Shown: piece by piece, positions 1 to 35,733 of the stretch
How positions within the stretch are numbered: the first letter of the stretch is position 1
Layout: each line of letters starts with the position of its first letter
Source of the DNA: an uncultured Pseudomonadota bacterium
GTDB taxonomy: Bacteria; Pseudomonadota; Alphaproteobacteria; UBA9219
Direction of reading: 5' to 3'
Length of the DNA stretch: 35,733 nucleotides
Assembly: GCA_903920205.1 (NCBI GenBank)
Contig: CAIXLI010000225.1
Coordinates: 1-35,733 of the forward strand
Translations under genes and position numbers: made by a program
Notes under the pieces: generated by a model
Told to the model about the DNA's origin: nothing
Databases searched by the model: none
Seen by the model: only the letters and a program-made list of their open reading frames with translations

Positions 1-2
1 CC

Positions 3-842
3 GTGGCATTCACCCCTAGCCAAGGCGTGATCGGTGCCTATTACAGCCTCAGCAGTTCCACGACCTATATGTCGTCTGGACAGCTTTATCTGCGAAAATT
101 CACGGCTCCGGTATCGGGAACGCTGAACAGCATCAGCATTATGCCAGCGTCCACATCGTCCGGTGCCAATTTCAAACCGGCAATCTATGCCAACAATAGC
201 GGATCTCCCGGCACCTTGCTTTCCACCGGATCGCAAGTCACAGGTGCCACCGCTCTCACTGCCGTGACCATGCCCTTGACAACCCCGCAGAGCTTGACGG
301 CTGGCACAAGCTACTGGATCGGCTACGTCACCGATACGGCGCTAACTATGCAACGGGACGATAACAGCAGCTTTTCGACAAACGCTGGCTATACCGCAAG
401 CGTGACCTATACAAGCGCACCGCCGTCGACGGCGCCAAGCATGAGTTCTGGCCAAACGAGCGTTCAGCTTTGGGGCAACGTCACCGGCATGAGCACCAAT
501 TACAGTGAAACAAACGAGGTGCCACCAGGCGGCGATTTGAGTTGCGTCACATCCAGCACGGTCGGCGCCGAAGATCGTTACAGTTTCGGATCGCTCAGTT
601 CGACGCCGAGCAACATCGCCGGAGTGAAAGTCTCGGCGCTATTGCGGAAGACGGACAGCGGCGCACGTACCGTCACGGTTCAGCTTAAGTCCGGCAGCAC
701 GGAAGTTACAGGATCAAGCCAATCTCCAGCGGCTTCCTATTCTTATTTCTCGGCCTATCAGGACACCGATCCCAATACCTCGGCGGCATGGACGGCAAGC
801 GGCGTCAATAGTATGACAGCCGGCACCAAGATCGCAAGCTAA
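3..842 (+). CDS. Phage structural (tail-associated) protein, probably 5'-partial
   Basis: The protein is rich in Ser, Thr, Gly and Ala with alternating hydrophobic residues, as expected of beta-sandwich phage tail or receptor-binding proteins. Residues about 1-150 look like a jelly-roll or carbohydrate-binding module, with the motif TSYWIGYVTD near residue 105. Residues about 165-279 form a second module (RKTDSGARTV then AWTASGVNSM) that recurs at the C terminus of the protein at 1186-2268. The frame is open from the first bases of the window and the first usable start, GTG at 3, has no visible ribosome site, so the true gene may begin upstream. It leads a same-strand run of structural genes before the lysis cassette. 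Tail location is inferred from context; no specific family was recognised. Confidence 0.75.
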   Translation: MAFTPSQGVIGAYYSLSSSTTYMSSGQLYLRKFTAPVSGTLNSISIMPASTSSGANFKPAIYANNSGSPGTLLSTGSQVTGATALTAVTMPLTTPQSLTAGTSYWIGYVTDTALTMQRDDNSSFSTNAGYTASVTYTSAPPSTAPSMSSGQTSVQLWGNVTGMSTNYSETNEVPPGGDLSCVTSSTVGAEDRYSFGSLSSTPSNIAGVKVSALLRKTDSGARTVTVQLKSGSTEVTGSSQSPAASYSYFSAYQDTDPNTSAAWTASGVNSMTAGTKIAS

Positions 843-855
843 CTGATCGCGCAGT

Positions 856-1176
856 ATGACGAACGTCAATATCACGCAAGCTGCCGTCGAAGTTCTGCGG
901 AACGGACCAGCTTCTGTCAATCAGACCCAGATCGTCGCCGAAGTTTTGCGCAGCCGCGTGCCGCCGCTCAATCTTGGGCAGGCTTGCGTCGAGGTTCTGC
1001 GCAGCACGCTTAATGCTGCACCTGTCGCCGTGAGGACAAGCCAGATTGCGGTGGAGGTTCTGCGTCAGGGACAAGTCGCCGTATCGCTCGGTCAAATGGC
1101 GGTGGAGGTCTTGCGCGGTAATGGCGCGCCACCACCGACAACAACCGTCGAGCCTTTTGTTTGGATTATCACATAG
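856..1176 (+). CDS. Short phage protein made of VEVLR tandem repeats
   Basis: This 106-residue protein is almost entirely about five copies of a roughly 20-residue unit whose core reads Q-x-x-V-x-V-L-R (AAVEVLRNG, QIVAEVLRSR, QACVEVLRST, QIAVEVLRQG, QMAVEVLRGN). The tail is PPPTTTVEPFVWIIT. Such repeats with alternating hydrophobic residues suggest a stack of beta strands. Similar Q-x-x-V-E-V-L repeats are familiar in phage tail-region proteins of unknown function. It starts 13 bases after the upstream gene without an obvious Shine-Dalgarno and stops 9 bases before the next gene, so translation is probably coupled within a structural operon. No enzymatic motif is visible. Function is unknown; a structural or accessory tail role is inferred from position. 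Confidence 0.75.
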   Translation: MTNVNITQAAVEVLRNGPASVNQTQIVAEVLRSRVPPLNLGQACVEVLRSTLNAAPVAVRTSQIAVEVLRQGQVAVSLGQMAVEVLRGNGAPPPTTTVEPFVWIIT

Positions 1177-1185
1177 GACAAACCC

Positions 1186-2268
1186 ATGACGCTAACTCTT
1201 GAATGGGCTTGCGGCTTCGAACAATTCGGCGCCATCAGCGACATCGCGCAAGTGGCGCAGCCTTGGACGGCGCAGCTTTCCAACGGCAACTTCATGAGCA
1301 TTTCGACCACAACGGGCGTGCGGTCGTTACAAGGCAGTGGTGTTACGCCCAAGGCGCTGAACCTCGGCAACTATGTCAGCAGCGGCGTGATCTGGACGGT
1401 GCCGAATATCGGCACACGCTATCTCGGCATGGGATGGTTTTTGCCTGCGCTTCCGGCTGGCGAAGGTAATCTCTTTCAGTTCACCGCGACGCCTCCGGCT
1501 TCACCTAGTGGCGCTGGCGCGGACGGCGTAAGGATTACACTCGACAACACCGGCACTGTGCGCGTTAGACAGAATTCGACAAATTCTGTGCTGGTAACTT
1601 CAGCGACCTATGCCGTCAGTGCCAACACCCAATATTGGCTATCCGTGTCTTGCAACCCCAATTCCGGCTGGGTCGCTTTTGCGCTTAATGGCACTATTAT
1701 CTGCACAGCAACCCTCGGCATCAACTTCGCGCTCCAATACATCACGTTTCTCTCGGCAGGCGTTTCGTCAGTCGGCCAGCAGATCGTTGTCGATGACCTG
1801 GTGTCCTATTCGACAGATGGTACAGACACAGCATCGACGCTGGTGCCGCCACGCTCGGTATGGACGAGCCTTCCCAATGCGGTGGGCGACCAGACTCAAT
1901 GGTCGCGCGTGGGCGGCGCGGTGGCAAATTGGGATTCCGTTAACGGACAGGCCTATCAGACCGCCATGTACAATACGACGAGCCAGAACGGCACGCTCGA
2001 TTATTACAACATCACCGATCTTCCCGGCGCACCGACGACAATCGATGGGGTGGTCGTCACCGCTTGCGCGCGCAAGGAGGATTCTGGATCACGCAATCTC
2101 AAACTTCATGCTCGCGTCAACGGCGTCGATGATGTTTCATCAGCGATTACGCTGACCACCGGCGCGGCGTTCTGGTATCTCTCGGCGGCATTTCCGCAAG
2201 CGCCGGGCAGCGTTGCCTGGACGGCATCAGCCATCAACCTCTGCCAGCTCGGACTGGAATCTGCCTGA
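1186..2268 (+). CDS. Phage structural protein, concanavalin A/lectin-like
   Basis: The 360-residue protein starts at ATG 1186 after an AGGAC ribosome site. Residues about 1-215 have the look of a concanavalin A-like jelly roll: an early W-x-C-G-F-E-Q-F segment, then NTQYWLSVSCNPNSGWVAFALNG-type strands and IVVDDLVSY near residue 200, a pattern seen in phage proteins that bind surfaces. Residues about 220-360 hold a second module (WSRVGG, RKEDSGSRNL, AWTASAIN) matching the C-terminal module of the protein at 3-842. Its stop overlaps the next start by one base (TGATG), so the genes are translationally coupled. A receptor-binding or tail-decoration role is inferred; neither lectin activity nor a specific family is proven by sequence. 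Confidence 0.8.
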   Translation: MTLTLEWACGFEQFGAISDIAQVAQPWTAQLSNGNFMSISTTTGVRSLQGSGVTPKALNLGNYVSSGVIWTVPNIGTRYLGMGWFLPALPAGEGNLFQFTATPPASPSGAGADGVRITLDNTGTVRVRQNSTNSVLVTSATYAVSANTQYWLSVSCNPNSGWVAFALNGTIICTATLGINFALQYITFLSAGVSSVGQQIVVDDLVSYSTDGTDTASTLVPPRSVWTSLPNAVGDQTQWSRVGGAVANWDSVNGQAYQTAMYNTTSQNGTLDYYNITDLPGAPTTIDGVVVTACARKEDSGSRNLKLHARVNGVDDVSSAITLTTGAAFWYLSAAFPQAPGSVAWTASAINLCQLGLESA

Positions 2269-2525
2269 TGGGTACGGCAGCAGATGTTGAGCAGATTGCC
2301 CTCGTTACCGTGGGTGACGGGCCGAAGCGCATCAGCGTTGCTGAGTACGGCATCACAATCGTTGGCAACGGCTCCGGCATCGCCAGTTTTCAGCAAGCCA
2401 ACCTTGTCACCGTTGGTAACGGCCCAGGCATTGCCGATATCGCAGAGGCAGCACTTGCCGCTGTAGGTGACGGATCCGGCATAGCTGACATTTCGCAAAC
2501 CTTCGTTTCCATCGTGGGAGCGTGA
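2268..2525 (+). CDS. Short phage protein of VGDG/VGNG repeats
   Basis: This 85-residue protein consists of about five units of roughly 17 residues, each ending in a hydrophobic strand and a turn: LVTVGDGPK, ITIVGNGSG, LVTVGNGPG, LAAVGDGSG, VSIVGA, with IAD or ISV opening the next unit. The periodicity resembles that of the VEVLR-repeat protein at 856-1176. Both lie directly downstream of larger structural proteins sharing a C-terminal module, so the locus looks like two rounds of 'large protein plus small repeat protein'. The start codon overlaps the preceding stop by one base. No catalytic motif, signal peptide or membrane segment is seen. A structural or assembly role is inferred only from context. 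Confidence 0.7.
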   Translation: MGTAADVEQIALVTVGDGPKRISVAEYGITIVGNGSGIASFQQANLVTVGNGPGIADIAEAALAAVGDGSGIADISQTFVSIVGA

Positions 2526-2527
2526 AC

Positions 2528-2809
2528 ATGATCCCTGCAATACGCAATCAAGAAGAACCAGAGGAATTCGATATGGACGCCACAGAAGCCGAGTATTTTC
2601 GGAGCATCGGAAGACTGGAAGCGCAAGTCACCGCGCTGACCGCAGCCGTGGGTGAACTTAAAACCAAGCTCGACGGCATCGACACGCGCCTCGATACGCT
2701 CGACCGCATGGCAAACCGATGGAAAGGCGGCTTTGCCGTCATCCTGACGCTCGGCGCGATCGCAGGATTTATCATCGACCACGCGTTCCGATGGGCAACG
2801 CAGCGCTGA
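2528..2809 (+). CDS. Coiled-coil single-TM protein, XhlA/holin-like
   Basis: I chose ATG 2528 (93 residues) because GGGAG lies seven bases upstream; a GTG at 2522 in the same frame would overlap the preceding stop. An acidic N terminus is followed by a heptad-rich coiled coil (about residues 22-58: LEAQVTALTAAVGELKTKL and on) and one transmembrane helix near the C terminus (about residues 62-84, GGFAVILTLGAIAGFII). A coiled coil followed by a terminal membrane segment is the layout of XhlA-type hemolysin/holin accessory proteins. The gene sits just upstream of the endolysin and spanins, which supports a lysis role. With a single membrane helix it could be a holin, an antiholin or a helper. 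Confidence 0.65.
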   Translation: MIPAIRNQEEPEEFDMDATEAEYFRSIGRLEAQVTALTAAVGELKTKLDGIDTRLDTLDRMANRWKGGFAVILTLGAIAGFIIDHAFRWATQR

Positions 2810-2833
2810 TTGATAATCGGATAATGTTGTATA

Positions 2834-3139
2834 ATGCCCATTATGAAACCCAAACGTATTCAGCGCCGACGCTCCAAAGGATGGAAAATGCCGCCGAATA
2901 CGATTTATGTCGGCAGGCCGACAAAATGGGGCAATCCATTTTTTGTCGGGCATCACTTCCCGACACAGCAAGAGGCCGTTGTGGCTTACCGACAATGGCT
3001 TGATAATTCTCTCCCTGGCCAGAAAATCAAATATGAAGATATCGCAGAACTGCGTGGCAAAAATCTGGCTTGCTGGTGCGCGCTTAACAAACCATGTCAT
3101 GCCGATGTGCTGCTTGAAATAGCCAACAAACACGACTGA
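2834..3139 (+). CDS. DUF4326 domain protein
   Basis: The 101-residue protein has the DUF4326 hallmarks: an N-terminal basic segment RIQRRRSKGWKMPPN, then TIYVGRPTKWGNPF, YRQWLDN in the middle, and a C-terminal ELRGKNLACWCAL with a Cys-rich CWC-(x)6-C patch and a nearby His (CHADVLL). DUF4326 proteins are common in phages and some bacteria. Their activity is not established to my knowledge, and the conserved WGNPF and CWC motifs suggest ligand binding. ATG 2834 or ATG 2843 may be the start; neither has a good ribosome site. A TATAAT at 2830-2835 overlaps the first ATG, but its nearest TTGATA lies only 14 bases upstream, so I do not call a promoter. A terminator follows the gene. Confidence 0.8.
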   Translation: MPIMKPKRIQRRRSKGWKMPPNTIYVGRPTKWGNPFFVGHHFPTQQEAVVAYRQWLDNSLPGQKIKYEDIAELRGKNLACWCALNKPCHADVLLEIANKHD

Positions 3140-3166
3140 CCAATCAACGTAACCGGAATTTTCCAG

Positions 3167-3196
3167 GGTCGACCTTCGCGGGTCGGCCTTTTTCTT
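3167..3196 (+). terminator. Rho-independent terminator before the endolysin gene
   Basis: GGTCGACC (3167-3174) pairs with GGTCGGCC (3181-3188) through eight base pairs, one of them G-T, around a six-base loop TTCGCG, and is followed by TTTTTCTTT. It lies after the DUF4326 gene and about 22 bases before the endolysin ATG. Lysis genes downstream would therefore depend on read-through, antitermination or an unseen promoter. Confidence 0.7.
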
Positions 3197-3218
3197 TGTC
3201 CACTAACAGGAGGAGACC

Positions 3219-3881
3219 ATGACCCAGACCGAACAACCACGGGGCATTCGAAATAACAACCCCGGCAACATCCGCAAATCCAAGGATCCGTGGCAGGGAC
3301 TGGCCGAGCAACAGACCGATGCCGATTTCTTTGTTTTTCAATCGCCGATCTACGGCATCCGCGCACTGGCGCGGACGTTGATTACCTATCAGGACAAATA
3401 CGGGCTGGGAATCGTTAATGCCATTATCAGCAGGTGGGCGCCGCCGACCGAGAACAAAACCGACGCCTATATAAGTGAGGTAATCGCCAAGACTGGCTTT
3501 ACCGCCGACCAGGCTGTCAATATGCATAGCTATGCCGACCTCAAGGCAGTGGTAACGGCCATTATCACACAGGAAAACGGCCAGCAGCCCTATACCGCCA
3601 CCCAGCTCGACAAAGCCCTCGTGTTGGCCGGTGTCGAGCCTCCTGTGCGAAGCCTTCAACAGACACGCACTGTCAAAGGTGGCCAGACGGCGACGGTCGC
3701 CACGGTTGGCGTTGGCGTTTTGGAGGCCGTGCGTGAAAGCGTTGACCCTGCGCGCGATGCGCTGCTCAGCATCGCGCCATATCTCGATGGTGTGAAATGG
3801 CTGCTTTTGGCCGTTACGTTGATCGGCATCGGCGTGATGATCTGGGCGCGGATCGATGATCATCGCAAGGGGCTGCGCTGA
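3219..3881 (+). CDS. Phage endolysin/virion lysin (P5-like) with C-terminal membrane anchor
   Basis: A strong GGAGGAGA site precedes ATG 3219. Residues about 7-110 carry the signature of phage lysins often annotated as 'structural protein P5': GIRNNNPGNIR at the N terminus, then YGIRALARTLITYQ, IISRWAPPTENKTDAYI and a TGFTADQAVN segment. These proteins are taken to cleave peptidoglycan in a lysozyme or transglycosylase manner. Residues about 188-212 form one strong transmembrane helix (WLLLAVTLIGIGVMIWA) followed by a basic tail, so the mature protein is probably held in the inner membrane or a virion membrane rather than free. There is no N-terminal signal peptide. Its stop overlaps the spanin start by one base (TGATG), consistent with a lysis cassette. 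Catalytic residues are not assigned. Confidence 0.8.
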   Translation: MTQTEQPRGIRNNNPGNIRKSKDPWQGLAEQQTDADFFVFQSPIYGIRALARTLITYQDKYGLGIVNAIISRWAPPTENKTDAYISEVIAKTGFTADQAVNMHSYADLKAVVTAIITQENGQQPYTATQLDKALVLAGVEPPVRSLQQTRTVKGGQTATVATVGVGVLEAVRESVDPARDALLSIAPYLDGVKWLLLAVTLIGIGVMIWARIDDHRKGLR

Positions 3882-4120
3882 TGTGGGCGCTGTTCACCGG
3901 CTGGCTTTCCAGCAACGCGATCAAGCTGATCGGCTATGCCACGGCGGCTCTTTCAGTTTCCGCAATCCTACTCGGTGCGCGCGAAGCCGGACGCACAGCC
4001 GAGCGCTACGACCAACTTCAAAAATCAATGGAGATCAAAAATGCGCAGCTTAATGCAACGCTTACTGCTCCTCACACTCGTGATGAGCTTGTTGACCAAT
4101 TGCGCGGAGGGAAATTCTGA
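3881..4120 (+). CDS. Rz-like inner-membrane spanin
   Basis: This 79-residue protein has an N-terminal membrane helix (about residues 10-32, AIKLIGYATAALSVSAILLG) followed by a charged, helical periplasmic stretch (REAGRTAERYDQLQKSMEIK). That is the form of an i-spanin, which links to an outer-membrane lipoprotein and fuses the two membranes in the last step of lysis. It follows the endolysin with a one-base overlap, and a second reading frame inside it encodes a lipoprotein (4041-4280), the classic nested Rz/Rz1 arrangement. It is shorter than lambda Rz (153 residues). The assignment rests on topology and arrangement, not on sequence identity. Confidence 0.7.
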   Translation: MWALFTGWLSSNAIKLIGYATAALSVSAILLGAREAGRTAERYDQLQKSMEIKNAQLNATLTAPHTRDELVDQLRGGKF

Positions 4121-4280
4121 TTCATCGTGCGTGTGTCCCCCGATAAAGGAATACGACCAGACGTTTCAGCTTAAATTGGCCGCAGAAACTGAAGCCGCAC
4201 CGCAGAATGCGGTGTTCCCCAAGGCGCTTGCGGATTATGCGTTGGTACGTAGTCAGATCAAGGCCTGCCGGAAAGATTAA
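4041..4280 (+). CDS. Rz1-like outer-membrane spanin lipoprotein
   Basis: The frame stays open upstream, but ATG 4041 gives a clean lipoprotein signal: MRSLMQRLLLLTLVMSLLTNC, with Cys 21 as the predicted lipidated residue. The residue before the Cys is Asn rather than the usual Gly, Ala or Ser, a slightly unusual lipobox. The mature 59 residues contain a CVCPPIKEYDQ segment and a polar helical tail ending KACRKD. The first 80 bases overlap the i-spanin gene in another frame, as with Rz1 inside Rz, although here it extends beyond the end of Rz. It is predicted to be an outer-membrane o-spanin partner of the 3881-4120 product. It ends 21 bases from the convergent defence operon. Confidence 0.7.
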   Translation: MRSLMQRLLLLTLVMSLLTNCAEGNSDSSCVCPPIKEYDQTFQLKLAAETEAAPQNAVFPKALADYALVRSQIKACRKD

Positions 4281-4301
4281 CCCTCCTTATATAATTCTGC
4301 G

Positions 4302-5087
4302 TTAAACAGGTTTCTGGAACAAATGATCTCGATGCCATGTGAGCCGATAAGCGTGCTCTTTTGTTATACGACGCAAAGCCATTTTGTTGTGTAGGCCAAG
4401 AGCAATCTGATCTTGTGCTGATAACTGGCTTGAAATCAGAATGCTGCCGCTATCATCGAAGGAAATTAGTCCCGCATCAAATGCAGCATCAAGATGCGCA
4501 GCTAAAAGCAAACCATTATAAGCGTCCAGTCGTTCAGCATCAGTTTCACAAACTGCCCATGGTATAATATGGCTTGCGCGCAAAAGACGTGGCTCCGACA
4601 AACCCGTTACGGCACAGTGCCCATTCCAGTACGTCATAAGGGCTTCTCTGAAGATGTCTTGCCCGACACGCTGCACTACCAACCGTTCAACTTCAGTTGA
4701 TCGAGGTAACGCCTGCGTTCTGCTTTCGAACTCGCGCAATGGTTCAATGGGTAATGCACGCGCAAGACGCCAAATTTCACGCACAAGATAATGAAGTGGC
4801 TCAGTGTCAGCGACAACAAAAGCCGAAAAGCCTGAGGGGACGATCCCGTCCCACTTCGTCCACCGCCCCATAATATCTACAACTACGCCTGAATGGTTTG
4901 TTGCAACGACATATCCATTATCTGAACATGCAAGCCGCAGCGATGCGGGAGTCCCAAGACCATCATAGGCAAGCCAGCCTTGATGCTCCCCCAGCTTGAT
5001 CCCAAACCCTTCGTCGATAGCGGCTTTATCTAGACGGATACGATTTATTTGAGACAACGTCATATTTTCCACCATCAGTCTGATCAC
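4302..5087 (-). CDS. HNH endonuclease (HNH_2-type), last gene of defence operon
   Basis: The protein has 261 residues. The C-terminal part (about residues 150-235) holds the HNH fold: CAVTGLSEPRLLRASHIIPW, then AYNGLLLAAHLDAAFDAGLI. This matches the HNH_2 pattern (C-x-x-TG, the His pair region SHIIPW near residue 170, NGL-x-L and FDxGLI) of predicted restriction endonucleases. The N-terminal 140 residues have no motif I recognise and may bind DNA or a partner. The start is GTG 5087, overlapping the ATPase stop by four bases (GTGA), which implies translational coupling; ATG 5075 is an alternative. By position it is likely the nuclease partner of the upstream ATPase, as PtuB is of PtuA in Septu. 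That pairing is inferred. Confidence 0.85.
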   Translation of the reverse strand: MIRLMVENMTLSQINRIRLDKAAIDEGFGIKLGEHQGWLAYDGLGTPASLRLACSDNGYVVATNHSGVVVDIMGRWTKWDGIVPSGFSAFVVADTEPLHYLVREIWRLARALPIEPLREFESRTQALPRSTEVERLVVQRVGQDIFREALMTYWNGHCAVTGLSEPRLLRASHIIPWAVCETDAERLDAYNGLLLAAHLDAAFDAGLISFDDSGSILISSQLSAQDQIALGLHNKMALRRITKEHAYRLTWHRDHLFQKPV

Positions 5088-7060
5088 AAATCACGTTGGA
5101 GCAAACGACCTTCAGCTGGAGTTCCCATGAGTTTGAGACACACCCATGGTGCTTTTTGAAATTCGGCTGGAGGGTTTGACGTGGTTGTGACGATATATTG
5201 GAACAACGGTGAGCCGTTAACATCCTCTAATGATCGGATAAGCCGGAAAAGTTCGTGATAGATACTTTCACCCAGATCAGCTTCTCGCGGGCTATCATGT
5301 AGCAAAAACGCAGGGGCGCAGGTTTTTCCTTCGATGCTCAGGCACAATGCTGAAATATCGAAAGAAAGAACCTTCAAAGAGTCGATAGCTGCAGTCGAGC
5401 GGTTTCCGCCCTTATTAATCGTGACATGAAGGCCTTTTCCATCAAGAATTACTTTGCCCTCGGCCTCGCCGCCGAGAAGCCGTCTCACTATCGGATCGAA
5501 CTTCTCCGTTAAAGAATAAAAAACTTTGGCTTGCTTATCCCGAAGCAAATTCGCCTTTTCGCGTTTATCGTCTAGAGTTTTTGTCAAACCACGGACTGTC
5601 TCAACCGCCTCATTATGTTGTTGCTGCCAATCGCCAAATCTAACTGCGTCGTCAAGCAAACGACGGGCGATATACCATTGTGTTTCGCGAGCATCTCTTG
5701 ATGCTTCCAATGAGAACAACCGGCTACGAATTCGCTCATATTTTTGGATGGCAACCGCCTGGAGCGGCTTAATTTCATTTAGCCGCACCTTCAGTCCAGA
5801 TAATAGTTCTTTCTCCTTAGTCAGATCACCCTCTTTTGCTTGTCGCTCTTTTTCTATATCGGCGGCGCTCGGCGCATTGCGCAGTCTTTTGCAGTTTTCC
5901 GATAAGATTTTATCTACGGACGGATCACCTGAAGTGCATACAGCAGACTTTGCTTCAACTTCTCTGTAAGACAGCGCGGATACTTCGCCATCAATGTTGC
6001 TTATCAGGCGTTGAATGATCGGCACCTGCGCATCGATTGATACAAGCTCTTCAGACAGCTTGCGCTTTTCGTCCTCAGCGGCATCGAGTTCACTTCGGGC
6101 CGCATCAATATCCGTAGGTTCGTTCCCGGAAGGAACTTTTGCTGCCTCGGCCAACTTATCTTCTGCAGCTTTGCGGAGAACATCTATTGCCATATCTCCA
6201 TCCGCAACAACACCATCCGGCAGTTTAAGTTCTTTTATTAGTCGCGCTTTTGCCTTCTCAGCAGCCCATGCCTTGTGATTGGATTCCTGCTCAACAGCGC
6301 GTTTTTCTTCGGATAGAGAGGCAATTTCAGCGCGCAGCGCGTTCTCCTCTGCCGTAATAGCTTTTAAGAAAGCACGAAGTGCATCCAGCGTTTCCGATGC
6401 CGAAAATGATCGTACGAGAGAGTCGGAATCTGACTCAGAAGACCTCCATCCGAGCACATCATTGAAACGACATTCCTGATCTCGCGTTAACCACGCCAAT
6501 GCAATAGGCCAACCCCTCTGGCCTTCCTTGAGTTTTGGTATTAAGGAAGAAACAGCGGACGTGATAATGGAGCTTTCCACAGCATCAAGAAATGCATCGA
6601 TTTTTGTGGACTGAGATTGGCTGGAGGCAAGTGCGTCTAGGTCTCCGTTGAGAACGGCATCATGCATTTTGTTCGCTCCAAGCGAACGGACGATTGCCCA
6701 GCAATTGCCATTCAAAATGACTTCAGCTCCGACTATGCCATTAATGAATGTTTCACCGATAAGATCACGTTGTTCCTTGGGCGCAAAACGATCCTCTCCA
6801 AGGCAATAGCGCAGCAATCGACAGAAAAGTGTTTTGCCGCTGCCATGTCCTATCGTCGCTACCCCATCTGGTTCTGAAGGATCTATGCCATCAGGAGACC
6901 AAACAATATTCAGCCCAGGACGAAGGGGAATATCTCGAAGGACTTTGCCGGGTTCTTGCCATATCACCAAACGGCGCACCCAAAAACGTGGCTCTGTTTG
7001 TCCTGCTTCAGGAACAACTACGAGGTCAGGCTTTTTGATGAGATCAAGCTGCCTCGGCAT
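5084..7060 (-). CDS. SMC-like coiled-coil AAA ATPase
   Basis: This 658-residue protein has a split ATPase head. The Walker A is near residues 70-77 (IGHGSGKT), a long charged coiled coil spans about residues 230-490 (for example EENALRAEIASLSEEKRAVE), and a C-terminal head half contains AFLLHDSPREADL near residues 585-597, which carries the Walker B-like acidic residue. The layout matches SMC, RecN and DUF2326-type defence ATPases that sense DNA ends or structures and license a nuclease. The first Gly of the usual G-x-N-G-S-G-K motif is Ile and the Asn is His, a variant loop. AAGGGGGTGGG lies just upstream of ATG 7060. The first 17 bases overlap the methyltransferase gene and the stop overlaps the HNH start. 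Confidence 0.8.
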   Translation of the reverse strand: MPRQLDLIKKPDLVVVPEAGQTEPRFWVRRLVIWQEPGKVLRDIPLRPGLNIVWSPDGIDPSEPDGVATIGHGSGKTLFCRLLRYCLGEDRFAPKEQRDLIGETFINGIVGAEVILNGNCWAIVRSLGANKMHDAVLNGDLDALASSQSQSTKIDAFLDAVESSIITSAVSSLIPKLKEGQRGWPIALAWLTRDQECRFNDVLGWRSSESDSDSLVRSFSASETLDALRAFLKAITAEENALRAEIASLSEEKRAVEQESNHKAWAAEKAKARLIKELKLPDGVVADGDMAIDVLRKAAEDKLAEAAKVPSGNEPTDIDAARSELDAAEDEKRKLSEELVSIDAQVPIIQRLISNIDGEVSALSYREVEAKSAVCTSGDPSVDKILSENCKRLRNAPSAADIEKERQAKEGDLTKEKELLSGLKVRLNEIKPLQAVAIQKYERIRSRLFSLEASRDARETQWYIARRLLDDAVRFGDWQQQHNEAVETVRGLTKTLDDKREKANLLRDKQAKVFYSLTEKFDPIVRRLLGGEAEGKVILDGKGLHVTINKGGNRSTAAIDSLKVLSFDISALCLSIEGKTCAPAFLLHDSPREADLGESIYHELFRLIRSLEDVNGSPLFQYIVTTTSNPPAEFQKAPWVCLKLMGTPAEGRLLQRDL

Positions 7061-10000
7061 TTACCCACCCCCTTGTGGCATCATCTGGCAGGTTGCGAAC
7101 GATATCGTCTATGCCCTTACGTTCAAGGACGCCAACGATCATCCATGCTCGTCCACTTGCCCACTCTGGAGTCCTAATCGTATCAATATTAGTCCCCGAA
7201 GACCATGTGTTAGGCTGTGCAGCTTCTTCTAACAAAATGCCATTTTCTGTGGCAAAACCAACGGCAGTCGCCCAATGTTGGTTTGTTCTCGCGACAAGAG
7301 ATGAAGTCCCCGCAGATAAAGGTTCGGCTTCATTACCAACGAGACGCCGCCAAGTCGCAGCTTCTGTGTTTGTCAGGTAAGGTAGCAAGAGGCGTGGTTC
7401 CAGAACAAAGATCGCTGCCAGTCTGACTTGCCGTGCAGGAACTGGCTTGGCCATCGTCTTTAAGATGGCAGCAAGAGCAAGCCCCGTTCCCGTGTGTTGA
7501 TCAAGTGCCGCGCCAACACGCTCCCATGCACCATCATGGAGTGCTGAAACGTTGGGAACAACAGGTGCGGGAGCTTTGGCTGGAGCGGTCGCAGGAAGTG
7601 GAACTTTTTGTGTTTCAGCAGCCATTCCGGCAATGCGATCCCACGCTTCCAGCACGAGCTTTTCCGTGCGGAATTCTCCGTAACGGGCCTCTTCTTTGGT
7701 TTTCAGAACGCGGAATGTCTCGGAAGGATAGTCGGGGCCTTTGGCTTTCGCGGGATCAAGGATGTATTGCATCTCTTCCTTCGACAGGCCGTATTTTTTG
7801 CCAAAGAAAGCATCAAGTTCCCCGCGCAGAATGGCGCGACGGTTCTCGTCCCAGATGAATGGTTGCCCTGTGTAGCCCAAATCTTCTGCCCATGGGCGCA
7901 AGGCGTAACTTGTGTATGTCAGCTCAAGAATCCGTGGAACGACGAAATTGATGTCCGCGTCAGCAAAAGAGGAAGGCGGCAGAACTGCGAGTTGCTTGAG
8001 ATAGCTGTAGGTAAGATGTGTCCCCCCAACTGATAGGCGTGCTACGAAATCAAACGCCATGGATGTCCACAACGCTAACGAGACGGCAGCCATTTTAGCG
8101 GGTACATTCATATAAAAGAGAGGCATATTGTGACCAACCCCGACTTTTGGGAACACACTTGCTATTACCGTGCGTTCGTTAGTCGCATTGGTTATATCTC
8201 GCCAGCCCATAAGCCAGCGTGGCTGCTTACGATTGATGATAGATGATACCAAGCTTAAAGCGTCGCCAATGCCTTCGTGTAAAAAATCAACATCGTCAGA
8301 ATTCAGAGGGGTTTCCGTTTGTGCTTCGACACCGTTGGCAATAGTTTTAGGCTCCAGGAGCCAGCGATCAGTTGTCTTGCCAAGCGCGGCACGCCAAGGC
8401 CGATCACGACCGAGAATGCGCACAAGGTCATCCTCGCGCATGGGACGACCTTCATGGACATGAAAATATCCCGCCAGCCATTCTGCTAACCCTTTAAGGC
8501 AACGTTCGGTACTGTTCTCTCTCCATGCTCGCTTTAACCCCGCAGGAACACGGGCGGCCCGGAACTGCACTTCATCCACGGGAACCCAATAGCGTGGCTG
8601 AGGTTCGAAATTCACATCCTGTTTCTCAGCCAATGTAGAATCTCGTGCGCCTTCTTCATCCTCCGACGAAGCACCGGCATATGTGGCCCAACGGTGATCA
8701 AAATGATGAATCATTTTGGCTTCGTACAGGGGAACATACCGACAAATATTGCCATCAATCTCCTTCAGCCAATCGCTCATGTCCCGAGTCCAGCCATCTA
8801 CAATTAATTGCCGCTCGCTCCTAAATAATTCAGAAGCTGACGTCATATTGAAAAGGCCTTGCTGAAAAGAGACACCCCACGGATTAATATCGCCCCCAGC
8901 ATTATTCGCGCGCTCCTGAATTAATACCGGTGCCTGAACATAAAATTTTGCCGCCAACTCAGCATCTTTGCGGGAACGGAAAACTGGGGCTGTCTTGGTA
9001 TTGGGATTGATATGAGCAATTTGTTCGGCGGTTAGAGTAAAACGCCGCTCAGCTTCCTCAAAGTGGCTCGAATTGGTGAGAAAAAACGAAAATTCCGCCT
9101 CGTCGGAATTCCCGATTGTAAGCAAACAAAATTTCATTCGGCTATCAACGGCAGGAAATAGCTTCTCTCGGTTCTCAAAATCGATCAGCCTAGCTAAGCG
9201 CCCCTTTTCCACAAGATTGCCGAAAAAAGCGCTGGTAGAACTGTCTGTTGCAATCCCTGTCGGAACAATTATTCCAGAGCGCCCTTCTGGACAAGCTAGG
9301 TTTGCAAAATGTTCAGCAAACAGAGCATAGGTATTAATTTTGCCAACAGCGGTTAATCCATATCGACCCGATGTGCGAAAAAATTCATTCACAGCTTCAT
9401 GGATTTGTTTGTCAAAAATGAATTGTTCCCAGATTCTAGGGCTATTGACCCCAAGGCAAGCAATTGCTTTTTTTCGATCATCACCGGACAACGCTGCAAT
9501 TTCAGGCAATTTTGCTGCAAAATATTCTTGCTCGTCTAACTGAGATACTTCCCACGGTGGATTGCCGACGACAACATCAAACCCACCACGCGCGAAGACG
9601 TGCGGAAATTCCAAATGCCAGTGAAGTGCGCTCACTTTATGGGCGGCATCTGAAGCTATTCCGACGAGAGGGCCGTAAATGCTCTCGCCTCGCGCTGCCT
9701 TCCACACATGCTCTGTCAAAGGCATGATCGGACGAGCACGTTCGCCAGGGCCGGGAACAGGGCCTGTTTTCGGGATGAAGAACGCAGCGACAAACAAATC
9801 ACAGGCAGTCTTTAGATTTAGCCAGTTTTGACCTGTGTGGAGGTGCTCGAATGCTTTCCGTTTGGCCGAAATTTCTTCCAGTGAATTTTCTGGCATATCA
9901 ACCAGAGCACGCGCTGCGTCGATTAAATCAGCAGGAGGGCGAAGATCAGAAAGGAAGCCAGTTGCGCCCTGACCGTCGCGCTGTTCCTTGTTGTGCTTTG

Positions 10001-11900
10001 TGTATGCCTTGGCGATTTCTTTCACATCACCGGTCAGTGCCTTAAATGCCTCGTCAGGAATGCCCTTGCGCAGCATTTCGAGATCAAAGACGCCAACAAG
10101 GCTGTCACCACATCGTATGCGGGCATCTAGAAATGAAAGAGGTTTGCCCGGCTCCAACGCTTCAATCCAAAGAGCTACCTTACAAAGCTCAACAGCCATG
10201 GGGTTGCGATCGACGCCGTAAATGCAATGCGAGACAACTTCACGCAGCGCGTGCTGAAATTCCATCTGTGATGGAGCACCGGGACTACGCAACTTGGCAA
10301 TCCGCGCTGCTGCGCGTCTGGCTGCACCCAACAGAAAATGACCAGAACCGCAGGCCGGATCGATAATCGACAGTTTCAGAATTTCCGAGGCGGGATCTGC
10401 TGGATTACGCGCTTCTGCATCATCCAGTACAGGATCAAGCGTGGAATCGAGCAAGAGCTTCACAAGAGAGTCTGGCGTGTAATAACTGCCAGAGGTCTTG
10501 CGCGCATTGCCCTTGGTCTCTAACCCTTCGGCAAAATCAAAACTACGCGTTACCGCGTTTGCGCGGGGCGTTAGCTCCAGCAGGCTTTCATAAACGGAGC
10601 CAAGTTCTTCTGTCTCCATGTCTCGCCAATTGACGCGCGTCAGAGGTTGTCCTTCAGGACGAAGCCATGCGAGCCGCCATATCGCGGCCAAGAAACGCCT
10701 ATTCTCAATTTTCGCATCTGTTAGGGTCGGCATCTGCCCATGAGAGAAAAGGCCGCCAAGTGCAGGTAGTCCTAATCGCGGCTCGCCGCGAGATAGCGCC
10801 GCAAAGGTCGCCTTTAGTCCTTCCCAAACATCGACGTTGCGATCCCATGCCACGCGCCGCATGCATCGTTCACGAAGACGGTTTAATGAATAGCCTTGGG
10901 CATACGTTTTGCGGACGGCTTCAATGGCATCTGTAGGATGGAGAAGATCCCTATCTTCAGCGGCGAATAGGAAGATCAGGCGGTAAATCAGACGCAGCAG
11001 TTCTTCGAAATAGACCTGCTGGGTTAGCTTGCCTTCAGTAAGCGCCTGCCGCAAAGCGTCATTGGCGCGATTTTCCACAAATCCTTGGCCGAGTTCGAGC
11101 AGTGCAGATTCAACACCCTGACGCAGCTTGTCCCGCGCGGCCACACCTTCAACGCGGCCACGGTCACGCCAGCGCTCAAGCGCGCAGTCACTTGGAGACT
11201 TGCCTGGATCACCGAAACGGCTTTGATGAATAAGAAGCCATAGCGCAGAGAAGTCAAAGAAAAGCCCATCGGAAAAAATCTTGGCTATATCGAATTCGAT
11301 CCAGGCTGGCCGCGTAAGACTGATGTTATCGCGCATAAGCCGCAAGACCAGTCCGTCAGAGGCAAGCCCCCAAAGAATGCTGTCCTGCGCATTCAGATAT
11401 TCCTGCAAAAGCAAAGTAGCTGATCGACGACGCGTTCCATCCGCGAACTGGGCAAGACTTTCATCGACTCCGGCCTTGCGTGAGCCGTCAGCAGACGCTG
11501 GCGCTATAACAATCGGGACATGACCATCAAAAGCAGCATATGGGACAGGAAACTCGCGTGCGCCCAAGCGAACAATGGGCTGCGGCGCAACGGCATCGAA
11601 GCCAAAGCATTTCTTAAGAAGCTCAGCAACAAATTGGCTGGATGCATTTACGTTCTGTCGGCGAGATGCAGAAAACTTGGCCCAAAGAGCCTCTCCGATA
11701 CGATAATAGCGCGCGATTTCATCCCGAAGTTTTAGACCAGGTTCAATGCCATAGCTTTCCTCAGTCTGGTCGTTGGCTTCAAAAGTCGCAATCTTGGCAA
11801 CCATATCAGGTGTGAGAAGCGCGCCAATAATCTCTATACCCGCGAAATCAAGTCGTGCGCTGCGACGGGATTGCCGGAGTCTGGAGGAATTTCGTGCCAT
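7044..11900 (-). CDS. Large Eco57I/PglX-like N6-adenine-type DNA methyltransferase (DrmMI-like)
   Basis: The product has 1618 residues. I chose ATG 11900 because GAGGAAAG lies directly upstream; the frame is open to 11930 but that start would overlap the helicase gene. After GSYYTPDSLVKLLLDST (about residue 470), the SAM-binding motif I is DPACGSGHFLLGA (residues 514-526) and the catalytic motif IV is GNPPW (N780), which marks a gamma-type amino methyltransferase, most likely m6A. Residues 1-450 resemble the N-terminal region of type IIG/PglX-like proteins, but the expected PD-(D/E)xK residues are not evident, so nuclease activity is doubtful. The region after residue 800 should include target recognition. 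In class 1 DISARM a large methylase of this kind marks self DNA; that role is inferred here. Confidence 0.85.
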   Translation of the reverse strand: MARNSSRLRQSRRSARLDFAGIEIIGALLTPDMVAKIATFEANDQTEESYGIEPGLKLRDEIARYYRIGEALWAKFSASRRQNVNASSQFVAELLKKCFGFDAVAPQPIVRLGAREFPVPYAAFDGHVPIVIAPASADGSRKAGVDESLAQFADGTRRRSATLLLQEYLNAQDSILWGLASDGLVLRLMRDNISLTRPAWIEFDIAKIFSDGLFFDFSALWLLIHQSRFGDPGKSPSDCALERWRDRGRVEGVAARDKLRQGVESALLELGQGFVENRANDALRQALTEGKLTQQVYFEELLRLIYRLIFLFAAEDRDLLHPTDAIEAVRKTYAQGYSLNRLRERCMRRVAWDRNVDVWEGLKATFAALSRGEPRLGLPALGGLFSHGQMPTLTDAKIENRRFLAAIWRLAWLRPEGQPLTRVNWRDMETEELGSVYESLLELTPRANAVTRSFDFAEGLETKGNARKTSGSYYTPDSLVKLLLDSTLDPVLDDAEARNPADPASEILKLSIIDPACGSGHFLLGAARRAAARIAKLRSPGAPSQMEFQHALREVVSHCIYGVDRNPMAVELCKVALWIEALEPGKPLSFLDARIRCGDSLVGVFDLEMLRKGIPDEAFKALTGDVKEIAKAYTKHNKEQRDGQGATGFLSDLRPPADLIDAARALVDMPENSLEEISAKRKAFEHLHTGQNWLNLKTACDLFVAAFFIPKTGPVPGPGERARPIMPLTEHVWKAARGESIYGPLVGIASDAAHKVSALHWHLEFPHVFARGGFDVVVGNPPWEVSQLDEQEYFAAKLPEIAALSGDDRKKAIACLGVNSPRIWEQFIFDKQIHEAVNEFFRTSGRYGLTAVGKINTYALFAEHFANLACPEGRSGIIVPTGIATDSSTSAFFGNLVEKGRLARLIDFENREKLFPAVDSRMKFCLLTIGNSDEAEFSFFLTNSSHFEEAERRFTLTAEQIAHINPNTKTAPVFRSRKDAELAAKFYVQAPVLIQERANNAGGDINPWGVSFQQGLFNMTSASELFRSERQLIVDGWTRDMSDWLKEIDGNICRYVPLYEAKMIHHFDHRWATYAGASSEDEEGARDSTLAEKQDVNFEPQPRYWVPVDEVQFRAARVPAGLKRAWRENSTERCLKGLAEWLAGYFHVHEGRPMREDDLVRILGRDRPWRAALGKTTDRWLLEPKTIANGVEAQTETPLNSDDVDFLHEGIGDALSLVSSIINRKQPRWLMGWRDITNATNERTVIASVFPKVGVGHNMPLFYMNVPAKMAAVSLALWTSMAFDFVARLSVGGTHLTYSYLKQLAVLPPSSFADADINFVVPRILELTYTSYALRPWAEDLGYTGQPFIWDENRRAILRGELDAFFGKKYGLSKEEMQYILDPAKAKGPDYPSETFRVLKTKEEARYGEFRTEKLVLEAWDRIAGMAAETQKVPLPATAPAKAPAPVVPNVSALHDGAWERVGAALDQHTGTGLALAAILKTMAKPVPARQVRLAAIFVLEPRLLLPYLTNTEAATWRRLVGNEAEPLSAGTSSLVARTNQHWATAVGFATENGILLEEAAQPNTWSSGTNIDTIRTPEWASGRAWMIVGVLERKGIDDIVRNLPDDATRGWVNAEAA

Positions 11901-11907
11901 GCTTTCC

Positions 11908-14700
11908 TCAGATCTTCGGTAAAAGAACATATAGGCCTATCACGTCAGCTGGCGTGATGGTCTCGACTTTAACGGACGCCTTAGAACCCAGAGCTTGGCG
12001 AACGCGAGAGTGATCTTCCGCCAGTATCCCAGCACGTTCCACAGCATAAGCATCTAGCGCGGGCGATAGGCTGTCCAGTTTGGCAACTACTGAAGCAAGC
12101 TGGGCGTCTCGCACACGTTCAATAACATTTCCGCTATCTGCTTCGAGCAACGCAAATGCTTTTTCTCCATCAGCCACGCGAACGTCATTCTGAAAAGCGA
12201 TTGCGGCAGCTTCTTCTGCCATAGCAAATTGTGGCCCAAGTCGACCGCGTGAATCGATGCGATGTCGTATTCTTAATAACAACAAGGTAGTGACTGCCTC
12301 GACCGCTCCAGATTCCCACACACCACAACGCGGTAAAGTTGCTGGATCATCCTGTCTTGACTGGGGATCAAGCGCATTTTCAAGAAACGTTTCGGCGAGC
12401 ACACTCGGCAAAGGATGTGCGCGGTGAATTGACAAATATCCTGCGCGGGGACGAGCTTCGAATGCCACCTTCAGGGGCTTCGCTGTAGCGTCGTCATTAA
12501 GCAGCCCTTCGGTTGCAAAACGTTCCCTGAGTGTTTCCGGAACAAGGTGCAGTGGTGCCGTATATCCCCCAAGTGACTGCGGCGTCAGAGCAGCCCCCAA
12601 ACGCATCAGCGACCGTGAAACAAAACGTTCCGTATCCTCGAATCCCCCAAGCGATTTACGCGTGGCCTCCCATTCAGGAGCTACTTCTTCCGGTTTGATG
12701 CTTCGCTGAGCAAAAATCGTGCGCGCTTTCTTTTCCTTCTCAGATGCATTGATCCAAGCGAGGTCAATCTCTTTTGCCTCTTGGGTATCCGTAACTGTGA
12801 AATCCAAATTCAATTGGCGCCTGTCTTTAGCACGCAGCAGCACGGCAGACATGAGCGCTTTGGTTAAACTGCCGTTTTCATCCGGCATAGGGACTTGCAC
12901 GCCCGTTCTTTTTTCTATGGCGCGGGCTTTACGCAAAATGACATCGAGGACAGCTCCATCCACCGGATTGTTCTCACCGTAGATCAGGATTGTGCGGACT
13001 ATTTCATTTTTTTGTCCAAATCGATCGACACGACCATCCCTCTGTTGATGTCTGGTGGGGTTCCAAGATAAATCATAATGAACAACAGCGTTAAAATATG
13101 CCTGTAAATTAATGCCTTCAGACAAGCAGTCGGTAGCAACCAGAATCCGGTTATCTTTCTCTCCGAGAGCCTCAACACGTTTTTCACGCTCTTCGGATGG
13201 GAGCGCCCCCGTAACAACCTCGACGGTGTGGCCCTTAAATGCCTTTTGCAGTGCTTCGCCGACAGCCTCAGCTGTAGCAATGTAGCGACAGAAAACAACT
13301 GGCGAATATTTTCCTTCAAGTAGGTTATTTATGGAAGATTTTAGAATTGAGAACTTTGGATCACGTGCAAAGTTCTCACCAAGCCGTTCAGCCTGATCGA
13401 TCAGAGACTGCAAGCGAGAACTTTCGAGTGCTGCCCCTGGTTCCAGATCATCTTCTACGGCCTCTTCATCATCAACTGTGCTTGCAGCGATCTTTTCAGC
13501 ATCTGCGTTGTCTGCATCGAGGATAGCGCGCGTTCTAAGTGCGCGAAGCGCAGCAGCTGGACTAGATCCGACGCACCGCATCAATGCTAAAGTTCCCCAG
13601 AAAGCCAAGCGACGACGCAGGTCACCTTCTTCAGCTTCAACAGCTTCGGCACAATAGTCGAGCACATCACCAAAAAATCGTTCAGAATCGCCTGAGAGTT
13701 TGTATTTCAGTTCCGTTATCTCTCGTTGCGGGAATATCCCCGGCTCACGCCAAGCATCAATGTCTGCTCGACGCCTCTGGATAAAATGGCTGGCAAGGCG
13801 CTCGCGCAGACCTCGATGTGTATCATCTGCGGCATCAGAAAGCCCAATAAAGTCGGGATGAAGCAAACCAAGGAGGTTATGGAAGGCCGTCTCATCACCA
13901 GAATGAGGCGTAGCGGTAAGCATAACTATGTGCCGTGAGTTATCTTCAGCCAACTTTTTGAGAAGTTCAAAACGACGATGTCGCGATTGACCGCCAGTTA
14001 CGGCAGAGTGAGCTTCATCCACAACAACCATTTTGGGACACGCCCGAAGAAAATCATCAAGGCGTCTATCGCTCTTGATGAAATCCATACTAACTACAGT
14101 GTAAGGGTAAGCCTCAAACACACTCATGGTATTTGGCAAATCGCGTTCTAAGCGCACTGCCTCTGATGCAGTGACGGGCGTCGCTGTTAAAGAAAATTTT
14201 GTTTCAAGTTCAGATGTCCACTGCTCCACAAGATGCGGCGGGCAAAGCACTGAGAAACGATCAATTTCTCCACGATCAATTAATTCGCGCAGAATTAGTC
14301 CGGCCTCAATAGTTTTACCTATACCGACATCATCAGCAATCAAGAGACGAACTATTTCTTGACGAAGTGCCATCATCAATGGCGCAAGTTGGTAGGCGCG
14401 CGGTTCAAAATTAATCCGACCAGCTCCACGGAATGGGCCGGCGCCTCGCCGCAAGGAAAGTTTTAGAGCATCCCGCAAAAGGAGCGCTGCTTCACGAGGG
14501 CCAGCTCGCATATCATTCGGAGGAGCAATCGAAGTATAAGTTACATCTTCAAGCTCAAGCTCTGGAACAATAGTCTCAACGTCCTGTTCGGAACCGCTTA
14601 ATGGCCGAAGACGTAGGGCATCCCCTGAACTCAGGACGATCCACTGGCGATTTCGGGCACACACCAGTTCGCCAGGAGAAAAGGTGGCTACTGCATTCAT
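11908..14700 (-). CDS. drmD: SNF2-family helicase, DISARM DrmD-like
   Basis: The 930-residue protein opens with a FSPGELVCARNRQWIVL segment and LRLRPLSGSEQDVETI, then GAGPFRGAGRINFEPRAYQL. I recognise this N-terminal pattern from DrmD proteins of class 1 DISARM. Helicase motifs follow: IADDVGIGKT (Walker A, residues 121-130), DEAH (228-231), LTATPHSG (261-268), and in the second lobe ATDCLSEGINLQ and QRDGRVDRFGQ (residues 553-563). It should be an ATP-driven DNA translocase. The start ATG overlaps the preceding stop by four bases and the stop is seven bases before the methylase start, which fits stoichiometric co-expression with both neighbours. The family call is from memory of the motif pattern. 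Confidence 0.85.
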   Translation of the reverse strand: MNAVATFSPGELVCARNRQWIVLSSGDALRLRPLSGSEQDVETIVPELELEDVTYTSIAPPNDMRAGPREAALLLRDALKLSLRRGAGPFRGAGRINFEPRAYQLAPLMMALRQEIVRLLIADDVGIGKTIEAGLILRELIDRGEIDRFSVLCPPHLVEQWTSELETKFSLTATPVTASEAVRLERDLPNTMSVFEAYPYTVVSMDFIKSDRRLDDFLRACPKMVVVDEAHSAVTGGQSRHRRFELLKKLAEDNSRHIVMLTATPHSGDETAFHNLLGLLHPDFIGLSDAADDTHRGLRERLASHFIQRRRADIDAWREPGIFPQREITELKYKLSGDSERFFGDVLDYCAEAVEAEEGDLRRRLAFWGTLALMRCVGSSPAAALRALRTRAILDADNADAEKIAASTVDDEEAVEDDLEPGAALESSRLQSLIDQAERLGENFARDPKFSILKSSINNLLEGKYSPVVFCRYIATAEAVGEALQKAFKGHTVEVVTGALPSEEREKRVEALGEKDNRILVATDCLSEGINLQAYFNAVVHYDLSWNPTRHQQRDGRVDRFGQKNEIVRTILIYGENNPVDGAVLDVILRKARAIEKRTGVQVPMPDENGSLTKALMSAVLLRAKDRRQLNLDFTVTDTQEAKEIDLAWINASEKEKKARTIFAQRSIKPEEVAPEWEATRKSLGGFEDTERFVSRSLMRLGAALTPQSLGGYTAPLHLVPETLRERFATEGLLNDDATAKPLKVAFEARPRAGYLSIHRAHPLPSVLAETFLENALDPQSRQDDPATLPRCGVWESGAVEAVTTLLLLRIRHRIDSRGRLGPQFAMAEEAAAIAFQNDVRVADGEKAFALLEADSGNVIERVRDAQLASVVAKLDSLSPALDAYAVERAGILAEDHSRVRQALGSKASVKVETITPADVIGLYVLLPKI

Positions 14701-17700
14701 GATGACTTCTTTCCAAGTAGCGAGGTGATGTGCGCGAACGCTTCCGCGCGCTTCTTCTCATCTTTTGAGAGGACTACAAGCTCAATGCCCTTTGCAGCAA
14801 TCTTCTCACGAAGATGTGGAAGAACTTTTTCCTCTTCAATAGCAGCTACCCTAGCTAATCGCCATACGAGAGTGATTGTTATGTCGCCAATCGTAAGAGG
14901 CTCAACGTCCGGAGCAGGACAGCCTCTTATGTCTACCGTTACGGGTATAACCTTAATCGGCAACGAATTATCCGAAAAAGCCAATCGAAGAAGTATTTCT
15001 TGTACTATCTTGTTGCGTCTATCAATCAGCTCATGATCTGGCTGGTTGAAGTAGGATAGCAAACAGCGATAACACCCGGCCACACAGCGAACACCCGGGA
15101 CTACGCTCAACGTATCTGCGCCACTTAAAGCAGCCGCCTGTAATGAATTAGGATCAAAATGCATAATCTCTAATGCTTTCCGAGCAACAGTGTGAAAACT
15201 GTTTCTGTCATTCATAAGCCGCGAAAGCGCACCTGCACCGCCTTCCGCTGCTTCGTAAAAAAACAAAGCGCGACGATCTTTACGATTGGGCGTTGGCTCT
15301 GCCAGAATTTCTCCTTCTTCGAGCTGGTAGACAGCCTCAATGCCGCGCGCTAGCGCATGCTGAAGCGTGGCCATTACTGTGTTTGTGTCGTCACTTGTCT
15401 CCGCAATCCACTTTTCTGGAAAACGGAGAAGCAGCGCATTCTTCCGATCTTCAACGACTGGTGTAATTCTTTGCCTGACATTTGTGGGTAATCGTTCTTC
15501 ATTATCCTGCGAACTGGCTGCTCCGACCCAATAGCCACTTTTAGGGTCTATGCAGAAGCCAATTTCACTTTCGTCCTTGCGGCGCCTGAGTCCCTTATTG
15601 ATGCGTCGCACCAAAGCCGCAGGCGCGAAAATAGCTGTCAGGATTTCACCTGTTGTATCGCTTACCTCCCTCGTTAAATTTCCTGACGCCTGCTGAAAGG
15701 AGAATGTCGTCTGAAGGTCAAAACCTTGTCGACGGCGATCTTCATCATTTGCCGTTATCCGCTCAACCTGTTTCGTGCCAACATTCTCAATTTTATGTAG
15801 CTCGCGGATGATGTTGGATCCATTCAATGGGTGGCCACACACATGGCATTTTTCAGGCGGCTCTCCATCATGGCTTGCTCCACACGTTGGACAAACGGCA
15901 GTGCTAAAAGTGGGCAACAGGCCATCCGGGCCACCGCCGGCCTCTTTCAACAAAGCCCTGTCAACACGGTAGGCGCGCCCCTCATGGTAAACCAAGCTTC
16001 CGGGGCCGAATTCAGCTATTGCGAGGAATCTCGCCCGCTGCAGATACCGTTGCCCTTTGCCTCCTTGTCCACCTGGAACGAAGGCCATTAAAGGCAATCG
16101 AGGAAAATTGTATCCTGGCAAGAAGCCTTCTGTGGCCAAGTAACGATAAACATAAAAATCAGAACCTTGATTTTCAGCACCCTGTAGAAGCAATTTAATT
16201 TGAGTATTTCCAGCCGCCTGTCTTCCTTCCGCTGCCCTACGTTCAATCGGAGAGATTGAGTAATCCTGCAGCGTGCGGGTGGCGTCGTCTACTTGTCGTT
16301 CTGCCGCACGAAGGAGATCTCTCCAGCGATCGAAGGCACATGCAAAAATGCCGGGGGCATTTGCAATTATCGTTTTAGCATGTTGTTTGATGTCGATAAG
16401 CCAATCGGGCAATACATCTCCATAATCCCGTTCCAGCGCAGAAAGTACGGCCCTCACGCACTTTTCAGCGGCCAAAACTGTTTCTTGTGATGATATTCGG
16501 CTCCAAATATCAGCCAGAAGTGGTTTGTTTTGGGACGTCATATCCAGATTTCTAGATATGGCGCGATCAAGCTCTAGCCCACTCGCTGCTAACCATTCTG
16601 CATGAAGATGACTCGCCACTAAATCCGGATTAGTGAGATCAATTGATGGAGGTTTAACAACACCATCCACCATAGCCTTGGGTTGTTCGAAAAAATACTG
16701 ATCATGAGGACTCTGTGCGGCACAATACGCAACGACGAGTGCCGCTTGACCACTTCTTCCAGATCTGCCGCTTCGCTGAGCGTAATTGGCAGGTGTCGGG
16801 GGAACATTGCGCATGTAAACAACATTCATTGTGGATATGTCGACGCCCAACTCCATTGTGGGTGAACAAAAGAGCGTTGGGAGAAATCGGTTGTCCTCAC
16901 GCAGCTCTTTTAGCCGATCTATTTTCGCGGCTAATGATTTCTGGTCATCAGAAGAAAAACGAAACCGCGCCTCACGCAGTTCACGCAGATCGCTATCCAC
17001 CTGAGCGGTATGTTCGCGCCCCTCTAAACCGAAAAGCGCACCTCCGCCTGCCGCTAATAGTTGTGCGATTTCTTCATAAAGCCCCCGAAAGAAGGGGTTC
17101 TTGTGTTCCGTGTTATCTTCATGCTCTGTCGCTTTGAAAGCTATGGACGAGGAAATAAGTCGCCATCCGTCGCCGCCGACAGGTGACGCAACTTGAGTGG
17201 CGATACCTTGTTTTTTTGCAGCCCTCAATATGGTTTCGATAATTTCAACAACTTCTTGACTGGATGGGTGCTCCCCAGAAAAGGTCATTTTCTTGAGTTC
17301 GCGCCCTACAAGACTTTGTGAACTACCTCGCAAAATAAGGGCTTCATCTTTTTGTTGTAAGTCATTTCGGCTTGGTGGTCTAGGCATGAACACAGATGCT
17401 GCAAAAAACCTTTCATCATCAAGACACCAGGGAGCCTTGATAAGGCTTCGCATGCGCCCCACGAGACTTTCAATTTTTAGCCTATCCAACGCATCGCATT
17501 CAACAGCAAGGCCTCTGCGCATAGTATCAAACAAAACCTTGGCTGCTTTTTTTCTTTCTTCTGATGATGCCGCACTCAGAACGCGAGACCCGCTAAAAAA
17601 GCTTTCTTCAAGAACCATTTCATCAAGAGATAGATAGTGAGCTTCTATAAGCCCAAGCTGTTCGAGATTGGGATTTGTATATCTCCAGCCTCTGCGTTGG

Positions 17701-19922
17701 TCGACCCAGAACCGGTGTGTTAATCCCTCACGCAACGTACGTTCTGCGCCTAATAAATTTGCCCCTCTTAGGTCTGGCTCAATCAGCCATTCGCTTCTTC
17801 GATCAATGTTTGTGCTAGTAAAGCCTAAAGTTCGCTGTACAGCTTGGCCGATTTCATCTTCCTGCAGTCCTTCGGTTCCCGCCCCAGACAAAGCAGCCAA
17901 GACCGCACCACGGAAAAGCGTAACAAAAATAAAATCATTAAAGTGACCAGCCTGAAGTGCTGCATCTTGACGGTTGTCTGTAAATGCCAAAAGTTTCTGC
18001 GTGATAGGGGGTATCCCAGCATCTGGCGCACGCATCCAACGAAGGATTGCCGCAATGATAATTGTAGTAGCAGAACTTCTTCCCTCAGCACTGAGTGACG
18101 CCAATCTATTAATGTCTCGCGTGGAGTCGCTGTGATAATCACCACATGCGGGACAGAATTTAAATCTTCCTGGCAAGAACCAAGCGTGCCGCCCATCTAT
18201 GCCGCAAGAGCCATTGGGGCGAACCAATAGCATTTCGGCACGCGTTTTGCGGTATGAGGGCTTTAACCGAAGCTCTCCAGACTTTGATTCCTCGAGCCAT
18301 GCATCAGGATAATCTTCATCTCTTCCTTGAAATTCAAAGTTGCCCTCCACAGGTTCCGGCATAAGGAAGCCCCAACGCCCCGCCTGATCGTTGGAGTCTT
18401 CTTCATCATTGATTGGAACATCGTCAATCTCTCGCTTCTCAAATCGTTGGCCTTCATCATATCTCTTTAAGGTTACCGGATGATGTTCTTGCCCACAGCG
18501 ACGACAAAAATGTGTTGCATAAAGCCGCTTCTCTGGATGTTCAGGATCAAAAATCTGTCCGTCAAAAGTTACCGTCCGAGAGCCAGATACATCTAAAGTC
18601 GAATATAATCTTCCTGCGCCAGAAATAAACTGGTGAAGCTTAAAGGCAAAGAATGGTTCATCGCTACCATTCGGTACATTCCGCTCTTTTTCCGAGAGGC
18701 TGAATGCAAGTAACGCAGATTTAAGACTTTTCTCACAAACCTCTAAAGCCACTCCAGAATCTTTGGCCAAAGTTTCCGCAGCCTCTTTCAATGATTGGGG
18801 GCTGGCGCGTCGAGGTTTGCTCTCAACACATTTGAGGCCGAGCCTAGTTTCAACCCATATGGCTAATGGATCGCGAGCAATTGCTGCGTTAGACATTCCC
18901 TCATAAATCAAGCCCGCATCTGCCCGGTCGATCGCAAGATTAAGATCTGCAAGACCATGATCGGCAGACCTCCGAATATCGGTTACTCGTTTGAGGGTTT
19001 CTGTGACGATTGCATCACGTGAAATTTTTGTTCCAAACAAGCGTGATGCAACATCAGCTACGATTTGATTCTGATCTGCTTCTTCACCCTCATTGGCCAT
19101 AGTAGCTGAAGTTCCGATGCAAGTCGGAGGATACGCAGGATCGCCAACGCGCACACGGAGGCGACGCATTAGCATAGCAACATCGGCTCCTTGACGGCCC
19201 CGATATGTATGCAATTCGTCCAGGACAACAAATTTTAAGCCACGACAATTCTCAATTACACGCTGGTCAAGATCAGCCTGACGCGTCATGAGAAGTTCAA
19301 GCATCATAAAGTTTGTTAACAGGATGTCAGGAGGGTTATTTTTTATTTTCTCCCGCTCTTCCTGAGTCTCTTGCCCCGTATATCGGGCAAACGTAACTGG
19401 TACATGGCTATTTGACGTATGGAGAAATTTCTTCAGTTCTTCCTGTTGGCTATTAGCCAATGCGTTCATGGGGTATATAATGACGGCTCGTGTTTTAGGA
19501 GCTTCTCCAGCAAGCTTTGCTTTGATAATGGCGTCCACAATAGGAATAAAAAAGCATAGCGACTTTCCAGACCCCGTTCCTGTGGTTACTACATAGCTTT
19601 TGCCGCTAAGAGCCAAGCCAATTGCTTGTTCTTGATGCCTCCGCAGCCGCAAGCTTTGGTCCTGCGCGTGTGCCGAGGCTCGGCCATCCCGAAAAATTTT
19701 TGCACACTCTTTAGAAAGCCCACCACCTTCAACTAAAGATAAAACCGACCCGCCTTCCTCATAATGAGGGTTAAGCTGTATCAGCGGCTCAGGCCAGAAT
19801 TTCCGGCCTTCATACAACGTATTTACTTTGGTTTGTAATTCCGAGGATCGAATGCGCGTGAATGATCGCGCAAATGCCGTATACTGCTTTAATACCCAGT
19901 TATCTAGCGAGAAAACATCCAT
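14697..19922 (-). CDS. DEAD-box helicase with C-terminal DUF1998 region (DrmA/DrmB-like or DruE-like)
   Basis: This 1741-residue protein has its first helicase lobe at about residues 95-280: VVTTGTGSGKS (Walker A, K120), IIYPMNALANSQQEEL, and VVLDELHTYRGRQGADVAML with DELH at 235-238. The second lobe appears only near residues 990-1070 (SPTMELGVDIST, QRSGRSGRSGQ), so about 700 residues are inserted between lobes. Cys clusters, probably zinc sites, lie near residue 472 (CRRCG), 590 (CPACG), 1344-1362 (CPTCG, CHVCG) and 1611-1618 (CVAGCYRC). The last is part of the DUF1998 region together with EAAEGGAGAL (about 1553-1562). DISARM normally splits these functions into DrmA and DrmB, and Druantia DruE also joins a helicase to DUF1998. 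AAAGGAT precedes ATG 19922. Confidence 0.85.
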   Translation of the reverse strand: MDVFSLDNWVLKQYTAFARSFTRIRSSELQTKVNTLYEGRKFWPEPLIQLNPHYEEGGSVLSLVEGGGLSKECAKIFRDGRASAHAQDQSLRLRRHQEQAIGLALSGKSYVVTTGTGSGKSLCFFIPIVDAIIKAKLAGEAPKTRAVIIYPMNALANSQQEELKKFLHTSNSHVPVTFARYTGQETQEEREKIKNNPPDILLTNFMMLELLMTRQADLDQRVIENCRGLKFVVLDELHTYRGRQGADVAMLMRRLRVRVGDPAYPPTCIGTSATMANEGEEADQNQIVADVASRLFGTKISRDAIVTETLKRVTDIRRSADHGLADLNLAIDRADAGLIYEGMSNAAIARDPLAIWVETRLGLKCVESKPRRASPQSLKEAAETLAKDSGVALEVCEKSLKSALLAFSLSEKERNVPNGSDEPFFAFKLHQFISGAGRLYSTLDVSGSRTVTFDGQIFDPEHPEKRLYATHFCRRCGQEHHPVTLKRYDEGQRFEKREIDDVPINDEEDSNDQAGRWGFLMPEPVEGNFEFQGRDEDYPDAWLEESKSGELRLKPSYRKTRAEMLLVRPNGSCGIDGRHAWFLPGRFKFCPACGDYHSDSTRDINRLASLSAEGRSSATTIIIAAILRWMRAPDAGIPPITQKLLAFTDNRQDAALQAGHFNDFIFVTLFRGAVLAALSGAGTEGLQEDEIGQAVQRTLGFTSTNIDRRSEWLIEPDLRGANLLGAERTLREGLTHRFWVDQRRGWRYTNPNLEQLGLIEAHYLSLDEMVLEESFFSGSRVLSAASSEERKKAAKVLFDTMRRGLAVECDALDRLKIESLVGRMRSLIKAPWCLDDERFFAASVFMPRPPSRNDLQQKDEALILRGSSQSLVGRELKKMTFSGEHPSSQEVVEIIETILRAAKKQGIATQVASPVGGDGWRLISSSIAFKATEHEDNTEHKNPFFRGLYEEIAQLLAAGGGALFGLEGREHTAQVDSDLRELREARFRFSSDDQKSLAAKIDRLKELREDNRFLPTLFCSPTMELGVDISTMNVVYMRNVPPTPANYAQRSGRSGRSGQAALVVAYCAAQSPHDQYFFEQPKAMVDGVVKPPSIDLTNPDLVASHLHAEWLAASGLELDRAISRNLDMTSQNKPLLADIWSRISSQETVLAAEKCVRAVLSALERDYGDVLPDWLIDIKQHAKTIIANAPGIFACAFDRWRDLLRAAERQVDDATRTLQDYSISPIERRAAEGRQAAGNTQIKLLLQGAENQGSDFYVYRYLATEGFLPGYNFPRLPLMAFVPGGQGGKGQRYLQRARFLAIAEFGPGSLVYHEGRAYRVDRALLKEAGGGPDGLLPTFSTAVCPTCGASHDGEPPEKCHVCGHPLNGSNIIRELHKIENVGTKQVERITANDEDRRRQGFDLQTTFSFQQASGNLTREVSDTTGEILTAIFAPAALVRRINKGLRRRKDESEIGFCIDPKSGYWVGAASSQDNEERLPTNVRQRITPVVEDRKNALLLRFPEKWIAETSDDTNTVMATLQHALARGIEAVYQLEEGEILAEPTPNRKDRRALFFYEAAEGGAGALSRLMNDRNSFHTVARKALEIMHFDPNSLQAAALSGADTLSVVPGVRCVAGCYRCLLSYFNQPDHELIDRRNKIVQEILLRLAFSDNSLPIKVIPVTVDIRGCPAPDVEPLTIGDITITLVWRLARVAAIEEEKVLPHLREKIAAKGIELVVLSKDEKKRAEAFAHITSLLGKKSS

Positions 19923-19994
19923 GCGATTGATCCTTTGACTTCATTTGCTTCACTCAAGATTTGATAGAACACCGACAAAACATCGTTTCTCCAT

Positions 19995-21773
19995 TCATTG
20001 TGTTGCGATACCTGCTCCTTCGGAATTAAGTTCGGAGCGAAGCGCGGTGAAGAGCAGATCGCGGCGAGCTGCACAAAACTCTAAAAAAACGCTATATGAG
20101 AAAATTGGCATCGGAGGAAACTTGTGCATTGCCAGAAAATATCCTCTTTCGGTTTCATTCGGGAATTGCTTCACAAGCCATTCTTCAAAATCAGTATCTG
20201 ATTTAATCTGGTTTGGCCCACCTTGAAGCAACTGCAAATTCGAAATATTGTCACGCATTGCAGATGCCTCCTTGGCAGTTTCCGGCGTCAATCCCTGAGT
20301 AATCAGACGCCTTTCGGTCATCTTGGAGCGGGGGTAGATATGGTCAATATGGAACCGACTTGAGTAATCGAAATTGGGATAAAGTAAACTTAACAACAAG
20401 AAAGTGCGATTATCTCCATATTCCATGTCGAGTAGAGCTTCAATCTCATCCTCTGAAAAACGTACGGAACGGTTCAGTCCAGTCAATCTGGCGTTAATGG
20501 CTTCGGCAGGAAATGAATCACAGGATGCTTCGGCAAGCACACCGCGAATTGCCGCCAAAATAGTATCGGCCATTGACCCAAAAGTGCCGCGCAACAAAAC
20601 GGTTATAAGCCACCTGCGAATGATGCCACGATCTGTCCTCTCGGCATTAGAAATCAGAAAACTATTTGTAGCCCCACGCTTGCGTAGATAATAAGCGATT
20701 GGAATTAGTGCATTGACAGACAGCAGCGAGCGGTCGGTAAAACCAAACGATTGCACTAACTGCATCGTTAGTGAAAGAGCGCACCGGATCGAGCCCCATT
20801 CGGTTTCAATCTGTGCCATATTGTCATTACTAAAATTTGTAACTTTGAACTTGATGTCTCCAATGTCGGAAAGCACTAATGATGCTTTCAGCACGAAATC
20901 CTTATCAACTGTTAGCTCGTCACTGTAGCTTTTCAGCTCATCGACTAGGCCATGAATTTCCTGCCTGGCATCACGCGTCTTCCACAATGCCGTGGCAAAA
21001 GACAGCAGTAGATCTGAATAGGAAAGCTTTGTCCCACCGCTGTTTATGCGGATAAATATTTGCAAAACCTTATCAAGATCGCCGTCCTTCTCCAAAAAGT
21101 AGTTTATTGCCGGTTCGGTATTAAAGCACTCGCAGAGTCTTGCTAACGTGTTGGCAGCAAAGTCACGTTGTGATTTTGGTGCAGAGCTTATTTTTTCGTC
21201 AGTCATAAAAGCCAGAACATCTGCCACACATCGCATTTTTTTGAAAATCTCAGGTATTGCCACCCACCAACGTTCTGCATCAACTCCTGCCTCTTCGGCA
21301 GTTAGAAAGCGAAGCGCATAACGCTTTTCACCATCGCTTTCGTCAGCAGGATGCATCAGGTCTATATAAAGTTTTCGTTCCGGATATGCCGATAGGTTTG
21401 ATCGGCGCTTATTCGGCAATCGGCAGGCATAGGTTCCGGCAAGACCGATTACGAGAGATGTCAACCGCTGTTGGCCATCTAAAACCGCCGTTACATCTTG
21501 CCTGGAGCCAAGTTGTGCCGGTTCATTATGACGCGCCAGAGCCTCATGATAGGCCGTAAGAAATCTATAGAACTGCCACTTCCCTGCATGACCTTCGGGG
21601 ATACTCCAAAACAGAAAACTACTGATCGGATATCCGCGCAAAATAGAATCAAAGAGCATTTCGATCTGCGCTGTGTTCCAAACAAACTCGCGTTGGATCG
21701 ATGGCAGAACATACTTGCCATCAAGAACATTTTGAACCGTCTGTCTGATTGTTATCGGGGTTTCAAAGGGCAT
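19995..21773 (-). CDS. DUF262/DUF1524 GmrSD-like nuclease, first gene of defence operon
   Basis: The 592-residue product starts at ATG 21773, where AGGA lies eight bases upstream; ATG 21782 is an in-frame alternative. The N-terminal DUF262 (ParB-like) domain shows IQREFVWN (about residues 26-33), the NTP-binding DGQQRLTSL (residues 99-107) and IFIRINSGGT (about 240-250). The C-terminal DUF1524 HNH-type domain shows HIDHIYPRS near residue 477, followed by NISNLQLLQGGPNQIKSD. GmrSD-type enzymes are known as NTP-dependent type IV restriction endonucleases that cut modified phage DNA; here both halves are on one chain. It opens the operon, 72 bases ahead of the DUF1998 helicase, behind an AT-rich promoter-like region. 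Whether it acts alone or with the helicases is not visible. Confidence 0.85.
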   Translation of the reverse strand: MPFETPITIRQTVQNVLDGKYVLPSIQREFVWNTAQIEMLFDSILRGYPISSFLFWSIPEGHAGKWQFYRFLTAYHEALARHNEPAQLGSRQDVTAVLDGQQRLTSLVIGLAGTYACRLPNKRRSNLSAYPERKLYIDLMHPADESDGEKRYALRFLTAEEAGVDAERWWVAIPEIFKKMRCVADVLAFMTDEKISSAPKSQRDFAANTLARLCECFNTEPAINYFLEKDGDLDKVLQIFIRINSGGTKLSYSDLLLSFATALWKTRDARQEIHGLVDELKSYSDELTVDKDFVLKASLVLSDIGDIKFKVTNFSNDNMAQIETEWGSIRCALSLTMQLVQSFGFTDRSLLSVNALIPIAYYLRKRGATNSFLISNAERTDRGIIRRWLITVLLRGTFGSMADTILAAIRGVLAEASCDSFPAEAINARLTGLNRSVRFSEDEIEALLDMEYGDNRTFLLLSLLYPNFDYSSRFHIDHIYPRSKMTERRLITQGLTPETAKEASAMRDNISNLQLLQGGPNQIKSDTDFEEWLVKQFPNETERGYFLAMHKFPPMPIFSYSVFLEFCAARRDLLFTALRSELNSEGAGIATQ

Positions 21774-21853
21774 CAACAGCATCCTGAACGAGGGGAACTA
21801 CCGCTTGCGCAGGAGTTTTGCAGAACCTGATTTTATGGGGCTTTTGTAATTAA

Positions 21854-21864
21854 ATCAAATTGAT
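21854..21864. promoter_or_regulatory. AT-rich dyad upstream of the defence operon
   Basis: ATCAA-A-TTGAT is a perfect 11-base inverted repeat. It lies between the candidate -10 box at 21873-21878 and the DUF262 start at 21773, near where transcription would begin, and is flanked by two TAATTA motifs. That is a plausible operator position, but AT-rich DNA makes such dyads by chance, so confidence is low. Confidence 0.3.
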
Positions 21865-21872
21865 ATGCGTTA

Positions 21873-21901
21873 ATTATAAACATTATTCTGATCGCACGAA
21901 A
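21873..21901 (-). promoter_or_regulatory. Candidate promoter of the defence operon
   Basis: On the minus strand a perfect TATAAT occupies 21878-21873, with a weak TTTCGT -35 candidate 17 bases upstream (21901-21896) and a TG dinucleotide two bases before the -10. It would give a leader of about 95 bases before the DUF262 ATG. This is the only good promoter-like sequence in the 157-base gap between the lipoprotein genes and the operon. Both lie on the same strand, so read-through from the lipoprotein genes is also possible. Confidence 0.4.
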
Positions 21902-21930
21902 ACGTCGCCCCAATTCAAAATAGCCATTGA

Positions 21931-22359
21931 TTAATCAGCATCATGCGCGGTCAAGAACATGGCCTTTTCGAGAGCCGTGAAAAACTGCTGATACGGCAGC
22001 GGATCCTCGATGGCTGTCTGGTTGTATTGCGCAGAGGCGCGGACAAGCGTCTGCTTTGTACCGTGATCACGTACACTGACGGTCATGCGCATGGCGTAAC
22101 CATTTAGCTTGGTGGCGCTGACGGTGCCAAGCGTTGCGTCAGCCTTGTCGATTACAAAGCCGAGATCCTGCAGGGTAGCGATAATGGTGCGTTGGGTTTT
22201 GGCCTTGTCTGTCGTGTCAAAAACACGGCTTTGGATGCTGCGTAATGCCACCTGGCTTTCGCTTGTCGCCAGAACTTGGTCTCGGCTGTCGGTCTGACAT
22301 CCAGCCAGCAGCAAAACAACGAGGGCAGCGCAGGCGGTCTTTTTTACTGTGTTGGTCAT
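21931..22359 (-). CDS. Small lipoprotein, paralogue of the 22374-22904 product
   Basis: The 142-residue protein has a type II signal peptide with lipobox LLAGC (Cys 21) and a periplasmic domain of about 120 residues. It shares two blocks with its upstream neighbour: LQDLGFVIDKADATLGTVSA and YQQFFTALEKAMFLTA. A central beta-rich stretch (MRMTVSVRDHGTKQTLVRAS) suggests a small alpha/beta domain. TGAGGCC precedes the ATG. It is the last of three lipoprotein genes on the same strand, 14 bases after the second. Function is unknown. It resembles uncharacterised proteobacterial lipoproteins that travel with BamE-like genes, so an envelope role is inferred. Confidence 0.8.
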   Translation of the reverse strand: MTNTVKKTACAALVVLLLAGCQTDSRDQVLATSESQVALRSIQSRVFDTTDKAKTQRTIIATLQDLGFVIDKADATLGTVSATKLNGYAMRMTVSVRDHGTKQTLVRASAQYNQTAIEDPLPYQQFFTALEKAMFLTAHDAD

Positions 22360-22373
22360 GGTTGTGGCCTCAG

Positions 22374-22904
22374 TTAAATTTCATTCGCGGTCAGGAACAC
22401 GGACTCACTCAATTTGGCAAAGAAGTCCTGATAGAGCTTTGGATCGTCCAGCGGTTCGGTTTTGGAAACCTGGCCGCGTGTGTTCCACACAACGCGCTGG
22501 AAAGTGACCCTCACCAAAGTTTCTTTGGCGCTTATCGGACGGGTGATAAGGCTGACACTAATTTTCTGCTTATCGTCAATCGCCTGCGCCTGTTTCGTCA
22601 GGATGGCGAGAAGAATGGCTCCAACAACCTGGCCGGTTTCGGTGGCATCACGATCTTTAGAGGCGGCGATCATACCGAGCTTTGTTTCGCTGTCCTCGAC
22701 CGTAAAGCCCAAGTCTTGCAAAACCTGTGCGCCGGACGTCAACAGCTTGGCCTCATTGTTTGTATCAAAACGACGTGTTTGCGTTTGACGCTGCTGCAGG
22801 CTTTCGGGGCTAAGTTCCAATGCTTCCTTGGGAACGCCGCCTTGGCAGGCAACGAGCGAAAGACAAACAACGGCGATAAGGCCAACTTTTTTTAAACGCT
22901 TCAT
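22374..22904 (-). CDS. Small lipoprotein, paralogue of the 21931-22359 product
   Basis: I chose ATG 22904 (176 residues) because GGGGA lies just upstream; ATG 22916 is possible but lacks a ribosome site. The signal peptide ends in lipobox LVAC (about Cys 20). The mature part has the same blocks as its paralogue (LQDLGFTVEDSETKLGMIAA and YQDFFAKLSESVFLTA) plus an extra hydrophobic segment GQVVGAILLAILTKQAQA, possibly a glycine-zipper-like or amphipathic insertion. It lies between the BamE-like gene and its paralogue with gaps of 14 bases each, so the three genes are probably one operon produced partly by tandem duplication. Function is unknown. Confidence 0.8.
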   Translation of the reverse strand: MKRLKKVGLIAVVCLSLVACQGGVPKEALELSPESLQQRQTQTRRFDTNNEAKLLTSGAQVLQDLGFTVEDSETKLGMIAASKDRDATETGQVVGAILLAILTKQAQAIDDKQKISVSLITRPISAKETLVRVTFQRVVWNTRGQVSKTEPLDDPKLYQDFFAKLSESVFLTANEI

Positions 22905-22918
22905 TGTAGTCCCCATGA

Positions 22919-23368
22919 TTAGAAGCTGGAGCTATGATAAGCGTAATCGCGCACATGGCCTTGGGCATCAAACTTGATGATAATGGTCAAGGTGCGCTGC
23001 GTGGTGCTTGCTGCGCCAGCGCCGCTGCTGAAGCTGCCTCCAGCCGCCCCACCTACCGGTCCACCAATGCCTCCAAAAATCAAGCCAAGGCCACCTGAAG
23101 ATGTGCTGTAGACCTTCTCGGTTGAGATCTTGTCATAAATCCAGCTCTCACGCCGCTGATCGTCGGTCGTCACCATGTTCGGAGAGCCAAGCACCTCGAC
23201 TACATCGGCATTGGACATGCCCACCTTGATTTCGCGTTGAGCAGTGCCAACGCTAATCCGATCCTTGTCCGTGTTGCTGACGGCAGCACGATGATCCTCA
23301 GCGGTATAGGCGCAGGCAGCAAGCTGGAGTGCAAGAAAGGAAACAAGCGCAAGACGAATTGGGGACAT
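22919..23368 (-). CDS. BamE/SmpA-like lipoprotein with Gly-rich segment
   Basis: The start is ATG 23368 (149 residues), preceded by GAGGAGA; the frame continues upstream to 23428 but without a signal. Signal peptide and lipobox are LAAC (Cys 19). The domain has the SmpA/OmlA (BamE-like) pattern: VGTAQREIKVGMSNADVVEVLGSPNMV, then RRESWIYDK and a final strand pair TIIIKFDAQGHVRDYAY. BamE assists outer-membrane protein assembly, but many family members are of unknown role. An inserted Gly-rich run (GGLGLIFGGIGGPVGGAAGG) looks like a glycine-zipper membrane segment, which BamE itself lacks. It leads the lipoprotein operon and diverges from the WYL regulator. Confidence 0.8.
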   Translation of the reverse strand: MSPIRLALVSFLALQLAACAYTAEDHRAAVSNTDKDRISVGTAQREIKVGMSNADVVEVLGSPNMVTTDDQRRESWIYDKISTEKVYSTSSGGLGLIFGGIGGPVGGAAGGSFSSGAGAASTTQRTLTIIIKFDAQGHVRDYAYHSSSF

Positions 23369-23527
23369 TTGGGTTCTCCTCAGGGACAAATTCAAGCTGT
23401 GAACGCCGACATTTGTCTTGGATAGCACCCAGATGTGTCAGATTCGGTCACACTCGCGTTTTATCCGCTTTATTTCCTGTGTAATGCCTTTAAAGTTCCA
23501 GCAGTGACATCGTTAACGGAGAAGAAA
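23369..23527. promoter_or_regulatory. Divergent promoter region between lipoprotein operon and WYL regulator
   Basis: These 159 bases separate two divergent genes and must hold at least one promoter each. A TGTAAT at 23480-23485 could be a -10 for the WYL gene, without a convincing -35. An imperfect dyad, GTGT...ACAC around 23435-23453, might be an operator. WYL regulators often bind such divergent regions, including their own promoter. Assignments are tentative. Confidence 0.3.
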
Positions 23528-24517
23528 ATGCGGTTTGCCAAGGCAGAGGAGTTGTTGGAGTTGGCCTTTGCCATGCAGGCAACAACCGAAGGAATATCGC
23601 TTGTCGAAATAGAGAAAATGTTTGATGTCACGCGGCGCACCGCCATGCGCATGCGTGACGCCGTTGCACGCGTCTTTCCCCAAATGGAAGAAAGCATCGG
23701 CGATGGGCGCATCAAGCGTTGGACGATCCCACTAGCGGTCACTGCTCGCCATCTAGCATTACTACCAGATGAGCTGGCCAGTTTGGATATTGCGATCAAG
23801 AAATTCTCAGACGATGGTTTGCAACTGCACGCCAAGCAGCTGAGAGGTCTGGCATCAAAAATCAAAAGCATGCAGCGCAACGGAAATTCAAGAAAAGTCG
23901 AAACCGATCTTGAAGCACTGATTGAGGCTGAGGGTTTGGCCACCAGACCAGGTCCACGCCCGAAAATTGTGCTTGATCACATGCATGTGCTGCGCGAAGC
24001 CATCAAAGCCTGCCGGATTGTTGAACTTCAGTATCGCCCCAAAAACAAGAAATCAGCAGAACTCAAGCGTGTTTGCCCCTATGGGTTTCTTTATGGCCAT
24101 CGCCATTATCTTGTAGGCGGTGGTTCGGAAAAGGGCCGCGAGGATTCTCATTATCTATTCAGCTTGTCGCAAATCGAGGGCGTCACAATTACCAACGAAA
24201 GCTTCCGGCGCGACAAAAGCTTTAACCTTCAGGATTTTGCGGAACAGTCGTTCGGCGTATGGATGGAAAAGCCACAGGAGATTGTTTGGAAATTCACGCC
24301 CAAGGCTGCCAGTGCCGCCCGCGATTTTGTTTTCCATCCCAGCCAGAAACTGGAAGAGCGAAAGGATGGCTCGCTTATTGTCCGCTTTAAAGCTGGCGGC
24401 CTTCTTGAGATGGCCTGGCATATCAACATGTGGGGCGACCAGCTTGAAGTCATCAAGCCCGCCGGTCTGAAGGCGATGCTCAAAGGCAAACGCCCCAAAT
24501 GGGGAGGGCTTCCGTAA
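23528..24517 (+). CDS. WYL-domain transcriptional regulator
   Basis: I chose ATG 23528 (329 residues) because GGAGAAG lies just upstream and the HTH then begins at the N terminus; the frame is open to 23435. Residues 1-65 form a winged helix (LVEIEKMFDVTRRTAMRMRD). The WYL domain occupies about residues 135-215 (IVELQYRPKNKKSAELKRVCP, GHRHYLVGG, FSLSQIEGVTIT), and a C-terminal WCX-like extension runs to the end (EMAWHINMWGDQLEVIKP). WYL proteins sense nucleic acid or nucleotide ligands and several (BrxR, CapW) control defence operons. Here the defence operon is 1.8 kb away behind the lipoprotein genes, so its target could be the lipoproteins, itself, or the island. Confidence 0.85.
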   Translation: MRFAKAEELLELAFAMQATTEGISLVEIEKMFDVTRRTAMRMRDAVARVFPQMEESIGDGRIKRWTIPLAVTARHLALLPDELASLDIAIKKFSDDGLQLHAKQLRGLASKIKSMQRNGNSRKVETDLEALIEAEGLATRPGPRPKIVLDHMHVLREAIKACRIVELQYRPKNKKSAELKRVCPYGFLYGHRHYLVGGGSEKGREDSHYLFSLSQIEGVTITNESFRRDKSFNLQDFAEQSFGVWMEKPQEIVWKFTPKAASAARDFVFHPSQKLEERKDGSLIVRFKAGGLLEMAWHINMWGDQLEVIKPAGLKAMLKGKRPKWGGLP

Positions 24518-24565
24518 TGCTAAAAAACACGCCAACAAGTTCACTGAATGACAGGAAGGAATGAA

Positions 24566-25252
24566 ATGTTTACGCGAAAGCACCCCGTCATGACGGAAGC
24601 CGCACCAGATCTTGTGCATCTATCTGAGTCCACACCATCGATCCCGCGCTACCTGCAGTTGGCGAGAGCCATCCACAGCCACTTCACCTCCGAAGAAGAC
24701 AAGGAAATGGTTGTCCTGAAACAAGCGCAGGAGCTTGCCGCGCTTAAAAACGAGGCGATTATGCGCTCGGTCAACGAGGTGCTGGAATTCTGCGAAATAC
24801 TCCGCAAAGTTCCGGCATTAAAGGAAGCTCTAGACCGCAAGATTGATGACATCAAGCAACGCCTTCTCAGCGACAAATGCACTTATACCGTGGAAGATGA
24901 AACCATAGCGGTGGAATATAAGGCTCCATTCTACCAAGTGGATATGCACATGCCTGAGCATATCAGTTTAGCTTGCGTCGATGACGCCTATCTTCAAATC
25001 AGCTTCAATCCAGTAAAATTTGTGGTCACCAGAAATGGCTCGGAAGAAAACTCCACGGTCACCAAGCATCTACTGATGAAGCAATACCGGCTTAATGCAA
25101 ATGGAACTTTTCTGCATTTCACCGGCAAAGATGGAACAGCCGCAGATCCAATCGCCGACATCATCACTGAGCTAAGGGCTAAAATTGGCAGGGAATTCTT
25201 TGAAAATAGCCTGATGCCTTTTCTGGAGCGAGAAGCAGCAGTCTGTCAGTAA
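24566..25252 (+). CDS. Unknown soluble protein downstream of WYL regulator
   Basis: The start at ATG 24566 (228 residues) is preceded by AGGAAGGA; ATG 24548 is an in-frame alternative without a site. The first 110 residues are mostly helical and charged (LQLARAIHSHFTSEEDKEMV, NEVLEFCEILRKVPALKEAL), and the second half looks beta-rich (YTVEDETIAVEYKAPFYQVD, DAYLQISFNPVKFVV). There is no signal peptide, membrane segment, Cys cluster or nucleotide-binding motif. It follows the WYL gene by 48 bases and precedes a lipoprotein gene by 10 bases, suggesting one operon. I do not recognise the family. Partnership with the WYL regulator is possible from position only. Confidence 0.7.
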   Translation: MFTRKHPVMTEAAPDLVHLSESTPSIPRYLQLARAIHSHFTSEEDKEMVVLKQAQELAALKNEAIMRSVNEVLEFCEILRKVPALKEALDRKIDDIKQRLLSDKCTYTVEDETIAVEYKAPFYQVDMHMPEHISLACVDDAYLQISFNPVKFVVTRNGSEENSTVTKHLLMKQYRLNANGTFLHFTGKDGTAADPIADIITELRAKIGREFFENSLMPFLEREAAVCQ

Positions 25253-25262
25253 AGGAAATTGC

Positions 25263-25703
25263 ATGACTAGCATCCCCAAACTCACGTTCCTTGCCTTGAC
25301 GCTTCTTACCCTACCATCATGCACAGAGCTTGGAGAAGATGTCGGAAATCAAGCACCCATTGCACCGGCTGCCCAACAGACCACTATCCTTCCACAGCCT
25401 CAGCAGAAAATAGCACCCGTCATGCAGCCTAATTTTTCTTGCACCGGCGGCCTGAAGTTTAATGCCTCCTTTTCGCATGACAGACGTTTTGCCTACATCG
25501 TCTTTTTTGACTCTGCTGTCCGCCATAAGCTGCGCAGCACCAACGTTGCCAGTGGCTTCGAGTACAGCAACGGCAAGCTGATCTATAGGGAATATAAAGG
25601 GCAAACTACCTTGATGGATTTGACAGAAGAAACCACAAAACCAGCTAAGTGCCACAGAATTTTAACGAGCAAGAAACACGTTCTCCGTGAGGGTAATCAA
25701 TAG
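25263..25703 (+). CDS. MliC-like (lysozyme-inhibitor-like) lipoprotein
   Basis: The 146-residue protein has a signal peptide with lipobox LPSC (Cys 20), a Pro/Gln-rich linker (about residues 28-58) and a C-terminal domain of about 75 residues: FSCTGGLKFNASFSHD, then AVRHKL, ASGFEYSNGKLIYREYKGQ and a final Cys near residue 122. This order (Y/F-x-C-x-G near the start, L then SG-x-x-YS-x-G, a KGQ-type turn, closing Cys) matches the MliC/PliC fold, which binds the active site of C-type lysozyme from the periplasm. The usual SG-x-(R/K)-Y motif is SGFEY here, so the key basic residue is replaced and inhibition is uncertain. It is co-directional with the WYL and unknown genes. Confidence 0.7.
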   Translation: MTSIPKLTFLALTLLTLPSCTELGEDVGNQAPIAPAAQQTTILPQPQQKIAPVMQPNFSCTGGLKFNASFSHDRRFAYIVFFDSAVRHKLRSTNVASGFEYSNGKLIYREYKGQTTLMDLTEETTKPAKCHRILTSKKHVLREGNQ

Positions 25704-25749
25704 CTGCAGCGGCGATAGCCTATGCGATCAAGCAAGGAAGTAATTGCAC

Positions 25750-25971
25750 ATGAGCAAAGAACCCAAGAAAATTCTGCATGAAGGCAAGGTGTACTACACT
25801 GTTCCTGATGCCGCCCGTTATCTCGGCACCAACGCCACTAAAATGCGCCAGATTCTCGGCAAGGGACACGTGGATTGGACTCAAATAAGAGCCAACGGAA
25901 AGATACTGGTCACAGCGGAGAGCCTCGTTGCCTTTAAATATCGTCCGAAAGAAATAGCGTCCGACAAGTAA
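25750..25971 (+). CDS. Small HTH (excisionase/MerR-like) DNA-binding protein
   Basis: This 73-residue protein starts at ATG 25750, nine bases after AAGGAAG; TTG 25744 is the other option. Residues about 14-60 fit the HTH_17/excisionase fold: YYTVPDAARYLGTNATKMRQ, then WTQIRANGKILVTAESLVAF, where helix 1-2 is PDAARYLG and the wing is the NGKILV hairpin. Such proteins bind DNA as excisionases or small regulators of mobile elements. No integrase is in view, so its role here is not known. It follows the MliC-like gene by 46 bases and converges on the nuclease-helicase gene, 30 bases away. Confidence 0.7.
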   Translation: MSKEPKKILHEGKVYYTVPDAARYLGTNATKMRQILGKGHVDWTQIRANGKILVTAESLVAFKYRPKEIASDK

Positions 25972-26001
25972 GATTGAAGGCGATCTCGACACTGCTTTGG
26001 T

Positions 26002-29000
26002 TTATGCAACAGCCTCTTGCGTTGATGTAAGTTCATGCCGCAAGTCATTTGCATAAGTCTTTGCCCAGCAAAGCGTGTTAACGAGCCGCATCTGATCTAT
26101 CGAGTTGCAGGAGATTTCGAGCAGCCTTGGATTGGCGTAGATCACCGCGAGGCAGCGCGCGCGGCTGATGGCAACATTCAGCCTGTTGCGGCTGAACAGG
26201 AACTCGATGTTTCGCGGAAGGTCTTCACCCGAAGACGTGACCATGGATATCAGGACAACCGCCGCTTCCTGTCCCTGAAATTTGTCAACGGTGCCGACAC
26301 GCGCGCCATTGGGAAGAACACGTTCTAGCAAATCAACCTGCATGTTGTAGGGCGTCACCACAAGAATGTCGTTCTGGCCTATCGCGTGTTCGTCGCCTCG
26401 TTCATCCACCCACGTCATCGACAATAGGCTGTCATAAGTCTGGCGCAGCCGATGAGCTTCTTCTTCACTCTTCTGCGTACAACCTTCATGCTGCACATCC
26501 ACAAAGAGCATCCCCGCCGATGCAATGGCTTGTGGATCGATATTTCCACTTTCAACTATATGCTGCCGCGCATTATCCGGCCCCGCTTTAAGGCGCCCAT
26601 CATATACGGCATCGGAAATAAACCGGCATATTTGCGGATGCATCCGGCGAGTAATCGAGAGAAAAATGCCTCGGTCTTCCGGTACAGTCGCCGCGTCTCC
26701 TAACAAGTATTCAAGCGCGGACATGCCGGAACTCCCAGGATGTGTCCCCTGAATAGGCTGCGCCAACTGCATCTGATCACCAACCAGAATGACATTCCTT
26801 GCGCTGATCCCCATGCCCACAATGTTCGCGAGGCTGACTTGGCCAGCTTCGTCGATAAAAAGATAATCCAGTGTCTGGTCAAGGGCTGGACGGGCAAAGA
26901 GCCATGCAGTCCCAGCGACGAGCTGATAACCACCGCCTTCGATATCCTTGTTGTCCGTTGTGTTCTTAATCAAGCCAGAACCGTCAAAGAATTGATCGTC
27001 GTTTGATGATTTTTTGATGCCATTGAACCGAACATTTCCTTGGAGAGCCTGTTTCTCGACGGCAGCGAGCAGATTGTTGATGGCTTTGTGCGAATTTGAA
27101 GCAATGCCGACGCGCTTGCCTCGTCTCAGCAATTCGACAATCGCATGTGATGATGTGTAGGTTTTGCCGGTGCCGGGCGGCCCCTGAACAAGCATGTGGC
27201 TGTTGTCCATACAGCAAACGGCATCAATCGCGCCTGCCAAGGGATCAGCATGAGGTGGAACTATCGGCGCTCCGGCCACATTCCCATTCAGGCGTGGATG
27301 TTCTTTACGCAAAATACTGGTAACTGCGGCGTAGTGTTGCTGCTGGCCACCAATGACAGCTTCGGCATAGCGATAGACGGCATCCCGTAGAACCTGATCA
27401 CCCAATGGGCCTTTGGGAACAATCGATAGGACATCCGGCAACGGTGTGCGGGACGGCCCGACTTTTAACGCAATGCGTCGAGCCTTATCGTCGAGATGAA
27501 CGATCTCACCCGCTGCCTCCAATGTTTCGGAGCGCAGAGGTTCACCGCCCAGCCGCATTTTGAAATCTTGGGGCGGAAAACGAAAAGTGTGAACGGTCGA
27601 TCTCTTATCCTTATATGGGGGATGCTCTGGATCGCGCGTGAGCTTGCCGATGCTTTCGGCATCATCGACTAGCTCCTCATCAGTCATATCCTGACGGTTG
27701 AACATCGCCCAATATTGAGGCTTGGCCTCGCGGCGGTGGAACTCCAGCAGATGCCCAACCAGCTCACGCCATGGCTTTTCCCCCTCAGGCACGCCTTCGT
27801 GCAGCCTCTGCAGAAATGTGGCCGTGCGTGCCTCGGCCTCGCGTCGGGCGGACTCTTTTTCGGGATCAACGGCATCTTTGGCAGCCTGCGGAGAAAACCA
27901 TTGGAGGCCGGTCACCGGACGTAGGGTCAGCAGCCAGTTACGGCACATCAAGGTCGAGCGGCAATCAAACTCGTTGTAGTCGGAGATTTCCTTGAGGATG
28001 GCCTCGTCACGCAGCTGCCGCCATTTTTCATACATGGCGATGCTGTCACCGGCGTTGGTGACTTCTCCAGCACGTTTCTCGGCATAAAACCGTTCCATGT
28101 TTTTGATGGAATAGCGCGGCTCCGATACGCGCACGGATTCTCGCACGACCTTATAGAGATCAACCAGTTTGCGGTTTCGCAGCAAATGATCGACATCGGC
28201 CTCGCGCGTTCCATAGGTCATTGCAAGATTCTTGAGCGCGGTCTCTTCATAAGGAGCGTAGTGATAGACATACGCGTCCGGATAGGCATTAAAACGAGCC
28301 ATGATGAAATCCACGGCATCTTCAAAAGCCTTCTTCTCCTGAACGCGGTCATGCGCCCAGAAGGCTACAAATTCAGGCTTGTTCGGCTTGTTCTGCACGA
28401 TGAACCCAAACAGATATTCCAGCTTGCTGCCCCCTTCGTAGAGGGGGTCTCCCTCCATGTCGAAAAAGAGATCGCCTGGATTGGGAACAGGAAGCCGCGA
28501 AAATCCCTTGTTCGGCAACAGCGGCAGAAGCTCACATCGGTTTTGCCCATCATCGCGTTTGGCAACTTGCAGGCGCGCCTGTTCCCTCAAACGTGAAAGC
28601 GTTTCGGCTTGCAGCTTGGGGATGGTGCGGTCTGGTGGCATCTGCGCCAGTTGGCGCATGCTGTTAATACCCGCTGCGCGCAATTTCTTGATCTGGTCGC
28701 CGGACATGTTGGCAACAAGACTCAAATGTTCATTTGCCTCCCAATCGGCCTCGCATCGTTCTGACCAGTGGCAATGTTCGCACTGCTGACATGGTTCCCC
28801 GGCGGATGGCATGGGAGGATTGGCCATGAAGGCTTCAAAGCGTTGCGCGGCCAGCCCTTGGTAATGTTTGAAATCATCGACGCGCATGGACACCTTGCTG
28901 GTGTCGCCGAGAACGACATGCAGTTCATGCGGCTGCCGCTGCTGCTCAGCCGCCAAAAGGTCGCAATAGACGCAAAGCTGGATGACGTATCCCGGCTTTG

Positions 29001-29421
29001 CGGATAGAGCCAGTTTTGTGTCAGCCACTTCGTAACTATAAGTGCCGAACTTGGATGGGCGACCCTCGACACGCACCAAGAAATCGGCAAACCCGTTCCA
29101 CGGAAATCTCGACAGGGCAGCCTGGTAAATGACCTGGGCTCCATCCTCCATCGCTTTGATCGTTGTAGCGATGCGACTGGTTATTGATCCGGTAGAAGGA
29201 ACTTCGATTATTTTCAGGCCGCTTTGCCGCAGGTGTTCCAGATAGGCGTGCTCGTGCTGCAAGCCCTTTTCCTTTAGCAGCCGATCACCATCGGTTTCCG
29301 CCAGCAGCTCCACCGGAGCGACCAGTTGTTGCAGATCAAACGCCGAGGCATAGGAGCAACCGAGATAGGTAACGAGATCGGACGGGGAAAAGAAGAGCTT
29401 TCCGTTTTCAGCTCTACGCAT
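26002..29421 (-). CDS. TM0106-family RecB-like nuclease fused to DNA2/UPF1-type helicase
   Basis: The protein has 1139 residues and three parts. Residues 1-230 are a RecB-like PD-(D/E)xK nuclease (FADFLV with D113, EVADTK at 131-136, and Q148 in QLCVYCDLL). Cys 22 with C211, C214, C217 and C223 could bind an Fe-S cluster, as in Cas4/AddB proteins. Residues about 310-500 form an RNase H-like domain (LFFDMEGDPLYE, NEFDCRSTLMC). The rest is an SF1 helicase: GPPGTGKT near 750, FIDEAGQVS near 856, DKFQGQEAAVV and NVAISRAR near the C terminus. GGAAGGAAG precedes the ATG. It stands alone and should process DNA ends in repair or defence; the substrate is not known. Confidence 0.9.
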   Translation of the reverse strand: MRRAENGKLFFSPSDLVTYLGCSYASAFDLQQLVAPVELLAETDGDRLLKEKGLQHEHAYLEHLRQSGLKIIEVPSTGSITSRIATTIKAMEDGAQVIYQAALSRFPWNGFADFLVRVEGRPSKFGTYSYEVADTKLALSAKPGYVIQLCVYCDLLAAEQQRQPHELHVVLGDTSKVSMRVDDFKHYQGLAAQRFEAFMANPPMPSAGEPCQQCEHCHWSERCEADWEANEHLSLVANMSGDQIKKLRAAGINSMRQLAQMPPDRTIPKLQAETLSRLREQARLQVAKRDDGQNRCELLPLLPNKGFSRLPVPNPGDLFFDMEGDPLYEGGSKLEYLFGFIVQNKPNKPEFVAFWAHDRVQEKKAFEDAVDFIMARFNAYPDAYVYHYAPYEETALKNLAMTYGTREADVDHLLRNRKLVDLYKVVRESVRVSEPRYSIKNMERFYAEKRAGEVTNAGDSIAMYEKWRQLRDEAILKEISDYNEFDCRSTLMCRNWLLTLRPVTGLQWFSPQAAKDAVDPEKESARREAEARTATFLQRLHEGVPEGEKPWRELVGHLLEFHRREAKPQYWAMFNRQDMTDEELVDDAESIGKLTRDPEHPPYKDKRSTVHTFRFPPQDFKMRLGGEPLRSETLEAAGEIVHLDDKARRIALKVGPSRTPLPDVLSIVPKGPLGDQVLRDAVYRYAEAVIGGQQQHYAAVTSILRKEHPRLNGNVAGAPIVPPHADPLAGAIDAVCCMDNSHMLVQGPPGTGKTYTSSHAIVELLRRGKRVGIASNSHKAINNLLAAVEKQALQGNVRFNGIKKSSNDDQFFDGSGLIKNTTDNKDIEGGGYQLVAGTAWLFARPALDQTLDYLFIDEAGQVSLANIVGMGISARNVILVGDQMQLAQPIQGTHPGSSGMSALEYLLGDAATVPEDRGIFLSITRRMHPQICRFISDAVYDGRLKAGPDNARQHIVESGNIDPQAIASAGMLFVDVQHEGCTQKSEEEAHRLRQTYDSLLSMTWVDERGDEHAIGQNDILVVTPYNMQVDLLERVLPNGARVGTVDKFQGQEAAVVLISMVTSSGEDLPRNIEFLFSRNRLNVAISRARCLAVIYANPRLLEISCNSIDQMRLVNTLCWAKTYANDLRHELTSTQEAVA

Positions 29422-29471
29422 GATTTTCTTCCTTCCGCCCTGTTCCTGAACTCCGGCTTTTGCAAAGTTCG

Positions 29472-29630
29472 TTATTTATAAAGCCATCCGGCAAGAAATC
29501 CAACCAAAGCTCCTGACATGGCAACCATGGCATAGGCGATCACAAAGCCTGACCGAGAGGCCTGTTCGTTATGGTCAACCGCTTCATGGGACAAAGGAGC
29601 CCCCCTGATTTCACCCATTTTGCGTTCCAT
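29472..29630 (-). CDS. Small single-pass membrane protein
   Basis: The frame is open to a TTG at 29699, but ATG 29630 gives a tidy 52-residue protein. A polar N terminus (MERKMGEIRGAPLSHEAVDH) is followed by one transmembrane helix (about residues 29-50, FVIAYAMVAMSGALVGFLAGW) and a final Lys. The stop is 50 bases upstream of the nuclease-helicase start on the same strand, so the two could be co-transcribed. The ribosome site is weak for either start and no family is recognised, so the start and even the reality of the gene are uncertain. Confidence 0.5.
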   Translation of the reverse strand: MERKMGEIRGAPLSHEAVDHNEQASRSGFVIAYAMVAMSGALVGFLAGWLYK

Positions 29631-29756
29631 CTCGCTTTTTGTCGCCCCTCGGACACACCCCTTATACGGTGCATATGTGCCATATTTGGTCGCACTCAAA
29701 ATGCATGATCGACAAACGGATGCTTGCGAATAGGTAAACGGGCGGCTACCAACGTT

Positions 29757-29776
29757 GATGATTTGTAAGAATCATC
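29757..29776 (+). promoter_or_regulatory. Hairpin in the leader of the HU-like gene
   Basis: GATGATT (29757-29763) and AATCATC (29770-29776) form a perfect seven-base stem around TGTAAG, 38 bases upstream of the HU-like ATG. The sequence after it (CTTGTTTCT) is only weakly T-rich. It may be a leader hairpin, a protein-binding dyad, or a weak terminator. HU-type genes are often autoregulated, which would fit, but no direct evidence is seen. Confidence 0.3.
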
Positions 29777-29814
29777 CTTGTTTCTCAACAACCCAACAAC
29801 ATCTGGAGAACCCC

Positions 29815-30177
29815 ATGGCCAAACCGAAAACCAGCAAACCCGAAGCAGCAACCGTTCGTCCGGTAAAGGAAACCCTTACCAAATCGGCTTTGATCAACCT
29901 GATCGCAGAACAAAATGATATTCCGCGCAAGACTGCTGCTGGCGTGTTTGCAACTTTGGAAGGCGTGTTTCTTGGCTCGGTTCATCCCCGTGGCGTTGGC
30001 GAATTCACGCTCCCAGGCTTGCTGAAGGTAAGCCTGCGCAAGGTTCCCGCCCGCAAGGCCGGAACATTGATCCGCAATCCCGCCACCGGCGAGATGATGA
30101 AGGGTGCAGCCAAGCCGGCCAGCGTGCGCGTCAAAATCCGCGCTCTGTCGAAGCTGAAATCCGCAGCCACCGCTTGA
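29815..30177 (+). CDS. HU-family (viral histone-like) DNA-binding protein
   Basis: The start at ATG 29815 (120 residues) follows TGGAGAA. The first 20 residues are a basic Lys/Pro/Ala-rich tail (MAKPKTSKPEAATVRPVKET). The HU fold follows (residues about 22-115): LTKSALINLIAEQNDIPRKT, FATLEGVF, GEFTLPGLLKVSLRKVPARK, then the DNA-binding arm GTLIRNPATGEMMKGAAKPA and VRVKIRALSKL. This is the longer HU variant with the PGLLKV and NPATGE motifs common in alphaproteobacteria and phages. It binds and bends DNA as a nucleoid protein or phage-associated architectural factor. It is monocistronic, with its own leader and a strong terminator 14 bases after the stop. Confidence 0.85.
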   Translation: MAKPKTSKPEAATVRPVKETLTKSALINLIAEQNDIPRKTAAGVFATLEGVFLGSVHPRGVGEFTLPGLLKVSLRKVPARKAGTLIRNPATGEMMKGAAKPASVRVKIRALSKLKSAATA

Positions 30178-30190
30178 TTTGAATGGCATG

Positions 30191-30221
30191 AAAGGGCTTG
30201 GGTAAAACCAAGCCCTTTTTT
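30191..30221 (+). terminator. Rho-independent terminator after the HU-like gene
   Basis: GGGCTTGG (30194-30201) pairs perfectly with CCAAGCCC (30208-30215) around a GTAAAA loop; three more A-T pairs extend the stem and TTTTTT (30216-30221) follows. It terminates the HU-like gene. The stem also lies just after the convergent PRPP-synthetase-like gene stop (30225), where only AAA-side Ts are present, so it would be weaker in that direction. Confidence 0.85.
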
Positions 30222-30224
30222 ACT

Positions 30225-31433
30225 TCAAGAACCAGCAACCAGCTTGATTAGTGGGCTACCAGACTTGCGCGGCGTTGGAATTGAAATCCTCTGACCTTCC
30301 GTTGTCTGGGCGGGGTGCGTGCCACGCAGGATCGCCGAGACCGAATTCTGGTCGGAGCCTGCCTCTGCCGCGACCTCGATATGCAGCGCCCGGACAATCG
30401 AAGCCAGATATGGCGATGTCTTCACGACATGAATAATAGGGCTTTGTTCGATTGCCCTATGAATGTCCGGATCGGTAAGACTGTGTTCAAAAGTATCGGT
30501 GATGTAGACGGCGTCCAACTTGCTGTTGTTGACGCGCTCGACCGATGCCGTAAGCGGCTCTTTCTTGATGTCTGCCGTAAAGAGGCCACTGGTGGCAAAT
30601 AGAATGACCGAGCGCGCGCCCATGTCTTTCAGAAGTCCCGCCAGATCGCATGCGGTACCGCCAGAGCCGACCATATCCTCGAAAATCACAACATCTTTGC
30701 CTGCCACATCAGCGCTAAAGCCTTTGACCTTGATCTTGCCGGTGGATTTATCGCGGTCTTTCAGACCTTGTGGCCAATCATCCTGATCTGGATTGCGCCC
30801 TTCGAAGCCAAGTACGCTGTACATGCACGCCCTGAAACTCCTGCTGATACGTTTTGTGGAACCAGCGTCGGCGTGCGCCAGTAACAGGTTTGCCTTGCTG
30901 ACGATGCCAGAGTCGACCAGATCCTTGAGCTGGACAGCAAAGGGATGAGCAAAGTGGACAATGGTGCAGTTTCTAACCGGACTGCCGGTGTCGAGGAATT
31001 TTTCCCTCGTCATGCCCGCATTATGTGGATCCGCTACTACCACGCTTTGACAGTGCGCACGCAGGGTTTCGATGGTGTCAGTCAAGCCTGGCGCGTTGCG
31101 TTCGTCCCAGATATCGTCAGAGCGGCCATACCACATGTAGGGCAGCAAAAGCGTGACTTGCTTGGCACCAGCGCGGTTAGCGGCGCGCATCAGCAAACGG
31201 GCTTCCTTTTCCTGCTTGTTGGGATCACCAGAAGCCGACGCGACGACCACGACTTCATGACCACGAACGTTTTCTTCAATCGTGGTCTGAATTTCTTTGT
31301 CCGAAAACTGCTTATAAGTGACCCGCGCGACCCGCGATCCAAGTTCAGCAGCGATCTCTCCAGCAAGTGCTTGGCTGCTATATCCTGCCACAATAAGCGG
31401 CTTAGGTTTCCCATTTGACGGCACTTCTGACAT
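30225..31433 (-). CDS. Ribose-phosphate pyrophosphokinase (PRPP synthetase)-like protein
   Basis: The 402-residue protein is longer than the usual 310 or so of Prs. Family positions are recognisable but altered: FSDKEI (43-48, usually FSDGE), YGRSDD (102-107, usually YARQDR), DAGSTKR (189-195, catalytic Lys/Arg loop, usually DxGGVKRA) and the PRPP loop FEDMVGSGGT (251-260, usually VDDMIDTAGT). Prs makes PRPP from ribose 5-phosphate and ATP. The changes in the ATP and ribose-5-phosphate loops suggest a different substrate or a pathway-specific enzyme. AGGAG precedes ATG 31433, and the gene is 12 bases after the HAD gene, so the two are co-transcribed. It is not the only possible role: related paralogues act on other sugar phosphates. 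Confidence 0.85.
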   Translation of the reverse strand: MSEVPSNGKPKPLIVAGYSSQALAGEIAAELGSRVARVTYKQFSDKEIQTTIEENVRGHEVVVVASASGDPNKQEKEARLLMRAANRAGAKQVTLLLPYMWYGRSDDIWDERNAPGLTDTIETLRAHCQSVVVADPHNAGMTREKFLDTGSPVRNCTIVHFAHPFAVQLKDLVDSGIVSKANLLLAHADAGSTKRISRSFRACMYSVLGFEGRNPDQDDWPQGLKDRDKSTGKIKVKGFSADVAGKDVVIFEDMVGSGGTACDLAGLLKDMGARSVILFATSGLFTADIKKEPLTASVERVNNSKLDAVYITDTFEHSLTDPDIHRAIEQSPIIHVVKTSPYLASIVRALHIEVAAEAGSDQNSVSAILRGTHPAQTTEGQRISIPTPRKSGSPLIKLVAGS

Positions 31434-31445
31434 TTTCTTCTCCTG

Positions 31446-32108
31446 TTAAATTTTACAAAACTGTTCAATAAGACTTGGCAATTCACTCATCTCCGAAAAG
31501 ATCAATTCCGCACCGGCAGCCTTAAGCCGATCCCCATGCCCTTCGTCGCAATGGCTGCCGCCGACGAAGCCAAACACGCGCATGCCAGCGGCCTTTCCGG
31601 CCAGCACACCCGCTATGCCGTCCTCTATCACCAAGCAGCTCGTGGGCGTATGCCCCATTTTGTCTGCCGCATGGAGAAACAGGTCTGGGAACGGCTTGCC
31701 ACGTTCGACCATTTCAGACGAATAGATGTGTGGAGCGAACAAGTCGTGGAGCTTTACGACTTCCAGCATGTGATCGAGGGCATTCACGCCTGTGCCGGAA
31801 GCGATGCAACGCGGAACATTTCTGATCGCCACCAAGGCGTCACGGATGCCGGCCACAGGTTTCAGGCGTTGGGTAAAGACTTCCTCTTTTCGCTGATCGA
31901 TCTGAAGCGCGATGTCGGACGGGATGGCTATGCCCGTTTCCTTTTCCAATATCCGATTAACCTCGGCATCGCTCACGCCAGAGAAACGTAGAACCAGTTC
32001 TTGCGGTGTGATGTTAATACCTATGGCCTGATAGGCTGCGGCCTCTACTTCCGTATGCAAATGCATGGAGTCGACCACAACACCATCACAATCAAAAATC
32101 ATCAGCAT
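31446..32108 (-). CDS. HAD-superfamily hydrolase (phosphatase/phosphoglucomutase-like)
   Basis: The 220-residue protein has all HAD motifs: IFDCDGVVVDS at residues 4-14 (nucleophile and acid Asp), SGT near residue 104, the Lys in ERGKPFPDLFL near 140, and VIEDGIAGVLAGKAAGM near 165. The helical cap after motif I (residues about 15-90) places it in subfamily I, with phosphoglycolate phosphatases and beta-phosphoglucomutases. Substrate is not evident; context with a kinase and a PRPP-type enzyme suggests a sugar phosphate or nucleotide. Its ATG overlaps the kinase stop by one base (TAATG), a sign of tight translational coupling. Confidence 0.88.
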   Translation of the reverse strand: MLMIFDCDGVVVDSMHLHTEVEAAAYQAIGINITPQELVLRFSGVSDAEVNRILEKETGIAIPSDIALQIDQRKEEVFTQRLKPVAGIRDALVAIRNVPRCIASGTGVNALDHMLEVVKLHDLFAPHIYSSEMVERGKPFPDLFLHAADKMGHTPTSCLVIEDGIAGVLAGKAAGMRVFGFVGGSHCDEGHGDRLKAAGAELIFSEMSELPSLIEQFCKI

Positions 32109-33100
32109 TATTGCGCTCCATTCGGTTCTGGAGGTTTATGTTTACGCACGCGGCCTTCTGGACGCGTCGCCGCTGGCAACAACAGGCTGGAGAAATAGCT
32201 TTCCGCCCGTTTAAGGCTCATATCATACATTTCCGAAAGACGGGACAGGTCAGTTTTCGGCGGATGGTCGTATCTGTAATAATCGACCAGATCCTTCGCC
32301 GCGAAAGCCCTCAGCAGAACCGGCATCAAAGCAATGTCCTCGCGATCGACCATTCCGGCCTTCGTTAACGCTTTCATGTAGTGATTGGCGTAATGCGGCT
32401 GGTATTGAGGATCGGTGAACACAAAATTCATCATGACGTGGACATACTCAAACAGTAGATCGCCCATCATCAGCGCATCGGTATCGACCACGCCGGTCAC
32501 CTTGCCGTCTGGGGCGTTAAGCACGTTCTGGCGCTCAAAATCACGGTGGACGAAAGCCGGATAACGCAAAGGCAGCGAAGGCGTTTGCATATATTCGGCG
32601 ATATAGTCTTTCTGTAGGCAAGCTGGCAGTTCGGCAAAAGGTATGTCCGGCTGATTCAGCGCTCCAGGAGCGATGTAGTTCATTTGTCCCAGCCACTCGC
32701 CCACCTTTTTCTGATGGGAGAGCGAGCCATGAAGCCGCCAGAAGGCATCGGCAATACTCGTATGTCCCGCCTCTGGAATGGGTGTTTTGTTGCTATGATC
32801 ACGCCCGACATAGTGGTTGCCGGAAAAGCGCTGCCACATGACGGCGGGCTTGTTGTCGATCATAGAAACGGGGCCGTCTTTACCGAGAACAATGCGCGGC
32901 AACAGGCCGGAACTGTCATTCTGCACCACGCTGCATATCAACGCGACTTCGGCCATAGGGCGGCTCCGAAAAACGGTCATAACAAAATCGCCTGCCACGA
33001 ACCATGTGTCGTTCATCATGCCGCGCTGGTCTTGGCGCAAATAGCTGGAGGCGGGAATGTCGTAGGTTCTCGCCAAATGTTCTCGCATGCTCTCTGTCAT
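32108..33100 (-). CDS. Aminoglycoside phosphotransferase (APH)-family kinase
   Basis: The 330-residue protein has a kinase-like fold. The catalytic loop is FVHRDFERQNVL near residues 188-199, in the H-x-D-x(4)-N form, and the metal-binding Asp lies in GVVDTDALMMGDLLFEYVHV near residue 210. An N-terminal nucleotide-binding lobe precedes it (VAGDFVMTVFRSRP). Members phosphorylate small hydroxyl substrates such as choline, homoserine or methylthioribose; drug resistance is only one role and nothing here points to it. AAGGCAAG precedes ATG 33100. It leads a three-gene unit with HAD and PRPP-synthetase-like genes, so it likely supplies or salvages a phosphorylated metabolite. It starts about 26 bases after a terminator. 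Confidence 0.8.
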   Translation of the reverse strand: MTESMREHLARTYDIPASSYLRQDQRGMMNDTWFVAGDFVMTVFRSRPMAEVALICSVVQNDSSGLLPRIVLGKDGPVSMIDNKPAVMWQRFSGNHYVGRDHSNKTPIPEAGHTSIADAFWRLHGSLSHQKKVGEWLGQMNYIAPGALNQPDIPFAELPACLQKDYIAEYMQTPSLPLRYPAFVHRDFERQNVLNAPDGKVTGVVDTDALMMGDLLFEYVHVMMNFVFTDPQYQPHYANHYMKALTKAGMVDREDIALMPVLLRAFAAKDLVDYYRYDHPPKTDLSRLSEMYDMSLKRAESYFSSLLLPAATRPEGRVRKHKPPEPNGAQ

Positions 33101-33125
33101 CGACTTGCCTTATTGATAATCCTCT

Positions 33126-33163
33126 AAAAAATCCCCAGATGCCGGTTAGCGCGGCACCTGGGG
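33126..33163 (-). terminator. Rho-independent terminator after the aminotransferase gene
   Basis: On the minus strand CCCCAGGTGCCG and CGGCATCTGGGG pair over 12 positions with one mismatch around a seven-base loop, and are followed by ATTTTTTAG (U-run at 33131-33126). It lies 12 bases after the aminotransferase stop and just before the kinase gene, so it separates two transcription units on the same strand or sets an attenuated read-through. Confidence 0.9.
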
Positions 33164-33174
33164 GCACCCGTCAC

Positions 33175-34500
33175 CTATGCTTCCTTTGTTGGTGCTGTGA
33201 CCGATGCACCTCGTACAACCGTTGGGCGGCTGGCTGGTTTGTAGTCGTCGAGAGCCTTTAACAACGTGTCGACTTCTTCATTGGTGTTGTAATGGATGAA
33301 GCCGACGCGGATGAAACCGCCTGTGTTTTCAAGACCAAGCCTTTCAGATAGGGAGATCGAGTAAACGCTGCGGCTCCAGATATCGATGCCTTTTTCGGCT
33401 AGATACTTCGCCATATCGGTTGACTGTTCGCCATCGCGTGAAACGGCAATTGTCGGGACACGCTGTCCTGCCAGTTCCTTTTCCGTGATGCCCCACATCG
33501 CGTACTGGGGACGCTTCTTCATCTCGTCGATGAATTTCCACGTCAGTTGCTCTTCATGGGCTTCGATAGCGGCCATACCGGCATGAATATCAAGCTGTCT
33601 CCCCGTAAACTGCGGGAATTGACTGCGGAAAGCCGAATTTTTCTCGCCAACATGCGCGATGTATTCGATGGCGGCCTTGGCTCCTGCGGCCAACTCGTAG
33701 GTTTGCGCACCGTTCAGCCATTTCAGCGGCAATGTGTTCGGTGCCGGACGTATTTTGTAGGCAGGCAAGGATTCCAGAAGCTCTCGCTTGCCCCACAAAA
33801 AGCTCAGATGCGGCCCAAAGAACTTGTAAGTTGAGCATCCGATGAAATCGACACCCCATTCCTGGGCATCAATCCGTGCGTGCGGCGCATAGGCAACGGC
33901 ATCCACATAAACCAAAGCACCGGCTTCCTTGGCAACCTGAGCCAGTCTCTTCACATCGGGGCGTGTGCCGACCGAGCTAGAGGCGGCGCAGAACGCCACG
34001 ATCTTAGTTTTGTCAGAAAGAATTTTACGCAGATTTTCTTCCGTCAGTTGGCATGTGACTTCGTCAATGTCAAAATGGCGGACGGTCGCACCGGCGTCTT
34101 CAGCAGCAGCCACCCAAGGAGATACGTTGGCGTCGTGGTCAAGACGGGAAACGATGACTTCATCGCCAGGCTTCCATGTTTTGGCCATTGCTCGACTCAT
34201 ATTGAACGTAAGGTTCGTGAAGCTGTTGCCGAGGATGACTTCGTTCGGATCCTTCACGTTGATAAATTCAGCGATGATTTCACGCGTCTGATCCATCAGC
34301 ACGTCGGTCTTGACGCTGCGAGGAAAAATGCCGCCTTTGTTGCCGTTCTTGTTTGCAAAATAGTCCGAGATTGCTTCGATAACCGTGTCCGGCACCTGTG
34401 TGCCGCCCACCCCGTCAAGGCAGATCGTCTTGGCCGCGCTACGGAAGTAGGGAAAAAGATTTCTGAAATAATCGACGTCGAACGTGTTTGAAATGCCCAT
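33175..34500 (-). CDS. Class V (cysteine desulfurase-like) PLP-dependent aminotransferase
   Basis: The 441-residue protein has the class V fold: ICLDGVGGTQVPDTVIEAI at the N terminus, GNSFTNLTFNMSR, DHDANVSPWVAAAEDAG, the PLP-phosphate and Asp region VYVDAVAYAPHARID, and the Schiff-base Lys 226 in GCSTYKFFGPH. It uses PLP to act on an amino acid or related substrate. The family holds cysteine desulfurases (SufS/IscS-like), isopenicillin epimerase-like and other enzymes. I did not identify the catalytic Cys loop of a desulfurase, so a general aminotransferase or lyase role is as likely. AAAGGAT precedes ATG 34500, and a strong terminator follows. It forms its own transcription unit on the same strand as the kinase genes. 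Confidence 0.88.
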   Translation of the reverse strand: MGISNTFDVDYFRNLFPYFRSAAKTICLDGVGGTQVPDTVIEAISDYFANKNGNKGGIFPRSVKTDVLMDQTREIIAEFINVKDPNEVILGNSFTNLTFNMSRAMAKTWKPGDEVIVSRLDHDANVSPWVAAAEDAGATVRHFDIDEVTCQLTEENLRKILSDKTKIVAFCAASSSVGTRPDVKRLAQVAKEAGALVYVDAVAYAPHARIDAQEWGVDFIGCSTYKFFGPHLSFLWGKRELLESLPAYKIRPAPNTLPLKWLNGAQTYELAAGAKAAIEYIAHVGEKNSAFRSQFPQFTGRQLDIHAGMAAIEAHEEQLTWKFIDEMKKRPQYAMWGITEKELAGQRVPTIAVSRDGEQSTDMAKYLAEKGIDIWSRSVYSISLSERLGLENTGGFIRVGFIHYNTNEEVDTLLKALDDYKPASRPTVVRGASVTAPTKEA

Positions 34501-34610
34501 CGGAGTTATCCTTTTATGTGTTGATACGGTGGTGTCGCAACGTGTGCGTCACGCGAGAGATCAATAAGGATCGGTGTGGTTAACTTGCAGTCGCCGTTTG
34601 GGGGACAAGC

Positions 34611-34883
34611 TCAGTAGCTGTAGGAATAGGATGGTTGATCCATCCACGATGTGTCTTTGTAGGGAGCGATAAGACCAAGAGTAAGCGCGATGGTCGCGGC
34701 TTGGGTCGTGTTGACGGCATTGAGTTTACGCCGTGCTCTTTCGGTGTAGGTTTTTACGGAGTCTTCGGAGAGCGTGAGAATAACGGCAATTTCCGCGCGT
34801 GTTTTTCCACGAGCTATCCATGTGAGGATGTCCTCCTCACGCGGCGTCAGGCGCGCGTGCAAAACCAAGTTGCTGTTGAACAT
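34611..34883 (-). CDS. LuxR-type HTH transcriptional regulator (no receiver domain)
   Basis: ATG 34883 gives 90 residues; TTG 34913 is possible and would overlap the Nudix gene by 14 bases. Neither has a clear ribosome site. The product is essentially a GerE/LuxR HTH domain: LTPREEDILTWIARGKTRAE, IAVILTLSEDSVKTYTERAR, then RKLNAVNTTQAATIALTLGLI. There is no receiver, PAS or autoinducer domain. Such lone LuxR-type domains act as small DNA-binding regulators. It ends with an unusual SYSYSY tail. It follows the Nudix gene by about 16 bases, so the two are probably co-transcribed, and it may control the neighbouring metabolic genes; that link is inferred. Confidence 0.8.
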   Translation of the reverse strand: MFNSNLVLHARLTPREEDILTWIARGKTRAEIAVILTLSEDSVKTYTERARRKLNAVNTTQAATIALTLGLIAPYKDTSWMDQPSYSYSY

Positions 34884-34899
34884 TTCTACGCGCACGCGT

Positions 34900-35481
34900 C
34901 TAACAGTTTTCAATAATGCTTTTTATGTAGGGATCGCATTCAGGCGCGTCGGCAAGCACGAAGTCCGCCATCTCAATCAGTTTGACCAGATCGTCCGGCT
35001 TTCCGGCGCTATAACGCTTCAAGAGTTTTTCTTTTGTCAAAAAATAGCGTTTGTTCGGCTCCTGATATTCGCTGTATGGGATGATGCCTTTGACGCGCGC
35101 CGTCATTACCAGGATAAAACTGGCTTCTGCCGATGGGTTGTCCTTTGGCTTGCTCTCGATCACGGCAGCCAGATGTAACCGTCCAAGCGTGACGTTCGCT
35201 TCCTCTCTTGCCTCACGCCGCGCAGCATCCTTGTAATTCCTGTCATCGCAGCCGGTGGTTCCTGAGATGATATCGATCTTCCTCTGTTTGCGGATGGCAA
35301 GGATTTTGCCCTCATCATCGAAGGCGATGACTTTGATGCGTTTTGCCCTGAGTATGTCAAAGGGGTGCATCGGTTCAAAACAAGTCAGATCAAATGTCTG
35401 CCCATTGATCGTTTCTGTCGTGACATAGGACGCGCCTTTTTTGCTTCCAGTGTTGCTGTCAGTGGTCTTGGACTTAGGCAT
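34900..35481 (-). CDS. Nudix hydrolase-like protein with degenerate Nudix box
   Basis: The start is ATG 35481 (193 residues), preceded by GAGGAGA; the frame is open to 35505. After a 60-residue Lys/Thr-rich N terminus, the Nudix fold begins at IKVIAFDDEGKILAI. The Nudix box region reads AARREAREEANVTL, so the REUXEE core is intact, but the upstream Glu and the Gly after the EE are not conserved (Arg/Asp and Asn). Metal binding by the EE pair could persist, though activity is uncertain. Nudix enzymes cleave nucleoside diphosphates linked to other groups. The start is one base after the stop of the upstream small gene, so they are translationally coupled. Confidence 0.8.
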   Translation of the reverse strand: MPKSKTTDSNTGSKKGASYVTTETINGQTFDLTCFEPMHPFDILRAKRIKVIAFDDEGKILAIRKQRKIDIISGTTGCDDRNYKDAARREAREEANVTLGRLHLAAVIESKPKDNPSAEASFILVMTARVKGIIPYSEYQEPNKRYFLTKEKLLKRYSAGKPDDLVKLIEMADFVLADAPECDPYIKSIIENC

Positions 35482-35482
35482 G

Positions 35483-35733
35483 TTACGTTCTCCTCTTCTT
35501 GGCAAATGTCGCGGAATCCATGAGCTTCAGTTCGATAAGCGCCATGCTGTTGGCCATCTGCCACAAATCGACGGTCTCCTGCGGAGTAAAGCTAAACGGC
35601 AACAGGTCTTGCGGCAAACATCCTCCGTTTTTGTGTGTCAGATCGATGATGGCGCTGGCCATGCGCCCCGCAGGCGCAAACTTTTTATTCTCGTCCGTTG
35701 TCACAAGGTCGATCACGATCAACTGTGCTTTCC
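35483..35733 (-). CDS. Small hypothetical protein, 5'-partial at window edge
   Basis: At least 79 residues are visible from TTG 35722, but the frame continues to the window end at 35733 with no clear start, so the gene is probably cut. The sequence (IDLVTTDENKKFAPAGRMAS, FTPQETVDLWQMANSMALIE) is soluble and mostly helical, with no signal peptide, Cys cluster or known motif. Its stop TAA is one base from the Nudix ATG, implying co-transcription and coupling with the Nudix and LuxR-type genes. I do not recognise the family. Confidence 0.6.
   Translation of the reverse strand, partial: KAQLIVIDLVTTDENKKFAPAGRMASAIIDLTHKNGGCLPQDLLPFSFTPQETVDLWQMANSMALIELKLMDSATFAKKRRT

Follow-up and report, generated by a model that had tools for sequence, protein, structure and literature searches.

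A putative defence locus of six genes

Six adjacent genes with hallmarks of several antiviral families raise the question of whether they make up one merged defence system, as the initial annotation proposed, or a known system with additions. The genes lie in the window, i.e., the whole 35,733-nt stretch analysed here, which is one contig of a 2.3 Mb draft genome. We consider it likely that the locus is an ARMADA Type I variant in which the nuclease is now supplied in trans instead of in cis and a Lamassu-type DNA-sensing motor is attached to the methylase. ORF calling in the window finds six complete ORFs at this position, all on the minus strand, bearing out the initial annotation, which was right to see one operon-like defence locus here. 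The span that it gave, 4302–21773, has the correct lower bound, but the GmrSD gene extends to 21782; position 21773 belongs to an ATG inside this gene, three codons from its beginning. Five of the genes overlap, by 4 nt between those for the HNH endonuclease and the SMC ATPase, 17 nt between SMC ATPase and methylase, 23 nt between methylase and SNF2 helicase and 4 nt between SNF2 helicase and DEAD-box helicase, and the GmrSD gene is located 72 nt upstream of this five-gene block. Scans for sigma-70 promoters and terminators gave scores no better than those of shuffled sequence. The six domain assignments made earlier agree across Pfam, PADLOC and NCBIfam, and the combination of methylation, two helicases and nucleases stands as described. 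Catalytic motifs are whole in all six proteins, with the sole exception of the tail of the DEAD-box helicase, which is of nuclease type.

The core trio matches ARMADA Type I in gene content and order

ARMADA, described in a preprint by Bell et al. (2025; PMC12458937), brings together two helicases, one of the YprA family with DUF1998 fused to it and one BrxHII-like, and a PglX-like methylase. According to its main text, the YprA helicase gene of Type I usually comes first, followed by BrxHII and then PglX, and the YprA helicase carries BrxA-like and MarR-like inserts and, typically, a predicted active Vsr nuclease at its C-terminus (PMC12458937). The window has the same trio in the same order. 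The YprA-family, DruE-like helicase (14697–19922, minus strand, 1741 aa, ArmC-type; PADLOC DruE, E 1.6e-89) holds the Pfam domains DEAD, Helicase_C and MZB, the last marking the fused MZB/DUF1998 part, in one chain, just as the initial annotation had read it. The BrxHII/DrmD/DpdE-like SNF2 helicase (11908–14700, minus strand, 930 aa, ArmA-type) matches the PADLOC DpdE model PDLC02853 over its full length with 656 bits, and also DrmD and BrxHI/II. The PglX/DrmMI-like adenine-N6 DNA methylase (7044–11930, minus strand, 1628 aa, ArmB-type; PADLOC DrmMI, E 2.8e-73; Pfam Eco57I/N6_Mtase) has intact DPACGSG and GNPPW motifs. In a comparison with the ARMADA Type II locus of E. coli ATCC 8739, the BrxHII-like helicase matches ArmA (E 2e-44), the methylase matches ArmB (E 6e-21) and the YprA-like helicase matches ArmC (E 7e-32) as well as DruE of the same strain.

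In a helicase tree with the Type II ArmC and the DruE of E. coli as references, 38 loci lie apart from both. By gene content and order rather than by clade, the locus is assigned to ARMADA Type I as a new variant. We speak of a variant and not of a plain Type I member because the Vsr nuclease, described as active in Type I in the preprint's main text, is dead in the window helicase. That main text likewise makes no mention of the HNH gene, the LmuB-like SMC ATPase or the methylase extension of the window; the terms SMC, Lamassu, GmrSD and DUF2326 are absent from it, and the sole match to “HNH” falls in the reference list. The earlier claim that no named system has this set therefore holds in part: the core already bears the name ARMADA Type I, whereas the remainder looks like a new variant.

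The operon had also been called DISARM-like. It is related to class 1 DISARM through its DrmD-like helicase and DrmMI-like methylase but is not DISARM, since the locus lacks separate DrmA and DrmB as well as DrmC, none of the six proteins matches DrmB or DrmC, the DrmD model scores 301 bits against an NCBI cut-off of 610, and the YprA helicase is nearer to Druantia. The remark that the six genes include no phospholipase-D nuclease is correct. Although the large helicase matches DruE best in PADLOC, Druantia III is rejected because PADLOC finds no DruH among the six proteins; other Druantia genes are also missing from the locus, which has BrxHII and PglX homologues in their stead. For Hma, only a 170-bit match to the HmaA-like helicase and no match to HmaC (a DUF499 ATPase) were obtained. 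No PglZ or BrxC domain occurs among the six genes or the scanned flanking ORFs, as BREX would require, and no PtuA/PtuB model of Septu is matched, the ATPase being assigned to LmuB. In sum, the searches against DISARM, Druantia, BREX and Septu profiles that the initial annotation suggested return DrmD-, DrmMI- and DruE-like matches but not the defining parts of each system. A literature search for defence systems combining DUF2326, HNH and methyltransferase found none.

The five-gene order recurs in other genomes

Searching with the helicase, we obtained relatives from 11 of 299 genomes at phylum level, from 7 of 385 genomes at class level and from 70 plasmids. The order YprA–BrxH–methylase–SMC–HNH is present in Mesorhizobium AR02 and AR07, Agrobacterium deltaense, Rhizobium leguminosarum, R. 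gallicum and G294, being carried on plasmids of Mesorhizobium, Agrobacterium and Rhizobium and found in other genomes; as it recurs in unrelated genomes, it is not due to chance. The same order with one gene added between SMC and HNH occurs in an Acetobacteraceae MAG (a 441-aa ORF) and in G586 (a GmrSD-like gene), and the remaining loci have the core alone, the core with SMC or the core with HNH. The check proposed earlier, a search for the same six-gene order elsewhere, thus yields the five-gene order, but GmrSD is missing from most such loci.

Several of these loci hold further genes. The 441-aa ORF between SMC and HNH (L006:11973–13298), from the closest MAG relative, has no Pfam or PADLOC match. 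In a Vsr-intact locus (L022:5099–6770), a HipA-like kinase and a HIRAN-domain protein are encoded between BrxHII and the methylase, and a HIRAN-type relative of the latter is also present in L029. Directly upstream of the Mesorhizobium AR02 locus (L053:6152–13829) are genes for a DUF6361 protein, a PLD-family protein, a ZacC-like helicase and an AbiE toxin–antitoxin pair, which makes the region a more extensive defence island, borne by a conjugative plasmid.

A separate HNH protein accompanies loss of the fused Vsr motif

In relatives, the last domain of the YprA helicase is of the Vsr/DUF559 type and has the motif PDF...DGPHH. An alignment of helicase tails reveals that the corresponding domain of the window helicase (14700–15065, minus strand) is degenerate: the catalytic PDF...DGxxH motif is lost, and the tail gives no DUF559 match, whereas the tails of relatives do. 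This decay was overlooked in the initial annotation. All other HNH-bearing loci are likewise without the Vsr motif. Among the 27 loci where both HNH and Vsr could be judged, 11 have HNH without Vsr and 16 have Vsr without HNH, both mixed classes being empty. When the helicase tree is built without the C-terminal tail, all Vsr-less helicases fall into one clade (98% SH-aLRT), and HNH and Vsr change once each on the tree; the four members of this clade without a visible HNH gene comprise two contig ends, one IS21 insertion and one truncated locus. Since the Vsr-less helicases form one clade, the swap counts as one event on the tree, and for the same reason the HNH/Vsr table is not repeated independent evidence and the exclusivity is unreplicated. 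HNH distances follow those of the helicase (Mantel r = 0.95, compared with 0.99 for BrxH, 0.76 for the methylase and 0.57 for SMC), arguing that HNH was inherited with the core. Collectively, the HNH protein probably replaced the Vsr nuclease in one ancestral event, Vsr decay being the probable explanation for the presence of the HNH gene; as a correlation, this exchange of nucleases has good support. On this evidence, an ARMADA-type system can hand its nuclease role over from a domain fused to the helicase to an HNH protein encoded separately, so that swapping genes offers a test of the cutting step.

In another locus (G186, L034:2955–9534), the SMC gene is followed, as we read the ORF translations, by genes for a superfamily-1-type helicase and for McrB- and McrC-like proteins, so that a different set of nuclease genes takes the place held elsewhere by HNH.

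The SMC ATPase co-occurs with a C-terminal extension of the methylase

The SMC/Rad50-type ATPase (5084–7060, minus strand, 658 aa) has Lamassu LmuB as its nearest PADLOC family, with a weak match (E 2.6e-15), and it is DUF2326-like with a Pfam match below the cut-off (E 0.004); a clear plasmid LmuB (L059) is a 22% relative. Its Walker A motif GHGSGKT and Walker B region HDSPREADLG are conserved in 17 homologues. Listed earlier as a nuclease-related module, the protein is instead an LmuB-like ATPase, paired with a C-terminal domain of the methylase that had gone unrecognised. An SMC-first search finds the gene in 2 of 385 genomes, both with ARMADA. Sequence comparisons indicate that the SMC gene moves between loci, given its low correlation with the helicase and the fact that the SMC proteins of L056, L057 and L069 are closer to that of the window than their helicases are. 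In relatives, the coiled coil of the SMC protein contains a Rad50-type, zinc-hook-like CPIC...C motif; this motif is lost in the window protein, which has CTSG at about residue 375.

The C-terminal extension of the methylase (7047–7613, minus strand, ~180 aa) is confined to SMC-bearing loci. Past the last common motif, methylases have 150–230 residues with SMC and 3–51 without it. In the 23 loci where the extension is either homologous or absent, extension and SMC are concordant throughout, with five independent changes (five of five pairs; sign test, 0.06). Adding five loci with tails of similar length gives concordance in 28 of 28 loci and eight changes (p 0.016), although these tails have no detectable sequence similarity to the extension; since a profile comparison with the tails of these five SMC-bearing loci found none, they are called similar in length alone. 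On plasmids, the extension is present in seven records, each time adjoining an SMC gene. On a viral contig (L132), a type III restriction subunit (Res) ends in the same domain (E 6e-28), and the SMC gene then follows. No extension was found in the phage collection. With their strict co-occurrence and the presence of the extension on a type III Res, extension and SMC look like a mobile two-part module, and a Lamassu-like module is moderately supported.

The operon on the viral contig (L132:192–14141) encodes an SNF2-HKD helicase, a DUF4391 protein, a type III methylase, Res with the LmuC-like extension, SMC and a Schlafen AlbA_2 protein, and is a second hybrid defence operon.

The extension resembles a Lamassu subunit in its modelled fold

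Lamassu systems (LmuA–LmuC–LmuB; ABC-3C) include a small protein, LmuC, so called because its gene is the middle one of the operon, and a Lamassu middle component was expected here from operon logic before structures were compared. Sequence searches with the extension against PDB and Pfam gave no match. An AF2 model of the extension, of middling quality, was built from three sequences (pLDDT 69.7), and its best two matches among 350,542 PDB chains come from Lamassu complexes, 9ny5_C and 9uxh_D (Foldseek E 0.04). These chains are 171 and 170 residues long and, judging from this length, are presumably LmuC. In VIA-align, three Lamassu entries reach Z 7.1–7.2 over 121–135 residues, whereas the cullin domains that score equally align over 67–76 residues; the best Lamassu chains, of 164–171 residues, cover nearly the whole modelled extension, compared with about 75 residues for the level cullin winged helices. 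MukE and Wadjet subunits, which are also SMC partners, rank lower. The extension has no sequence match to any LmuC, including in a profile comparison with one Lamassu-type middle component, and PADLOC finds no LmuA effector among the six proteins. Taken as modelled, the extension is likely, though not proven, to be LmuC-like. In the window, the LmuB-like ATPase is encoded right after the LmuC-like domain, the same order as in Lamassu; unlike in Lamassu, this domain is fused to a methylase, and sequence similarity is remote.

More tentatively, as we lean slightly against it, the LmuC-like domain and the LmuB-like SMC may constitute a mobile module for sensing, which becomes fused to whichever subunit lies directly upstream in unrelated DNA-targeting systems, i.e., a PglX-type methylase, a divergent MmeI-annotated methylase and a type III Res. 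The module would add Lamassu-style sensing of DNA structure and, in the window, would work with the trans HNH protein that replaced the Vsr domain of the helicase. This reading suggests that the Lamassu sensor could be a plug-in attachable to methylases and restriction subunits, linking two families thought to be separate, and a recognisable docking domain permits a scan for more hybrids.

Alternatively, a plain ARMADA Type I trio could work alone, with SMC and HNH as a distinct toxin pair, Lamassu- or Septu-like, that has inserted behind the trio. Such an insertion would suit an LmuB-like SMC gene of patchy distribution that moves between loci, and an SMC–HNH pair does stand alone in Paracoccus versutus. 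Yet the P. versutus pair still has, next to an IS21-type insertion, the final 67 residues of the extension of the methylase; it is therefore an insertion-cut remnant and is rejected as an independent module. HNH is moreover present without SMC in four loci (L060, L076, L077 and L078) and follows the helicase tree, and the methylase has its extension only when SMC follows. We regard a separate pair as unlikely and prefer an ARMADA Type I variant with the motor attached to its methylase.

The HNH protein is related to enzymes that cut modified DNA

The HNH endonuclease (4302–5087, minus strand, 261 aa; Pfam HNH_2) is composed of an N-terminal domain of ~110 aa and a C-terminal HNH domain like that of VcaM4I. 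It matches PDB 6yex (E 9e-32 over residues 125–255), and its AF2 model (pLDDT 93) matches the fold of 6yex with Z 17.6 and that of TagI with Z 10.6. SHI and NGLLL motifs are conserved. The EVE-HNH enzyme VcaM4I shares the homologous HNH domain and the layout with an extra N-terminal domain; however, the N-terminal domain of the window protein is not recognisably EVE. This domain is confidently modelled and has a weak fold likeness to the DNA-binding domain of T4 MotA (Z 7.8). The gene recurs after the methylase or after SMC in sister loci. In 385 genomes, an HNH profile yields four full-length matches, namely the window, two ARMADA loci and one gene beside a BrxH fragment, a helicase remnant; the remaining 14 matches cover the nuclease half alone.

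In a set of IMG/VR contigs (L085–L095 and L097), an ARMADA-type HNH gene is found at or near one end, followed by genes on the opposite strand, an arrangement that looks as if prophage-like elements sit right behind an ARMADA-type operon.

With VcaM4I and TagI as the nearest restriction enzymes of the HNH domain and with the methylase motifs intact, the locus could be read as a restriction–modification-like system: the PglX-type methylase would shield host sites, HNH would be its partner restriction enzyme with matching sequence specificity, and the helicases would do no more than aid translocation. VcaM4I and TagI, however, cut modified and not unmodified DNA, and relatives with an intact Vsr keep everything else without HNH. 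In addition, the main text of the ARMADA preprint reports that E. coli ARMADA Type II protects without cell death and needs all its genes, both helicases included (PMC12458937). This makes a restriction–modification-like system improbable, and the ARMADA Type I variant with a trans-acting nuclease is retained.

A proposed working of the locus

The comparisons show which genes are present, in what order and how they recur, the loss of the Vsr motif, the mutual exclusion of HNH and Vsr, the strict pairing of SMC and extension and the identity of BrxU; from these we infer catalytic steps, docking and an antiviral role for the locus. The methylase would mark host DNA, and the two helicases would load on phage DNA that is unmarked or replicating and travel along it. 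The SMC ATPase may dock on the methylase through the LmuC-like domain, sense foreign DNA structures such as ends and forks, and thereby license the complex. The HNH protein would very likely cleave in trans, in place of the dead Vsr.

The upstream GmrSD is a BrxU-type enzyme

The GmrSD type IV restriction enzyme (19995–21782, minus strand, 595 aa) aligns end to end with BrxU (PDB 7p9k; E 1e-134 over residues 10–586) and matches PADLOC HEC-05, the same group as BrxU, with 696 bits. It has a DUF262 domain with DGQQR and a DUF1524 HNH domain, and the DGQQR and HIDH motifs are intact. BrxU acts alone, cuts DNA with 5mC, 5hmC or glc-5hmC and seems to spare N6mA, and so it would not harm methylase-marked DNA. 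The window gene differs from known BrxU/HEC-05 genes in adjoining an ARMADA-type locus and not BREX or Hma.

The single six-gene system with GmrSD as a working subunit, proposed by the initial annotation, is very improbable. In its favour, GmrSD is close to the operon in the window and directly upstream in Paracoccus marcusii (L076) as well, and other GmrSD-type genes take other positions in L057, L062, L069 and L077. Against it, the window protein corresponds throughout to an enzyme that works alone, BrxU relatives occur on 360 plasmids, chiefly enterobacterial, and most loci that have the five-gene order are without the gene. Given how common its relatives are in other settings and that the majority of sister loci do without it, GmrSD is rejected as a core subunit and is best seen as a stand-alone enzyme and optional neighbour of the ARMADA Type I variant. 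It may provide an additional layer of its own: phage DNA whose cytosines are modified would evade a system based on methylation but would be cut by this enzyme.

Further upstream of the operon, the window encodes a WYL-domain regulator (23435–24517, plus strand) and an RNase H-like/AAA helicase (26002–29421, minus strand) that is weakly MkoA-like and of the TM0106 type. The same regulator–helicase pair (39% and 43% identity) stands upstream of the ARMADA-type locus on the Sphingomonas plasmid pISP0 (L077). The defence region is adjoined by genes for a PRPP synthetase-like protein, a HAD hydrolase, an APH-type kinase, a class V aminotransferase and a NUDIX protein (30225–35505, minus strand).

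Follow-up and report, generated by a model that had tools for sequence, protein, structure and literature searches.

On the minus strand of a 35,733-nucleotide stretch of DNA from an uncultured Pseudomonadota bacterium (the whole stretch analysed, hereafter the window), one open frame raises the question of which kind of system would carry DrmA-like and DrmB-like parts on a single chain, and which of its proteins would cut DNA. The frame is open from an ATG to a stop codon (14697-19922, 1741 aa), as the original prediction had read it. Homologues were full-length or nearly so in about 70 of the 80 other loci fetched, so the frame is the product of neither chance nor mis-assembly. Its parts, and the evidence on which each was assigned, are as follows.

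14697..19922, minus strand: ArmC, a YprA/DruE-family SF2 helicase (frame, PADLOC/Pfam profiles, homologues, trees)
19053..19661, minus strand: RecA1 lobe, residues 88-290, with GTGSGKS, DELH and SAT (Pfam, motifs, tree, model)
17031..19052, minus strand: inter-lobe insert, residues 291-964, about 675 residues (alignment, predicted model)
16569..17030, minus strand: RecA2 lobe, residues 965-1118, with motifs V and VI (Pfam, tree, model)
15060..16568, minus strand: helical extension and OB-CON-DUF1998 canopy, residues 1119-1621, DrmB-like (Pfam, model)
14700..14936, minus strand: degenerate Vsr-type nuclease domain, residues 1663-1741 (lost catalytic positions, predicted fold)

Pfam placed DEAD at residues 95-278, Helicase_C at 995-1058 and MZB/DUF1998 at 1520-1621. 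The first lobe contains the Walker A motif GTGSGKS (115-121), DELH (235-238) and SAT (272-274), and the second TMELGVDIS (from 1022) and QRSGRSGRSG (from 1049). The lobes had been placed some 700 residues apart, close to the spacing measured here. CxxC clusters had likewise been noted in the insert and the C-terminal region; four such pairs, two within the insert (C473/C476, C590/C593) and two within the C-terminal half (C1344/C1347, C1359/C1362), show no variation across an alignment of 44 homologues. The CVAGCYRC motif that closes the canopy is also present, although it lies at residues 1613-1620 rather than near 1611.

AlphaFold models were made from alignments of the window ArmC and its relatives only (mean pLDDT 86.1 for residues 1-1135 and 82.6 for residues 1136-1741). 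The best match of the first was MrfA (Z 27.6, 427 residues spanning 1-1114), and within it the insert is predicted to run from helical to beta-rich and back to helical. The second gave just two significant Foldseek matches, MrfA and the DrmB chain of DrmAB. Since the two models match MrfA and DrmB respectively, DrmA-like and DrmB-like parts do share one chain, as had been claimed and as they do in the rest of the family; the comparison with DrmAB that was proposed with the original prediction thus finds its DrmB-like element in the C-terminal half. The DruE structures 9tu7 and 9wae were absent among the structural matches listed for residues 1-1135 and were named by a sequence search, so that ArmC and DruE are compared here by sequence only.

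armC belongs to a group of five minus-strand genes, tightly packed, with neighbours overlapping by 4 to 23 bases. The other four are:

11908..14700, minus strand: ArmA, an SNF2/BrxHII/DrmD-like helicase, 930 aa, with a 4-bp overlap with armC (profiles, relatives)
7044..11930, minus strand: ArmB, a PglX/DrmMI-like N6-adenine methyltransferase, 1628 aa (profiles, relatives)
5084..7060, minus strand: LmuB-like SMC-type ATPase, 658 aa, accessory and absent from some relatives (profiles, relatives)
4302..5087, minus strand: HNH_2 endonuclease, 261 aa (profiles; S172-H173...N191 invariant in 58/58 relatives)

In ArmB, motif I (DPACGSG) lies at 10341-10361 and NPPW at 9552-9563. A plasmid of Mesorhizobium AR02 is annotated with exactly the same five genes, and the order armC-armA-armB was kept in nearly every judgeable locus among the 80 homologues fetched by sequence. 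This set of a YprA/DruE-type helicase, a BrxHII/DrmD-like helicase and a PglX-like methyltransferase is shared with ARMADA Type I, for which the order YprA-like, BrxHII-like, PglX-like has been given; ARMADA was named in a survey of about 52,000 YprA-family helicases (Bell et al, 2025; PMC12458937). Also shared are the OB-CON-DUF1998 canopy on the helicase chain, the helical extension after RecA2 and, probably, an insert with zinc motifs. The published insert comprises BrxA-like, beta-barrel zinc and MarR-like domains (PMC12458937), with which the layout of the window insert appears to agree in the predicted model.

A helicase phylogeny, the other check proposed at the outset, gave the same placement. 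In a maximum likelihood tree of the two RecA lobes, in which ARMADA was represented by plasmid homologues in place of published ArmC sequences, the window protein fell in the ARMADA I clade (97/100) with members from Rhodococcus, Nocardioides, Deinococcus, Thermus and cyanobacteria. The clade adjoins DruE and stands apart from YprA/MrfA, DrmA, DpdJ and ARMADA II. The YprA/MrfA rows form a group of their own (100/99), which excludes an MrfA-type repair helicase, the case that the original prediction had named as its refutation. MrfA shares the helicase and canopy folds (Z 27.6 and 13.9), but it is a protein of about 750-850 aa with no large insert, an MrfB exonuclease partner and no defence operon. 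From sequence, structure, operon order and phylogeny together, the window protein is almost certainly the ArmC of an ARMADA Type I system. A phage search found no full-length relative.

In published work, antiphage activity has been shown for ARMADA Type II alone; protection there is non-abortive and requires each of the four genes as well as the Walker motifs of the helicase and the NPPW of the methyltransferase (PMC12458937). The Type II system of E. coli NCTC 12900 has the same three protein families but a reversed gene order, an ArmC of about 2100 aa and, after armC, an ArmD (a GajB-like UvrD helicase with a RelE-like domain); profile searches recognised no ArmD-like gene in the window operon. 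The two ARMADA II rows lie outside the ARMADA I clade with weak support, and the relation of the two types was not judged from the tree.

The window operon is therefore a known system, and it is also a variant that departs from the published description of ARMADA I. The ArmC proteins of both ARMADA types are said to end in a predicted active Vsr-type nuclease (PMC12458937). Intact tails of this kind occur in Rhodococcus, Deinococcus, Thermus, Planktothrix, Roseomonas, several genomes of the window's phylum (L086-L093, whose tails carry G after DF) and others. The Vsr site reads E, D, D-G and H in all 19 intact relatives. Because the motif by which tails were called intact or degenerate itself contains D, DG and H, the E position alone counts independently. 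The degenerate tails number 91 including that of the window. In 89 of them the DGxHH block is deleted, and the catalytic D is replaced by A, P and other residues. An alignment of 44 relatives shows not one invariant position in the tail domain. Judged from these alignments, the catalytic residues of the Vsr tail are lost in the window ArmC and its relatives.

The window tail has no Pfam match, and the three intact tails scanned gave weak DUF559/Vsr matches. The model of residues 1663-1741 matched 3hrl, an endonuclease-like protein (Z 8.0, 76/94 residues), and, at Z 6.5, 3r3p, the structure of the I-Bth0305I homing endonuclease's catalytic domain, which has a Vsr-like fold. Because the model's alignment held no intact tail, this match is separate evidence for a Vsr remnant. 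A Z-score near 8 is modest, and the model supports rather than proves that the tail is a Vsr domain with its fold retained.

Only one intact nuclease was recognised in the operon proper, the HNH protein. A gene of the same family lies downstream of armC in 71 of the 72 degenerate loci with enough flanking DNA (70 of 72 at the first count), whereas this family, to which the claim of co-occurrence is limited, was found in none of the 13 intact-Vsr loci with enough flanking DNA; all these loci were gathered by their likeness to the window. Among the first 70 is Hydrogenimonas (L118), where the gene was found across the plasmid origin, and the count of 71 was reached with Zhongshania (L031), where it lies about 16 kb downstream of armC. 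In the one remaining locus, that of Kozakia (L125), IS21 genes directly follow armB and there is no trace of the HNH gene. None of the 75 loci with 8 kb of upstream DNA has it upstream of armC. In 58/58 relatives the HNH site keeps its S-H and N unchanged. Across the loci of the 72/13 count, the spacing between armB and the HNH gene ranges from an overlap up to 7.7 kb, and the genes between them vary (none, LmuB-like, AAA_15-like or UvrD/GajB-like). The linkage of armB and HNH thus persists while the cargo between them changes.

Our preferred reading, to which we give a probability of roughly 0.8, is that the window holds a five-gene ARMADA I operon in which the Vsr domain of ArmC is a decayed remnant and the separate HNH protein encoded downstream does the cutting. 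The proposed relocation of the nuclease from cis to trans is well supported by the pattern of co-occurrence and by the predicted fold of the tail. The operon departs from the published ARMADA I both in its degenerate Vsr domain, in place of a predicted active one, and in that its branch adds the HNH gene and often an ATPase gene, neither of which is mentioned in the main text of PMC12458937.

The HNH protein could instead do something other than replace Vsr. On that account the operon would be an ordinary ARMADA I with an extra nuclease, for example one that restricts modified DNA, and the Vsr remnant would reflect unrelated decay. Defence islands commonly hold HNH genes, the C-terminal half of the protein matches models of stand-alone HNH restriction enzymes, and its distinct N-terminal half may sense something. 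However, full-length copies were found almost exclusively in degenerate-Vsr ARMADA loci or their remnants and in none of the 13 intact-Vsr loci; among 398 genomes of the window's phylum there were six, four in degenerate-Vsr ARMADA loci, one beside ArmA/ATPase fragments and one on a short contig. Furthermore, the gene directly follows armB, often with a 4-bp overlap, in many loci that have no ATPase. We consider this alternative unlikely.

In a tree of full-length proteins the degenerate clade (99) is nested within intact-Vsr lineages, so loss of the Vsr site is derived. The branch includes many Pseudomonadota and also Verrucomicrobiota, Lentisphaerota and Thermodesulfobacteriota. Hydrogenimonas groups with an intact-Vsr protein (85); this may be a second event, or the row may be misplaced. 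Two degenerate tails outside the clade, those of Chlorohelix (L115) and Streptomyces (L113), lost the motif independently, and the DNA read in these two loci contained no HNH gene of the window type. The association of the HNH gene with a degenerate Vsr domain is therefore strong in count and statistically non-independent, belonging to one derived clade and perhaps to two events; a test on independent pairs found only one or two and had no power. The identities of the HNH proteins and of ArmC are correlated (Spearman 0.78, 48 loci), as plain co-inheritance would also give.

Readings that leave ARMADA altogether fare far worse. The first, a Druantia system whose DruE stands beside an unrelated DrmD, is very improbable. 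DruE3 is indeed the best PADLOC model for ArmC (1.6e-89), DruE is the neighbouring clade, and DruE of Druantia Type III (PMC13192584, PMC13316683) is the nearest sequence family, likewise a single chain with helicase, zinc modules and DUF1998. The DruE rows nevertheless form a separate clade (100/100), and DruE works with DruH and has C-terminal PLD nucleases or none; profile searches recognised no DruH, DruA-D or DruM/F/G gene in the operon, and relatives from many classes retain both the DrmD-like and the PglX-like gene. The suggestion of a DruE-like protein beside DrmD was thus right about the nearest family and about the DrmD-type SNF2 helicase that follows, but the set as a whole is the published ARMADA I operon. 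A natural DrmA-DrmB fusion, that is, a one-chain DISARM, is scarcely credible: although DISARM also combines a helicase, a DUF1998 module, an SNF2 helicase and a methyltransferase, the halves of ArmC match the MrfA core and DrmB, and ArmC has DrmD-like and DrmMI-like neighbours, the DISARM DrmA profiles NF038325/NF038326 matched weakly (E 0.0011 and 0.0078; 14-16 bits against cut-offs of 950/999), PADLOC DrmA reached 7e-14 at best, no gene for the PLD nuclease DrmC is present, and the DrmA rows, entered as RecA segments only with a short RecA1 segment, form their own group, which refutes the fusion at present sampling. Nor is a fusion needed to account for the single chain, since the canopy normally lies on the helicase chain in the YprA family (PMC12458937), MrfA itself included; DISARM, with DrmA and DrmB on two chains as originally stated, is the one consistent split.

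For ArmA, a PADLOC assignment as DpdE (PDLC02853, 656 bits, full length) was rejected, since the match stayed below the NCBIfam DpdE/DrmD cut-offs and Dpd genes are absent. This 'DpdE' model probably collects ARMADA ArmA proteins.

If the preferred reading is correct, the operon might work as follows. ArmB would methylate host DNA and so mark it as self. MrfA is a 3'-5' ssDNA translocase, and DruE engages ssDNA-containing intermediates, with DNA threaded through the helicase. ArmC, which carries the DrmB-like canopy itself, is probably a 3'-5' ssDNA translocase like MrfA; by analogy with work on MrfA, DrmAB and DruE, it would act with ArmA to load on or open unmodified invading DNA. The HNH protein would then cut the opened DNA instead of the dead Vsr domain, with the ATPase possibly acting as a gate. 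A more tentative extension, possible but doubtful, is that the nuclease function moved from Vsr to HNH while the dead domain stayed on to recruit the HNH protein, as a docking or regulatory site, the ATPase and the extended ArmB being optional.

A widespread branch breaks the rule of an active Vsr nuclease at the end of ArmC and suggests what replaces it. It raises the testable question of whether ARMADA needs its nuclease and whether one in cis can be swapped for one in trans, and it makes the HNH protein a natural target for mutation. Searches for three-gene ARMADA systems would miss the cutting enzyme of this branch.

Several further arrangements were seen around these genes. In Sphingomonas gilva (L063:10001-14044) one frame fuses residues 1-1268 of ArmC with the C-terminal portion of the HNH protein; the genes between are missing and the frame is a deletion remnant. 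At L216:5788-6933 a full-length HNH gene adjoins short ATPase and ArmA fragments, so that the locus is a decayed operon copy. Near the intact-Vsr operon of Planktothrix there is a short gene annotated as HNH, which belongs to a different family. In the intact-Vsr locus L087 (L153:2-5034) the place of an HNH gene after the ATPase is taken by genes for a GajB-like UvrD helicase and an EVE/AAA_5 protein, another interchangeable module.

The window ArmB is extended at its C-terminus by about 190 aa (7044-7625, residues ~1436-1628). The extension was found in 11 of 12 loci with an LmuB-like ATPase, in none of 51 without any such ATPase and in 1 of 18 in which the ATPase match was weak; it may couple the methyltransferase to the ATPase.

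Upstream of armC, 72 bp away and on the same strand, lies a GmrSD-type (HEC-05) gene (19995-21782). DUF262 or GmrSD-like genes adjoin ARMADA in Paracoccus (L123), Methylobacterium (L026) and L024, and the GmrSD-type gene may be one that recurs beside the system. A regulator with WYL and WCX domains (23435-24517) is encoded upstream of the operon on the other strand; in Croceicoccus (L122), WYL genes likewise precede the operon. Finally, the window encodes a TM0106-family RecB-like nuclease fused to an IGHMBP2-like helicase (26002-29421, 1139 aa); in L022 and L057, homologues with 42-43% identity are encoded a few kb upstream of armC.
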